Positions 1 to 64,000 of a stretch of 64,000 nt of DNA are shown one piece after another; position 1 is the stretch's first letter; every line of letters starts with the position of its first letter. This DNA is from Argopecten irradians (taxonomy: Eukaryota; Mollusca; Bivalvia; Pectinida; Pectinidae): contig NC_091135.1 in assembly GCF_041381155.1 (NCBI RefSeq), positions 67,111,067 to 67,175,066 on the forward strand, given 5' to 3'. The translations under genes and the position numbers were made by a program. The notes beneath the pieces were generated by a model that was not told where the DNA came from, did no database searches, and worked only from the letters and a program-made list of their open reading frames with translations.

Positions 1-3000
1 CAAATCTCAGGGTAGGTATTGGTGATGTATCTCCCAAATCTCAGGGTAGGTATTGGTGATGTATCTCCCAAATCTCAGGGTAGGTATTAGTGATGTATCT
101 CCCAAATCTAAGGGTAAGTATCAGTGATGTATCTCCCAAATCTCAGGGTAGGTATTAGTGATGTATCTCCCAAATCTCAGGGTAAGTATTAGTGATGTAT
201 CTCCCAAATCTCAGGGTAGGTATTGGTGATGTATCTCCCAAATCTCAGGGTAGGTATTGGTGATGTATCTCCCAAATCTCAGGGTAGGTACTGCTGATGT
301 ATCTCCAAAAATCTCAGGGTTGGTATAAGTGATGTATCTCCCAAATCTCAGGGTAGGTATTAGTGATGTATCTCCCAAATCTCAGGGTAGGTATTAGTGA
401 TGTATCTCCCAAATCTCAGGGTAGGTATTAGTGATGTATCTCCCAAATCTCAGGGTTGGTATTGGTGATGTATCTCCCAAATCTCAGGGTAAGTATTAGT
501 GATGTATCTCCCAAATCTCAGGGTAAGTATTGGTGATGTATCTCCCACATCTCAGGGTAGGTATTGTGATGTATCTCCCAAATCTCAGGGGTATAGTGAT
601 GTATCTCCCAAATCTCAGGGTAGTATTGTGATGTATCTCCCAAATCTCAGGGTAGGTATTAGTGATGTATCTCCCAAATCTCAGGGTAGGTATTAGTGAT
701 GTATCTCCCAAATCTCAGGGTAGTATTGGATGTATCTCCCAAATTCAGGGTAGTATTGGTGATGTATCTCCCAAATCTCAGGGTAGGTATGTGATGTATC
801 TCCCAAATCTCAGGGTAGTATTAGTGATGTATCTCCCAAATCTCAGGGTAGTATGTGATGTATCTCCCAAATCTCAGGGTAGGTATTGGTGATGTATCTC
901 CCAAATCTCAGGGTAAGTATTGGTGATGTATCTCCCAAATCTCAGGGTAGGTATCAGTGATGTATCTCCCAAATCTCAGGGTAGGTATTAGTGATGTATC
1001 TCCCAAATCTCAGGGTAGGTATTAGTGATGGTATCTCCCAAATCTCAGGGTAAGTATTGGTGATGTATCTCCCAAATCTCAGGGTAGGTATTGGTGATGT
1101 ATCTCCCAAATCTCAGGGTAGGTATTAGTGATGTATCTCCCAAATCTCAGGGTAGGTATTAGTGATGTATCTCCCAAATCTCAGGGTAGGTATTAGTGAT
1201 GTATCTCCCAAATCTCAGGGTAGGTATAAGTGATGTATCTCCCAAATCTCAGGGTAGGTATTAGTGATGTATCTCCCAAATCTCAGGGTAGGTATTAGTG
1301 ATGTATCTCCCAAATCTCAGGGTAGGTATTGGTGATGTATCTCCCAAATCTCAGGGTAAGTATTGGTGATGTATCTCCCAAATCTCAGGGTAGGTATTAG
1401 TGATGTATCTCCCAAATCTCAGGGTAGGTATTAGTGATGTATCTCCCAAATCTCAGGGTTGGTATTGGTGATGTATCTCCCAAATCTCAGGGTAGGTATT
1501 AGTGATGTATCTCCCAAATCTCAGGGTAGGTATTAGTGATGTATCTCCCAAATCTCAGGGTAGGTATTGGTGATGTATCTCCCAAATCTCAGGGTAGGTA
1601 TTGGTGATGTATCTCCAAAATCGCAGGGTTGGTATAAGTGATGTATCTCCCAAATCTCAGGGTAAGTATTGGTGATGTATCTCTAAAATCTCAGGGTAGG
1701 TATTAGTGATGTATCTCCCAAATCTCAGGGTAGGTATTAGTGATGTATCTCCCAAATCTCAGGGTAGGTATATATGTGATGTATCTCCCAAATCTCAGGG
1801 TAGTATTGTGATGTATCTCCCAAATCTCAGGGTAGTATTAGTGATGTATCTCCCAAATCTCAGGGTAGGTATTAGTGATGTATCTCCCAAATCTCAGGGT
1901 AGGTATTAGTGATGTATCTCCCCAAATCTCAGGGTAAGTATTAGTGATGTATCTCCCCAAATCTCAGGGTAGGTATTAGTGATGTATCTCCCAAATCTCA
2001 GGGTAGGTATTAGTGATGTATCTCCCAAATCTCAGGTAGGGTGATGTATCAATTAGGGTGATGTATGTATCTCCCAAATCTCAGGGTAGGTATTAGTGAT
2101 GTATCTCCCAAATCTCAGGGTAAGTATTGGTGATGTATCTCCCAAATCTCAGGGTAGGTATTGGTGATGTATCTCCCAAATCTCAGGGTAGGTATCAGTG
2201 ATGTATCTCCCAAATCTCAGGGTAGGTATCAGTGATGTATCTCCCAAATCTCAGGGTAAGTATTGTGATGTATCTCCCAAATCTCAGGGTAGGTATTAGT
2301 GATGTATCTCCCAAATCTCAGGGTAAGTATGTGTGATGTATCTCCCAAATCTCAGGTAGGTATTGTGATGTATATCTCCCAAATCTCAGGGTAGGTATTA
2401 GTGATGTATCTCCCAAATCTCAGGGTAAGTATTGGTGATGTATCTCCCAAATCTCAGGGTAGGTATTAGTGATGTATCTCCCAAATCTCAGGGTAGGTAT
2501 TGGTGATGTATCTCCCAAATCTCAGGGTAGGTATTAGTGATGTATCTCCCAAATCTCAGGGTAAGTATTGGTGATGTATCTCCCAAATCTCAGGGTAAGT
2601 ATTGGTGATGTATCTCCCAAATCTCAGGTAGGTATTAGTGATGTATCTCCCAAATCTCAGGGTAGGTATCAGTGATGTATCTCCCAAATCTCAGGGTAGG
2701 TATCAGTGATGTATCTCCCAAATCTCAGGGTAAGTATTAGTGATGTATCTCCCAAATCTCAGGGTAGGTATTAGTGATGTATCTCCCAAATCTCAGGGTA
2801 GGTATAAGTGATGTATCTCCCAAATCTCAGGGTAGGTATTAGTGATGTATCTCCCAAATCTCAGGGTAAGTATTGGTGATGTATCTCCCAAATCTCAGGG
2901 TAAGTATTGGTGATGTATCTCCCAAAATCAGGGAGGTAGTATTGTGTGATGTATCTCCCAAATCTCAGAGTATGGTGATGTATCTCCCAAATTAGGTGTA

Positions 3001-5185
3001 TGTGATGTATCTCCCAAATCTCAGGGTAGGTATAGTGATGTATCTCCCAAATCTCAGGGTTGGTATAAGTGATGTATCTCCCAAATCTCAGGGTAGTATA
3101 GTGATGTATCTCCCAAATCTCAGGGGTGTGATGTATCTCCCAAATCTAGGGTAGTATGTGATGTATCTCCCAAATCTCAGGGTAGTATTGTGATGTATCT
3201 CCCAAATCTCAGGGTAGGTATTAGTGATGTATCTCCCAAATCTCAGGGTAGGTATTAGTGATGTATCTCCCAAATCTCAGGGTAGGTATTGGTGATGTAT
3301 CTCCCAAATCTCAGGGTGTATGTGATGTAAAATCTCAGGGTGTATAGTGATGTATCTCCCAAATCTCAGGGTAAGTATTGGTGATGTATCTCCCAAATCT
3401 AATGGTAAGTATTGTGATGTATCTCCCAAATCTCAGGGGTAGTATCTCCAATCTCAGGGTAAGTATTGGTGATGTATCTCCGAAATCTCAGTGTAGGTAT
3501 TAGTGATGTATCCCCCAAATCTCAGGGTAAGTATTGGTGATGTATCTCCCAAAGCTCAGGGTAGGTACTGCTGATGTATCTCTCAAATCTCAGGGTAGGT
3601 ATTGGTGATGTATCTCCCAAATCTCAGGGTAGGTATTGGTGATGTATCTCCCAAATCTAAGGGTAGGTATTAGTGATGTATCTCCCAAATCTCAGGGTAA
3701 GTATTGGTGATGTATCTCCCAAATCTCAGGGTAGGTATTAGTGATGTATCTCCCAAATCTCAGGGTAGGTATCAGTGATGTATCTCCCAAATCTCAGGGT
3801 AAGTATTGGTGATGTATCTCCCAAATCTCAGGGTAATTATTAGTGATGTATCTCCCAAATCTCAGGGTAAGTATTTGTGATGTATCTCCAAAATCTCTGG
3901 GTAGGTATAAGTGATGTGTCTCCCAAATCTCAGGGTAGGTATCAGTGATGTATCTCCCAAATCTCAGGGTAGGTATCAGTGATGTCTCCCAAATCTCTGG
4001 GTAGGTATCACTGATGTATCTCCCAAAATCTCAGGGTAAGTATTGGTGATGTATCTCCCAAACCTCAGGGTAGGTATTAGTGATGTATCTCTCAAATCTC
4101 AGGTAAGTATTGGTGGTGTATCTCCCAAATCTCAGGGTAGGTATCTGTGATGTATCTCTCAAATCTCAGGGTAAGTATTGGTGATGTATCTCCCAAATCT
4201 CAGGGTTAGTATTAGTGATGTATCTCCCAAATCTCAGGGTAAGTATTGGTGATGTATCTCCCAAATCTCAGGGTAGGTATCAGTGATGTATCTCCCAAAA
4301 TCTCAGGGTAAGTATTGGTGATGTATCTCCCAAACCTCAGGGTAGGTATTGGTGATGTATCTCCCAAATCTCAGGGTAAGTATTGGTGATGTATCTCCCA
4401 AATCCCAGGGTAGGTATCAGTGATGTATCTCCCAAACCTCAGGGTAGGTATTGGTAATGTATCTCCCAAATCTTAGGGTAAGTATTGGTAATGTATCTCC
4501 CAAATCTCAGGGAAGGTATTAATCATGTATCCCCCAAATTTCAGGGTATTTATTGGTGTTGTACCTCCCAAATCTTAGGATAGGTTTAATGATGTATCCC
4601 CAAAATCTCAGGGTAGATATAAGTGATGTATCTCCCCAAATCTCAGGGTAGGTATTAGTGATGTATCTCCCAAATCTCAGGGTAGGTATAAGTGATGTAT
4701 CTCCCAAATCTCAGGGTAGGTATAAGTGATGTATATCCCAAATCTCAGGGTAGGTATCAGTGATGTATCTCCCAAATCTTAGGGTAAGTATTGGTGATGT
4801 ATCTCCCAAATCTCAGGGTAGGTATCAGTGATGTATGTCCCAAACCTCAGGGTAGGTATTGGTAATGTATCTCCCAAATCTCAGGGTAAGTATTGGTGAT
4901 GTATCTCCCAAATCTCAGGGTTGGTATCAGTGATGTATCTCCCCAAATCTCAGGGTAGGTATTAGTGATGTATCTCCCAAATCTCAGGGTAGGTATTGGT
5001 GATGTATCTCTCAAATCTCAGGGTAAGTATTGGTGATGTATCTCCCCAAATTTTACGGTAAGTATTGGTGATGTATCTCCCAAATCTCAGGGAAGGTATT
5101 AATGATGTATCCCCCAAATCTCAGGGTAAGTATTGGTGTTATATCTCCCAAATCTAAAGGTAAGTATTGCTGATGTATCTTGGGG
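1..5185. repeat. 34-bp minisatellite array (about 150 units)
   Basis: A tandem array that runs off the left edge. The unit is 34 bp and contains GATGTATCTCCCAAATCTCA followed by GGGTAGGTATTAGT or the GGGTAAGTATTGGT variant. Units are highly similar over most of the array. A more indel-rich patch lies at about 540-860 and 2900-3440, and units become more diverged from about 3880 to the right edge. 34 is not a multiple of 3, so the short open frames here rotate through the repeat and are not genes. Read on +, the sense of the CCNDBP1 gene to the right, each unit has a 3' splice-site-like TCTCAG directly followed by a donor-like GGTAAGT or GGTAGGT. The array probably lies in an intron or upstream flank of that gene, since its 5' exons are missing from the window. 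Confidence 0.97.
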
Positions 5186-5362
5186 ATAAATGTTATAAGA
5201 TTCTTTCATATATGAAGATATGAGGGATAGGGATATTTTACCCGAGGGCAAGCCATGGGTTTTACAACATTTTATGATCCCGAACAAAGAAGGTCAAAAT
5301 AAAGTCTCAAGCAAAATGAAGTCTAGTATTTTTCTCTCATGCCTGGACATTTTATTGGATAT
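5186..5362. other. short unique spacer between two arrays
   Basis: Non-repetitive sequence separating the 34-bp and 59-bp arrays. Short open frames cross it on both strands, but they run into the flanking repeats and show no recognisable protein. Nothing else is seen. Confidence 0.6.
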
Positions 5363-8300
5363 TTGTGACCTTCTATCCTTTCACCCACTATTTTCCCCAG
5401 GAGTAATGGTTTGAGACTTTATTGTGACCTTCTATCCTTTCACCCACTATTTTCCCCAACAGTAATGGTTTGAGACCTTATTGTGACCTTCTATCCTTTC
5501 ACCCATTATTTTCCCCAGGAGTAATGGTTTGAGACTTTATTGTGACCTTCTATCCTTTCACCCACTATTTTCCCCAACAGTAATGGTTTGAGACTTCATT
5601 GTGACCTTCTGTCCTTTAACCCACTATTTTCCCAAAGAGTTTAATTTTGACCTTCTATCTTTTCACCCTCTATTTTCCCCAGGTGTACTCGCTTGAGACT
5701 TCATTGTGACCTTCTATCCTTTCACCCACTATTTTCCCCAGGAGTACTGGTTTGAGACTTCATTGTGACCTTCTATCCTTTCACCCACTGTTTTCCCCAA
5801 CAGTAATGGTTTGAGACTACATTGTGACCTTCTATCCTTTCACCCACTATTTTCCCCAGGAGTACTCGCTTGAGACTTCATTTTGACCTTCTATCCTTTC
5901 ACCCACAACTTTCCCCAAGAGTAATGGTTTGAGACTTCATTGTGACCTTCTATCATTTCACCCACTATTTTCCACAACAGTAATGGTTTGAGACTTTATT
6001 TTGACCTTCTATCCTTTCACCCACTATTTTCTCCAGGAGTACTGTCTTGAGACTTCATTTTGACCTTCTATCCTTTCACCCACTATTTTCCCCCAAGAGT
6101 AAAAGTTTGAGACTTCATTGTGACCTTCTATCCTTTCACCCACTATTATCCCCAGGAGTAATGTCTTGCGACTTCATTGTGACCTTCTATCCTTTCAACC
6201 AATATTTTCCTCAGGAGTACTGGTTTGAGACTTTATTGTGACCTTCTATCCTTTCACCCACTATTTTCCTCAGGAGTAATGGTTTGAGACTTCATTTTGA
6301 CCTTCTCTCATTTCACACACTATTTTCCTCAGGAGTAATGGTTTGAGACCTTATTTTGACATTCTATCCTTTCACCCACTAATTTCTCCAGAAGTACTCG
6401 CTTGAGACCATTGTGACCTTCTCTCCTTTCACCCACTATTTTCCCCAGGAGAAATGGCTTGAGACTTCATTTTGACCTTCGATCCTTTCACCCACTATTT
6501 TCCTCAGGATTAATGGTTTGAGACTTTATTTTGACCTTATATCCTTTCACCCATTATTTACCTCAGGAGTAATGGTTTGAGACTTCATTGTGACCTTCTA
6601 TCCTTTCACCCACTATTTTCCTCAGGAGTAATGACTTGAGACTTTATTGTGACCTTCTATCCTTTCACCCACTATTTTCCCCAGGAGTACTGGTTTGAGC
6701 TTCATTGTGACCTTCTATCCTTTCATCCACTATTTTCCCCAGGAGTAATGGTTTGAGACTTCACTGGACCTTCTATCCTTTCACCCACTATTTTCCCCAG
6801 GAGTAATGGTTTGAGATTTCATTGTGACCTTCTATCCTTGCACCCATTATTTTCCTCAGGAGTACTGGTTTGAGACTTCATTGTGACCTTCTATCCTTTC
6901 ACCCACTATTTTCCCCAACAGTATTGGTTTGAGACTTCATTGTGACCTTCTATCCTTTCACCCATTATTTTCCTCGGGAGTAATGGTTTGAGACTTTATT
7001 GTGACCTTCTATCCTTTCACTCACTATTTTCCTCAGGAGTACTGGCTTGAGACTTTATTGTGACCTTCTATCCTTTCACCCACTATTTTCCCCAGGAGTA
7101 ATGGCTTGAGACTTCATTATGACCTTCTATCCTTTAACCCACTATTTCCCCAAATAGTTTCATTTTGACCTTCTATCCTTTCACCCACTATTTTCCCCAT
7201 GAGTACTAGCTTGAGACTTCATTGTGACCTTCTATCCTTTCACCCACTATTTTCTCCAGGAGTACTCGCTTGAGACTTCATTGTGACCTTCTATCCTTTC
7301 ACCCACTATTTTCCCCAGGAGTACTGGTTTGAGACTTCATTGTGACCTTCTATCCTTTCACCCACTATTTTCCCCAGGAGTACTGTCTTGAGACTTCATT
7401 GTGACCTTCTATCCTTTCATCCACTATTGTCCTTAGGAGTGCTGGTTTGAGACTTCATTGTGACCTTCTATCCTTTCACCTACTATTTTCCCCATGAGTA
7501 ATGGTTTGAGACTTTATTTTGACCTTCTTTCTCACCCACTATTTTCCTCAGGAGTAATGGCTTGAGACTTTATTGTGACCTTCTATCCTTTCACCCACTA
7601 TTTTCCTCAGGAGTAATGGCTTGAGACTTCATTGTGACCTTATATCCTTTCACCCACTATTTTCCTCAGGAGTAATGGTTTGAGACTTCATTGTGACCTT
7701 CTATCCTTTCACCCACTATTTTCCTCAGGAGCAATGGCTTGAGACTTTATTGTGACCTTCTATCCTTTCACCCACTATTTTCCTCAGGAGTACTGGTTTG
7801 AGCTTCATTGTGACCTTCTATCCTTTCACCCACTATTTTCCCCAGGAGTACTGGTTTGAGACTTCATTGTGACCTTCTATCCCTTCACCCACTATTTTCC
7901 CCAGGAGTAATGGTTTGAGATTTCATTGTGACCTTCTATCCTTTCACCCATTATTTTCCTCAGGAGTACTGGTTTGAGACTTATTGTGACCTTCTATCCT
8001 TTCACCCACTATTTTCCCCAACAGTAATGGTTTGAGACTTCATTGTGACCTTCTATCCTTTCACCCATTATTTTCCTCAGGAGTAATGGTTTGAGACTTT
8101 ATTGTGACCTTCTATCCTTTAACCCACTATTTTCCTCAGGAGTAATGGCTTGAGACTTCATTGTGACCTTCTATCCTTTAACCCACTATTTTCCTCAGGA
8201 GTACTGGCTTGAGACTTTATTGTGACCTATCCTTTCACCCACTATTTTCCCAAGGAGTAATGGTTTCAGACTTCATTATGACCTTCTATCCTTTAACCCA

Positions 8301-9107
8301 CTATTTTCCTCAGGAGTAATGGTTTGAGACTTTATTTTGACCTTATATCCTTTCACCCACTATTTACCTCAGGAGTAATGGTTTGAGACTTCATTGTGAC
8401 CTTCTATCCTTTCACCAACTATTTTGCCCATGAGTACTAGCTTGAGACTTCATTGTGACCTTCTATCCTTTCACCCACTATTTTCTCCAGGAGTACTCGC
8501 TTGAGACTTCATTGTGACATTCTATCCTTTCACCCACTGTTTTCCCCCTAGAGTAATGGTTTGAGACTTCATTGTGACCTTCTATCCTTTCACCCACTAT
8601 TTTCCCCAGGAGTACTGTCTTGAGACTTCATTGTGACCTTCTATCCTTTCACCCACTATTGTCCTTAGGAGTACTGGTTTGAGACTTCATTGTGACCTTC
8701 TATCCTTTCACCTACTATTTTCCCCATGAGTAATGGTTTGAGACTTTATTGTGACCTTCTGTCATTTCACCCACTATTTTCTTCAGGTGTACTAGTTTGA
8801 GACTTCATTGTGCATTCTATCCTTTCACCCACTATTTTCCTCAGGAGTAATGGTTTGTGACTTTATTTTGACCTTCTATCCTTTCACCCACTATTTTCTC
8901 CAGAAGTTCCCGCTTGAAACCTCATTGTGACCTTCTATCCTTTCACCCACTATTTTCCCCAGGAGTAATGGCTTGAGACTTCATTGTGACCTTCTATCCT
9001 TTCACCCACTTTTTTCCCCAGGAGTACTGTCTTGAGACTTCATTTTGACGTTCTATCCTTTCACCCACTATTTTCCCCAGGAGTACTGGTTTGAGACTTC
9101 ATTTTGA
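5363..9107. repeat. 59-bp minisatellite array (about 63 units)
   Basis: The period is 59 bp; for example AGTAATGGTTTGAGAC recurs at 5402 and 5461. Each unit contains TGTGACCTTCTATCCTTTCA, then CCCACTATTTTCCCCAGGAG, then TAATGGTTTGAGACTTCAT. Point variants are shared among neighbouring units (CCCCAACAG, CCTCAGGAG, TACTGGTTT), as expected from unequal exchange or slippage. On + each unit contains a long pyrimidine-rich run ending in CAG|G, a good match to a 3' splice acceptor. The array ends about 630 bp before the first visible CCNDBP1 exon. Confidence 0.97.
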
Positions 9108-9737
9108 CCCAAAGGTTAATGTCATTGTTCTCATGTATACAGCTAAATAGAGTTAAGTTTTCAGACAGTCTCTGCATTCATTCAAAGTCAAGTGAACTGA
9201 TCTGATTTGACCTTGACTCCTACAATGTACATCCTTTTGGATTAACAGCTGGCTGTCCAGGATTGCTGACTTGGTCAAATTTACGGAAGGATACAAGTGT
9301 TACTTAGTACATACTTGTTTTTAGAAGATCCAGTCCACTAAATGTACTTAATATCATATGGCCTTTCTTGTTGCTCTTGTTCCGCTTGTCACAAGTGTTG
9401 TCAATATTAATTTTAAGTTTCCAACAAAACTACACACTATATATGTAATTAATTTTATGCACTTTAAAGGAAAAAAAGAAATCATAAGTAATACTGGTAC
9501 TTCAAATTCATAATTACTTACTAATTAACATTGGAAGACTTCATTTCTAAAATGGCAGTATATTCAAAATGGTTAATCTTTGAAATTGGTGGAGACTCTG
9601 TGAATAGTTGTGGTTGTATATTTTAGGGATTTGAACAAAAAAATCTGTTAATAGCAGTAGTTAAAATAGCTGTTTTGTGCCATATACATAATGCCCATGT
9701 ATTTCTACTTGATAGTCCTGTTTTTATTTTCCTGCAG
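9108..9737 (+). other. intron sequence upstream of first visible CCNDBP1 exon
   Basis: AT-rich non-coding sequence that ends in a pyrimidine stretch and CCTGCAG, the acceptor of the exon at 9738. I see no exon, RNA gene or repeat in it. Confidence 0.6.
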
Positions 9738-12452
9738 GTTTGTGCCTTAGGAAGTGCCTAAAGTCAGCCGTCCTCAATGTGTTACAGGACTTACAGAGTT
9801 TGGTTCTGGTCATAGATAGCAATGGAGCTGGGTAAGTGTATATTATATACAATATATATAATAGGACTATATGGAATGGGCTCAAGCTAACCATTTATTT
9901 TCATTTTTTACTTTGAGATGTATCTGAATGATAATTTTGAAGTACAATATTTGTATGATGTGCCTTTGTAGGTCTCCAGAACAGCTACAGTCTACTGGCA
10001 TAGTTTGGCAGAATACCGACAGGTTCTCCAAGCTCCCGAAAGGTAAGAGGTCTGACATCAATACTTAACTTAGATGTTTACTGTGTATAGAATGGATTGG
10101 ATTCCATTTTGGTGACTTGTCATGTATATATACAAACATCTTTTACGGTTCATGTCAAATATAATATTTCATTAAGGGGGATCTTATTTCAATCTTAAAA
10201 AATATTTGCAGGGCATTATTTGAATGGCCATTTACATGTATATTGATGTGAAAGATTTTATTCTGTGAAAAGTGTGGGATGTATGTGATGAAATGATCTG
10301 TCATTTTAGATAATCGAGACGCTGTACTAGGGATAATGAAGGTATCACTAGAGTTAGTGAAGGATGCCCTCAGTGAAATGGAGGAGGTGAGTTTAATCTA
10401 TTTATTTCAGATACACTGTTAACATACTTATTTTAGCCCAGTAACACAAAAAAAACTGTAAATTAGGATTTATTACCACAGATACAAATTAGTGCTATTC
10501 GGTAGTTCAATACCGGAAATACTGGTTTACAAAATTTAGCGCTTTACACGATTTAGCACTTTACATGATTTATCGCTTTAGAGAGTGCTAAAACGCTGAA
10601 ATAAAAGTATCGCTGAAATGAGGGTGTTTGCAGTAATATGTTGATTTGCACTTTATCTTTATAAAGTTACAGTAGATATATGCATGTACTGAAATACATG
10701 ACATATGTATACTGAAAAGTTCATAGACACAATATCATAATTTCACTTTTTGATAAACTACTTTGTTTAGTCCTATCTGAGATAAAACATACAGAAGAAC
10801 TAATTGTTGTTGTTCTGGTAAGGCTGTAGAGAACGGGCCAGCTAATGACCTGGCAGAGGTGTTCGGGGCAGAAATGGATGAGCCTTCTAATGAGGATACA
10901 TGGACAGAGACGGACAAGACATTACTAGGGCCTTGTCTAGGTCTACTGAAGACAACTCGCTCATTACTGAAGAAGTCCAAAGAAACTGTCAGTAAGAGGG
11001 GCTCCTGTCACACTCCAGAGAATGTGTCACAGTTGGACGACTGCGCAGACTATGTTGAGCGACTCAGTCCAGCGGTAGATGAATTTTCTGCTAGCCTCTA
11101 TCCGCCAATGAGGTACTCAACAGTACAGGAAAATGTAAGTAAAAGATTTATCTAAACATCTACTAATGGAATGGTAATCAAGTATTATATAGATGTAAAA
11201 TATTGTTTTTAATATGTATCTTTAGTTTGTCATATGTTTCAGGCAAAAGATTTATACAACCTCCAGAAGAAAATTCTGTGTTTTCTTCGGTAAGTATATC
11301 ACAGTTTTAAATTTATTATAATGGCACTTTATTCTGCTATGCTACATGTATACAAATTAATTTATGTCTTAATATATATGTGTCTTAATACATATTTATA
11401 TATGTACTGTAAGCCACTTTATGCTTTGCTAGATACACATTTTTGTGTAAGCGGGTGAGCTGGAATGTGAATTCAGTTATCTAACAAATAATTACATAAA
11501 ACATCATTTTAATACACGATGTGTAAAGAGCGTTTGGATGCAACATGATGTATTCACGAATATGTTCAAAATAATGATGCAAAACAGTATATACAGGAAA
11601 ATAAAGAGGTTTATAGAAGTTCATTGCTATACTTTAGATGTACAAGTTATAAACAGATACATGTGTATATGATGTTGATTATGCTACCAATTTTATTACT
11701 GAATGCAAGGACGTATATGAGAAGGATAAGTCAAACTGGGTTTTGGGCATGTGCACTGACCGTGAAGTAGGACGACGACTGATTTTCCTTTGATATCCGC
11801 TGGTGCAGCCTTTGATGTAGCTTGTGGGTGCGAGGGTTACTGTCTTTGCTGTCATTTCATGAGCTGTCGTGTTTTTTAACGAAAATTTAAGACATTTCTT
11901 CTAAATCTTCAGTTCTTAAACAAGTACTAAACGTTGTGAAATTTAATTAACTTTGGTGTTTCGTTTGGCTCGATAGGACAAGTATTTGTTGAGAAATTTG
12001 GATTTTATTCCCGGTTCATATCATCTCGCGCGGTGTTTAGTAGTGTAAAGAGACAGTGACGAATCCTTCTCACTTATAAATCCTTGCTGAATTCTAGCAA
12101 TTTGATTCATGCAAATTATATAACATGTATGTAATTGTCAAATTGCTACATGTATGGTAATGATTTGATGCACTTCATTTATTATAATGCAATTAAAATG
12201 ATGCACTTATGCTACATAATTATTCTTGATTACTTTAGCAGTAAGCTGATTGTATATTGCAGATTACTATGTTACCTCTTTAATTGAGCTTTGTTGCTAA
12301 GATATATCGTTAATTGTTATTCTTTCTACAGGAAGAGTCACATGTGTAACGAGGACGACCAGAAGTGGGTGGACTTTCTGTTGAAAGCTAACCAACATAA
12401 CTGGGAGAACCTGAAGCAGATTACTGATACCATCCCCGATCCTGTCACCTGA
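9738..12452 (+). CDS. CCNDBP1: cyclin-D1-binding protein 1 homologue (GCIP), 3' six exons
   Basis: Six exons join in one frame: 9738-9831, 9972-10042, 10310-10386, 10823-11134, 11243-11289 and 12332-12452, with the stop TGA at 12450-12452. All introns begin GT and end AG. The 239 visible residues follow animal CCNDBP1 in order: an LRK...A.L.V helix, a DNRDAVLGIMKVSLELVKDA stretch (compare human DNKAAALLMLTKNVDFVKDA), the EMEE/AVE junction, an acidic insert, LLGPCLGLLKTTRSLLKK, then QLDD...LSPAVDEFSASLYPPM and the C-terminal KWVDFLLKA region. The family is a helical protein that binds cyclin D and HLH factors and restrains E2F and Id-type activity; that is family knowledge, not visible here. 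The N-terminal third must lie left of the window beyond the arrays. The exon 4 acceptor is AAG, not the usual YAG. The last codons and the stop lie in a 13-bp tandem repeat. Confidence 0.93.
11705..12086. mobile_element. short inverted-repeat element (MITE-like) in CCNDBP1 intron
   Basis: Left end CAAGGACGTATATGAGAAGGAT and right end ATCCTTCTCACTTATAAATCCTTG are imperfect inverted repeats of about 22 bp. CTGAAT occurs immediately outside both ends (11699-11704 and 12087-12092), consistent with a short target-site duplication. There is no coding capacity in about 380 bp. It lies in the intron between the exons at 11243-11289 and 12332-12452. A hAT-like origin is possible, but the duplication is too short to assign. 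Confidence 0.6.
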
Positions 12453-12510
12453 TCCTGTCACCTGATCCTGTCACCTGATCGTGTCACCTGATCTTGTCAC
12501 CTGATCGTGT
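12438..12510. repeat. 13-bp minisatellite spanning the CCNDBP1 stop codon
   Basis: About five tandem copies of GATCCTGTCACCT, with GATCGTGTCACCT and GATCTTGTCACCT variants. The first copy supplies the last codons (Asp-Pro-Val-Thr) and the TGA stop of CCNDBP1; the rest fall in the 3' UTR. Because 13 is not a multiple of 3, only the first copy is read as protein. Confidence 0.9.
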
Positions 12511-12676
12511 CTGATTGGATTAAACCATTCTGATGTCATTAACCAACAGACAGACTGATCACGCCTTTATCCAGTAGACTGCCAAGAATACAAGATTTTT
12601 AATCCCGCATGTGATAACATTAATCTAGACAAACAATCTGATTAAAATACATATCCTTATTATCACTACGTTTGAT

Positions 12677-12954
12677 AATAGGATCTGACAACATCCCATA
12701 AGGGGTCACGTCAAGATGACCTTTGGAAATGGCCAATCAAATTGGTACTTCCAGAATCTAGCTGTCCGAATTATTTTCGTTTTGTAGTCATCTCGCGCCC
12801 AAAGTGCACAACAAAGCTAAATGTATATGTATACTGGGTCGAAATGCTGTTATCAATTGACGTAGCAATGTGTAGAAAATGTATTTGAATGAAGACGCGT
12901 GGTAAAAGGTCATCCGAACATAACACCTTATGGGGCGTTGGCAGATCCTCTATT
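12677..12954. mobile_element. MITE-like inverted-repeat element downstream of CCNDBP1
   Basis: Left end ATAGGATCTGACAACATCCC, followed by ATAAGGGGT, is mirrored at the right end by ACCTTATGGGGCGTTGGCAG, followed by ATCCTCTAT. The imperfect inverted repeats are about 30 bp and enclose about 280 bp with no coding content. It starts about 225 bp after the stop codon and before the first AATAAA, so it probably lies within the 3' UTR of the gene. Confidence 0.65.
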
Positions 12955-13037
12955 GAACGGAGTTGTTAAAAACATTATTAAAAATATATAAAATATGGTT
13001 TGACTATTACTCTTTTGCATTTTGAGTGCGACTCCTC

Positions 13038-13043
13038 AATAAA
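13038..13043 (+). promoter_or_regulatory. possible CCNDBP1 poly(A) signal
   Basis: AATAAA on the + strand about 590 bp after the stop codon, the first canonical hexamer I noticed downstream. Its use is inferred only. Confidence 0.4.
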
Positions 13044-14513
13044 TGTATTAGCAAAACGTTGTTTCTTCGTCACCATCACGTTTTGGCATAGCGGGATCAC
13101 ATGGCTGTGTGATGCTCCTACAGGTGTTGAGGATGCCGGACATGTATGCAATTAGGAAAATTGAACTAGTTTGAAATCATATAATGCCTTTACAAATATG
13201 GATCCTTTGCTGCACCTAGTGACCGCGCACATTTTGTTTAATGACCTCCACACTATGTTGTTAATGCAGGTATCAGTTGTGTTGAAATACAGGGTTTGAA
13301 CGTGTTTATTTTATAATGTGATGACATACATGTAATTATTATACAGATATTCACCTCACAAACCTCCTAGAGTTAGAGCCAGTTTTAGTGCTCTGTTGCT
13401 GATCAGACAAACATGAACACAAAAACACTGTTGTGGAGAAATATATTTATTCACTAAGCTACATTTAATACTGAAGCAAAGACAAATGAATGTTTCTTAT
13501 ATTAAAATTACTACTACTGCTTGACGATGTTTCAGCCAGTTCGATAAATTTGTATTCCTATTCAAAAGCAGACGTTTTACATTTTATTTACTCCTGCGAA
13601 ATCAAGATTAGGAACAATGATTGATCAATTTTATATATAAATGGGTTTTATTTTGGTTTTTTAATAAGTTTGATTGGAACCCGAAATGTCTATTGAAAAT
13701 AAGTTTGATTGAAAGCCGAAAGGTCTTTAAAAATGTGTAAAAGCAAATTTAAGATGAAGACCAATATCATGAAACAATTAAACATCTACATGTACAGCTA
13801 AAATGACAATAGGACAATAAGCATATGAAATAGAACAAACTTTATGGTTTGCTTTCAATATGATTATCAACCGATCCCTGACCAATAAAAAAAGTTTTCT
13901 TTGAAATTCCTCAATTATCAAATAAAAGAATGGCCCTGACTTCTCGGAATATTAATAGCTGGTATAGACCCTTGGTGTTATAAATTACAATCATATAACA
14001 GTTTGAGCTTGCATCGATATGCACCTGAGTATTTTCCCACAACCTTACATTTTCTTCCATCGTGTATGGCCGCACAGAAACGCTATGTCAGTTACAATAA
14101 AGCGGGTACAGAAAGCATATTGAAACCCTTTTCATTACATTGCTTTGGACAGCTTCATATTTCATTTCGGTGTTTTCTGTATCTTTTTAGTTTGATAATT
14201 TCTCTACGATTGAAACTAACTCTTCCTTTTTATGACATCTCATATTTTTCTCATAAAATATTTAAAATGTGTTTGTTATACTGACTACATTTAGTTATAT
14301 TTAGTTTTGTGTGTTCACAGGGTTTGGTTGCAAATTAAAACAATGATAAACCAATGTCAAATCAGCGATATACAACGTACAAATGTATGCATCAAAGCAA
14401 CATACAAAACGTGTATGAAATTGTGCAGATACTTCATAACAAGACGCAGGATACACAAAATACACATGAAACTAAAGTATGGTAGGTCCTACAGGAAACA
14501 TGGCGGACAGTGA
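13044..14513. other. gap between convergent genes
   Basis: AT-rich sequence between the 3' ends of CCNDBP1 (+) and the ZP-domain gene (-). Several TTTATT motifs (AATAAA on the - strand, for example near 13446 and 13575) could end the ZP transcript. The open frames starting at 14003 and 14307 on + resemble no known protein. No RNA gene or repeat family was recognised. Confidence 0.5.
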
Positions 14514-16383
14514 TTATTGGACCAGTGGTTCTTTGAGAGACAGCCTTCTCCTTCCTCGCCAAGCCATGACTCCAAAGATTGTAGCAGCGACCGCTAGGAC
14601 GGCACATAATCCAGTCACGGCCACTAGGGCTGTAGACTCTCCGCCAAAACCACCTACAACATACCAGGTATTGAGTAATTACATATCTTGAATGAAGCCT
14701 ACTGACTTCTAAAATGTTCCGAGACATTTTAATGTTGGAACTGGCTGGACTCCAAATTAAGTGATGGATTCTGCTGAATTTTAACTTGTTCCAGAACAGG
14801 TTTAAGTATTTGTTAGCTTTACAGCTCGTGCAGTTTAAAAGCTCTTGAAGCATTGGGGTACGTTTATTGTTCTATTTGTGCTTCGCCGTTTGCTTTATAT
14901 ATTACATTTTTATGGATAGCTTCGCAACATTACACTGTTAGGAATCACGCCTAATGTTATAATGTACCGTAATTAGACCATCGTTAATCACCATCACAAG
15001 TTACTACCGCTACCGGTGATAATTCAATTCTAATATGTACCTTGGTCTTTGTCATCAGCCACTGGGAAAGGTCCAGTTGATACCAGATGGGTCTTGATGC
15101 CCCCAGTTGCTGCCCTACGAGTCCTTGCTACGCTGTCCGTACATCCAGTAACACAGTGCGGGTCGCTGAGTGGACAGACGTACACCTCGCAGTGGACATA
15201 GACGGGGGCACTAGGGTGGTTGGTGAACTTGAAGGCTTGGAAGGACAAGTGGACCTCGCTGACTGGTGAGCTGTGGATCGTCACGGATGGAAGGGCGGGG
15301 CACCTGTAAAATAGTAGATGTAATTATTGTACTTTAGCGCGTTTACCCCATCGGCAATTGGTAATACCGTTCACTTGACGTTGACGTACCAATCAAATTT
15401 TTCAAAGACAGGATTATAAAGCAAATCTGATGAAGTTACTGACGCTGTACAGTACCAGCATATCATTCACTCTTGAATGCGCCCGTATTTTAGTATTGTG
15501 CATCGTTTGTATCAACGACCAAAGAATACATGTGCACTTTTGAATCGATCATAGGATACTGGCAGTAAAATGCGGATATTAATATATTGATTGGGGGAAT
15601 AAATGAAAGAAGTATAAAGGGCGCCAATCAAAAATATAAAATTGATGACAGAGGTTGATATTCAGCAGAGATTTAAATACACTTGGTAGATATGCAGACT
15701 TTCTGTTACCTACCCATTATCGGTCAGTTCCTGGAAATCTGTGTCCAGTGGCGACGGCGATGGTGTGGCCAGACAGCGGTCGACATTAATGGCCACTTTC
15801 GTAGTGTTGCCTTGCTCTGTATCAAGTTTGATATATATTGGGTCGTTTAGGTGAACGACACGTGGTTCTGTCTGACTAGGATACATATCATCAAAGCGGA
15901 CGTCACGGGCTTCTCTCATATGTACTTGCATATGGCCCAGTGTCTTCTCGTACAGACGGACTTGTCCCTGAATCGGACGGAAACCAAGGGATTCCTGCTC
16001 GCGCCTGGGATACACACACTGGACAACAATGACAGAGTCAGGTCCGTTTCCGTAGTCGATAACAGAATGGGCCCCTGATGTGCTGTTTGCGGTACTTGCA
16101 TGGGAAACAAGTTCATTTTCAAAGATGACGTGGGTTGCGTTGAAAAAGACGTAAGTCCCACACTCGCCCAGATCAATGTCACCAGTCAAGTGGGTGCCGT
16201 TGTTGCTGACAACACACGCAGGATCGTTCCATGTGACTTGTTGCCCGCTTGGCAGTAAGTCAAGGGGGACATGGAGAGAGATTGAACTGCCTCCACAGTC
16301 GATGTCGGACCTCGTAAGAGGACTGGTCGGTGTAGTAGTTGTAACGTTGCTGGTTTGGGCTGTAGGGGTTGGGGTGGAGATAT
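14514..16383 (-). CDS. zona pellucida (ZP) domain type I membrane protein
   Basis: Three exons read in one frame on -: 16383-15714, 15303-15041 and 14653-14514 (stop TAA at 14516-14514). They give 356 visible residues. A Ser/Thr/Pro-rich linker (STPTPTAQTSNVTTTTPTSP) leads into the ZP domain. ZP-N begins DCGGSSISLHVPLDLLPSG and has four cysteines; ZP-C adds six, including the HCEVYVC and HCVTGC pairs. Next come RTRR, a furin-type cleavage site as expected for ZP polymers, a hydrophobic segment of about 24 residues (ALVAVTGLCAVLAVAATIFG...) and the tail RGRRRLSLKEPLVQ. Several NxS/T sites are present. ZP proteins are secreted, cleaved and assembled into extracellular filaments or matrices; that role is family knowledge. 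The N-terminus is incomplete: the first exon has two leading bases of a split codon, and no signal peptide was found. I cannot say which ZP subfamily this is. Confidence 0.9.
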
Positions 16384-16868
16384 CTGTAAAATGAAGGACA
16401 GATTAGGTTAGAGACCTACCTTTTATAATATAGTTTAGCTGAAATCAATATTTATGATTAGTAAGCTGAAATGCAAATGGGTTAATGATGTTAGTCCCTA
16501 ACTATTTATTTTACGCGAATGGACACCGCGACACGCGCTCTTTGTCTTGTCACCCCTCTACTGCTCCTCTTCAACACCAACTAAACACCGAATCTACGCG
16601 AAGGCGGGAGAAAAAAATACATGGAATTATTCAGTACAGTTTATCTTGAAAAATACCAAAGGAAAAATATATGATTTGTTGTCTTTTATATTATGAACAA
16701 GGGTTATTTTCTAGAATAGAACTGATTTTGGCCATTTAACGTTAATTATCGTTACCGTTTAAAATGCATCATGTTTTTTTATCTTAAAAACAGTAGTTAC
16801 ATTTTTAAACAATGATAAAATACTAAGTAAGGATACTTACACAGTCAAGTGATGCTGTTTATATTTAC

Positions 16869-16889
16869 CTTGTCCATGTGTGGTACTAA
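16869..16889 (-). CDS. probable 21-nt microexon of the ZP-domain gene
   Basis: On - a pyrimidine-rich tract (CATTTCTTCCCTGTCACAG) precedes 21 bases that end in AAG, followed by GTAAAT. Joined to the next exon at 16383 it keeps the frame and encodes Ser-Thr-Thr-His-Gly-Gln-Asp, extending the Ser/Thr-rich linker. A stronger-looking donor, GTAAGTATCC, lies 28 bases further at 16840-16831, but using it would bring in an in-frame stop. The exon is supported only by splice-site shape and frame. Confidence 0.45.
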
Positions 16890-18990
16890 CTGTGACAGGG
16901 AAGAAATGAATGTATCCAGTTTTATAAATAGGATTTTTTTTTTTATATGCTGTTTATTTTTTTCTGTTCGAAAAATGGTATTATAATAATTTACCAGAAT
17001 AACCTAAAATTATGTGATGTAGATTATTTGGGGAAATAGTTTTAAATGCAAATATTAAAATGTTTCATTGGTAGGTAAGTTAAAAAATATTTGTGACAAG
17101 CGATAACGTCTAATCAGTTTTGTTTTCTTATTCAAATCCGAAAGGTTTTTCTTGACTTTTCTGCATCTGTAAAACAAAAGAAAACGAAGTTTACAGAAAG
17201 TTATTCAACATTAAAATTCATAGTATATTATTACATAATGTCTTAGATAGTATTTAACGTTCCTTTATTTCATTCAAACTGGCTACCGGGTATTTCCGCT
17301 AAGCTTGAGGACCGTACTGGAATTAGATACTTTAAATGAAATAAATTTGATCGCGTATGGCGTGCAAGCTAGCGCAATCTGTGTCCTTATGACTATATCA
17401 AACTACTTTAATACTGGTTACAAGTGTAATAAATCAGAGAGAGAGAGAGGGGTCATATAGTTTGACACTGCTTAGTATTATATTGCACATGCTTGACAAC
17501 GGGAAATAGAAACAAGTGATGTTTACACTTGTTCGGACAGAAAAACCCCATTACAGAACGCCATGAAAATGACGTAATAGTTTACACAGTGCACCAAATG
17601 ATTTTACCTTGCTAGTAAGAAACATTTCCATTGATATAAATATATATTAGACCACCACAATGACGTGTACATGTATGTATGTAAACAATGACAACGCCGC
17701 CATCAGCTTTGTTCCTAAACGAAGTGTTCAAAAATTAAAACTGTTTTTATGTAATAGCATTCATAAATTATATGAATGTAACTGTTGTGTGATTAAAAAC
17801 GTTTACAGAGTCCCTAAATCAATATTGAATATTATCGATTTTAGAAAAAATAACACCAGACCCGGAAGTTGATGTTAGCACGACTGTAAAGTGTTTTGTA
17901 AATAAATAGCAGACCAGGAAGATGTTGGCGGATAAGATATGTACCCCCATATCAACATGTCATAGGAAAGGCATGCTGTAGCACTGCTACCTTATCTGTA
18001 TACCATAGTTACACCGATATACATAGTCTACAGGGTCGATACCTAGCCTACAATGCATATCTACAAAATGTCGTGACAGTCTGGGCAGGTGCTCCAACAC
18101 AGGTAGAGGAGTCCGATAACTGATACATGTTTGTTTAACAGTATCTACAATACAGTTCATTGATACATTGACTACATAACAGATATTCTGATGACATGTG
18201 CTTCATGATATTTTTGATACTTTGGTAGATATTTCATGGTTATGCCACATAAGATTATACTAAAAGTACATTTTAGATATATTAACGTGATATTGGAGCT
18301 GACAAGGTGTTGTTAAACACACAACACTTATTCAAACCTAGCACTACAAAATTTTCTACACAGGTCACAGTCTAGTATCCTGGTTGGGGCTTATTCATTT
18401 ATTTTCTGCCCCCATGTAAACAAAAAAAAAACAGTTTACTTTCCTTCAGCAACACTGCAACCATTCAGTTTAGCCTAACAAACCTTTCTACACGTGTTAA
18501 ACTAGTGCCTTTTGCTATGGTAGTGTACTTTCCTTTTCCGGTAATAGCTAAAAAAATATTCAACTTAACTCCAGGAAACGTGCTGTCCACACTATACCTC
18601 TCACTTGATGAACTTGGTGAACTTTCAATTTTAACGTTACGTTATTTCCCATGAAAATATAGTCAAAAACGCCAAATAAATAACTTCTTTATTTCCTCGC
18701 TCCAAACTATTTCAACTAAATTCTACCTTGTGTAGACAACAAGTCCTTACCCTAGTTGTGCTATTGGTGATCTAGGACAACACGAATCGCTATTTAGATA
18801 TGCACCCGTGAACATTACAGATTCTATCTACACTAACAGCTCTGATCATTCATGACACAGCCAAGTTTTGGTGGTATAGTTTAGCTGGTGTTTCCGGGAA
18901 ATTACATAGAACACCTACCCGGCAAAGGTCTTTCATAGGTCTCGAATGTGAGTGATAGCAATAATAACAATTAACACATTATGTTTTCAA
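16890..18990. other. presumed ZP-gene intron or 5' flank, no exon resolved
   Basis: AT-rich sequence with a short GA run near 17438-17451. I searched the - strand for a signal-peptide exon (ATG, hydrophobic run, GT donor) and found none convincing. The + open frame at 17660-17872 has no recognisable protein. Confidence 0.45.
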
Positions 18991-19188
18991 AGTAAATTAT
19001 CCTGTCAAATTAAAATTGCTGAGCGGATTTGCGATCCGAATTTCGGTCTTATTCTTGCTGAAAATGCTGCCGAATATCTTTTCATTATGCATAATGAGAA
19101 GATATTCAGCACATTTTGGAGTAAGAATAGGACCAAAATGCTTGTCCCAAATTCACTCAGCAATTTTACTTTGACAGGATAATTTACT
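18991..19188. mobile_element. 198-bp near-perfect palindrome (fold-back element)
   Basis: The left half starts AGTAAATTATCCTGTCAAAT; the right half ends with its near-complement, TTTGACAGGATAATTTACT. Complementarity continues to a centre near 19092 at ATTATGCATAAT. The arms are about 95 bp with few mismatches and no loop to speak of. There is no coding content beyond a frame that simply crosses the palindrome. The shape is typical of a fold-back MITE. Confidence 0.8.
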
Positions 19189-20246
19189 TGTGTAATTACA
19201 TGTTATGTTTGTCTCGATGATACACCATGCGCATATTGATGCTTTAAATAAATGTATATCAAGTACATGTACGTGTAGGAGGGTCGTGTAAAAAAATGAG
19301 GGGAGTGATTTTATTAAAGAAAAGAAATATTTTCTTATGAGGAAAGATGTGTTCTAACTGAAATGTTTGTAACCGTCAACTTTGTTGGCGTTAACAGGTG
19401 ATCCTTGGCTGAGCCTATGTTTGCAATATATGACATTATTTATCTTATGGAATATCTATCTGATACGTGGCTATGTCAGTAATAGATAAATTGTTTAATG
19501 CGTGCCACCTACACACTTACCAGGAGAATACAACAATAAGGAAGCGTGGCTTAGAATATACAATTTCTTAAACAACACTTGTTTCCGATTGTACTGATTT
19601 GATTGTGTATTGTTTTCATGTTTATTGATCAATTAATACAATAAAGTTAAAACTTAAATTCAAATTTTGTAAAACAGTACATTTTCGAAAACTTTACCTT
19701 AAATATTAAGAGATTAAGATGATGACAAAACCACTTAACATCTACATCATAACACAGTGAAGTCTTGATTTAAATGAATTATTAAAAGTAATGTTTGTGG
19801 ATGGTTACCAGGTCTGTCTGTACACAATTACACGCCTCAACACTGTTATGGAATAGCAAATGCTTAAGAATATGAAGCTCAAATCGAAATATCAATTTAC
19901 TCTATTGCAATAACACTCGTATATGTTCTTACAAAGGTAATGTGGCGGCGGCTTTTCTAGTATCCCAAATAGGATAAACTTTACAAACCGAAAGAACAGA
20001 ATCCGAAATCAATTTACGACAGTAAATTTACAAAGATTAAAAAATAAACAGTAAAACTTCATGAATTCGTAATAAAATCAATGCTCATTTTCAAAAGTAA
20101 AAACTAACAGAACCTTCTCTAGACTCTGATATAAACTAACTGGATTTTCCAGAATGTTGAATTCAAACACTAAAGTATTGAGTTTTTTTTCCTAAACTAC
20201 GAAGTAAAATAAGAGTACTCTTTTCTATATGAAAAAATAGTATTAC
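19189..20246. other. non-coding, presumed ZP-gene intron or flank
   Basis: AT-rich sequence. One good - strand donor (CTCCTG|GTAAGTGT at about 19523-19516) is present, but the sequence before it has no start codon in an open frame leading to it. Nothing else is supported. Confidence 0.4.
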
Positions 20247-20351
20247 CTTAAAGGTAATTCTCAGTTGCTCAATGTTGCAGGCATGGATCTTGTCGGCCAG
20301 TGTTGGAAGGTCACTTTGCGGACGAAAAGGAGTGCTTTGTCCGTTATATAC
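20247..20351 (-). promoter_or_regulatory. possible TATA promoter and leader exon, - strand
   Basis: On - the sequence GGGGTATATAACGG (TATA at about 20351-20344) is followed about 100 bases later by ACCTTTAAG|GTAATA, a plausible donor ending at 20247. Transcription starting about 30 bases after the TATA would give a leader exon of about 70 nt with only a tiny upstream ATG frame. It could be the 5' end of the ZP-domain gene about 3.4 kb further along, or a separate transcript. Supported only by motif spacing. Confidence 0.3.
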
Positions 20352-21047
20352 CCCTCCACTAAGCATGCGCCAGGAAATCCCAAGTGCAGTTATCCGGCTT
20401 GATTCTGCCCAAACATTTCTACGTATCTGTCGTTAGTTGACAGTATGTTACAGCGTGGATCATAGATTATCACCGCACACGGGACCACTAGTTTCTTATC
20501 TCTCTAAACACAGTAAACAACATATACTTCATATTTATAAAATTCTGTATACGAGATATTGTGATGCTTTAAAACATATACTTGGAGGTATTTCCTTGTG
20601 TAATGAGCATGACTAAATTGATCCATACTTACTAAAACCACTGAGATCATTAAAACAATAATATTTCAAGAGGGATTTTCTCTGAGTAGGAAATATGCAT
20701 AATGGGTTTTATCACCATTTCGCGAAGCATTGTTGTAAAGCCTTATGTTGGTATTTCGATTTCGTACAGACCAGCAGCACATACATTATGGCTATCATTA
20801 CCAGAACACTTTAGCATGAAGGATCTCTGATATTACAATAAACATCTCAAGAACTTTTTAGTTCTACTTAACGTTTGATCAATATTCTACAAAAATATTT
20901 ACTTTCATCATTATTTCATTTCAACAAATTTTATTGCAAAAAAATATGCAAATGGATTTGGCAACAGGCAAAGCCTATATTAGCCTTTCATCATTATCAA
21001 CGTCATCCTATTTTGGGCGCCATGATCCCTTTCGGATCTAAATTTTA
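20352..21047. other. non-coding gap
   Basis: AT-rich sequence with no gene, repeat family or RNA recognised. It would be the upstream flank if the TATA box at about 20347 is used. Confidence 0.4.
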
Positions 21048-22876
21048 GGTCACCTGAGACGAAGTCTCAAGTGACCTATTCTAATCGCCTTTTGTCCGTC
21101 GTCGTGCGTCGTGTGTTCGTAAACAATTTCTTCTCAAAAACCGCTGAAGCGATTTCTATGAAACTTTGCAGAAACCTTCTAAGGCATAAGGCCAATCATA
21201 ATTGTGAATTATATGACCCCCACCCCCAGGGGACTGTGGAAGGGGCCAAAAGGGGTAAAATTGACTAAAATTTCAAAAATCTTCTTCCCACTCACAGAAG
21301 TGGTAGAATCAAATACTCTTCATAGATAGAAAGGTATCAAGGCCCTCTACAAAAATTGTGAATTATATGACCTTGGGGTCTCCGGTTTCCCTCTGGGGAG
21401 GGGGTTAAGTTTACTATAGTTTATATAGTGAAAACACATTTTGGAGCATTATTTGGTCATTTACATTAGGAAATAAGTCAAATGTTGTCAGAATTATCCC
21501 TATGCGATGACAATTGAATCCTATTAACACATTTTCCATTACTGATCCCCAGGGGCCTTAGGGGCGGGGCCAAAAGGGGTCAATTAGGCTAAAATTTCAA
21601 AAATCTTCTTCTGAAACTCTGGAACTGGTAGAATCAAATACTCTTCATAGATAGAAAGGTCTTAAGGTCCTTTACAAAAGTTGTGAATTATATGAGCCTG
21701 GGGTCTCATGTTTCCCCCTGGGGAGGAGGTCAAGTTTACTATAGTTTATATAGGAAAAACACATTTATGAACGTTATTTGCTTATTTTTTCATAGGAAAT
21801 TAGTCAAACTGGGTTAGAATTATTAGCCAGTGATGGCATTTAATTGTCATATCCATATTGGACCTGGCCGACCCCCAGGGGCCTTAGGGGCGGGGCCAAA
21901 AGGGGTCAAATAGGCTAAAACTTCAAAAATCTTCCTCTGAATTCACAGATTTGATAGAACCAGATACTCTTCATAGATTGGAAGGTCTTAAGGCCCTTTA
22001 CAAAACGTGAGAATTCCATTGCCCCGGAATCTCAGATTTTCCCTTGGGGAGGGAGTCAAATTTACTATAATAGTTTATATAACAAAAACACATTTATGAA
22101 CATTATTTGCTTTGTTTTGATAGGAAATTAGTCAAACTGGTTTAGAATTATTAGCCTGATATATCATTTTAACATCATATCCATATTGGTCCTGGCCGAC
22201 CCCCAGGGGCCAGAGGGGAGTGGCCAAATTGGCTAACTTTTCAAAAAAAATTCTTCTGAATTCACAGATTCGATGGAACCAAATACTCTTCATAGATTGA
22301 AAGGTCTTAAGGCCCTTTACAAAACGTGTGAATTTCATGGCCCTGGGATCTCAGATTTTCCCTTGGGGAGGAAGTCAAATTTACTGTAATAGTTTATATA
22401 ACAAATACACATTTATGAACATTATTTGCTTAGTTTTATTAGGAAATGAGTCAAACTGGGTTAGACCTATTAGCCTGAAATAGCATTTTAAAATCATATC
22501 CATATTGGTCCTGGCTGACCCACAGAGACCAGGGGGCGGGGCCAAAATGGGTCAAAATGGCTAAAATTTCAAAAATCTTCTGAATTCACAGGTTTGATGG
22601 AACCAAATAATCTTCATTGATTTAAAAAGTGAAATTTATAAAATCACTGACACTGACTGAATTCTAGTTTGGTTTTGTTATTTACGTTGGCAAAGCAAAT
22701 TGGAACTTTAAGCACAAGGTTCGGTAACATAATACACTAACTATCAAAATTAGAAACAAAAAATGAAAATTTTAATATGAAGGTTCAACTTTAAAGTTTA
22801 TTCTAATTCGTAAATACTTTTTACAGATTTGAACCAACTTTGCAATGCTCTTTCTGTATCAACACTCAGGTGACCG
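21048..22876. mobile_element. GGTCACCTGAG-bounded element with about 323-bp internal repeats
   Basis: The left end GGTCACCTGAGACGAAGTCT starts a short hairpin (GAGACGAAGTCTC) and the right end CACTCAGGTGACC is its inverted copy. Inside, a segment containing AAATACTCTTCATAGAT recurs at about 21312, 21635, 21962, 22281 and 22603, a period of about 319-327 bp. Each copy also has CCCAGGGGCC and GGGGCGGGGCCAAAA blocks and TTTACTATAGTTTATATA. There is no transposase frame. The end motif is one I associate with abundant bivalve repeats, but I cannot name the family. Confidence 0.75.
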
Positions 22877-23511
22877 TCAAGGCCTCTAAGGCGTCTTGTT
22901 TCTATACCCCAGTGGTCTAAGAGACATTTGGCAACAATGAACTTGTGTTTGAACTTCCGTTAATTAGCTTTTTGTTCCTTTAAACTTTTAATCGAATCGT
23001 CCTACCTGAGAAAGATCAGCACTTTTTATATTTTGGGGTCAAGGTCACAGAGATCAAATTTAAATATCACATCAGCTTAGGAGATTTTGTAACTTTGACC
23101 CAGAACAAAACTAGAAGCATTAACAAAACCATTTATAAGCAAATGTAACTTATCCCTCTTGGTTAGTCGAAGGGAAACCAAACGAAATGGTTAGAACTTT
23201 TTTTTTGTTTTGCATTTGGAATAAAAAAAAACTTTTCCATACATTTCTTGTTTTATTATTATTGTGTTATACATGTAATGCTATCTTTGTAATTTGCTAT
23301 CGATCCTTGTTTGTGGATGTAAAAATTCAAATAAATGAATTGAATTGTAAAAGTAAGACCTTGAGGCCAAACTCGGGTGTATCATTATAATTATAACAAT
23401 ACAGTTAGAGTGTAGAGTCCATTACGATATGTGTTCTACTATTTAAGCGTTATTTTTCCGACAAAAATACAGTGAAAATATTAACATGATTAACAAGGAC
23501 ATAGTCATTCA
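22877..23511. other. non-coding gap
   Basis: AT-rich sequence. A 67-codon frame at 23187-23390 (+) is Leu/Phe-rich and low in complexity, with no recognisable domain, and is treated as chance. Nothing else is seen. Confidence 0.4.
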
Positions 23512-25231
23512 GATCCCCCGCCAATGGAGATATCAAAGCTGAAGTAAGTTTGATTGTGGAGACTTATGTGTATGAAAAAAAACCAGGAAAAAGGAAGTTG
23601 AGCTAAAGAAAGATGGAGTATAATTCAAGTAGAGCGGGGCTGCAATTGTTGAATCAGGTATACAGCCTTGAAATTTATGTTAGACTATATACACAAAGAT
23701 GGGTGGAGTTTTGCAAAGTTACATTTACCATGTACCATGATATTTTCAGCAATATTTCCATGGTAACGGAAAAAGTGCAAAGAATGAAAACCTAAAAATA
23801 GCAAAAAGTACTACTAGACCATAAAAAGAATGTGTCTATGAAGTTTCGTGGAAATATCTCTGCTGGTTTTAGAGTTATGCTCCGAAAATGAACCTGCTAC
23901 AAAATATGATATTTTCAGCAATGTTTCTATGGTTACAGAAAAAAGCACAAAAAGTGAAAACCTAAAAATAGCAAAAGGCACTACTAGACCATAAGAACAA
24001 TGTGTCTATAAAGTTTCATGGAAATATCTCTGCTGGTTTAAGAGTTGTGCTCCGGAAACGATTCTTACACAAAAATCTGCCGTTTTCAGCAATGTTTCCA
24101 TGGTTACAGAAAAAAGAACAAAAAGTGAAAACCTTAAAATAGCAAAAGGCACTACTAGACCATAAGACTAATGTGCTTATGGAGTTCCGTGCATATATCT
24201 CAACCGGTTTTCCAGTTATGCTGCGGAAACGAACCTGGTACAAAAATATGATATTTTCAGCAATGTTTCCATGGTTACGGAAAAAGTGCAAAACATGAAA
24301 ACCTAAAAATAGCAAAAGGCACTACTAGACCATAAAAACAATGTGTCTATGAAGTTTCATGGAAATACATGTATCTCAGCTGGTTTTAGAGTTGTGCTCC
24401 GGAAACGATTCTTACACAAAAATCTGCCATTTTCAGCAATGTTTCCCTGGTTACAGAAAAAAGTACAAAAAGTGAAAACCTTAAAATAGCAAAAGGCCCT
24501 ACTAGACCATAAGACCAATGTGTCTATGAAGTTTCGTGGAAATATCTCTTCTGGTTTTAGAGTTATGCTCCTTGATATAATTTAACCAGATGAAGTGGGT
24601 TGGCAGGCTCCCTTTTCCTATATACCAACTGACTTACAACTTTTAACTTGTCCAACATTTATAGTATATTTAATAGAATTAACCAATTATTTTTGACTAA
24701 AGTGGTATAGGCATTCATGATCAGCGGTTACTAACTCGAAATTTTATTGAACCACTTTGGTTCTTCAAAATTATAACCGTAGACTGGAGGAATCATTGGT
24801 TGGGCGATATGAAACACAAATTCTATTTACATATGAGCTATACATCAATATTCCCAGCTAGCGCTATCGAAGACCTTAGGCAGAGTACGAAGCATTTCCT
24901 AAAAGTGTTCTATTAAATCTCTCTGTGCTGTCGTCCCTTCGGTGATGATAGGGTGTGGTACGGGAAGGTGTTTGGATTCCACATAATGGAAACGAACCTG
25001 GTACAAAAAATATATTTTCAGCAATGTTTCCATGGTTACGGAAAAAATGCAAAAAAATGAAAACCTAAAAATAGCAAAAAGCACTACTAGACCATAAGAC
25101 TAATGTGTGTATAAAGTTTCGTGGAAATATCTCTACTGGTTTTTGAGTTATGCTCCGGAAACCATTCGTAAGGACGGACGGACGGAACCCATTTGTATAT
25201 CTCCCGCCAACTTCGTTGGGCGGGGGATAAC
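23512..25231. mobile_element. element with CCCCCGCC ends and about 172-bp internal repeats
   Basis: The left end ATCCCCCGCCAATGGAGATAT and the right end ATATCTCCCGCCAACTTCGTTGGGCGGGGGAT form inverted ends; the right end follows GGACGGACGGACGG. The interior has about four to five direct copies of a 172-175-bp block with TTTTCAGCAATGTTTCCATG, GCAAAAGGCACTACTAGACC and GAAGTTTCGTGGAAATATCT (ACTAGACCAT at about 23813, 23986, 24159, 24328 and 24503), plus one more at 24985-25160. A non-homologous segment (24566-24965) splits the last copy. The open frames at 24016-24315 and 24899-25084 (-) are just translations of the repeat. Confidence 0.7.
24590..24884. repeat. direct duplicate, copy 1 (partner at 25236-25394)
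   Basis: It shares with 25236-25394, in the same order and orientation, the blocks GAAGTGGGT, GTCCAACATTTATAG, GAATTAACCAATTATTTTTG, TCATGATCAGCGGTTACTAA and CAGCTAGCGCTATCGAAG. The second copy is shorter because of internal deletions. This copy sits inside the 23512-25231 element and the partner directly after it, which suggests a nested insertion or a duplication of host flank. Confidence 0.7.
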
Positions 25232-25235
25232 AATT

Positions 25236-25394
25236 TTGATAATTTGAAGTGGGTGGCTTTGTCCAACATTTATAGAATTAACCAATTATTTTTGGTAAAG
25301 TGGTATAGCATTTCATGATCAGCGGTTACTAATTATTTATAACCGTATTCTATTTACATTATACATCAATATTCAGCTAGCGCTATCGAAGTCA
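25236..25394. repeat. direct duplicate, copy 2 (partner at 24590-24884)
   Basis: The shorter partner of the 24590-24884 copy, with the same ordered blocks ending in CAGCTAGCGCTATCGAAG. It has lost several tens of bases internally. Confidence 0.65.
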
Positions 25395-26441
25395 AATTGG
25401 ATTCTGAACAAAACTTATAGGTTGTATGTTTTATTCATACCGTTACAACTGTTAATTATATTTATTCTATGCTTAGGACAGAAATATTCGGAGGAAAATA
25501 TCCAATTTGGAAAAAATTCTTCCATTTGCTTCTGATAGCAGCGACTGGACATCGAGAAAATACACAACCAAATTATTCCTAGATTATCTTTTACATGTAT
25601 ACAACATATGTATGTGGATTGTGGACATTTTGTGACTGTCATAAAAATTGCTTGCTCCTTTGGTGTCTTGATAAAGTGGCAGATCGTCTAGATAATTTGA
25701 CAATATTTTTGTTAGCGCTTTTAGATTCACTTATTTTTGTCATCATATACATGAACTAACCAAAATGAAATGATATACTATTGAAATGCTTACAAAGTGG
25801 GTACTTTATAATCAATAAAATTTGATCAATCTCAAACCATTAACGTTTATAGCCGCTCCCAGTATATTAACGATTTATATAAATAAATTACTTTTTTTAC
25901 AGTTTAGAAGGACACGAGTATAATACTGATGATTGATATAAGATAATGGAATGCTATCTATGAAATCACATTGTCAAAGTGTATCATACAACTCATTTGG
26001 TTGCTAGTTCCTGTTTCTTCCCTGACGAATAACACCTTCACAACCGCATTCCCTTATAAAACAGGTTGTGGACATGACAAATACAATTCAGTGTCATACT
26101 TGCTCTTGTTTTCTACATAACGTCTATTGTAAATTGTAAATTGTTCACCCTTGATTTGAACCCATACATGCTGATGTAATGTCATGTTTAAATGATTGTC
26201 AGGCTTTGTGTTACGTTACGATGCCATTATCGGTTTAACTGTTGTATAGACTAATTCGGACATTTGTATTTTTCGCATTTCCCAATGCCGCCATTATAAG
26301 TGAAGGTGCTACAACATGCACAAGCGGTTTCAAGCATTAGTCTGTAACCATCCATGGCTAAAATGTATACTAAAACACTATCATCTAAACTACCCTATAT
26401 CGCTCGTTTGTCCAAAGCTGCGTTATCACAGATACGTATTT
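25395..26441. other. non-coding gap
   Basis: AT-rich intergenic sequence. The - frame at 25415-25642 is unrecognisable. No splice-flanked exon or RNA gene was found. Confidence 0.4.
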
Positions 26442-26565
26442 CCTGATTTCTCGAAACAAACTTAAGTCAAAAATTGACTTAAGTCATAAATTTTCATATA
26501 AGTTACATAGGAGAAAAACTTGAAGTTTTGACTTAAGTCTGCACTTAAGTTTCGAGAAATCGGGC
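26442..26565. mobile_element. 124-bp inverted-repeat element (MITE-like)
   Basis: The left end CCTGATTTCTCGAAACAAAC, followed by TTAAGTC, is matched by the inverted right end GACTTAAGTCTGCACTTAAG, followed by TTTCGAGAAATCGGGC. ACTTAAGT is repeated inside. It is too small to code for anything. Confidence 0.65.
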
Positions 26566-27745
26566 CTGCAGACTAAGCGCCTACTGTGGTTATTTATTAC
26601 TCTCTCGACATCAGACCGCCGAACGTTTTACATTTTGTTGCTAGTATTGATATAAGTCGATAATTGCTTACATTTCCATATTGCAATCAGATCATAAAAA
26701 AACTCGTACAGATAACAACTGATCCTACGAAAAGGATTATTATAGAAATCGTTAGTTAAGATAACCAAAGACTCCACCAGATCAGAATTAATGCCAATGT
26801 CCATCACTGTTCAAGACATCGTCATAGACTGAACATTATTGCATTAAAGAACAGTCAATTTGCTGACCGATTGTTTTTCATATATTTTGTTTTTAATTGT
26901 TCGTAATTGGAGCGAAAGAAGTAGTGTCATTATAAATGAACACTGAACTTGTGTTGATTATGGAAAACACTAATCTCTCCATATTGTAAGTATTGGTACG
27001 TGGCATTTTCATTTGGGTTATGGAAAACGTTTGAAGTGTTATTAGATTTTTACGTATAGTATATACACATGTTAACAAATTCCATTGCAGTAAATAATAT
27101 TGCAGAAAAGGATGTCTGCGAGACTTGACTTACTATATCACAGGGACTCGAGAGACTGATTTATGTAAACTTTGTCAAATATGATACTGACGTATTATAA
27201 AAAAAAAATTGGCTGCACAAATCCTTTAACCGTGATAACATTGATCAAACGTAGGGATAGGGGGAGTTGTAAGATGTAAACCCTCTGAGCTGTGATAATT
27301 GTGTGTCAGTATGAACTGAATGTAAACCCTTTCCAGACGTCTCTAGAAATGCCTATAAAAGTTATTATAAAACTTAGTAAAGGTCCCAATATGAAGTGAC
27401 AGTCACTAATTTTCGAGATCCATGTGCACGTGGGGATATCTGTGTTGCACAGCTCGTTCACACCCGTAACATAGATCACAATGAATGCTTAGAGACCCTG
27501 GTATCCTGGTGGGCCACCTAATCCTCAGTGTTATCGTCTGTTCCTGGTTACTTTCGACAGTTGTGATTATAAGATCTGAATGAGTAAAGGTTTATTTAAC
27601 TAAACATAAGAGGATGTGACAGTGTTCGGTCTGTGAAACATGTTTATATCGTATGTCAGTAGACTGATGGGGCGTCAGATAACGGAATACCAGGAACCTA
27701 CAGTACAAACCGTCAACAATTAATACCCCAACAACGAGAACAGTA
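26566..27745. other. non-coding gap
   Basis: AT-rich intergenic sequence with no recognised gene, RNA or repeat. The - frame at 26893-27078 has no identifiable domain. Confidence 0.4.
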
Positions 27746-27912
27746 AACACGTTTGGTCATTTCTAGCCCACACGTTTGGTCATTTCTTGCCCACACGTTT
27801 GGTCATTTCTAGCCCACACGTTTGGTCATTTCTAGCCCACACGTTTGGTCATTTCTAGCCCACACGTTTGGTCATTTCTAGCCCACACGTTTGGTCATTT
27901 CTAGCCCACAGT
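27746..27912. repeat. 23-bp minisatellite, seven copies
   Basis: Seven nearly identical tandem copies of a unit with CACGTTTGGTCATTTCTAGC plus CCA. One copy has TTGC instead of TAGC. The near-identity suggests recent expansion. Confidence 0.95.
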
Positions 27913-29137
27913 ATAAACGTCTGTTAAGTCTTATTTCTATTTCATCAAGTTGTCTTAATAATAAACTAAAAATGCGGATTCCATTTTGTTTCACAAAAGT
28001 CTTATGCTTACTTTTTATCAAGAAATCTAAAACCGAGTTACAGCAGTGTAATTTGGGTATCTAAGAGACATGTTAACTAGACCACGATATATCTTACCTT
28101 TATCCCCATTTGCCCAAGGCTATTGAAGGGCGATGCATTTATATGAACTTAAAGTAGTAGTTACAACCACGTTTAAAATTGTTCAAAAGATATCGTCCTG
28201 TCAAGAAATATTAATACCTTGGTATATTTGCCTTTAAAGTCAAGTTTAGGTCAAGGTCATCGTGACCAAATGATGCAAACAGCAGTGGTTTATGCAAGTA
28301 AACTGTAAGATGTACATGTATGTTCTCTCAGGGTTTATAACTTGTTTTCAAATTTTACCTTGACAAAATAAAATGATCCCATATAAAATTTTTATCACTT
28401 TCATTTTCATTAAACAGTTTGACCGATAACATCATCCTAGTGTACCAACGAACATTCGAAAACAAGTTTGAACTTTGGTAACATTTTAATGTAATGCACT
28501 GCACATTGTTTTGATACGATTCAGATTATATGTTTTACAGATTTCTTAAGCGGTTCAGATATATTTGTACGAAGGTGAATAAGATTCTTAAACTTGTACA
28601 TTTATTTGACCTTCGAACTTAAGAATGGAATATTAACAACTAATTGAAAATCTATAGATATTTTAAAGACATTTTCCCTTTAAGTTTGCAATCAGCAAGT
28701 CGCATACTCGCGTCTGTTCTGTATATTGCCTTTACATCACTTATAAATCTTGTTAACTGGAGAACTTATTCCGGACCTGTCATACACGATGTATATAAAC
28801 GGAAACTGTGACCTATATAAGTACGTATATAGTATCGGTCACTGACCCACATAACTTATAAGAAATAACACATCCTTTCTTCAACAGTAATATATATATA
28901 CACATGCGTTGTTGTTTCTTCAAGAAAGAGTATTTTAAATCTTCTCAATAGACATGAAAATAAATGAACAAAATAAATCAATAAACAAAACAAAAATAGA
29001 GGATAAATGACCCATTATCCCTAACAAAAAAGAAGTTATTACAAAACTAGACATATCTCTGACAAACAATGCCGAAATATAATGTAAACGGCACAATGAT
29101 TTTTTACATGCCAAGTAACCTTTTGGTTTTTTTATTC
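27913..29137. other. non-coding gap
   Basis: AT-rich intergenic sequence. A short AT run lies near 28890-28900. The - frame at 28935-29153 runs into the next repeat and is not recognisable. Confidence 0.4.
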
Positions 29138-29358
29138 GTCGTGTTAACATCAACGCTTAAAAAGAATTATATGTTATTTCTGTCGTGTTAACATCAACGC
29201 TTAAAAAGAATTATATGTTATTTCTGTCGTGTTAACGTCAACGCTTAAAAAGAATTATATGTTATTTCTGTCGTGTTAACGTCAACGCTTAAAAAGAATT
29301 ATATGTTATTTCTGTCGTGTTAACATCAACGCTTAAAAAGAATTATATGTTATTTCTG
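29138..29358. repeat. 44-bp tandem repeat, five copies
   Basis: Five tandem copies of a 44-bp unit starting GTCGTGTTAACATCAACGCT and ending TATATGTTATTTCT (starts at 29138 and 29182, then every 44 bp). The only variation noticed is GTTAACATC versus GTTAACGTC in the third and fourth copies. Confidence 0.95.
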
Positions 29359-29659
29359 CTTCTAGAATACACTCTTATTGTTTTATTGTTTCGAAAAGAT
29401 GCTGATGTAAATACCAAGCCTCTCAATACTCATCATCAGTTATCTATATTCACTGTTTGTGATTTTCGTCAAATTTTTATTTCTTACTTTTAGCCACGAA
29501 AAACTTCCTGATTCATCCCGTTATCTAGTAGGACCGTTATCTCTCGCCTTGTCATTTCAAACTTCCTTCTACTATCACCTTCACGCACACTCTAAATCGA
29601 AAATGTTTGTTTGATATGAGATAGCATAAATCTTTGTATTGAATAGACAATCTACGTAA
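29359..29659. other. unique spacer
   Basis: Non-coding sequence between the 44-bp and 38-bp arrays; nothing recognised. Confidence 0.4.
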
Positions 29660-32600
29660 TTCTGTGTAACCACCCCTAAATCACATAGTCTAAACACTTC
29701 AAACTAAATCACATAGTCTAAACACTTCTGAGAAGCCACCCTTAAATTATATAGTCTACATCTGAGAAGCCACCCCTAAATTATATAGTCTACATCTGAG
29801 AAGCCACTCTAAATTATATAGTCTACATACTTCTGAGAAGCCACCCCTAAATTATATAGTCTACACACTTCTGAGAAGCCACCACTAAATTATATAGTCT
29901 ACATACTTCTGAGAAGCCACCCCTAAATTATATAGTCTACACACTTCTGAGAAGCCACCACTAAATTATATAGTCTACACACTTCTGAGAAGCCACCCCT
30001 AAATTATATAGTCTACACACTTCTGAGAAGCCACCACTAAATTATATAGTCTACACACTTCTGAGAAGCCACCCCTAAATTATATAGTCTACATACTTCT
30101 GAGAAGCCACCCCTAAATTATATAGTCTAATCTGAGAAGCCACCCTAAATATCTGAGAAGCTATCTGAGAAGCCACCCTAAATTATATAGTCTACATCTG
30201 AGAAGCCACCCTAAATTATATAGTCTACATACTTCTGAGAAGCCACCCTAAATTATATAGTCTACATACTTCTGAGAAGCCACCCTAAATTATATAGTCT
30301 ACTTCTGAGAAGCCACCCTAAATTATATAGTCTACATACTTCTGAGAAGCCACCCCTAAATTATATAGTCTACACACTTCTGAGAAGCCACCCCTAAATT
30401 ATATAGTCTACACACTTCTGAGAAGCCACCCCTAAATTATATAGTCTACATACTTCTGAGAAGCCACCCCTAAATTATATAGTCTACATACTTCTGAGAA
30501 GCCACCCTAAATTATATAGTCTACATACTTCTGAGAAGCCACCCCTAAATCACAATAGTCTACACACTTCTGAGAAGCCATCCCTAAATTATATAGTCTA
30601 CATACTTCTGAGAAGCCACCCCTAAATCACATAGTCTACATACTTCTGAGAAGCCACCCCTAAATCACATAGTCTACACACTTCTGAGAAGCCACCCCTA
30701 AATTATATAGTCTACATACTTCTGAGAAGCCACCCCTAAATTATATAGTCTAATACTTCTGAGAAGCCACCCTAAATATATGTCTACATACTTCTGAGAA
30801 GCCACCCTAAATTATATTGTCTACATACTTCTGAGAAGCCACCCTAAATTATATAGTCTCTACAATACTTCTGAGAAGCCACCCCTAAATTATATAGTCT
30901 ACACACTCTGAGAAGCCACCCTAAATTATATAGTCTACACACTTCTGAGAAGCCACCCCTAAATTATATAGTCTACACACTTCTGAGAAGTCTACACTGA
31001 GAAGCCACCCTAAATTATATAGTCTACACACTTCTGAGAAGCCACCCTAAATTATATATCTAACTACACACTTCTGAGAAGCCACCCCTAAATTATATAG
31101 TCTACACACTTCTGAGAAGCCACCCTAAATTATATAGTCTACACACTTCTGAGAAGCCACCCTAAATTATATAGTCTACATACTTCTGAGAAGCCACCCT
31201 AAAATTATACTACAATTCTGAGAAGCCACCACTCCTCTGAGAAGCCACCCTAAATTATATAGTCTACACACTTCTGAGAAGCCACCCTAAATTATATAGT
31301 CTACACACTTCTGAGAAGCCACCCCTAAATTATATAGTCTACAACTTCTGAGAAGCCACCCTAAATTATATAGTCTACACACTTCTGAGAAGCCACCCTA
31401 AATTATATAGTCTACAACTTCTGAGAAGCCACCCCTAAATTATATAGTCTACTACTTCTGAGAAGCCACCCTAAATTATATAGTCTACACACTTCTGAGA
31501 AGCCACCCTAAATTATATAGTCTACAACTTCTGAGAAGCACCCTAAATTATATAGTCTACACACTTCTGAGAAGCCACCCTAAATTATATAGTCTACACA
31601 CTTCTGAGAAGCCACCCCTAAATTATATAGTCTACACACTTCTGAGAAGCCACCCCTAAATTATATAGTCTACATACTTCTGAGAAGCCACCCCTAAATT
31701 ATATAGTCTACATACTTCTGAGAAGCCACCCCTAAATTATATAGTCTACATACTTCTGAGAAGCCACCCTAAATATATAGTCTACATACTTCTGAGAAGC
31801 CACCCCTAAATTATATAGTCTACATACTTCTGAGAAGACCCCTAAATTATATAGTCTACATACTTCTGAGAAGCCACCCCTAAATTATATAGTCTACATA
31901 CTTCTGAGAAGCCACCCTAAATTATATAGTCTACATACTTCTGAGAAGCCACCCTAAATATATATCTACATACTTCTGAGAAGCCACCCTAAATAATAGT
32001 CTACATACTTCTAGAAGCCCCCTATAATAGTCTACATACTTCTGAGAAGCCACCCCTAAATTATATAGTCTACATACTTCTGAGAAGCCACCCCTAAATT
32101 ATATAGTCTACATACTTCTGAGAAGCCACCCTAAATTATATAGTCTACACACTTCTGAGAAGCCACCCTAAATTATATAGTCTACATACTTCTGAGAAGC
32201 CACCCTAAATTATATAGTCTACATACTTCTGAGAAGCCACCCCTAAATCATATAGTCTACATACTTCTGAGAAGCCACCCCTAAATTATATAGTCTACAT
32301 ACTTCTGAGAAGCCACCCCTAAATTATATAGTCTACATACTTCTGAGAAGCCACCCCTAAATTATATAGTCTACATACTTCTGAGAAGCCACCCCTAAAT
32401 TATATAGTCTACATACTTCTGAGAAGCCACCCTAAATTATATAGTCTACATACTTCTTAGAAGCTACCCCTTAATTATATAGTCTACATACTTCTGAGAA
32501 GCCACCCCTAAATTATATAGTCTACATACTTCTGAGAAGCCACCCCTAAATTATATAGTCTACATACTTCTGAGAAGCCACCCCTAAATTATATAGTCTA

Positions 32601-35130
32601 CATACTTCTGAGAAGCCACCCCTAAATTATATAGTCTACATACTTCTGAGAAGCCACCCTAAATTATATAGTCTACATACTTCTTAGAAGCACCCCTAAA
32701 TTATATAGTCTACATACTTCTGAGAAGCCACCCCTAAATTATATAGTCTACATACTTCTGAGAAGCCACCCTAAATTATATAGTCTACATACTTCTGAGA
32801 AGCCACCCCTAAATTATATAGTCTACATACTTCTGAGAAGCCACCCCTAAATTATATAGTCTATATACTTCTGAGAAGCCACCCTAAATTATATAGTCTA
32901 CATACTTCTGAGAAGCCACCCTAAATTATATAGTCTACATACTTCTGAGAAGCCACCCTAAATTATATAGTCTACATACTTTGAGAAGCCACCCTAAATT
33001 ATATAGTCTACATACTTCTGAGAAGCCACCCCTAAATTATATAGTCTACATACTTCTGAGAAGCCACCCCTAAATTATATAGTCTACATACTTCTGAGAA
33101 GCCACCCTAAATTATATAGTCTACATACTTCTGAGAAGCCACCCCTAAATTATATAGTCTACATACTTCTGAGAAGCCACCCATAAATTAAAATATAATC
33201 TACATACTTCTGAGAAGCCACCCCTAAATTATATAGTCTACATACTTCTGAGAAGCCACCCCTAAATTATATAGTCTACATACTTCTGAGAAGCCACCCC
33301 TAAATTATATAGTCTACATACTTCTGAGAAGCCACCCCTAAATTATATAGTCTACATACTTCTGAGAAGCCACCCCTAAATTATATAGTCTACATACTTC
33401 TGAGAAGCCACCCCTAAATTATATAGTCTACATACTTCTGAGAAGCCACCCTAAATTATATAGTCTACATACTTCTGAGAAGCCACCCCTAAATTATATA
33501 GTCTACATACTTCTGAGAAGCCACCCCTAAATTATATAGTCTACATACTTCTGAGAAGCCACCCTAAATTATATAGTCTACATACTTCTGAGAAGCCACC
33601 CTAAATTATATAGTCTACATACTTCTGAGAAGCCACCCTAAATTATATAGTCTACATACTTCTGAGAAGCCACCCCTAAATTATATAGTCTACATACTTC
33701 TGAGAAGCCACCCCTAAATTATATAGTCTATATACTTCTGAGAAGCCACCCCTAAATTATATAGTCTACATCTGAGAAGCCACCCCTAAATTATATAGTC
33801 TACATCTGAGAAGCCACTCTAAATTATATAGTCTACATACTTCTGAGAAGCCACCCCTAAATTATATAGTCTACATACTTCTGAGAAGCCACCCCTAAAT
33901 TATATAGTCTATATACTTCTGAGAAGCCACCCAAATATATATTAACTGAACACCCAATTATCATACTTTCGTTATACTTCTGAGAAGCCACCCTAAAATT
34001 ATATAGTCTACATACTTCTGAGAAGCCACCCTAAATTATATAGTCTACACACTTCTGAGAAGCCACCCTAAATATATAGTCTACATACTTCTGAGAAGCC
34101 ACCCTAAATTATATAGTCTACACACTTCTGAGAAGCCACCCTAAATTATATAGTCTACAACTTCTGAGAAGCCACCCTAAATTATATGTCTAAACTTCTG
34201 AGAAGCCTAAATACTTCTGAGAAGCCACCCTAAATTATATAGTCTACATACTTCTGAGAAGCCACCCCTAAATTATATAGTCTACATACTTCTGAGAAGC
34301 CACCCTAAATTATATTGTCTAAATACTTCTGAGAAGCCACCCCTAAATTATATAGTCTACATACTTCTGAGAAGCCACCCCTAAATTATATAGTCTACAT
34401 ACTTCTGAGAAGCCACCCTAAATTATATAGTCTACATACTACTGAGAAGCCACCCTAAATTATATAGTCTACACACTTCTGAGAAGCCACCCTAAATTAT
34501 ATAGTCTACACACTTCTGAGAAGCCACCCCTAAATCACATAGTCTACATACTTCTGAGAAGCCACCCTAAATTATATAGTCTACATACTTCTGAGAAGCC
34601 ACCCCTAAATTATATAGTCTACATACTTCTGAGAAGCCACCCCTAAATTATATAGTCTAAATACTTCTGAGAAGCCACCCTAAATTATATAGTCTACATA
34701 CTTCTGAGAAGCCACCCTAAATTATATAGTCTACATACTTCTGAGAAGCCACCCTAAATTATATAGTCTACACACTTCTGAGAAGCCACCCTAAATTATA
34801 TAGTCTACATCTGAGAAGCCACCCTAAATTATATAGTCTATATACTTCTGAGAAGCCACCCTAAATTATATAGTCTACATACTTCTGAGAAGCCACCCCT
34901 AAATTATATAGTCTACACACTTCTGAGAAGCCACCCCTAAATCACATAGTCTACACACCTCTGAGAAGCCACCCTAAATTATATAGTCTACACACTTCTG
35001 AGAAGCCACCCCTAAATCACATAGTCTACATACTTCTGAGAAGCCACCCCTAAATCACATAGTCTACATACTTCTGAGAAGCCACCACTAAATTATATAG
35101 TCTACATACTTCTTAGAAGCTTCCCCTTAA
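29660..35130. repeat. 38-bp minisatellite array (about 145 units)
   Basis: The unit is 37-38 bp: TTCTGAGAAGCCACCCCTAA followed by ATTATATAGTCTACATAC or CACAC. Common variants are CCACCCTAA (one C fewer), ATCACATAG for ATTATATAG, and units lacking ACTT. Indel-rich patches occur near 30130-30180, 30980-31240, 31960-32040 and 33930-34210, while long stretches are nearly uniform. The unit has in-phase stops, and no open frame crosses the array. It lies between the ZP gene region and the 3' end of the EF-hand gene. Confidence 0.97.
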
Positions 35131-35851
35131 TTTTATATTTCCATTTGCTCGGGACTGAGACTATATAACCTTACCAAACAAAAACGGAATTTATGAGATC
35201 ATAATTCCCCTATAACTCCCGTTGGTGTAGTTATATAGTTCTGAGCGACGTCATGACGTAATAAGGCAATGCGCATTTTTTTGTGCGTACTTGCATGCTA
35301 CCAGAATGAAAACCCCCAGTTGTTCTATATTATTTGTTAATGCACGTTATTCAATTTGTCTGCAATCCTGGGAGAATTATAGGACCATTAATCCCCCAAG
35401 AAGGCAATTTAATGCTTAAATGGTACAACTTAATATGTCCTGGGATTATATCATACAAATGTATCCTTTGTGTGATTTGTCTTAAATGAAGTTAACATTA
35501 TCAGGGTTTACAAATGGTATACTTTTCTAATCCTCTTACGGCATACTTGAAATAACAGCTGGCTACTTAGATAGTATTTAAACAACAGGAAATGAGGAAA
35601 ACATCATTGTAAAGGTTAACAACACTAAAAGTCGTGACAAAAATCCAACACATGACACTTAAGGTTTGTTAAAGAATAGTTTATTAAATAACAATGAATG
35701 TATATCATAAATTACATTTCACTGACAATTCCTGTCTACCAGGCATCTCAGTATATACAATGTATAATAAGTAATATATTACACTTTATCCTGTAGTTAA
35801 TCATTTATCTAAATTAAAATTATCTAAATTCTATTCAAAATTTGTTTAAAA
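35131..35851. other. unique spacer between arrays
   Basis: AT-rich unique sequence between the 38-bp and 28-bp arrays, with no gene recognised. Confidence 0.45.
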
Positions 35852-37093
35852 CCTGTATCCTGACTTTACGGTTTGCTAACCTGTATCCTGACTTTATGGT
35901 TTGCTAACCTGTATCCTGACTTTTTAGTTTGCTAACCTGTATCATAACTTTATGGTTTGCTAATCTGTACCCTGACTTTATGGTTTGCTAACCTGTATCC
36001 TCTCTTTATGGTTTGCTAACATGTATCCTGACTTTGTGGTTTGCTAACCTGTATCCTCTCTTTATGGTTTGCTAACATGTATCCTGACTTTATGGTTTGC
36101 TAACCTGTATCCTGACTTTATGGTTTGCTAACCTGTATCCTGACTTTATGGTTTGCTAACCTGTATCCTGACTTTACGGTTTGCTAACCTGTATCCAGAC
36201 TTTACGGTTTGCTAACCTGTATCCAGACTTTATGGTTTGCTAACCTGTATCATAACTTTATGGTTTGCTAACCTGTATCCTGATTTTATGGTTTGCTAAC
36301 CTGTATCCTGACTTTACGGTTTGCTAACCTGTATCCTGACTTTATGGTTTGTTAACCTGTATCCTGACTTTACAGTTTGCTAACCTATATCATAACTTTA
36401 TGGTTTGCTTACCTGTATCCTGGCTTTATGGTTTGCTAACCTGTATCCTGACTTTATGGTTTGCAAACCTGTGTCCTGACTTTATGATTTGCTAACCTGT
36501 ATCCTGACTTTATGGTTTGCTAACCTGTACCCTGACTTTATGGTTTGCTAACCTGTGTCCTGACTTTATGGTTTGCTAACCTGTGTCCTGACTTTATGGT
36601 TTGCTAACCTGTATCCTGGCTTTATGGTTTGCTAACCTGTATCCTCTCTTTATGGTTTGCTAACCTGTATCCTTACTTTACGGTTTGCTAACCTGTATCG
36701 TGACTTTATGGTTTGCTAACCTGTATCATAACTTTATGGTTTGCTAACCTGTATCATAACTTTATGGTTTGCTAACCTGTATCCTGACTTTATGGTTTGC
36801 TAACCTGTATCCTCTCTTTATGGTTTGCTAATTTGTATCCTGACTTTATGGTTTGCTAACCTGTATCCTGATTTTATGGTTTGCTAACCTGTATCCTGAC
36901 TTTATGGTTTGCTAACCTGTATCCTGACTTTACAGTTTGTTATCCTGTATCCTGACGTAATGGTTTGCTAACTTGTATCCTGAATTGATGGTTTGCTAAC
37001 CTGTGTCCTGACTTTATGGTTTGCTAACCTGTATCCTTTCTTTATGGTTTGCTAACCCGTATCCTCTCTTTATGGTTTCATAACCTGTTTCCT
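35852..37093. repeat. 28-bp minisatellite array (about 44 units)
   Basis: The unit is 28 bp: CCTGTATCCTGACTTTATGG followed by TTTGCTAA. Variants include CTCTCTTT, CATAACTTT and GTGTCC. Phase is kept almost without indels. It directly abuts the 18-bp array, and both lie downstream of the stop codon of the EF-hand gene on -. Confidence 0.96.
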
Positions 37094-37098
37094 GACAA

Positions 37099-38110
37099 CG
37101 AAATCAGTACAGATAGTTACCTCAGTACCGGACCTCAGTACAGACAGTGACCTCAGTACAGACAGTGACCTCAGTACAGATAGTGACCTCAGTACAGATA
37201 GTGACCTCAGTACTGGCAGTGACCTCAGTACCGATAGTGACCTCAGTACAGTGACCTCAGTAGAGATAGTTACCTCAGTACAGTGACCTCTGTAGAGATA
37301 GTGGATAGTGACCTCAGTACAGACAGTGACCTCAGTACAGTGACCTCAGTAGAGATAGTGACCTCAGTACAGACAGTGACCTCAATACAGATAGTGACCT
37401 CAGTACAGACAGTGGCCTCAGTACAGATAGTGACCTCAGTACAGACAGTGACCTCAGTACAGATAGTGACATCAGTACAGTGACCTCAGTACTGGCAGTG
37501 ACTTCAGTACAGACAGTGACCTCAGTACAGACAGTGACCTCAGTACAGATAGTGACCTCAGTACAGATAGTGACCTCAGTACAGATAGTGACCTGAGTAC
37601 AGATACTGACCTCAGTACAGACAGTGACCTCAGTACAGATAGTGACCTCAGTACAGATAGTGACCTCAGTACAGTGACCTCGGTACAGATAGTGACCTCA
37701 GTACAGAAAGTGACCTCAGTAGAGATAGTGACCTCAGTAGACAGTGACCTCAGTACAGACAGTGACCTCAGTACAGATAGTAACCTCAGTACAGATAGTG
37801 ACCTCAGTACAGACAGTGACCTCAGTACAGATAGTAACCTCAGTACAGATAGTGACCTCAGTACAGATAGTAACCTCAGTATACAGATAGTGACCTCAGT
37901 ACAGACAGTGACCACAGTACAGATAGTGATCTCAGTACAGACAGTGACCTCAGTACAGATAGTGACCTCAGTACAGACAGTGACCTCAGTACAGATAGTG
38001 ACCTCAGTACAGACAGTGACCTCAGAACAGACAGTGACCTCAGTACAGACAGTGACCTCAGTACAGACAGTGACCTCAGTACAGACAGTGACCTCAGTAC
38101 AGATAGTGAC
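37099..38110. repeat. 18-bp minisatellite array (about 55 units)
   Basis: The unit is CCTCAGTACAGACAGTGA or CCTCAGTACAGATAGTGA, with shortened units (CCTCAGTACAGTGA). Because 18 is divisible by three and the unit lacks stops in several frames, long frames of about 150 codons appear on both strands (STDSDLSTDS and TSVQIVTSVQ on +, LSVLRSLSVL on -). They have no start context, no splice partners and no non-repeat sequence, so I treat them as by-products of the repeat. The array ends about 200 bp beyond the stop codon of the EF-hand gene (38312). Confidence 0.95.
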
Positions 38111-38311
38111 AAGCTAGGTCTCATACACTAGTCACCTGTACAAAATACCACATTGGAGAAGTCAGTGGGTACCAGGTAGATTACATGTTTGTGCTGTACT
38201 TTTTCTGTGATGTTATAACAGGTTTTGATGGGTAACTAGTAATCCACTTACAGATAAAAGCCCTTAGTATGTGTTATAAAATTTTGTCATTAGATGGATA
38301 TAACTGTTTTA

Positions 38312-41300
38312 TCATTTCTTTATTTTGGCCGTTTTCTCAGGTGGAGGTCTGTATCTCTGTCCGAGTTTGACTTCCTCCCCAAAGTAATGGTCACATAGTA
38401 ACACTGGACAGTCTGTGAATTCCACTTTATAATCGTAATACAGCGTAGTCTCCTCCGGTTCATTCAGCGAGGCCCCCTCATATCCCAGCTCCTTGAGGGT
38501 CATATCCGGGGGCAGCATGGCCTCCCGATTACGAGATTTATCACTGAACAAGGACAGTTTTGTGGACTGGATGCCAGTCAGCTCTGCTATCAGTTGTAAC
38601 AGACCACATACAGGTATGTGAGTGTGGACTAGTTCCTCCAAATGCCACGGATGGTCAGCGTTAGCGTGAAACGTCACAAACACCAATTCTAGTAACAGGT
38701 ACCTGTGTAACAAAACAACAAACGTCACAAACACCAATTCTAGTAACAGGTACCTGTGTAACAAAACAACGCTAGAATCTCACTTTTGTATACCATATGT
38801 CCATTTAGCTGTACATGAAATAGAAATGAAAAAAGCAAAAACGCTGACCCCTGTCATCTATTGAGCAGGTGAAGGTCTCCTGAAACATTCTCCTCAAGTT
38901 GGAAAGGGTATAGATCTAGACTTGTAGATTTCTTTGAAGATTTAACATATGTTTATGCAGTTAATAAGGAGTCAGATAAAGCCTTTCTCTCTAAAAGATA
39001 TATAGTTCTTTCATATGTACATATGTAGGATAGAACTATTCCACCCGAGGGTACAGAATTTTGGGTCAGAACCGAGGCTTGCCGAGGTTTCTGACCCAAA
39101 ATTCTGTACCCGAGGGTGGAATAGTTCTATCCTACATAATTTACATATGAAAGAGTTATTTTCTCACATTGCTTGTCGAATTACTTGCACGAAAGGTGAG
39201 GCAGCCATTTTGTAATAAAATCTTAACTTCTTAAATAATCGATCGATTTTAAAAATAACAACGCCATTCGAAAGAGCTTATCAAAGTTTGGTTTATATTG
39301 AAAATATAAACAAGAAATCTTAGGTAAAACGGTTTGAAATGCAAATTAAACAAATGAAATGGTAAATAAATCCGACAAATCAATCAAAATAGAAGAAAAA
39401 TGACGTCAACTTTGGCTGACATGACGTCATCTCATTGTTATTTCAATTGTGACGTCACAGCTATGTAAGATAGATTTATCTTACATAGCTGTCTTTCATG
39501 GGACAACTCTATCTTACATGGCTAGCTATGTGAAAGATATATAGTTCTCATTATTTACTTACCTGGGATTTTTTATCATGCTTGGTCCATTGATCCCCAT
39601 CTTACACTTTTTACAGTGCTCCATATTTTGGTCTGTTTTGATGAGAATATTTTCTGCCTCTTCTGCCTCTTTGTCCATCTCCTCCAATTCTCTGTTAAAC
39701 ATTAATGTAACAATTCTAGTAATAGCTATCATGTTTAGGACACTGAAAATTTAATTTAGATTGTTTCATCACACAGAAATATCATACTTATATGAAGACA
39801 GAAAAAGGCCAATATATTTGATTGTTGTTACTTACAATACTACATTTTTGAATTTAAAAAATATATTATTTTAGTTTTTGTTATTTAAATGCATCTTTTG
39901 TTTTACTTACCAGACAACTTAATCTGGGGTATGAAATATTTCTTGTGTTTCTACTTACCTGACATACTGAAGGCCTTTAGGAATATCATAATAGTCAATG
40001 TCACCACTGTTCTCTCGATCCATCAACTTGGCCAATAAATGTAGTTCTGTCCTGTTACAGATCACGCCCAGATCAAACATTCCTGTCAACAAATCACACA
40101 ATAATGTCTGTCTCAAAATAAGATTTTATAAAATGGTATAATATTTATATGTACGGCTAGTTTCTGTTTACTTCTCATTGATTACTTACTTATACACACA
40201 ATAACTGGATATAGAACAAATTATTTGTGAACTGAAACAAGAGTCGATGTTATATGTAGTAGTTATACACACAATAACTGGATATAGAACAAATTATTTG
40301 TGAACTGAAACAAGAGGGAATGTTATATATACTCAGTCAACAATCCACCCTCACAGTCAATAGTCCATCCAATAAGTTAACAGTCCACCCCATCAGTTAA
40401 TAGTCCATCTTTTCAGTCAATATTCCACCCTATCACTTAATAGTCCACCCCATCAAATAATAGTCCATCCTCTCAGACAAAAGTCCATCCTCTCAGTCAA
40501 TAACCTATCCCATCAGTTAATAGTCCACCCTCTCAGTCAATAGTCCATCCCATCAGTTAATAGTCCACCCTCTCAGTCAATAGTCCATCCCATCAGTTAA
40601 TAGTTCACCCTTTCAGTCAATAGTCCACCCCATCAATTAATAGTCTATCCTCTCAGTTAATAGTCCACCCTATAAGTCAATAGTCCATCCCATAAGGTAA
40701 TAGTCCTCCCCATCAGTAAATAGTCCTCCCCATCAGTTAAAAGTCCACCCTCTCAGTCAATAGTCCACCCTATAAGTCAATAGTCCATCCCATCAGTTAA
40801 TAGTCCACCCTATAAGTCAATAGTCCATCCCATAAGTTAATAGTCCATCCCATAAGTTAATAGTCCATCCCATAAGTTAATAGTCCATCCTATAAGTCAA
40901 TAGTCCATCCCATAAGTTAATAGTCCATCCCATCAGTTAATAGTCCACCCTATAAGTCAATAGTCCATCCCATAAGTTAATAGTCCACCCTTTCAATCAA
41001 TAGTCTATCCCATAAGTTAATAGTCAATCCCATCAGTCAATAGTCCATCCTATAAGTCAATAGTCCATCCCATAAGTTAATAGTCCATCCCATCAGTTAA
41101 TAGTCCACCCTATAAGTCAATAGTCCATCCCATAAGTTAATAGTCCATCCCATAAGTTAATAGTCCATCCCATCAGTTAATAGTCCACCCTATAAGTCAA
41201 TAGTCCATCCCATAAGTTAATAGTCCACCCTTTCAATCAATAGTCTATCCCATAAGTTAATAGTCAATCCCATCAGTTAATAGTCCATCCTATAAGTCAA

Positions 41301-44300
41301 TAGTCCATCCCATAAGTTAATAGTCCATCCCATCAGTTAATAGTTCACCCTATAAGTCAATAGTCCATCCAATAAGTTAATAGTCCATCCCATAAGTTAA
41401 TAGTCCACCCCATCAGTCAATAGTCCACCCTCTCTGTCAATAGTCTATCCCATCAGTTAATAGTCTACCCCATCAGTCAATAGTCCACCCTATAAGTCAA
41501 TAGTCCATCCCATAAGTTAATAGTCCATCCCATCAGTTAATAGTCCACCCTATAAGTCAATAGTCCATCCCATAAGTTAATAGTCCATCCCATAAGTTAA
41601 TAGTCCATCCCATAAGTTAATAGTCCACCCCATCAGTCAATAGTCCACCCTATTAGTCAATAGTCCATCACATAAGTTAATAGTCCATCCCATCAGTTAA
41701 TAGTCCACCCTCTCTGTCAATAGTCAATGGTCCACTTATGTTTCTTATATATATTAAAGTGAACAGTCGGGCAAGGATGGCTAAAGTCGGTAAAAATGGT
41801 GTGAATGTATCCAGTATAAATTCTTATAAAATAGAAAAATAAAATCTCTCGCCAAAATCTGCGTACGAAGAAATTAATTTAAAGTATAGGAATCCTAAAA
41901 CGTCCTCCCGGCTTACTATGTCCGTGGTTACATTTACACGCAGCCTCGCTTTCAATGCTTTCAACTTTCCTCTACTTTAATGGTCAGAACTGGGAAATGT
42001 AAGCAGAACTTGGCCGTCGTATTAATATGTGAGAACTTTTGGAAGGCCAATGAACGCATTTAGACTGGTTTTCGTTTCCCAACTATTCACTTTAATGATT
42101 TACCAATGTATGTAAAACAAAGTAATGTTGATATGTATGCTGATGATACGACTATACACACAAAAGGCAGTACATTTCCTGAAATTGAGCAAAGCCTTCA
42201 TGAAGATATTAAAAACATTTTAGATGGTGCCAATTTAATAATATGAACATAAAGAAGTAGATATGATAGGACCAGTATTTGGCCTTAATTTTTCAGGCCG
42301 AAAAATATTAACTCTGATCCACATCAATTTCACATCAATAAATACTCTCATACTTGCCATTCATCAAAACATAACTTTTTATAACCATGTACACGATGTG
42401 CTCCACCTATGACGTCATCAAATTGATGATTTTCCTCTTCTCGCCAAATTTTGCTAGAAATTCATCATCTTTAGGTTAGAAAAGGCTTGAAATGGATTTG
42501 GCCGCCACCTTGGAGCAACTTTATATTTTGCATGGATATGCGTAAATACACGATACACAACGTGTGAAAATCTCTTTCTGCTCCACGAAGGCGGCCACAT
42601 TCATTTTTAGAGAAAACCACTCAAAAAGTATGATTTTTCAAGGATTTTTGTGAAAAATGGTGGGAAACTGCATGTTGATGACGTCATAGTGAACATAATT
42701 GGCACATGCAGGATATTTTTGGGATGTTATGTGTTAGCAAATGTATTCAACTGTTATATGGCAAAATATGTTGTTTTTTACTGGAGAATTAATTTTGGGG
42801 CCATATTCGAGTCTTAACGTACCTTCTCCTTTACAAAAAACAAATAGTATGCTTATTGGGAGTAAGAGGAAAATAGCAGGAATGGATATCCATCTAGCAG
42901 TAAATGATACACATATCAATCATTCAAATTGTCAGAAAGTCTTAGGTATTTACATAGATAAATTTTTAAACTGGTCAGAACAAGTAAAAAAGGTAACATC
43001 TAAGCTCTCAATAGCAATTGCTTTAAAAGCTATCTACCAAGAGAAGCTAGGAAAATTTATTACAATTCCTACATTTTACCAATTTTAGATTATGCCGCTA
43101 TAGTCTGGGGTAATGGTTTGATAAAACAACAAATAAATCATATTACAAAACTACAAAAGAAAGCTCTTAGAATAATGCTAGATAAACCAATACTATCTAA
43201 CAGTTCATCCCTTTTTAAAAAAGCTAAAGTACTCCCTTTTGAACTCAGAATAAAATACTGTAATTTTGGTTTATAAAGCACTATAATAAAATGTCTTTTC
43301 TTTTAAAATGGTTGGAAGGCTTAATGTTGCTTGTGATGTTCATGTCGATGTAGTTGAATGATGATGGAGGCGTTGACTTTCAGTTGCATAGTTTTTATTT
43401 GGTTCCATATATATACTTAGTACAGTGGATAAAGGACCATATAGTCCTATACATCCTGACGGGAATTACAATCATAACTTCTCCGTCTACTAAAATACAT
43501 GTACAAAATTATTTCCATGCTTCCTAGTGTTGGTATCTTCATAGGTGTCCTGGTGTGAAGTGTGCCATGTCTGTAGTGTATGTTGTGTCCGGAGTGTCTA
43601 TGGAGTGTAGAGTGTCTGTCGAGTGTCGAGTGTAGAGTGTGGAGTGTCTGTGGAGTGTCTGTGGAGTGTGTTTAAAGAATATCTCGAGTCTCATATATAT
43701 TCTATACCAGGAAGCAGGAATGGTGTAAAGGTCACGATTTCCTAAAATTATGTCAGGCAATGATTGAAAAACAACTTCCTAGTTATGAACTGACTTCCTA
43801 TATGGACTAGATGATGTTCCTGAATCAACTGCCTGAAGACATATTCACATTGGTCAATTATAATATCAATTTATATATATTATACATAGCTTACTTTAAC
43901 TTAAATCTTTAAATTAATTTCCATATCAATGCATCGTTATACTACAGTACTGCATGATATGACACCGGATTATATATGTACTTTAATTGAAACTTGTCAA
44001 AATTCTTGCTTTTACAAACTCAGATCAGCTACAGAAAATAAACTCCTTTTACCAAAGTTACAATCAGAGACAATGAGAAAGTTATTCAGCTACTCTGGAG
44101 TTGTATCTTGGAATAATCTTCCATTTGATAAACCAGAATCCACATCCCTTGTAACTTTTAAGCAAAAGTCAAGAAATTATTTACTATCAAACTTGATAAT
44201 CTAAATGCATTATTAACTTACATTGTGCTTAATATATGTTACCTATATCAAAACAGTTCCTATCATTTGGTTTAAGGGTTGTACTATACAGTATATATGA

Positions 44301-47300
44301 AACAGTAATATATGTGTTTCATTTCACTTGTGTTTTTCCATTGTATTGTATATAGATTGTTATCATATGCATGTGATGTATATTCTGATGATTTATGTCA
44401 ATTTTGTTTGTGTTGATATAATGAGGGCCATATGGAAGATTATGGCTACATGCTAAATATGCCCCCCCCCCCCTCAATAAATAAAGTATCATCATTATTA
44501 TTATTACAAGCTAACCGATACTTACATTATATATATCATTGGCTTCTTAGGTAAAATATGTGTTTTCGTTTAAATATCACATACAGTGTATATAACAATA
44601 ATGACAATCAAAAAGCTAACCTATTTTTATAACATATATGTATAATTCATTTTTCACAAAAAATAATACGGGCAGCCTCTTGAAACGTCATGATATACAC
44701 GTGCATATAAAAAGGTCTCCAATACTTTTAATGACATACGTATCGAATTACTAGTAAACGTTTCTGTCATAATTTGCGTGCCCCTGTGGTTTGGCTGAGG
44801 TGACCAAAATTGCATTTTACGTTCTCGGAATAGCAGTTGAGACTGCTTTACACATGTTCATAAAAATTTAACTGTCGAAAACAGATATATCTAGATTTAA
44901 TATCCCATGACAAGTTACATAATATAAGACCACGATCGAGAGCATCGTGGGTAGGGATAGGCCAAGGACGTCTCCTTGCAGACGGTGTATGGGATTTGCA
45001 AATGATTTAGTCTAGATGAAATAAATAATTATTCTAATTGCTGGTTTATGTAAATAATGAATGTTCTTGCAATATTTTCAACGTTGGACATTTTTGTTTT
45101 GCTATAATTAATAGCGATACTGCTATCGTTTGTGCGATGAGATGAGTTAAGGAGGTTTTGCCGAGTCATCTCGGTTTTCCCTGTGGACACCAAAATAAAA
45201 CTTGTATTGTAAGATATTGACCGTGTATTCTGTTTATCCTGCAACTTTTTCATTATACATACAGATGATGGCATTCAAAACGAAAGCAAATTGTCTGTTA
45301 TTTACATGATTTCGCTCAAAGCGAAACGCTTCTTTGATGATCAAGAAAAGATGCATTCACTAAACTAAATGAGTGTGTACTCCTTTTTACTACCGTGGGA
45401 AATATGTAAGCGACGTCATTCCGGTGATTGTGACGTCACTGTTTGGCGGGACTGACTGCCGTTTCATTCACTCTTACTAAAAGTGACGTCACTGGAATGT
45501 TCGGGATCAAATCATCAAATTTAGAAATTGAATCAAACGAAAGAAATTAAACATTTATTTACTGACATCGTAATATTTTCCTATTGCAACCATTACAAGA
45601 CATTCTTATTATCCGGTATCGAGTTCTGTCCCCGACCTAATGTCGATATTAGAGCTGAAAATGCATTGTTTCTTGATATTGTTCCGCTTCTATTGTTGAC
45701 TTTAAATTCGTAAAATGAACTTAACCCGCGAAGGGCGTCAGAACGCTTGTTTTCAACGGGAATAAACACCGTAGTGATAAAGACCTTCCAAGTAAGGCAA
45801 AAGTGAATATTTGCATCAGGGAAATAGGGACAAGAAAAGTAGATTTTCTCCAAAAGTAAGTAAGTTACACTACATTAATTTTGCTGGAACACTTAAAAAA
45901 TCGTTCTGATTTCAGAACAATTGGAATTATGAAGATACCTCTTACAGTATTTTTATTATTATTATTATATATAATGTAAGTTAACAAGCTAACCGATACT
46001 TACATAATATATAATTCATTTTTCGCAATTTTCAGTCATGTGGACATGATGTACATAGCAATTATTTTACATGATGAATAATTTGCGTGCCCCTTTGCTT
46101 GGGCTGAGGTGACCAATATTACATTTCACAGTCCCGGAATAGCAGTTGAGATGGGTTGTTTTTATCTTGTACACACGTTCCTTCCACATATTCATAATTC
46201 TAAATATAACTGTCGAAGACAGATATATCTGGATCAAATAATCGATGAAAAGTTACAGAATACATATGTATGAGACCACGATCGAGTGCATTGTGTGTAG
46301 CGATAGGCCTGGGACGTCTCCTTGCAGACGGTATATGGAGTTTTCAAATTATCATTTGCCTAGATGAAATAAATGATTTGTTTTAATGTCCAGGAGACAG
46401 GAGTCATCTCGTCTTTCCGTGTCAACACCAAAAAAAACTAATAGGCCAATTCAAGGATACGTCCTTGGCCTAGCTACTGTAAGATACTGACCGTGTATAT
46501 ATCCTATGTAAATCCTCAGATATATAATTATTTATTTTGTAGTAATAGAGCTACATGTACATGTAGCCCTTGCCAGATATTGTGAATAGTTTGAATGATA
46601 TATTAAAAAAAAAAAAAAAAAAAAAATGGCCGCCGGTGGTGAGAATTGAAAGATCAGAAGATCTGCACGTTAACACTAAGCCAGATTTCTGCTTTTTTAT
46701 ATACAGTGTTATGAAGCAGATAACATTGTTATTTTTTTGATGATGTATGATTTAGTATTTCCAAATAAGAAAAATAAAAATTTGTAAATGTAATGTCCCA
46801 TGTCAAAGTGGAAGGCAGTTCTTTAGCAGTTTTTAAGCCTTCACAGTTTACTGAATAAGCAGTTCTTTTAGCAGTTATTTAGCCTTCATAATGCAACTGG
46901 CTTGGACTGTTAACCCTTAGCAATCCATTGGAAAAATTAGCAGTCCCTTAACCTTCACAGTCCACTAGCAGTCGGTTAGCAGTTCCTTAGCAGTTTTTAG
47001 GCAGTTATTAGGCAGTTTTTAGGCAGTCCGTTTTAAAATGAACTGCCTAAAATGTCCATATATGGCGCATGCGACTGCTTACTTTAGGCAGTTCTTAGGC
47101 AGTCTATTTCAAAATGAACTGCCTAAAATGTCCAAATATGGCGCAAGCGACTGCTTAATGTACGAATCAAAACTGCCTAATATCTATAAATAGCTCACAA
47201 AACTGCTAAAAACAATCCAAATATGGAGCATGCGACTGCTTATATTTATGAATCACAATTGCTTAATACTTATAAATATAAGTTCAAGAAACTGTTAACA

Positions 47301-50300
47301 CATTTCCAATTATATGGGAAAAAAATGAAAATACTATAATGTGGAAAATATACATAGACAAGTTATATATAATTACACTAACTCTAAGATAAAGTTTGCA
47401 GTTTTTAAAAAATAACTTGCCTTGCATTATATGCATGCATTTACCGGTATTCATTTTTCAGAAATTTATAGAAAATAAAAGATTGAATAATATAAACCAA
47501 TCCAAGATATATACACATAAATCATAATGTTTATTTTGTGTCATACAAATTGTTTTAAAAAGAAAATGCATCATCTATATTATACTGGGGGTGTATAAGA
47601 GTAAAATGGAAAATGAATTTGAATTTTATCAATAAAAAAAAAATAGAAATAGTTAACTTCTAAGTTTCCAAATTTAAATGCATGGATCCCATGCAGCTAT
47701 ATATATATATATATGCACATAGATTGCAAGCTCATGCATCTTACCTTGTACATTGGGGGTATATACAGCAAAATTATAGGGTTATAATCCAGTACAACAC
47801 CAGAATGCATACATCCAAAACTGAACATTTTACCATTTCTATTCCTGGCTATACACAATTCCCTTTATACTTACACTTATAACTATGTAAAACTGCATGT
47901 TGAAAACTACACCTCACTTATTTAGATGTCCAAAATATTCACCAAATGGTCCAAATTATGTAGAAGATAATTTGTGCACATGCTTCCTCACACCAAACTG
48001 TTCAAACTGACCGCTGGAATTTGGAGGGAGACTATACAGGTTCAAAGGTCACCACATGTGTACACACAGCAACACTACATGTGGGATCATGATCTCTGTG
48101 TATAATGACCCATGGCTGTAGCTGCCTCCCCAGGGTGTTAGAGATAAGGGACTGCATATGCATCTATGTTTATATGTACAAAATAGTATTATTGGCACAT
48201 ATTTATCAATATGAGAAATTATAATAGGACTTTGATATTTTATGAATACATGTATAGAATAATTATGTTGATCAAACTGACCTTTATTTAGTTTTGAATT
48301 CCATTTAAATGGTTTATGGTGTGTAAAATTTAAAAAAAAGTTTTGAAGTAGGAATTAATCACACATTTAAAATTTACAATTTAATGATGTATCTTAATTC
48401 ATGTTCCTTTGCATTTAATAATAAGTTGCAAGACAACTTCACTATATAAGTTTTATTTTGCCATGCAATTTCTTGCCTTTGTCCATTTGGTATGTGAACT
48501 GCTCTGTTAGACTGCTAAGGTCTATAAGCAGTCAATGACAAGCAGTTTCAGTCTATGATAAGCAGTCACTGACTGCTTACAAATATAGTTAGCAGTTCAA
48601 CAAGCAGTTTTAAATCTTGTATGGTGAAATATTAGCAGTTTTCAGTGACTGCTTAAAACTGGACTGCTGAGAACTGCCTAATAACTGCCTAAAAATTGTG
48701 GGACTGCTACAAAACTGCCTAATAACTGCTTATATTAGCAGTTCAGTTTGACATGGGGTGCATGTAGCTGTTGTTTCAGCATGATGAAAAGTGAAAAAAT
48801 GATAATAACACATTGATCACAAATCAAAGTTTTTTGTTGTTCTTTAATATAACTGGTATACGATAATCTTTGTTTGTTATTTTATTGATTTTTTTTCTGA
48901 AATGCTCGAACGTCGGTGAAGACAACCCCTGAGAGGAATGAGTTAGATTTCGCCGAGACGAAGCACTGTGAGGCTCGTGTTACGTTGATACTGAGAAAAT
49001 GACAGTTTATATTTTATACCATACAATATCAAAGTTATATGCAATGAGACATTGTATCATGCAATCTTTTTTATATTATGTCTTTCTACTGCGTATGCAT
49101 CGTAAAATTCTACTAAGTTACATGAAAATACAATGCACAGTCGATGTCGGGAACAGATCCGATTTGATGCATTCAACTCAAATATAAAAAAATGAATGCT
49201 ATTGCCGAAATTTTTTGGACTAAAGATAGTCTTAAGTCTTCAAAGATCGCTTCTTTTTTTAATGAACAAGAAAAAAAAAACACGAAAAAATCACGATAGT
49301 TGCTCGCAACCCAGTGGTACCACGGTTTCATCGGTTTTCGACGGCGAAAGACCAAAATAGATTTTTTACACACAATGTCGAACATATTCAATTCAAATCA
49401 TTAATTATATGTTTCAGAAGCATGTTAATGATGTTTTTGTGCAATATTTCATGAATTTCATCTACTAAACGAAGCACTGTATCCACAAACGCTGCAAGAT
49501 TTACATTGTAGCCTACATACATGTAGGCCTACTGTTTCTTTTTCTTTTTGTCAAAGTGACGTTTAAATAATGAAATGTTTCACGACAAAGTAACACCATT
49601 ATTTTAAACTATGTTAAGCTGTATATGAGTGCAAATTGCCACCATAATACCACAAATAAATGCTGATTCAATCCTTCAAAACATCAGCTTGCAAGGTCCA
49701 ATCACCCGGGCTCATAGAGGACAAAAAAGTGACGTCATTGGAATGTTCGGGATCAAATCATCAAATTTAGAAATGGTGATCAGAATAAAGAAATTAATCA
49801 TTTATTTACTCATATTGCAATATTTTTATATCGCAACTGTTACAGGAAATTCTTATTACCTGGTATCGAGTTCTATGCCTGGTTAATCTCGATATTAGTG
49901 CTGAAAATATCTGGTTTATTGATATTGTTCCGCTACTTTTGTTGAGTTTGATTACGCAAATTCGAAGGGCGTAAGAACGCTTGTTTTCAACCGGAATCAA
50001 CACCATAGTGATAAAGACCTTCCAAGGAAATTTTTGCATCGGGGGAACAGGGACATAAAAAGTTGTTTTTCTCAAAAAGTAAGAAAAATAAAATACATGA
50101 ATTTTGTTGGAACACTAAAAAAATAATTCTGATTTCGGAACAGTTGGAATTATGAAGATACCTCTAACAGTATTTTTATTATTATTAGTATATATTATGT
50201 AAGTAATAAGTAATTTTAGTCCATCCCATCAGTAAATAGTCCACCCCATCATGGTTGTATGGTTATTCATTAACAAGTAATTTTATTATTGGAAGGGAGT

Positions 50301-53300
50301 TAACTCTTATTCCTCACCTGACTTGAAATCGTCATAGTTGATATATCCTTCATCCTCCTGATCACATTTCTTAAAGAGTTCAACAGCTAACTGGGAATTA
50401 GCCGCTAACCAACGATCCATGCGATTTACAAATGGGATAAAGAACATTTTGTTTGCCTTTAGTTTATCAGCAGCCTTTTCCAGCTTTTCCTGAATAATAA
50501 ATGGAATTTTGTCAGGTTTGTCTTACTGTAAATGATTGTTATTCACTCTTGTTCTGCAAAAATCATTTTCCTAGGACTATCAATATATTGACATCTTTAA
50601 GTATTCAATCAAAAACAATTAAAAGTTGATCATTCAGATACCTGATGAAACCTTCTATCAAGGTAAATATTTTTGTTTATTCTGTTATTTATATAAAATA
50701 TGTCGCATCCATTTTATGAATAGCTTATTATAGTGCTATTTAGACAAAGGTCACAAATCAACATCATATTCTGATAGCCCACGCTACAAAACAAATGGTC
50801 ATTGAATAGCTATATAAGCATAGTTTTAAAACAAAGTTAGGAACTCAATGGTCAGACAGTACTCGTATCACCATATAAGTAAAACTGTCACATTGTAAGG
50901 TCAATAAACTCTTACCAAAGCTTTGTCTGCAGTATGACGCCACAGTGATGTCAATAAACCCTTACCAAAGCTTTGACTGCAATGTGACGCCACTGTGATG
51001 TCATTGTGATGTCACTGTGATGTAAATACACCCTTACCAAAGCTTTGTCTGCAGTGTGATGTCACTGTGGTGTTAATACCCTTACCAAAGCTTTGCCTGC
51101 AGTGTGATGTCACTGTGCTGTAAAAAAAAAACTTACCAAAATTTTGTCTGCAGTGTGATGTCACTGTGATGTCACTGTGATGTCATTGTGATGTCACTCT
51201 GATGTCACTCTGATGTCACTCTGATGTCACTCTGATGTGATTGTGATTTCACTGTGATGTCGCTCTGATGTCACTGTGATGTCACTGTGATATCACTCTG
51301 ATGTCATTGTGATGTAAATAAACCCTTATCAAAGCTTTGCCTGCAGTGTGATGTCACTGTGATATCACTCTGATGTCATTGTGATTTCAATGTTTTATAA
51401 ATAAACCCTTACCAAAACTATGTCTGCAATGATGACACTCTGATGTCATTGTGATGTAAATAAACCCTTACCAAAGCTTTGCCTGCAGTGTGATGTCACT
51501 GTGATGTCACTCTGATGTCATTGTGATGTCACTGTTTTATAAAAAAAAAACCTTACCAAAACTATGTCTGCAATGATGTCACTCTGATGTCATTGTGATG
51601 TCACTGGGATGTAAATAAACCCTTACCAAAGCTTTGCCTGCAGTGTGATGTCACTGTGATGTCACTGTGATGTAAATAAACCCTTACCAAAGCTTTGTCT
51701 GCAGTGTGATGTCACTGTGATGTCATTGTGATGTCACTGGGATGTAAATAAACCCTTACCAAAGCTTTGTCTGCAGTGTGATGTCACTGTGATGTCATTG
51801 TGATGTCAATAAAGCTTTGTCTGCAGTGTGATGTCAATAAACCCTTACCAAAGCTTTGTCTGCAGTGTGACGCAATAGTGATGTCAATAAACCCTTACCA
51901 AAGCTTTGTCTGCAGTGTGATGTCACTCTGATGTCATTGTGATGTCACTGTGATGTAAATAAACCCTTACCAAAACTTTATCTGCAGTGTGACGCACTGT
52001 GATGTAAATAAACCCTTACCAAAGCTTTGTCTGCAGTGTGATGTCACTGTGATGTCATTGTGATGTCACTTTGATGTAAATAAACCCTTACCAAAGCTTT
52101 GTCTGCAGTGTGATGTCACTGTGATGTCAATAAACCCTTACCAAAGCTTTGTCTGCAGTGTGATGTCACTGTGATGTAAATAAACCCTTACCAAAGCTTT
52201 GTCTGCAGTGTGATGTCACTGTGATGTCAATAAACCCTTACCAAAGCTTTGTCTGCAGTGTGATGTCACTGTGATGTAAATAAACCCTTACCAAAGCTTT
52301 GTCTGCAGTGTGATGTCACTGTGATGTCAATAAACCCTTACCAAAGCTTTACCAAAGCTTTGTCTGCAGTGTGATGTCAGTGTGATGTCACTGTGATGTA
52401 AATAAACCCTTACCAAAGCTTTGTCTGCAGTGTGATGTCACTGTGATGTCAATAAACCCTTACCAAAGCTTTGTCTGCAGTGTGATGTCACTGTGATGTA
52501 AATAAACCCTTACCAAAGCTTTGTCTGCAGTGTGATGTCACTGTGATGTCACTGTGGTGTAAATAAACCCTTACCAAAGCTTTGTCTGCAGTGTGATGTC
52601 ACTGTGATGTCACTGTGATGTAAATAAACCCTTACCAAAGCTTTGTCTGCAGTGTGATGTCACTGGGATGTGATGTAAATAAACCCTTACCAAAGCTTTG
52701 TCTGCAGTGTGATGTCACTGTGATGTAAATAAACCCTTACCAAAGCTTTGTCTGCAGTGTGATGTCACTGTGATGTCATTGTGATTTCACTTTGATGTAA
52801 ATAAACCCTTACCAAAGCTTTGTCTGCAGTGTGATGTCACTGATGATGTAAATAAACCCTTACCAAAGCTTTGTCTGCAGTGTGATGTCACTGTGATGTC
52901 ACTGTGATGTAAATAAACCCTTACCAAAGCTTTGTCTGCAGTGTGATGTCACTGTGATGTAAATAAACCCTTACCAAAGCTTTGTCTGCAGTGTGATGTC
53001 ACTGTGATGTAAATAAACCCTTACCAAAGCTTTGTCTGCAGTGTGATGTCACTGTGATGTAAATAAACCCTTACCAAAGCTTTGTCTGCAGTGTGATGTC
53101 ACTGTGATGTCACTGTGATGTAAATAAACCCTTACCAAAGCTTTGTCTGCAGTGTGATGTCACTGTGATGTCACTGTGATGTAAATAAACCCTTACCAAA
53201 GCTTTGTCTGCAGTGTGATGTCACTGTGATGTAAATAAACCCTTACCAAAGCTTTGTCTGCAGTGTGATGTCACTGTGATGTAAATAAACCCTTACCAAA

Positions 53301-56300
53301 GCTTTGTCTGCAGTGTGATGTCACTGTGATGTAAATAAACCCTTACCAAAGCTTTGTCTGCAGTGTGATGTCACTGTGATGTCACTGTGATGTCACTTTG
53401 ATGTAAATAAACCCTTACCAAAGCTTCTTTGTCTGCAGTGTGATGTCACTGTGATGTCACTGTGATGTAAATAAACCCTTACCAAAGCTTTGCCTGCAGT
53501 GTGATGTCACTGTGATGTAAATAAACCCTTACCAAAGCTTTGTCTGCAGTGTGATGTCACTGTGATGTAAATAAACCCTTACCAAAGCTTTGTCTGCAGT
53601 GTGATGTCACTGTGATGTCACTGTGATGTCACTGTGATGTAAATAAACCCTTACCAAAGCTTTGCCTGCAGTGTGATGTCACTGTGATGTAAATAAACCC
53701 TTACCAAAGCTTTGTCTGCAGTGTGATGTCACTGTGATGTCACTGTGATGTAAATAAACCCTTACCAAAGTTTTGTCTGCAGTGTGATGTCACTGTGCAT
53801 GTAAATAAACCCTTACCAAAGCTTTGCCTGCAGTGTGATGTCACTGTGATGTCATTGTGATGTCACTTTGATGTAAATAAACCCTTACCAAAGCTTTGTC
53901 TGCAGTGTGATGTCACTGTGATGTAAATAAACCCTTACCAAAGCTTTGTCTGCAGTGTGATGTCATTGTGATTTCACTTTGATGTAAATAAACCCTTACC
54001 AAAGCTTTGTCTGCAGTGTGATGTCACTGTGATGTAAATAAACCCTTACCAAAGCTTTGTCTGCAGTGTGATGTCACTGTGATGTCATTGTGATTTCACT
54101 TTGATGTAAATAAACCCTTACCAAAGCTTTGTCTGCAGTGTGATGTCACTGTGATGTCACTGTGATGTAAATAAACCCTTACCAAAGCTTTGTTTGCAGT
54201 GTGATGTCACTGGGTCATTGTGATGTCACTGTGATGTCAATAAACCCTTACCAAAGCTTTGTCTGCAGTGTGATGTCACTGTGATGTATGTCAATAAACC
54301 CTTACCAAAGCTTTGTCTGCAGTGTGATGTCACTGTGATGTCACTGTGATGTAAATAAACCCTTACCAAAGCTTTGTCTGCAGTGTGATGTCACTGTGAT
54401 GTCACTGTGATGTAAATAAACCCTTACCAAAGCTTTGTCTGCAGTGTGATGTCACTGTGATGTCATTGTGATGTCACTTTGATGTAAATAAACCCTTACC
54501 AAAGCTTTGTCTGCAGTGTGATGTCACTTGGATGTAAATAAACCCTTACCAAAGCTTTGCCTGCAGTGTGATGTCACTGTGATGTAAATAAACCCTTACC
54601 AAAGCTTTGTCTGCAGTGTGATGTCACTGATGATGTCACTTGATGTAAATAAACCCTTACCAAAGCTTTGTCTGCAGTGTGATGTCACTGTGATGTGTAA
54701 ATAAACCCTTACCAAAGCTTTGTCTGCAGTGTGATGTCACTGTGATGTCATTGTGATATCACTTTGATGTAAATAAACCCTTACCAAAGCTTTGTCTGCA
54801 GTGTGATGTCACTGGGATGTAAATAAACCCTTACCAAAGCTTTGTCTGCAGTGTGATGTCACTGTGGTGTAAATAAACCCTTACCAAAGCTTTGTCTGCA
54901 GTGTGATGTCACTGTGATGTCATTGTGATTTCACTGTGATGTAAATAAACCCTTACCAAAGCTTTGTCTGCAGTGTGATGTCACTGTGATGTCACTGTGT
55001 CATGTAAATAAACCCTTACCAAAGCTTTGTCTGCAGTGTGATGTCACTGTGATGTAAATAAACCCTTACCAAAGCTTTGTCTGCAGTGTGATGTCACTGT
55101 GATGTAAATAAACCCTTACCAAAGCTTTGTCTGCAGTGTGATGTCACTGTGATGTAAATAAACCCTTACCAAAGCTTTGTCTGCAGTGTGATGTCACTGT
55201 GATGTCACTGTGATGTAAATAAACCCTTACCAAAGCTTTGTCTGCAGTGTGATGTCACTGTGATGTAAATAAACCCTTACCAAAGCTTTGTCTGCAGTGT
55301 GATGTCACTGTGATGTAAATAAACCCTTACCAAAGCTTTGTCTGCAGTGTGATGTCACTGTGATGTAAATAAACCCTTACCAAAGCTTTGCCTGCAGTGT
55401 GATGTCACTGTGATGTAACTGGGATGTAAATAAACCCTTACCAAAGCTTTGTCTGCAGTGTGATGTCACTGTGATGTAAATAAACCCTTACCAAAGCTTT
55501 GTCTGCAGTGTGATGTCACTGTGATGTCATTGTGATTTCACTTTGATGTAAATAAACCCTTACCAAAGCTTTGTCTGCAGTGTGATGTCACTGTGATGTA
55601 AATAAACCCTTACCAAAGCTTTGTCTGCAGTGTGATGTCACTGTGATGTGCAGTGTGATGTCACTGTGATGTCACTGTGGTGTAAATAAACCCTTACCAA
55701 AGCTTTGTCTGCAGTGTGATGTCACTGTGATGTCACTGTGATGTAAATAAACCCTTACCAAAGCTTTGCCTGCAGTGTGATGTCACTGTGATGTCACTGT
55801 GATGTCACTGGGATGTAAATAAACCCTTACCAAAGCTTTGTCTGCAGTGTGATGTCACTGTGGTGTAAATAAACCCTTACCAAAGCTTTGTCTGCAGTGT
55901 GATGTCACTGTGATGTAAATAAACCCTTACCAAAGCTTTGTCTGCAGTGTGATGTCACTGGGATGTCACCGTGATTTCACTTTGATGTAAATAAACCCTT
56001 ACCAAAGCTTTGTCTGCAGTGTGATGTCACTGTGATGTCATTGTGATGTCACTTTGATGTAAATAAACCCTTACCAAAGCTTTGTCTGCAGTGTGATGTC
56101 ACTGTGATGTAAATAAACCCTTACCAAAGCTTTGTCTGCAGGTGTGTGATTCACTGTGATTCACTGTGGTGTAAATAAACCCTTACCAAAGCTTTGTCTG
56201 CAGTGTGATGTCACTGTGATGTAAATAAACCCTTACCAAAGCTTTGTCTGCAGTGTGATGTCACTGTGATGTCACTTGTAAATAAACCCTTACCAAAGCT

Positions 56301-59300
56301 TTGTCTGCAGTGTGATGTCACTGTGGTGTAAATAAACCCTTACCAAAGCTTTGTCTGCAGTGTGATGTCACTGTGATGTAAATAAACCCTTACCAAAGCT
56401 TTGTCTGCAGTGTGATGTCACTGTGATGTCACTGTGATGTCACTGTGATGTAAATAAACCCTTACCAAAGCTTTGTCTGCAGTGTGATGTCACTGTGATG
56501 TAAATAAACCCTTACCAAAGCTTTGTCTGCAGTGTGATGTCACTGTGATGTCACTGTGATGTCACTGTGATGTAAATAAACCCTTACCAAAGCTTTGTCT
56601 GCAGTGTGATGTCACTGTGATGTAAATAAACCCTTACCAAAGCTTTGTCTGCAGTGTGATGTCACTGTGATGTCACTGTGATGTAAATAAACCCTTACCA
56701 AAGCTTTGTCTGCAGTGTGATGTCACTGTGATGTCACTGTGATGTCACTTTGATGTAAATAAACCCTTACCAAAGCTTTGTCTGCAGTGTGATGTCACTG
56801 TGATGTCATGTGAAATAAACCCTTACCAAAGCTTTGTCTGCAGTGTGATGTCACTGTGATGTAAATAAACCCTTACCAAAGCTTTGTCTGCAGTGTGATG
56901 TCACTGTGATGTAAATAAACCCTTACCAAAGCTTTGTCTGCAGTGTGATGTCACTGTGATGTAAATAAACCCTTACCAAAGCTTTGTCTGCAGTGTGATG
57001 TCACTGTGATGTCATTGTGATTTCACTTTGATGTAAATAAACCCTTACCAAAGCTTTGCCTGCAGTGTGACTGTGATGTCACTGTGATGTCAAATATCAC
57101 CCTGTAACCAAACCCTTACCAAAGCTTTGTCTGCAGTGTGATGTCACTGTGATGTAAATAAACCCTTACCAAAGCTTTGTCTGCAGTGTGATGTCACTGT
57201 GATGTCATTGTGATGTCACTTTGATGTAAATAAACCCTTACCAAAGCTTTGTCTGCAGTGTGATGTCACTGTGATGTAAATAAACCCTTACCAAAGCTTT
57301 GTCTGCAGTGTGATGTCACTGTGATGTAAATAAACCCTTACCAAAGCTTTGTCTGCAGTGTGATGTCACTGTGATGTCATTGTGATGTCACTTTGATGTA
57401 AATAAACCCTTACCAAAGCTTTGTCTGCAGTGTGATGTCACTGTGATGTAAATAAACCCTTACCAAAGCTTTGTCTGCAGTGTGATGTCACTGTGATGTA
57501 AATAAACCCTTACCAAAGCTTTGTCTGCAGTGTGATGTCACTTGTGTAATAAACCCTTACCAAAGCTTCTGCAGTGTGATGTGTAAATAAACCCTTACCA
57601 AAGCTTTGTCTGCAGTGTGATGTCACTGTGATCATTGTGTCACTGTGGTGTAAATAAACCCTTACCAAAGCTTTGTCTGCAGTGTGATGTCACTGTGATG
57701 TAAATAAACCCTTACCAAAGCTTTGTCTGCAGTGTGATGTCACTGTGTGTCACTGTGTCACTTGTGTAAATAAACCCTTACCAAAGCTTTGTCTGCAGTG
57801 TGATGTCAGTGTGATGTCACTGTGATGTAAATAAACCCTTACCAAAGCTTTGTCTGCAGTGTGTGTGATGTCACTGTGATGTAAATAAACCCTTACCAAA
57901 GCTTTGCCTGCAGTGTGATGTCATTGTGATGTCACTGTGATGTAAATAAACCCTTACCAAAGCTTTGTCTGCAGTGTGATGTCACTGTGATGTAAATAAA
58001 CCCTTACCAAAGCTTTGCCTGCAGTGTGATGTCACTGTGATGTCACTGTGATGTCACTGTGATGTAAATAAACCCTTACCAAAGCTTTGTCTGCAGTGTG
58101 ATGTCACTGTGATGTAAATAAACCCTTACCAAAGCTTTGTCTGCAGTGTGATGTCACTGTGATGTAAATAAACCCTTACCAAAGCTTTGTCTGCAGTGTG
58201 ATGTCACTGGGATGTAAATAAACCCTTACCAAAGCTTTGCCTGCAGTGTGATGTCACTGTGATGTAACTGGGATGTAAATAAACCCTTACCAAAGCTTTG
58301 TCTGCAGTGTGATGTCACTTGGATGTCATTGTGATGTCACTTTGATGTAAATAAACCCTTACCAAAGCTTTGTCTGCAGTGTGATGTCACTGTGATGTAA
58401 ATAAACCCTTACCAAAGCTTTGTCTGCAGTGTGATGTCACTGTGATGTCACTGTGATGTAAATAAACCCTTACCAAAGCTTTGTCTGCAGTGTGATGTCA
58501 CTGTGGTGTAAATAAACCCTTACCAAAGCTTTGTCTGCAGTGTGATGTCACTGTGATGTCACTGTGATGTAAATAAACCCTTACCAAAGCTTTGTCTGCA
58601 GTGTGATGTCACTGTGATGTAAATAAACCCTTACCAAAGCTTTGTCTGCAGTGTGATGTCACTGTGATGTAAATAAACCCTTACCAAAGCTTTGTCTGCA
58701 GTGTGATGTCACTGTGATGTCATTGTGATTTCACTTTGATGTAAATAAACCCTTACCAAAGCTTTGTCTGCAGTGTGATGTCACTGTGATGTAAATAAAC
58801 CCTTACCAAAGCTTTGTCTGCAGTGTGATGTCACTGTGATGTCATTGTGATTTCACTTTGATGTAAATAAACCCTTACCAAAGCTTTGTCTGCAGTGTGA
58901 TGTCACTGTGATGTCACTGTGGTGTAAATAAACCCTTACCAAAGCTTTGTTTGCAGTGTGATGTCACTGTGATGTAAATAAACCCTTACCAAAGCTTTGT
59001 CTGCAGTGTGATGTCACTGTGATGTCACTGTGGTGTAAATAAACCCTTACCAAAGCTTTGTCTGCAGTGTGATGTCACTGTGATGTCACTGTGATGTAAA
59101 TAAACCCTTACCAAAGCTTTGTCTGCAGTGTGATGTCACTGTGATGTAAATAAACCCTTACCAAAGCTTTGTCTGCAGTGTGATGTCACTGTGATGTAAA
59201 TAAACCCTTACCAAAGCTTTGCCTGCAGTGTGATGTCACCGGAATGTGATATGTAAATAAACCCTTACCAAAGCTTTGTCTGCAGTGTGATGTCACTGTG

Positions 59301-62300
59301 ATGTAAATAAACCCTTACCAAAGCTTTGCCTGCAGTGTGATGTCACTGTGATGTACTGGAGTAAATAAACCCTTACCAAAGCTTTGTCTGCAGTGTGATG
59401 TCATGTCACTGTGATGTAAATAAACCCTTACCAAAGCTTTGTCTGCAGTGTGATGTCACTGTGATGACTGTGATGTAAATAAACCCTTACCAAAGCTTTG
59501 TCTGCAGTGTGATGTCACTGTGATGTAAATAAACCCTTACCAAAGCTTTGTCTGCAGTGTGATGTCACTGTGATGTAAATAAACCCTTACCAAAGCTTTG
59601 TCTGCAGTGTGATGTCACTGTGATGTAAATAAACCCTTACCAAAGCTTTGTATGCAGTGTGATTTCACTTTGATGTAAATAAACCCTTACCAAAGCTTTG
59701 TCTGCAGTGTGATGTCACTGTGATGTAAATAAACCCTTACCAAAGCTTTGTCTGCAGTGTGATGTCACTGTGATTTCACTTTGATGTAAATAAACCCTTA
59801 CCAAAGCTTTGTCTGCAGTGTGATGTCACTGTGATGTCACTGTGATTTCACTGTGATGTAAATAAACCCTTACCAAAGCTTTGTCTGCAGTGTGATGTCA
59901 CTGTGATGTCATTGTGAATTCACTGTGATGTAAATAAACCCTTACCAAAGCTTTGTCTGCAGTGTGATGTCACTGTGATGTCATTGTGATGTCACTGTGA
60001 TGTAAATAAACCCTTACCAAAGCTTTGTCTGCAGTGTGATGTCACTGTGATGTCATTGTGATTTCACTTTGATGTAAATAAACCCTTACCAAAGCTTTGT
60101 CTGCAGTGTGATGTCACTGTGATGTAAATAAACCCTTACCAAAGCTTTGTCTGCAGTGTGATGTCACTGTGATGTCACTGTGATTTCACTTTGATGTAAA
60201 TAAACCCTTACCAAAGCTTTGTCTGCAGTGTGATGTCACTGTGATGTAAATAAACCCTTACCAAAGCTTTGTCTGCAGTGTGATGTCACTGTGATGGATG
60301 TAAATAAACCCTTACCAAAGCTTTGTCTGCAGTGTGATGTCACTGTGATGTAAATAAACCCTTACCAAAGCTTTGTCTGCAGTGTGATGTCACTGTGATG
60401 TCACTGTGATGTAAATAAACCCTTACCAAAGCTTTGTCTGCAGTGTGATGTCACTGTGATGTAAATAAACCCTTACCAAAGCTTTGTCTGCAGTGTGATG
60501 TCACTGTGATGTCACTGTGGTGTAAATAAACCCTTACCAAAGCTTTGTCTGCAGTGTGATGTCACTGTGATGTCACTGTGATGTAAATAAACCCTTACCA
60601 AAGCTTTGTCTGCAGTGTGATGTCACTGTGATGTCACTGTGATGTAAATAAACCCTTACCAAAGCTTTGTCTGCAGTGTGATGTCACTGTGATGTAAATA
60701 AACCCTTACCAAAGCTTTGTCTGCAGTGTGATGTCACTGTGATGTCACTTTGATGTAAATAAACCCTTACCAAAGCTTTGTCTGCAGTGTGATGTCACTG
60801 TGATGTAAATAAACCCTTACCAAAGCTTTGTCTGCAGTGTGATGTCACTGTGATGTAAATAAACCCTTACCAAAGCTTTGTCTGCAGTGTGATGTCACTG
60901 TGATGTAAATAAACCCTTACCAAAGCTTTGTCTGCAGTGTGATGTCACTGTGATGTAAATAAACCCTTACCAAAGCTTTGTCTGCAGTAGAAACCTTCTT
61001 CTTCCTCAGTCCCTTTTTCTTCTTTTTTCCTCCTTTACCGTCAGCTGCGCTGCCTGGTTTTAGTTTCCCATCAGCATCAGTGATATCCATCATGGTGCCA
61101 GCGTCAGCTTCCAACCCTTCCACTTTATCCGAGTCATGTTTTCCTGATGAACTCCTTATAAAAGAGATTTTGGTTCTATATACTACCATATTTTTATACA
61201 TTTCTGTACATGAACTAGAAGTTACATGTACATATAAACAGGTCATGCTTTTTATCATAATAAATACACTGTCAGGTTTAAAGCACATGTACATGCTGTA
61301 GTAGACAGTAATCCAAAGATTCAACCTCTTTAAAAAAATCTGATTTAATTAATGTACTCAGGGCCAATCAATTGGCCCATAATAGAAAAGCAGATTCAAC
61401 ATCAGAAATCTTCAGATTTTGTAAGACAGATGCTATACATATTTTTACACTTGTAGATCTAGCCCTATTTTCAAAGTCATATATAAGCACATATATATGT
61501 TCAAAGTTTGTATATTAATTTTGCTAATTCAGTTGTTTTTAAATAAAGAGCACACGTTTAGATAATGATATTCAAATTAAACATAAAAGTTTAGCCAAAA
61601 AACAATTGAAAAATCCCCACAAATATTTACTGTAGAGGGGTGGATAATCCCCCTGATATCGGAAGGTCTAAAACGATACGATACACTAAAACAATACACC
61701 ATATGTATTGACGATACAATGGACCTCCTTTTCAAATTCAGTTGACCATTGTGTTTTGAATATTGTGATATGTACGATAAAAGACAATTTTGATAAAATT
61801 TCTATAACCTGGAAAAAATCTACCAAACATTTGATTCGGTTTATCATACGTGTTCTTAATTTCTGTCAATTTGTATTCTTAGTTATGAAAAGGCATTTCT
61901 AATCCATCTAGGTGACACAGATGCCTTAATTAAACACTTCCTTTTGATTGAAATGCTCTTACTTGAATGATGCTTTAGAGCAAATTTTGTTTTGGAATTT
62001 CCTATTTCTATAACGAAAACAGCAGGTTGAGTAATGTTAAAACGATACAGCGATGTTGTGTATCGATATTTGACACGCTGCTGAAAACCGATATCTATCG
62101 GTCAATATATTGATCCAGCCCTACTAGGCTACTACTGTACATGTACCATAAAAATGCTGTACTAGATATTCTGTACACATGTATACATGCATACAATACA
62201 GGCTTACATATATATATTATGTAGCCTACAAGTACATTCATTGTACATTATCCCGAGATACTCTGGTCCTGACACCAGACTTAGACATTATGACAGATAA

Positions 62301-62686
62301 ATGCCTAGTTTAGGTGTATGCGTGAAAAAATGGATTCCTATCATACGGGTAGAAAAATTATTCATTTGTTGAAAAGACCAAGGTAACTTTAATTAAGTGA
62401 CGCTTCTCGGCAGTAATATTTTGTAATTCTATAAGTAGTCTGAATCGGAGATAATATGAATCGATACCAAACGGTTTCGGCTAATTCCAGATTTTCAAGT
62501 ACAAGTGCACTCTGGCCTTAAACCTGACATCTATCTGTCATAGTGTCTAACCTAGTTGTAGGGGAATATACTACATCTCTCTTCTTCCTATCATACAAGG
62601 GATTGGGTGCAGTTCACTTCATTAATCAAAACTATTCAATCTTACTTTCCTTTCTTCTTCCCTGACTTCTTCCCCTTTTTAGGCAT
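38312..62686 (-). CDS. EF-hand protein with a possible ubiquitin-like C-terminus (six exons, 346 aa)
   Basis: Exons on -: 62686-62646 (ATG at 62686), 61154-60971, 50489-50318, 40082-39959, 39691-39563 and 38702-38312 (TGA at 38314-38312). Phases agree at every junction and the total is 1041 nt. Residues 1-75 are basic and Lys-rich (MPKKGKKSGKKKGK, GGKKKKKGLRKKK). EF-hand-like loops follow at about 115-135 (CDQEDEGYINYDDF) and 155-170 (DRENSGDIDYYD), both with Asp at position 12. A short acidic helix and HCKKC come next, then a globular C-terminal domain of about 130 residues (HIPVCGLLQLIAELTGI...MTLKELGYEGASL...TTLYYDYKVEF) that has a ubiquitin-like look, and a basic end (PPPEKTAKIKK). The Lys-rich N-terminus plus EF-hands recalls ciliary proteins, but that is a guess; I do not recognise the family. 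Intron 2 holds a 10-kb satellite made from its own splice junction. Intron 3 holds the 20-bp satellite and transposon complex. The last acceptor is duplicated. Confidence 0.88.
38319..38324 (-). promoter_or_regulatory. AATAAA inside the last codons of the EF-hand gene
   Basis: On - the hexamer AATAAA lies in the codons for the final Lys-Ile-Lys, 4 bases before the stop. If it is the poly(A) signal, the 3' UTR would be only about 5-25 nt. I did not see another AATAAA on - before the 18-bp array. Use is uncertain. Confidence 0.3.
38669..38770 (-). repeat. 51-bp tandem duplication creating two 3' splice sites
   Basis: Two copies, 38669-38719 and 38720-38770, look identical. Each contains on - the acceptor GTTGTTTTGTTACACAG followed by the first 34 bases of the last exon. 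The proximal acceptor starts the exon at 38702, the distal one at 38753. Using the distal site adds exactly 51 nt with no stop, encoding 17 extra residues that begin YLLLELVFVTF and so repeat the normal exon start. Confidence 0.9.
38996..39546. mobile_element. fold-back element with 15-bp flanking direct repeats, in intron 5
   Basis: AAGATATATAGTTCT occurs at both ends (38996-39010 and 39532-39546), like a target duplication. Just inside the left end is a hairpin of about 145 bp (39011-39153): TCATATGTACATATGTAGGA, then TAGAACTATTCCACCCGAGG, then GTACAGAATTTTGGGTCAGA, mirrored after a short loop (GAGGCTTGCCGAGG). A second smaller hairpin lies at 39462-39490 (CTATGTAAGATAGATTTATC...). The - intron is spliced from 39562 to 38703, so it would be transcribed with the gene. 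Confidence 0.65.
40191..40329. repeat. 73-bp tandem duplication in intron 3
   Basis: TATACACACAATAACTGGAT, followed by ATAGAACAAATTATTTGTGA, recurs after 73 bp (40191 and 40264) with a few differences near the right end. It lies about 110 bp from the acceptor of the exon at 40082. Confidence 0.9.
40333..41722. repeat. 20-bp satellite array (about 69 units)
   Basis: The unit TAGTCCATCCCATAAGTTAA is 20 bp and keeps exact register: every 60-base stretch from 40441 to 41700 holds exactly three units. Subtypes (CCACCCTATAAGTCAA, CCATCCCATCAGTTAA, CTATCC) are arranged in a higher-order pattern; 40921-41160 and 41161-41400 are near-identical 240-bp (12-unit) blocks. It lies in intron 3 of the EF-hand gene. 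Two orphan units at 50217-50250 appear to be its detached end. Confidence 0.96.
41758..42091. mobile_element. TTAA-flanked MITE inserted in the LINE
   Basis: AGTGAACAGTCGGGC at the left and CCCAACTATTCACT at the right are inverted ends, directly flanked by TTAA (41754-41757 and 42092-42095). TTAA target duplications are the hallmark of piggyBac-type transposition. With one TTAA removed, the flanks read through as part of the reverse-transcriptase frame, so the insertion site is unambiguous. The 334 bp have no coding capacity. Confidence 0.8.
42245..42835. mobile_element. diverged long palindrome (fold-back element) inserted in the LINE
   Basis: Several block pairs are inverted around a centre near 42541: GGCCTTAATTTTT with AATTAATTTTGGGGCC (42278 and 42785), CTATGACGTCATCAA with TTGATGACGTCATAG (42408 and 42672), and TGGCCGCCACCTTGGAGCAA with TGCTCCACGAAGGCGGCCA (42499 and 42580). 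It interrupts the LINE between the YADD segment and the KTNSMLIG segment. Exact ends are uncertain. Confidence 0.6.
43276..43925. mobile_element. insertion of unknown type in the LINE 3' half
   Basis: Non-homologous sequence of about 650 bp separates two LINE coding segments. It contains a GAGTGT-rich simple region (43590-43670). No clear inverted ends or target duplication were found, so its nature is unknown. Confidence 0.4.
44508..45985. repeat. duplicated block, copy 1 (segments A1 and B1)
   Basis: The copy starts AAGCTAACCGATACTTACAT right after the LINE tail; copy 2 starts with the same words at 45986, 1478 bp on. Segment A (to about 45290) shares GCTGAGGTGACCAA, GGAATAGCAGTTGAGA, AGACCACGATCGAG and GACGTCTCCTTGCAGACGGT with copy 2. 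Segment B (from about 45483) shares AATGTTCGGGATCAAATCAT, TATTGTTCCGCT and GTGATAAAGACCTTCCAA with 49739-50202. Several TGACGTCA palindromes lie at 45410-45490. No convincing open frame was found. Confidence 0.8.
46794..48757. mobile_element. element of about 2 kb with CCCATGTCAAA ends and AGCAGT-rich subterminal repeats
   Basis: It begins TGTCCCATGTCAAA and ends TTTGACATGGGG, inverted with respect to each other. Both ends are packed with AGCAGT, GGCAGT and ACTGCCTAA words in both orientations (46810-47290 and 48495-48745). Near the left end a block of about 85-95 bp with AACTGCCTAAAATGTCCA and ATATGGCGCA is repeated two to three times. The AT-rich centre has no transposase. The structure is that of a non-autonomous DNA transposon with subterminal binding-site clusters. 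Confidence 0.65.
48758..49738. other. unassigned AT-rich sequence inside the intron-3 complex
   Basis: No homology to the rest of the window, no coding frame with a recognisable protein and no clear ends. The frames at 48999-49187 and 49173-49391 are treated as chance. Confidence 0.4.
50217..50250. repeat. orphan units of the 20-bp satellite
   Basis: TAGTCCATCCCATCAGTAAA and a partial TAGTCCACCCCATC match the satellite at 40333-41722, 8.5 kb away, in the same orientation. They directly follow segment B2. Confidence 0.85.
50905..60988. repeat. 10-kb satellite amplified from exon-2/intron-2 junction of the EF-hand gene
   Basis: The basic unit is 50 bp on +: GTGATGTAAATAAACCCTTA, CCAAAGCTTTGTCTGCAGTG, TGATGTCACT. 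Zero to several extra 11-bp modules (GTGATGTCACT, with GTGATGTCATT and GTGATTTCACT variants) are inserted per unit. There are roughly 180 units. On - each unit reads ACTGCAGACAAAGCTTTG|GTAAGG, identical to the last 18 bases of exon 2 (60988-60971) and its donor. The array therefore overlaps the exon end and every copy carries a full 5' splice site. Units near the exon are nearly uniform; those at 50905-51600 are the most diverged and irregular. Confidence 0.97.
60966..60974 (-). promoter_or_regulatory. authentic 5' splice site of exon 2
   Basis: TTTG|GTAAGG closes the exon at 60971. This is the copy attached to the complete exon (acceptor at 61155); all other identical copies lie downstream within the intron. 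Confidence 0.85.
61155..61631. other. intron 1 of the EF-hand gene, right of exon 2
   Basis: AT-rich non-coding sequence. The exon-2 acceptor reads TTTTATAAG|G, an AAG acceptor with a weak pyrimidine tract. Nothing else is recognised. Confidence 0.45.
61632..62124. mobile_element. possible hAT-like non-autonomous element in intron 1
   Basis: The right end, read inward, is GTAGGGCTGGATCAATATAT and the left end is GTAGAGGGGTGGATAATCCC. Both continue into GATATCGG-like sequence, giving imperfect inverted ends. TAGGGCTG-type ends are common in hAT elements. The interior has ACGATAC-rich words and no transposase. No clean 8-bp duplication was seen, so the call is tentative. Confidence 0.4.
62125..62645. 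other. intron 1 of the EF-hand gene, left of exon 1
   Basis: Non-coding AT-rich sequence up to the exon-1 donor (GGAAA|GTAAGA on -). Nothing recognised. Confidence 0.45.
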
Positions 62687-62763
62687 TTTGAAGAGGAGAC
62701 AGCACCGATAAATCGACAATCATTAACACTTAAATGCTCGAGTCGAACAGTCATCAACACTTT

Positions 62764-62774
62764 GCCGCCATATT
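62764..62774 (-). promoter_or_regulatory. YY1-like core promoter motif upstream of the EF-hand gene
   Basis: On - AATATGGCGGC lies about 78 bases before the ATG and matches the AANATGGCGGC element that in animals often marks the start of TATA-less, broadly expressed genes. No TATA box is visible nearby. Use is inferred from motif and position. Confidence 0.4.
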
Positions 62775-64000
62775 GTTTACGTAGTAGCTAAGGTTAATAC
62801 TGGGAGAGACTAATGTCGGGATCCGACACAACTTCGACAGGACGGGTGATGTCCGTAATGTAATGTGTATTTGGAAGACACAGATTAATATTATACAACA
62901 GTTCATACGATGTTTAGCAATCAAATAGGTTAAAATGTCTGTATGAAGCTCTTATAAATATAAATGTAGATACACTATGAAGATAATATAATTATATATA
63001 TATATTTATACCGTTCTTAGATAGGCCCAGCTCACACTGTTCAATCCGGTTTAAAATGATATAATTGAAAACAAACCTTTCCATATCTATCGTTTGGATA
63101 TTTCCCAGTCCTATTCTTCTGATGTAGTATTGTGTAACTGTGACGTCATAATATAATAGTTCTACTGACGTCATGCTGTGTATGTGATAAATGGCTATTT
63201 GTCCTTCTCTTCTTCTTATAGTCATATTTAATTTCGTCAATTTTAACGATTATGTCATAGCATTCTGTAGGAGATCAAGGGTACGAAACGCGTTAATATT
63301 TTTTCTCACATTAATATTGCTCCTATAGAACGAATATACGTACCCGGCCTACTATACCTTCCTATGTGTCGTAGTGGAGCACTAGCTGCCTTCGAAAATC
63401 ACTCGGGCATAGTTTTCTATACCTTTTTTGGAGGATTCCAATTATTTATGCGTATACATGCATTTACATATTATTTTTGTCCAAAACAAACATAACTACC
63501 ATAATTGATATCTACCGTACCGCTCACAAGACGTCAAATTCACAATTTGTATAAATTCCCTTCAGAAAGACCTTCATATGAATTACGGAAAAAAAAACAT
63601 AATGCCTCGATGAGAATTTGATATTTTATGTGGTTCAGTTTTATTGCCTATTAGGTAAGCGATATCAAACAAGTACGATAAAAATGCAAACAAACGTTTT
63701 ATAATGGTTTGCGTAATTATTACTTTGCTCCATTAGCAGTAATAGGCACAAATTGTAGCTCTAAAGACGACACCATTTTCTGTCAAAAAGTCTTTTGAGC
63801 TACAATATTGTAGCTATTGATCCTAAAGCAATCGCGCGGTTAGGCTAACACAAGTTACGTTTCTCGACGTTTTTGTAACAAAATTACACCGCCGACTATG
63901 TTTTAAGTGTATTTGGAAACACGGAACCATAGTCCAATACATCGTATAATGCATGTTGTATGTATTTGATGATATAATGCATACATAGATAATTAATCTT
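62775..64000. other. 5' flank of the EF-hand gene
   Basis: AT-rich sequence with a short TA run at about 62994-63005. An inverted repeat, TTGTAGCTCTAAAGAC with GTCTTTTGAGCTACAA (63753-63806), could form a hairpin. The - frame at 62992-63240 has no recognisable domain. No other gene is seen before the window ends. Confidence 0.45.

Follow-up and report, generated by a model that had tools for sequence, protein, structure and literature searches.

The minus strand of the Argopecten irradians (bay scallop) window (the whole stretch of 64,000 nucleotides analysed here) carries an EF-hand gene that is still uncharacterised and whose intron 2 is largely occupied by a satellite whose units repeat the end of coding exon 2 together with its 5′ splice site. 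We consider, with a probability of roughly 0.78, that this array is a near-neutral minisatellite anchored on the exon, that the 5′-most donor is the one used, and that the same kind of event has taken place independently at other exons.

Structure of the intron 2 array

The six-exon model of the host gene (Table 1) is correct, since its predicted product matches P0003, a database 'uncharacterized protein [Argopecten irradians]', 'isoform X2', with 100% identity at all 346 aa. P0003 skips the array, using the exon 2 donor at the exon end and containing no 11-nt inserts.

Table 1. Features of the EF-hand and GCIP genes in the window and their repeats.
Feature	Position	Strand	Basis or remark
34-bp satellite from the GCIP exon 3 end, portion inside the window	1..5180	+	Full array starts at L009:8071 and spans 7,110 bp (210 TRF copies)
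Open segment with GCIP exon 4 (LCLRKCLKSAVLNVLQDLQSLVLVIDSNGAG), following the arrays of 34 bp and 59 bp; exon ends approximate	9716..9832	+	–
13-bp × 5.7 array starting in the GCIP last codons and stop (..DPVT*)	12438..12511	+	Repeat scan
EF-hand gene exon 6 to stop codon; start 38753 by alternative acceptor	38313..38702	-	Prediction and P0003
Perfect 51-bp × 2 tandem duplication across the exon 6 acceptor	38669..38770	-	Repeat scan
EF-hand gene exon 5	39563..39691	-	Prediction and P0003
EF-hand gene exon 4 (EF-hand)	39959..40082	-	Prediction and P0003
EF-hand gene exon 3, phase 0 join to exon 2	50318..50489	-	Prediction and P0003
Satellite of 50/61/72 bp, 173 units, most of intron 2	50905..60988	-	Repeat scan and unit count
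Exon 2 5′ splice site GTAAGG	60965..60970	-	Donor implied by P0003
Founder segment within exon 2, ACTGCAGACAAAGCTTTG, encoding T-A-D-K-A-L	60971..60988	-	Exact 18-nt identity with next units; site conserved in relatives
EF-hand gene exon 2; last 18 nt are the array's first unit	60971..61154	-	Gene prediction and unit comparison
EF-hand gene exon 1, coding part from ATG	62646..62686	-	Product identical to P0003

Between about 50905 and 60988, we counted 173 units on the minus strand by means of a 31-base core with up to 11 mismatches, close to the approximately 180 that a preliminary description of this DNA had estimated for the same interval. The core is exact in 140 of the 173 units. The end of exon 2 is identical to the following units over 18 nt, and the donor GT is intact in 171 units and GTAAGG in 168, in agreement with the earlier view that each unit contains the last 18 bases of the exon and its GTAAGG. 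A CAG stands ahead of an 11-mer in 168 of the 173 units, and the donor comes after this 11-mer. Unit lengths fit 39 + n × 11 bp, reflecting a nested 11-bp repeat, and the 172 spacings are 50 bp in 77 cases, 61 bp in 32 and 72 bp in 31. Many head-to-tail copies of mostly 50, 61 or 72 bp place the array among minisatellites, whose units span about 10–100 bp. The first 15 units on the exon side match the core, and the distal end is degenerate. When 11.2 kb of flanking sequence was scanned with the same script, one site was found at 10 mismatches and none lower; thus, the lone array unit with 10 mismatches may be a chance match. The consensus unit has 11 nt between AG and GT and is thus not a recursive splice site, in which a 3′ AG directly abuts a 5′ GT.

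Exon 2 as the founder of the array

Allowing up to 3 mismatches, GCAGACAAAGCTTTGGTAAGGGTTT was found 169 times in the 846-Mb assembly, a figure that as a repeat count may be a lower bound, and the window by itself accounts for 169, with no dispersed copy outside the array at this threshold; the unit is locus-specific, as in a minisatellite. The exon 2 end encodes a motif conserved across molluscs, echinoderms, hemichordates and amphioxus. By a scripted motif, 32 of 37 alignment rows (the scallop's own excluded) carry it where exons 2 and 3 join, and its exon-2 half was recognised by eye in the aligned P0016 and P0002; the rows of P0009, P0038 and P0001 do not cover the junction. In one relative, exon 2 ends in ..PKADKAL and reads through the intron as VGFISAYLTC, with no second exon-end copy. 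The degenerate back-translation of VGFISAYLTC scored 7.9 against the intron part of the unit, compared with a shuffle mean of 3.0, and 2 of 300 shuffles reached 7.9. The conserved exon end and the non-satellite intron of this relative support the earlier proposal that exon 2 founded the array. The preliminary description had named two observations that would speak against this proposal, the same satellite at many unrelated loci and an exon 2 in relatives without this end, and neither was seen.

The sequence itself shows this anatomy, the direction from exon to array, the single locus and the recurrence described below; the mode of growth, the choice of donor and neutrality are inferred. We propose that an initial tandem duplication covered the 18 terminal bases of exon 2, the adjoining 5′ splice site and some 32 intron bases. 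Further copies would pile up on the intron side only, because in the 5′-most copy an intact donor still follows the exon. Growth to 173 units, including the nested 11-bp repeat, could have proceeded by slippage or unequal exchange. Splicing would take the leading donor, the earliest to be transcribed, and the remaining donors would be bystanders that bind U1 at most, their use leading to a premature stop. All five downstream donors tested give such a stop, after 92 or 101 residues. The array would then be close to neutral for the protein. The same event has taken place independently at other exons of the A. irradians genome.

Similar arrays at other exons

In a 294-kb stretch, three further coding exons, one of GCIP and two AFG3L2-like, have their end and donor amplified into the adjoining intron. 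GCIP exon 3 (Pfam PF13324, E 2.9e-9) has a 34-bp satellite at its end, and the AFG3L2-like exons have arrays of 31 bp and 48 bp. The 48-bp case is looser, with a 1-nt frame discrepancy and units that share only 1 to 10 nt exactly back from the donor; FtsH_ext scores 21.7, under the Pfam cut-off of 25.5. In a blind sample of six donor-bearing arrays elsewhere in the genome, an exon-end origin was found in two, an SLC35F exon (PF06027, E 5.2e-6) and an NRF-like exon that probably also founded its array; no coding exon was recognisable at the edge of the other four. The SLC35F edge units share only 1 nt of uninterrupted identity with the exon, although the exon end matches the TRF consensus except at 1 of 28 bases. 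The GCIP, AFG3L2-like and SLC35F cases extend to other genes the earlier idea that exon-derived junctions can seed satellites.

Three other arrays were rejected as exon-edge cases. The 59-bp repeat (5363-9109) has a unit that resembles a strong 3′ splice site and was considered as acceptor-derived, but the next GCIP exon lies about 600 bp beyond and, by eye, lacks the unit. Neither edge of the 52-bp array (93906-96539) shows an exon, and the edges of the 42-bp array (148549-155158), which has a perfect donor, lack a coding exon, although a non-coding exon is possible.

Do donor sites promote array formation?

5′ splice sites might actively seed minisatellites, for instance by way of R-loops tied to transcription or of breaks where exons end, and donors would then be over-represented in arrays genome-wide. 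We give this idea slightly less than an even chance, and the evidence for it is suggestive only. When the 26 array rows of the 294 kb are collapsed manually into some 21 to 22 minisatellite families, four of the arrays lie on coding exons, which corresponds to P 3e-5 to 4e-3 if 40 to 150 coding donors are assumed in this stretch, and to P 6e-4 to 0.025 under the same assumption without the discovery case. The best donor score exceeds that of random sequence (p<0.05) in 6 of the 26 rows (Fisher p 3e-6), but some arrays are split over several rows, and for the EF-hand array the value is only p 0.18. Genome-wide, triplets of AGGTAAGT number 6785 against 896 reversed and those of AGGTGAGT 3651 against 867, whereas the acceptor TTTTRCAG gives only 4319 against 3348. 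On the other hand, CTGGTGAGT triplets are not enriched (732 against 612), and two neutral octamers with the composition of AGGTAAGT count 1699 and 4264. The excess over controls is thus uneven, strong genome-wide donor enrichment is weakened, and the triplets, counted per unit, are dominated by large arrays. When the open frames that flank arrays were searched against Pfam, 45 donor-side frames gave one weak match (E 0.0038) and 34 acceptor-side frames none; this search is low in power, since known exons there were missed.

Active seeding would supplement the exon-anchored minisatellite explanation and not displace it.

These arrays may tentatively be grouped as a class of 'donor satellites', although the odds fall a little short of even. 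Such satellites would be kilobase-scale, each private to one coding exon end and its donor, and would always grow downstream, since junctions would seed duplication and extra donors, not acceptors, would be tolerated after the authentic site.

Function, microexons and artefacts

The roughly 170 sense U1 sites could serve as a decoy, a kinetic trap or a shield of the long intron against premature polyadenylation. U1 protects from premature polyadenylation in telescripting, which shares with the array dense U1-complementary intronic sites; in the scallop, however, a function is only putative, and the donor positions show no clear preferential conservation. The GT is rarely altered in the EF-hand array, but its mismatch rates of 0.012 and 0 are no better than the 0.015 elsewhere in the unit. 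In the GCIP array, a crude count gave 0.011 for GT against 0.132 elsewhere, but per column the values are 0.021 and 0.041 against a typical 0.05, and four other positions change still less. The NRF-like and SLC35F arrays show few GT changes in small samples (6 and 12 units). Donor conservation thus seems a mixed sign of selection across arrays. The antisense strand of the EF-hand array contains 168 copies of AATAAA and the sense strand none, but this orientation simply follows the unit sequence. Since no relative is known to retain the array either, we regard a function as unlikely.

We consider it very improbable that every unit acts as an 11-nt microexon and generates variable transcripts. 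The CAG, 11-mer and donor have the required order, but no pyrimidine tract precedes the CAG, adjacent 50-bp units would leave an intron of only 39 nt, and P0003 contains no such exon. The preliminary description held that inclusion would shift the frame unless three copies were taken. Three copies do restore the length register, but they do not rescue the product: one copy leads to a stop after 88 residues, and two or three truncate after 78 because joined 11-mers read TGA. In-frame microexons of one to three copies are rejected because of these stops.

Homogeneous repeats are difficult to assemble, but the irregular order of the 50, 61 and 72 lengths, the clustering of some variants and the similar arrays at other loci make an assembly artefact still less probable. 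Invasion of exon 2 by a pre-existing satellite that supplied its end would also produce an exon end identical to the units, but it is contradicted, with hardly any residual probability, by the single genomic locus and the conserved exon end. A dispersed or mobile splice-site element (introner) is likewise rejected, as a search that tolerated up to 3 mismatches gave no match beyond the array.

Relation to known systems

Introners and transposon-borne satellites are dispersed repeats with splice sites; the scallop array also carries splice sites but occupies a single locus. Hellsten et al. (2011) reportedly described the creation of a new intron by tandem duplication across splice-site sequence. 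There too, duplicated exon sequence yields extra splice sites, whereas the scallop case multiplies the donor of an existing intron and implies no new one. Long intronic minisatellites have been described for earthworm metallothionein genes, where they lie in the first intron (PMC12783039), and for the introns of seabream GH (cited in PMC3045353). Shared features of intronic minisatellites (VNTRs) are locus-specific, head-to-tail units of tens of bases and nested and higher-order repeats. In the scallop, by contrast, the founder is an exon end together with the donor of that exon, and the series of repeats opens with the coding exon itself, an arrangement that the available parts of PMC12783039 and PMC3045353 do not describe. 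At title and abstract level, the literature found does not name satellites made of an exon end plus its donor.

Coding exon edges can thus be a birthplace of satellite DNA. Since the founder remains under coding constraint at the array edge, the origin of the satellite is directly readable, which gives its growth a polarity. With tens to hundreds of near-identical rival donors, such introns would let the choice of a 5′ splice site be tested in a natural setting. Exon-anchored arrays may explain part of the intron lengthening in this genome, and 30% of the 294-kb stretch is tandem repeat.

Anatomy of the intron 2 array

The predicted product of the six-exon host gene, 346 aa long, is identical to P0003, a database protein annotated for Argopecten irradians. 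It has named relatives in groups including molluscs, starfish, hemichordates and amphioxus, and matches EF-hand_6 at 26 bits (cut-off 25), making it an uncharacterised EF-hand protein.

A satellite takes up most of intron 2 of this gene. The preliminary description had about 180 repetitions of the exon 2 end and its GTAAGG donor in this intron, and the repetition is confirmed in 173 units. On the sense strand, each unit reads ACTGCAGACAAAGCTTTG, GTAAGGGTTTATT and then 11-mers. A 39-base core with one to three copies of the 11-mer gives the unit lengths of 50, 61 and 72 bp, found in 77, 32 and 31 of the 172 spacings, respectively. An exact 31-base core is present in 140 of the 173 units, GTAAGG is intact in 168, and GT in 171. 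The exon 2 end and the next units are identical over 18 nt; the core is perfect in the 15 units nearest the exon, and the far end is degenerate. AATAAA occurs 168 times antisense and never in the sense direction.

Coordinates of the features discussed (window coordinates unless a stretch is named, the window being C2:67111067-67175066; L009, L015, L019 and L020 belong to the 294 contiguous kb around it)
Feature	Position	Strand	Remark
EF-hand exon 1	62686-62646	minus	coding
EF-hand exon 2	61154-60971	minus	coding
EF-hand exon 3	50489-50318	minus	coding
EF-hand exon 4	40082-39959	minus	coding
EF-hand exon 5	39691-39563	minus	coding
EF-hand exon 6	38702-38313	minus	coding
EF-hand array	~50905 to 60988		intron 2
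Exon 6 acceptor duplication	38669-38770		51 bp x 2, perfect
GCIP array, 34 bp	L009:8071 to window 5180		210 copies by TRF; starts upstream of window
59-bp array	5363-9109
13-bp array	12438-12511
AFG3L2-like AAA-lid exon	L015, window-based 106927-107090		48-bp array case
42-bp array	L019-L020, window-based 148549-155158		~158 copies

The exon end as founder of the satellite

The preliminary description suggested that the exon end was the founder, or the edge, of the array, and two checks uphold the founder idea. A 25-mer across the exon 2/intron junction, allowing three mismatches, has at least 169 matches in the whole 846-Mb assembly, where repeat counts may be lower bounds, the same count as the 169 in the window alone; the satellite is thus not found at many unrelated loci. 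The exon 2 end, encoding T-A-D-K-A-L and followed by E-K-L-E-K, is also conserved. In a 38-row alignment, a script found the ..(S/A/D/E)(E/D/Q)(K/R).. site at the exon 2/3 junction in 32 of the 37 non-scallop rows. For P0003 and P0002 the script chose the wrong site; the exon 2 half was judged by eye to be present in P0016 and P0002, and P0009, P0038 and P0001 end short of the site.

In one relative, P0002 is the frame of exon 2 and P0001 that of exon 3. Since the longest contig for both is 1736 bases, intron 2 of this relative may be shorter than ~1.4 kb, presuming that both frames lie on one contig. P0002 reads ..PKADKAL and then VGFISAYLTC, with no second copy of the exon end. Back-translated, P0002 agrees with the intron part of the array unit at a score reached by 2 of 300 shuffles. 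Since the satellite occupies a single locus, the exon end is conserved in relatives and the P0002 intron lacks a second copy, the exon end preceded the satellite.

Further arrays at exon ends

In the 294 contiguous kb around the window (L010, L009, the window and L011-L031), tandem repeats with a TRF score of at least 50 make up 30% of bases, and minisatellite rows with units up to 130 bp make up 23%. Here, the 34-bp GCIP array starts at the exon end ..VGLVSLFYCLPKSQG, followed by GTAGGT, and exactly repeats 13 nt of the exon. The exons at this array match GCIP_N (E 2.9e-9), and the protein assembled by eye matches GCIP_N at E 5.3e-35 and GCIP_C at 9.7e-19. Two more arrays lie in one gene whose best PDB match is AFG3-like protein 2 (E 2.2e-26). 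The 31-bp array adjoins the exon end ..YKEFVSNYLSKGL, with 24 nt of exon recurring in the next two units and an FtsH_ext match of E 2.5e-4, below its cut-off. The 48-bp array adjoins ..AIERVVGG with a looser unit match (1 to 10 nt exact); its AAA-lid exon has a 1-nt frame discrepancy, either an assembly error or a decayed copy.

Arrays touching no junction also occur in the GCIP and AFG3L2-like genes (59 bp, 38 bp, 20 bp, and 34 bp in GCIP intron 1), and therefore not every array is of the exon-edge kind. On the plus strand, the 59-bp unit resembles a strong 3' splice site (TTTTCCCCAG/G), with no visible derivation from the next GCIP acceptor. The 42-bp array carries a perfect CAG/GTAAGT; no coding exon was seen at its edges, where a non-coding exon may lie. 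The 13-bp array begins in the last GCIP codons and stop and continues past the stop. In the EF-hand gene, a tandem duplication covers the acceptor of exon 6, giving two in-frame acceptors 51 nt (17 codons) apart, and P0003 (isoform X2) fits the downstream one. This duplication and the 13-bp array are smaller relatives of the exon-edge phenomenon.

Outside the 294 kb, six donor-bearing arrays were examined at their 5' edges, two and four from the arrays listed for two donor-motif searches, leaving out the AFG3L2-like array, which the second also listed. Two have a coding exon there, and the other four have no recognisable one. The SLC35F exon (26.6 bits; cut-off 21) ends in ..LLCGCAVTSGLLSNQGVNIPT before GTGAGT. 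The other, which resembles an NRF-type acyltransferase, ends in ..KQKGRINWFMFYFYRFWR before GTAAGT; a Pfam search of this exon gave no match, with only a weak NRF match nearby (E 0.039). The edge units fit these exons imperfectly, with exact runs of 1 nt (SLC35F) and 6 to 13 nt (NRF-like).

Probable origin of the arrays and a possible preference for donors

The arrays most likely go back to tandem duplications that by chance took in an exon end together with its donor. Such a duplication would survive, because the first copy would still make the proper junction and all later copies would lie inside the intron. Duplicated acceptors would precede the real one and would be expected to be harmful, suggesting an asymmetry between donors and acceptors in tolerance of duplication. 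We infer that the array grew from an initial two copies to 173, that its first donor is the one used, and that it is neutral. Splice sites from tandem duplication are known, reportedly from Hellsten et al. in 2011. No description of a satellite founded on an exon end and its donor turned up in a limited literature search. Passages in two papers already describe minisatellites inside introns (PMC12783039, PMC3045353).

In addition, 5' splice sites may actively seed minisatellites in this genome, which we rate slightly below even odds. The minisatellite families of the 294 kb number about 21 to 22, and 4 of them are exon-edge arrays. If 40 to 150 coding donors are assumed, P for this is 3e-5 to 4e-3, or 6e-4 to 0.025 once the discovery case is removed. 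Donor scores are enriched, with p<0.05 in 6 of 26 array rows and a Fisher p of 3e-6, but some of these rows come from split arrays, and the p value of the EF-hand array itself is 0.18. Genome-wide triplets of AGGTAAGT number 6785 against 896 for the reversed sequence, but its neutral permutations reach 1699 and 4264; AGGTGAGT gives 3651 against 867, whereas CTGGTGAGT gives 732 against 612. The acceptor-like TTTTRCAG gives only 4319 against 3348. A Pfam scan of array-edge frames was uninformative: the 45 donor-side frames yielded 1 weak match and the 34 acceptor-side frames none.

Conservation and use of internal donors

Sequence evidence that selection keeps the internal donors is mixed. The GT changes at 0.012 and 0 in the EF-hand array, against 0.015 at other positions. 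For the GCIP array, the crude count is 0.011 against 0.132, but column by column the two bases change at 0.021 and 0.041, and four other positions change less. No difference is seen in the AFG3L2-like arrays (0.013 and 0.026 against 0.018; 0.045 and 0.030 against 0.046).

With any of the five downstream array donors tested, the reading frame would end after 92 or 101 residues. Inclusion of one 11-nt microexon leads to a stop after 88 residues. Two joined 11-mers read TGA, so that inclusion of two or three leads to a stop after 78; the in-frame inclusion of three microexons, proposed earlier, is thereby excluded.
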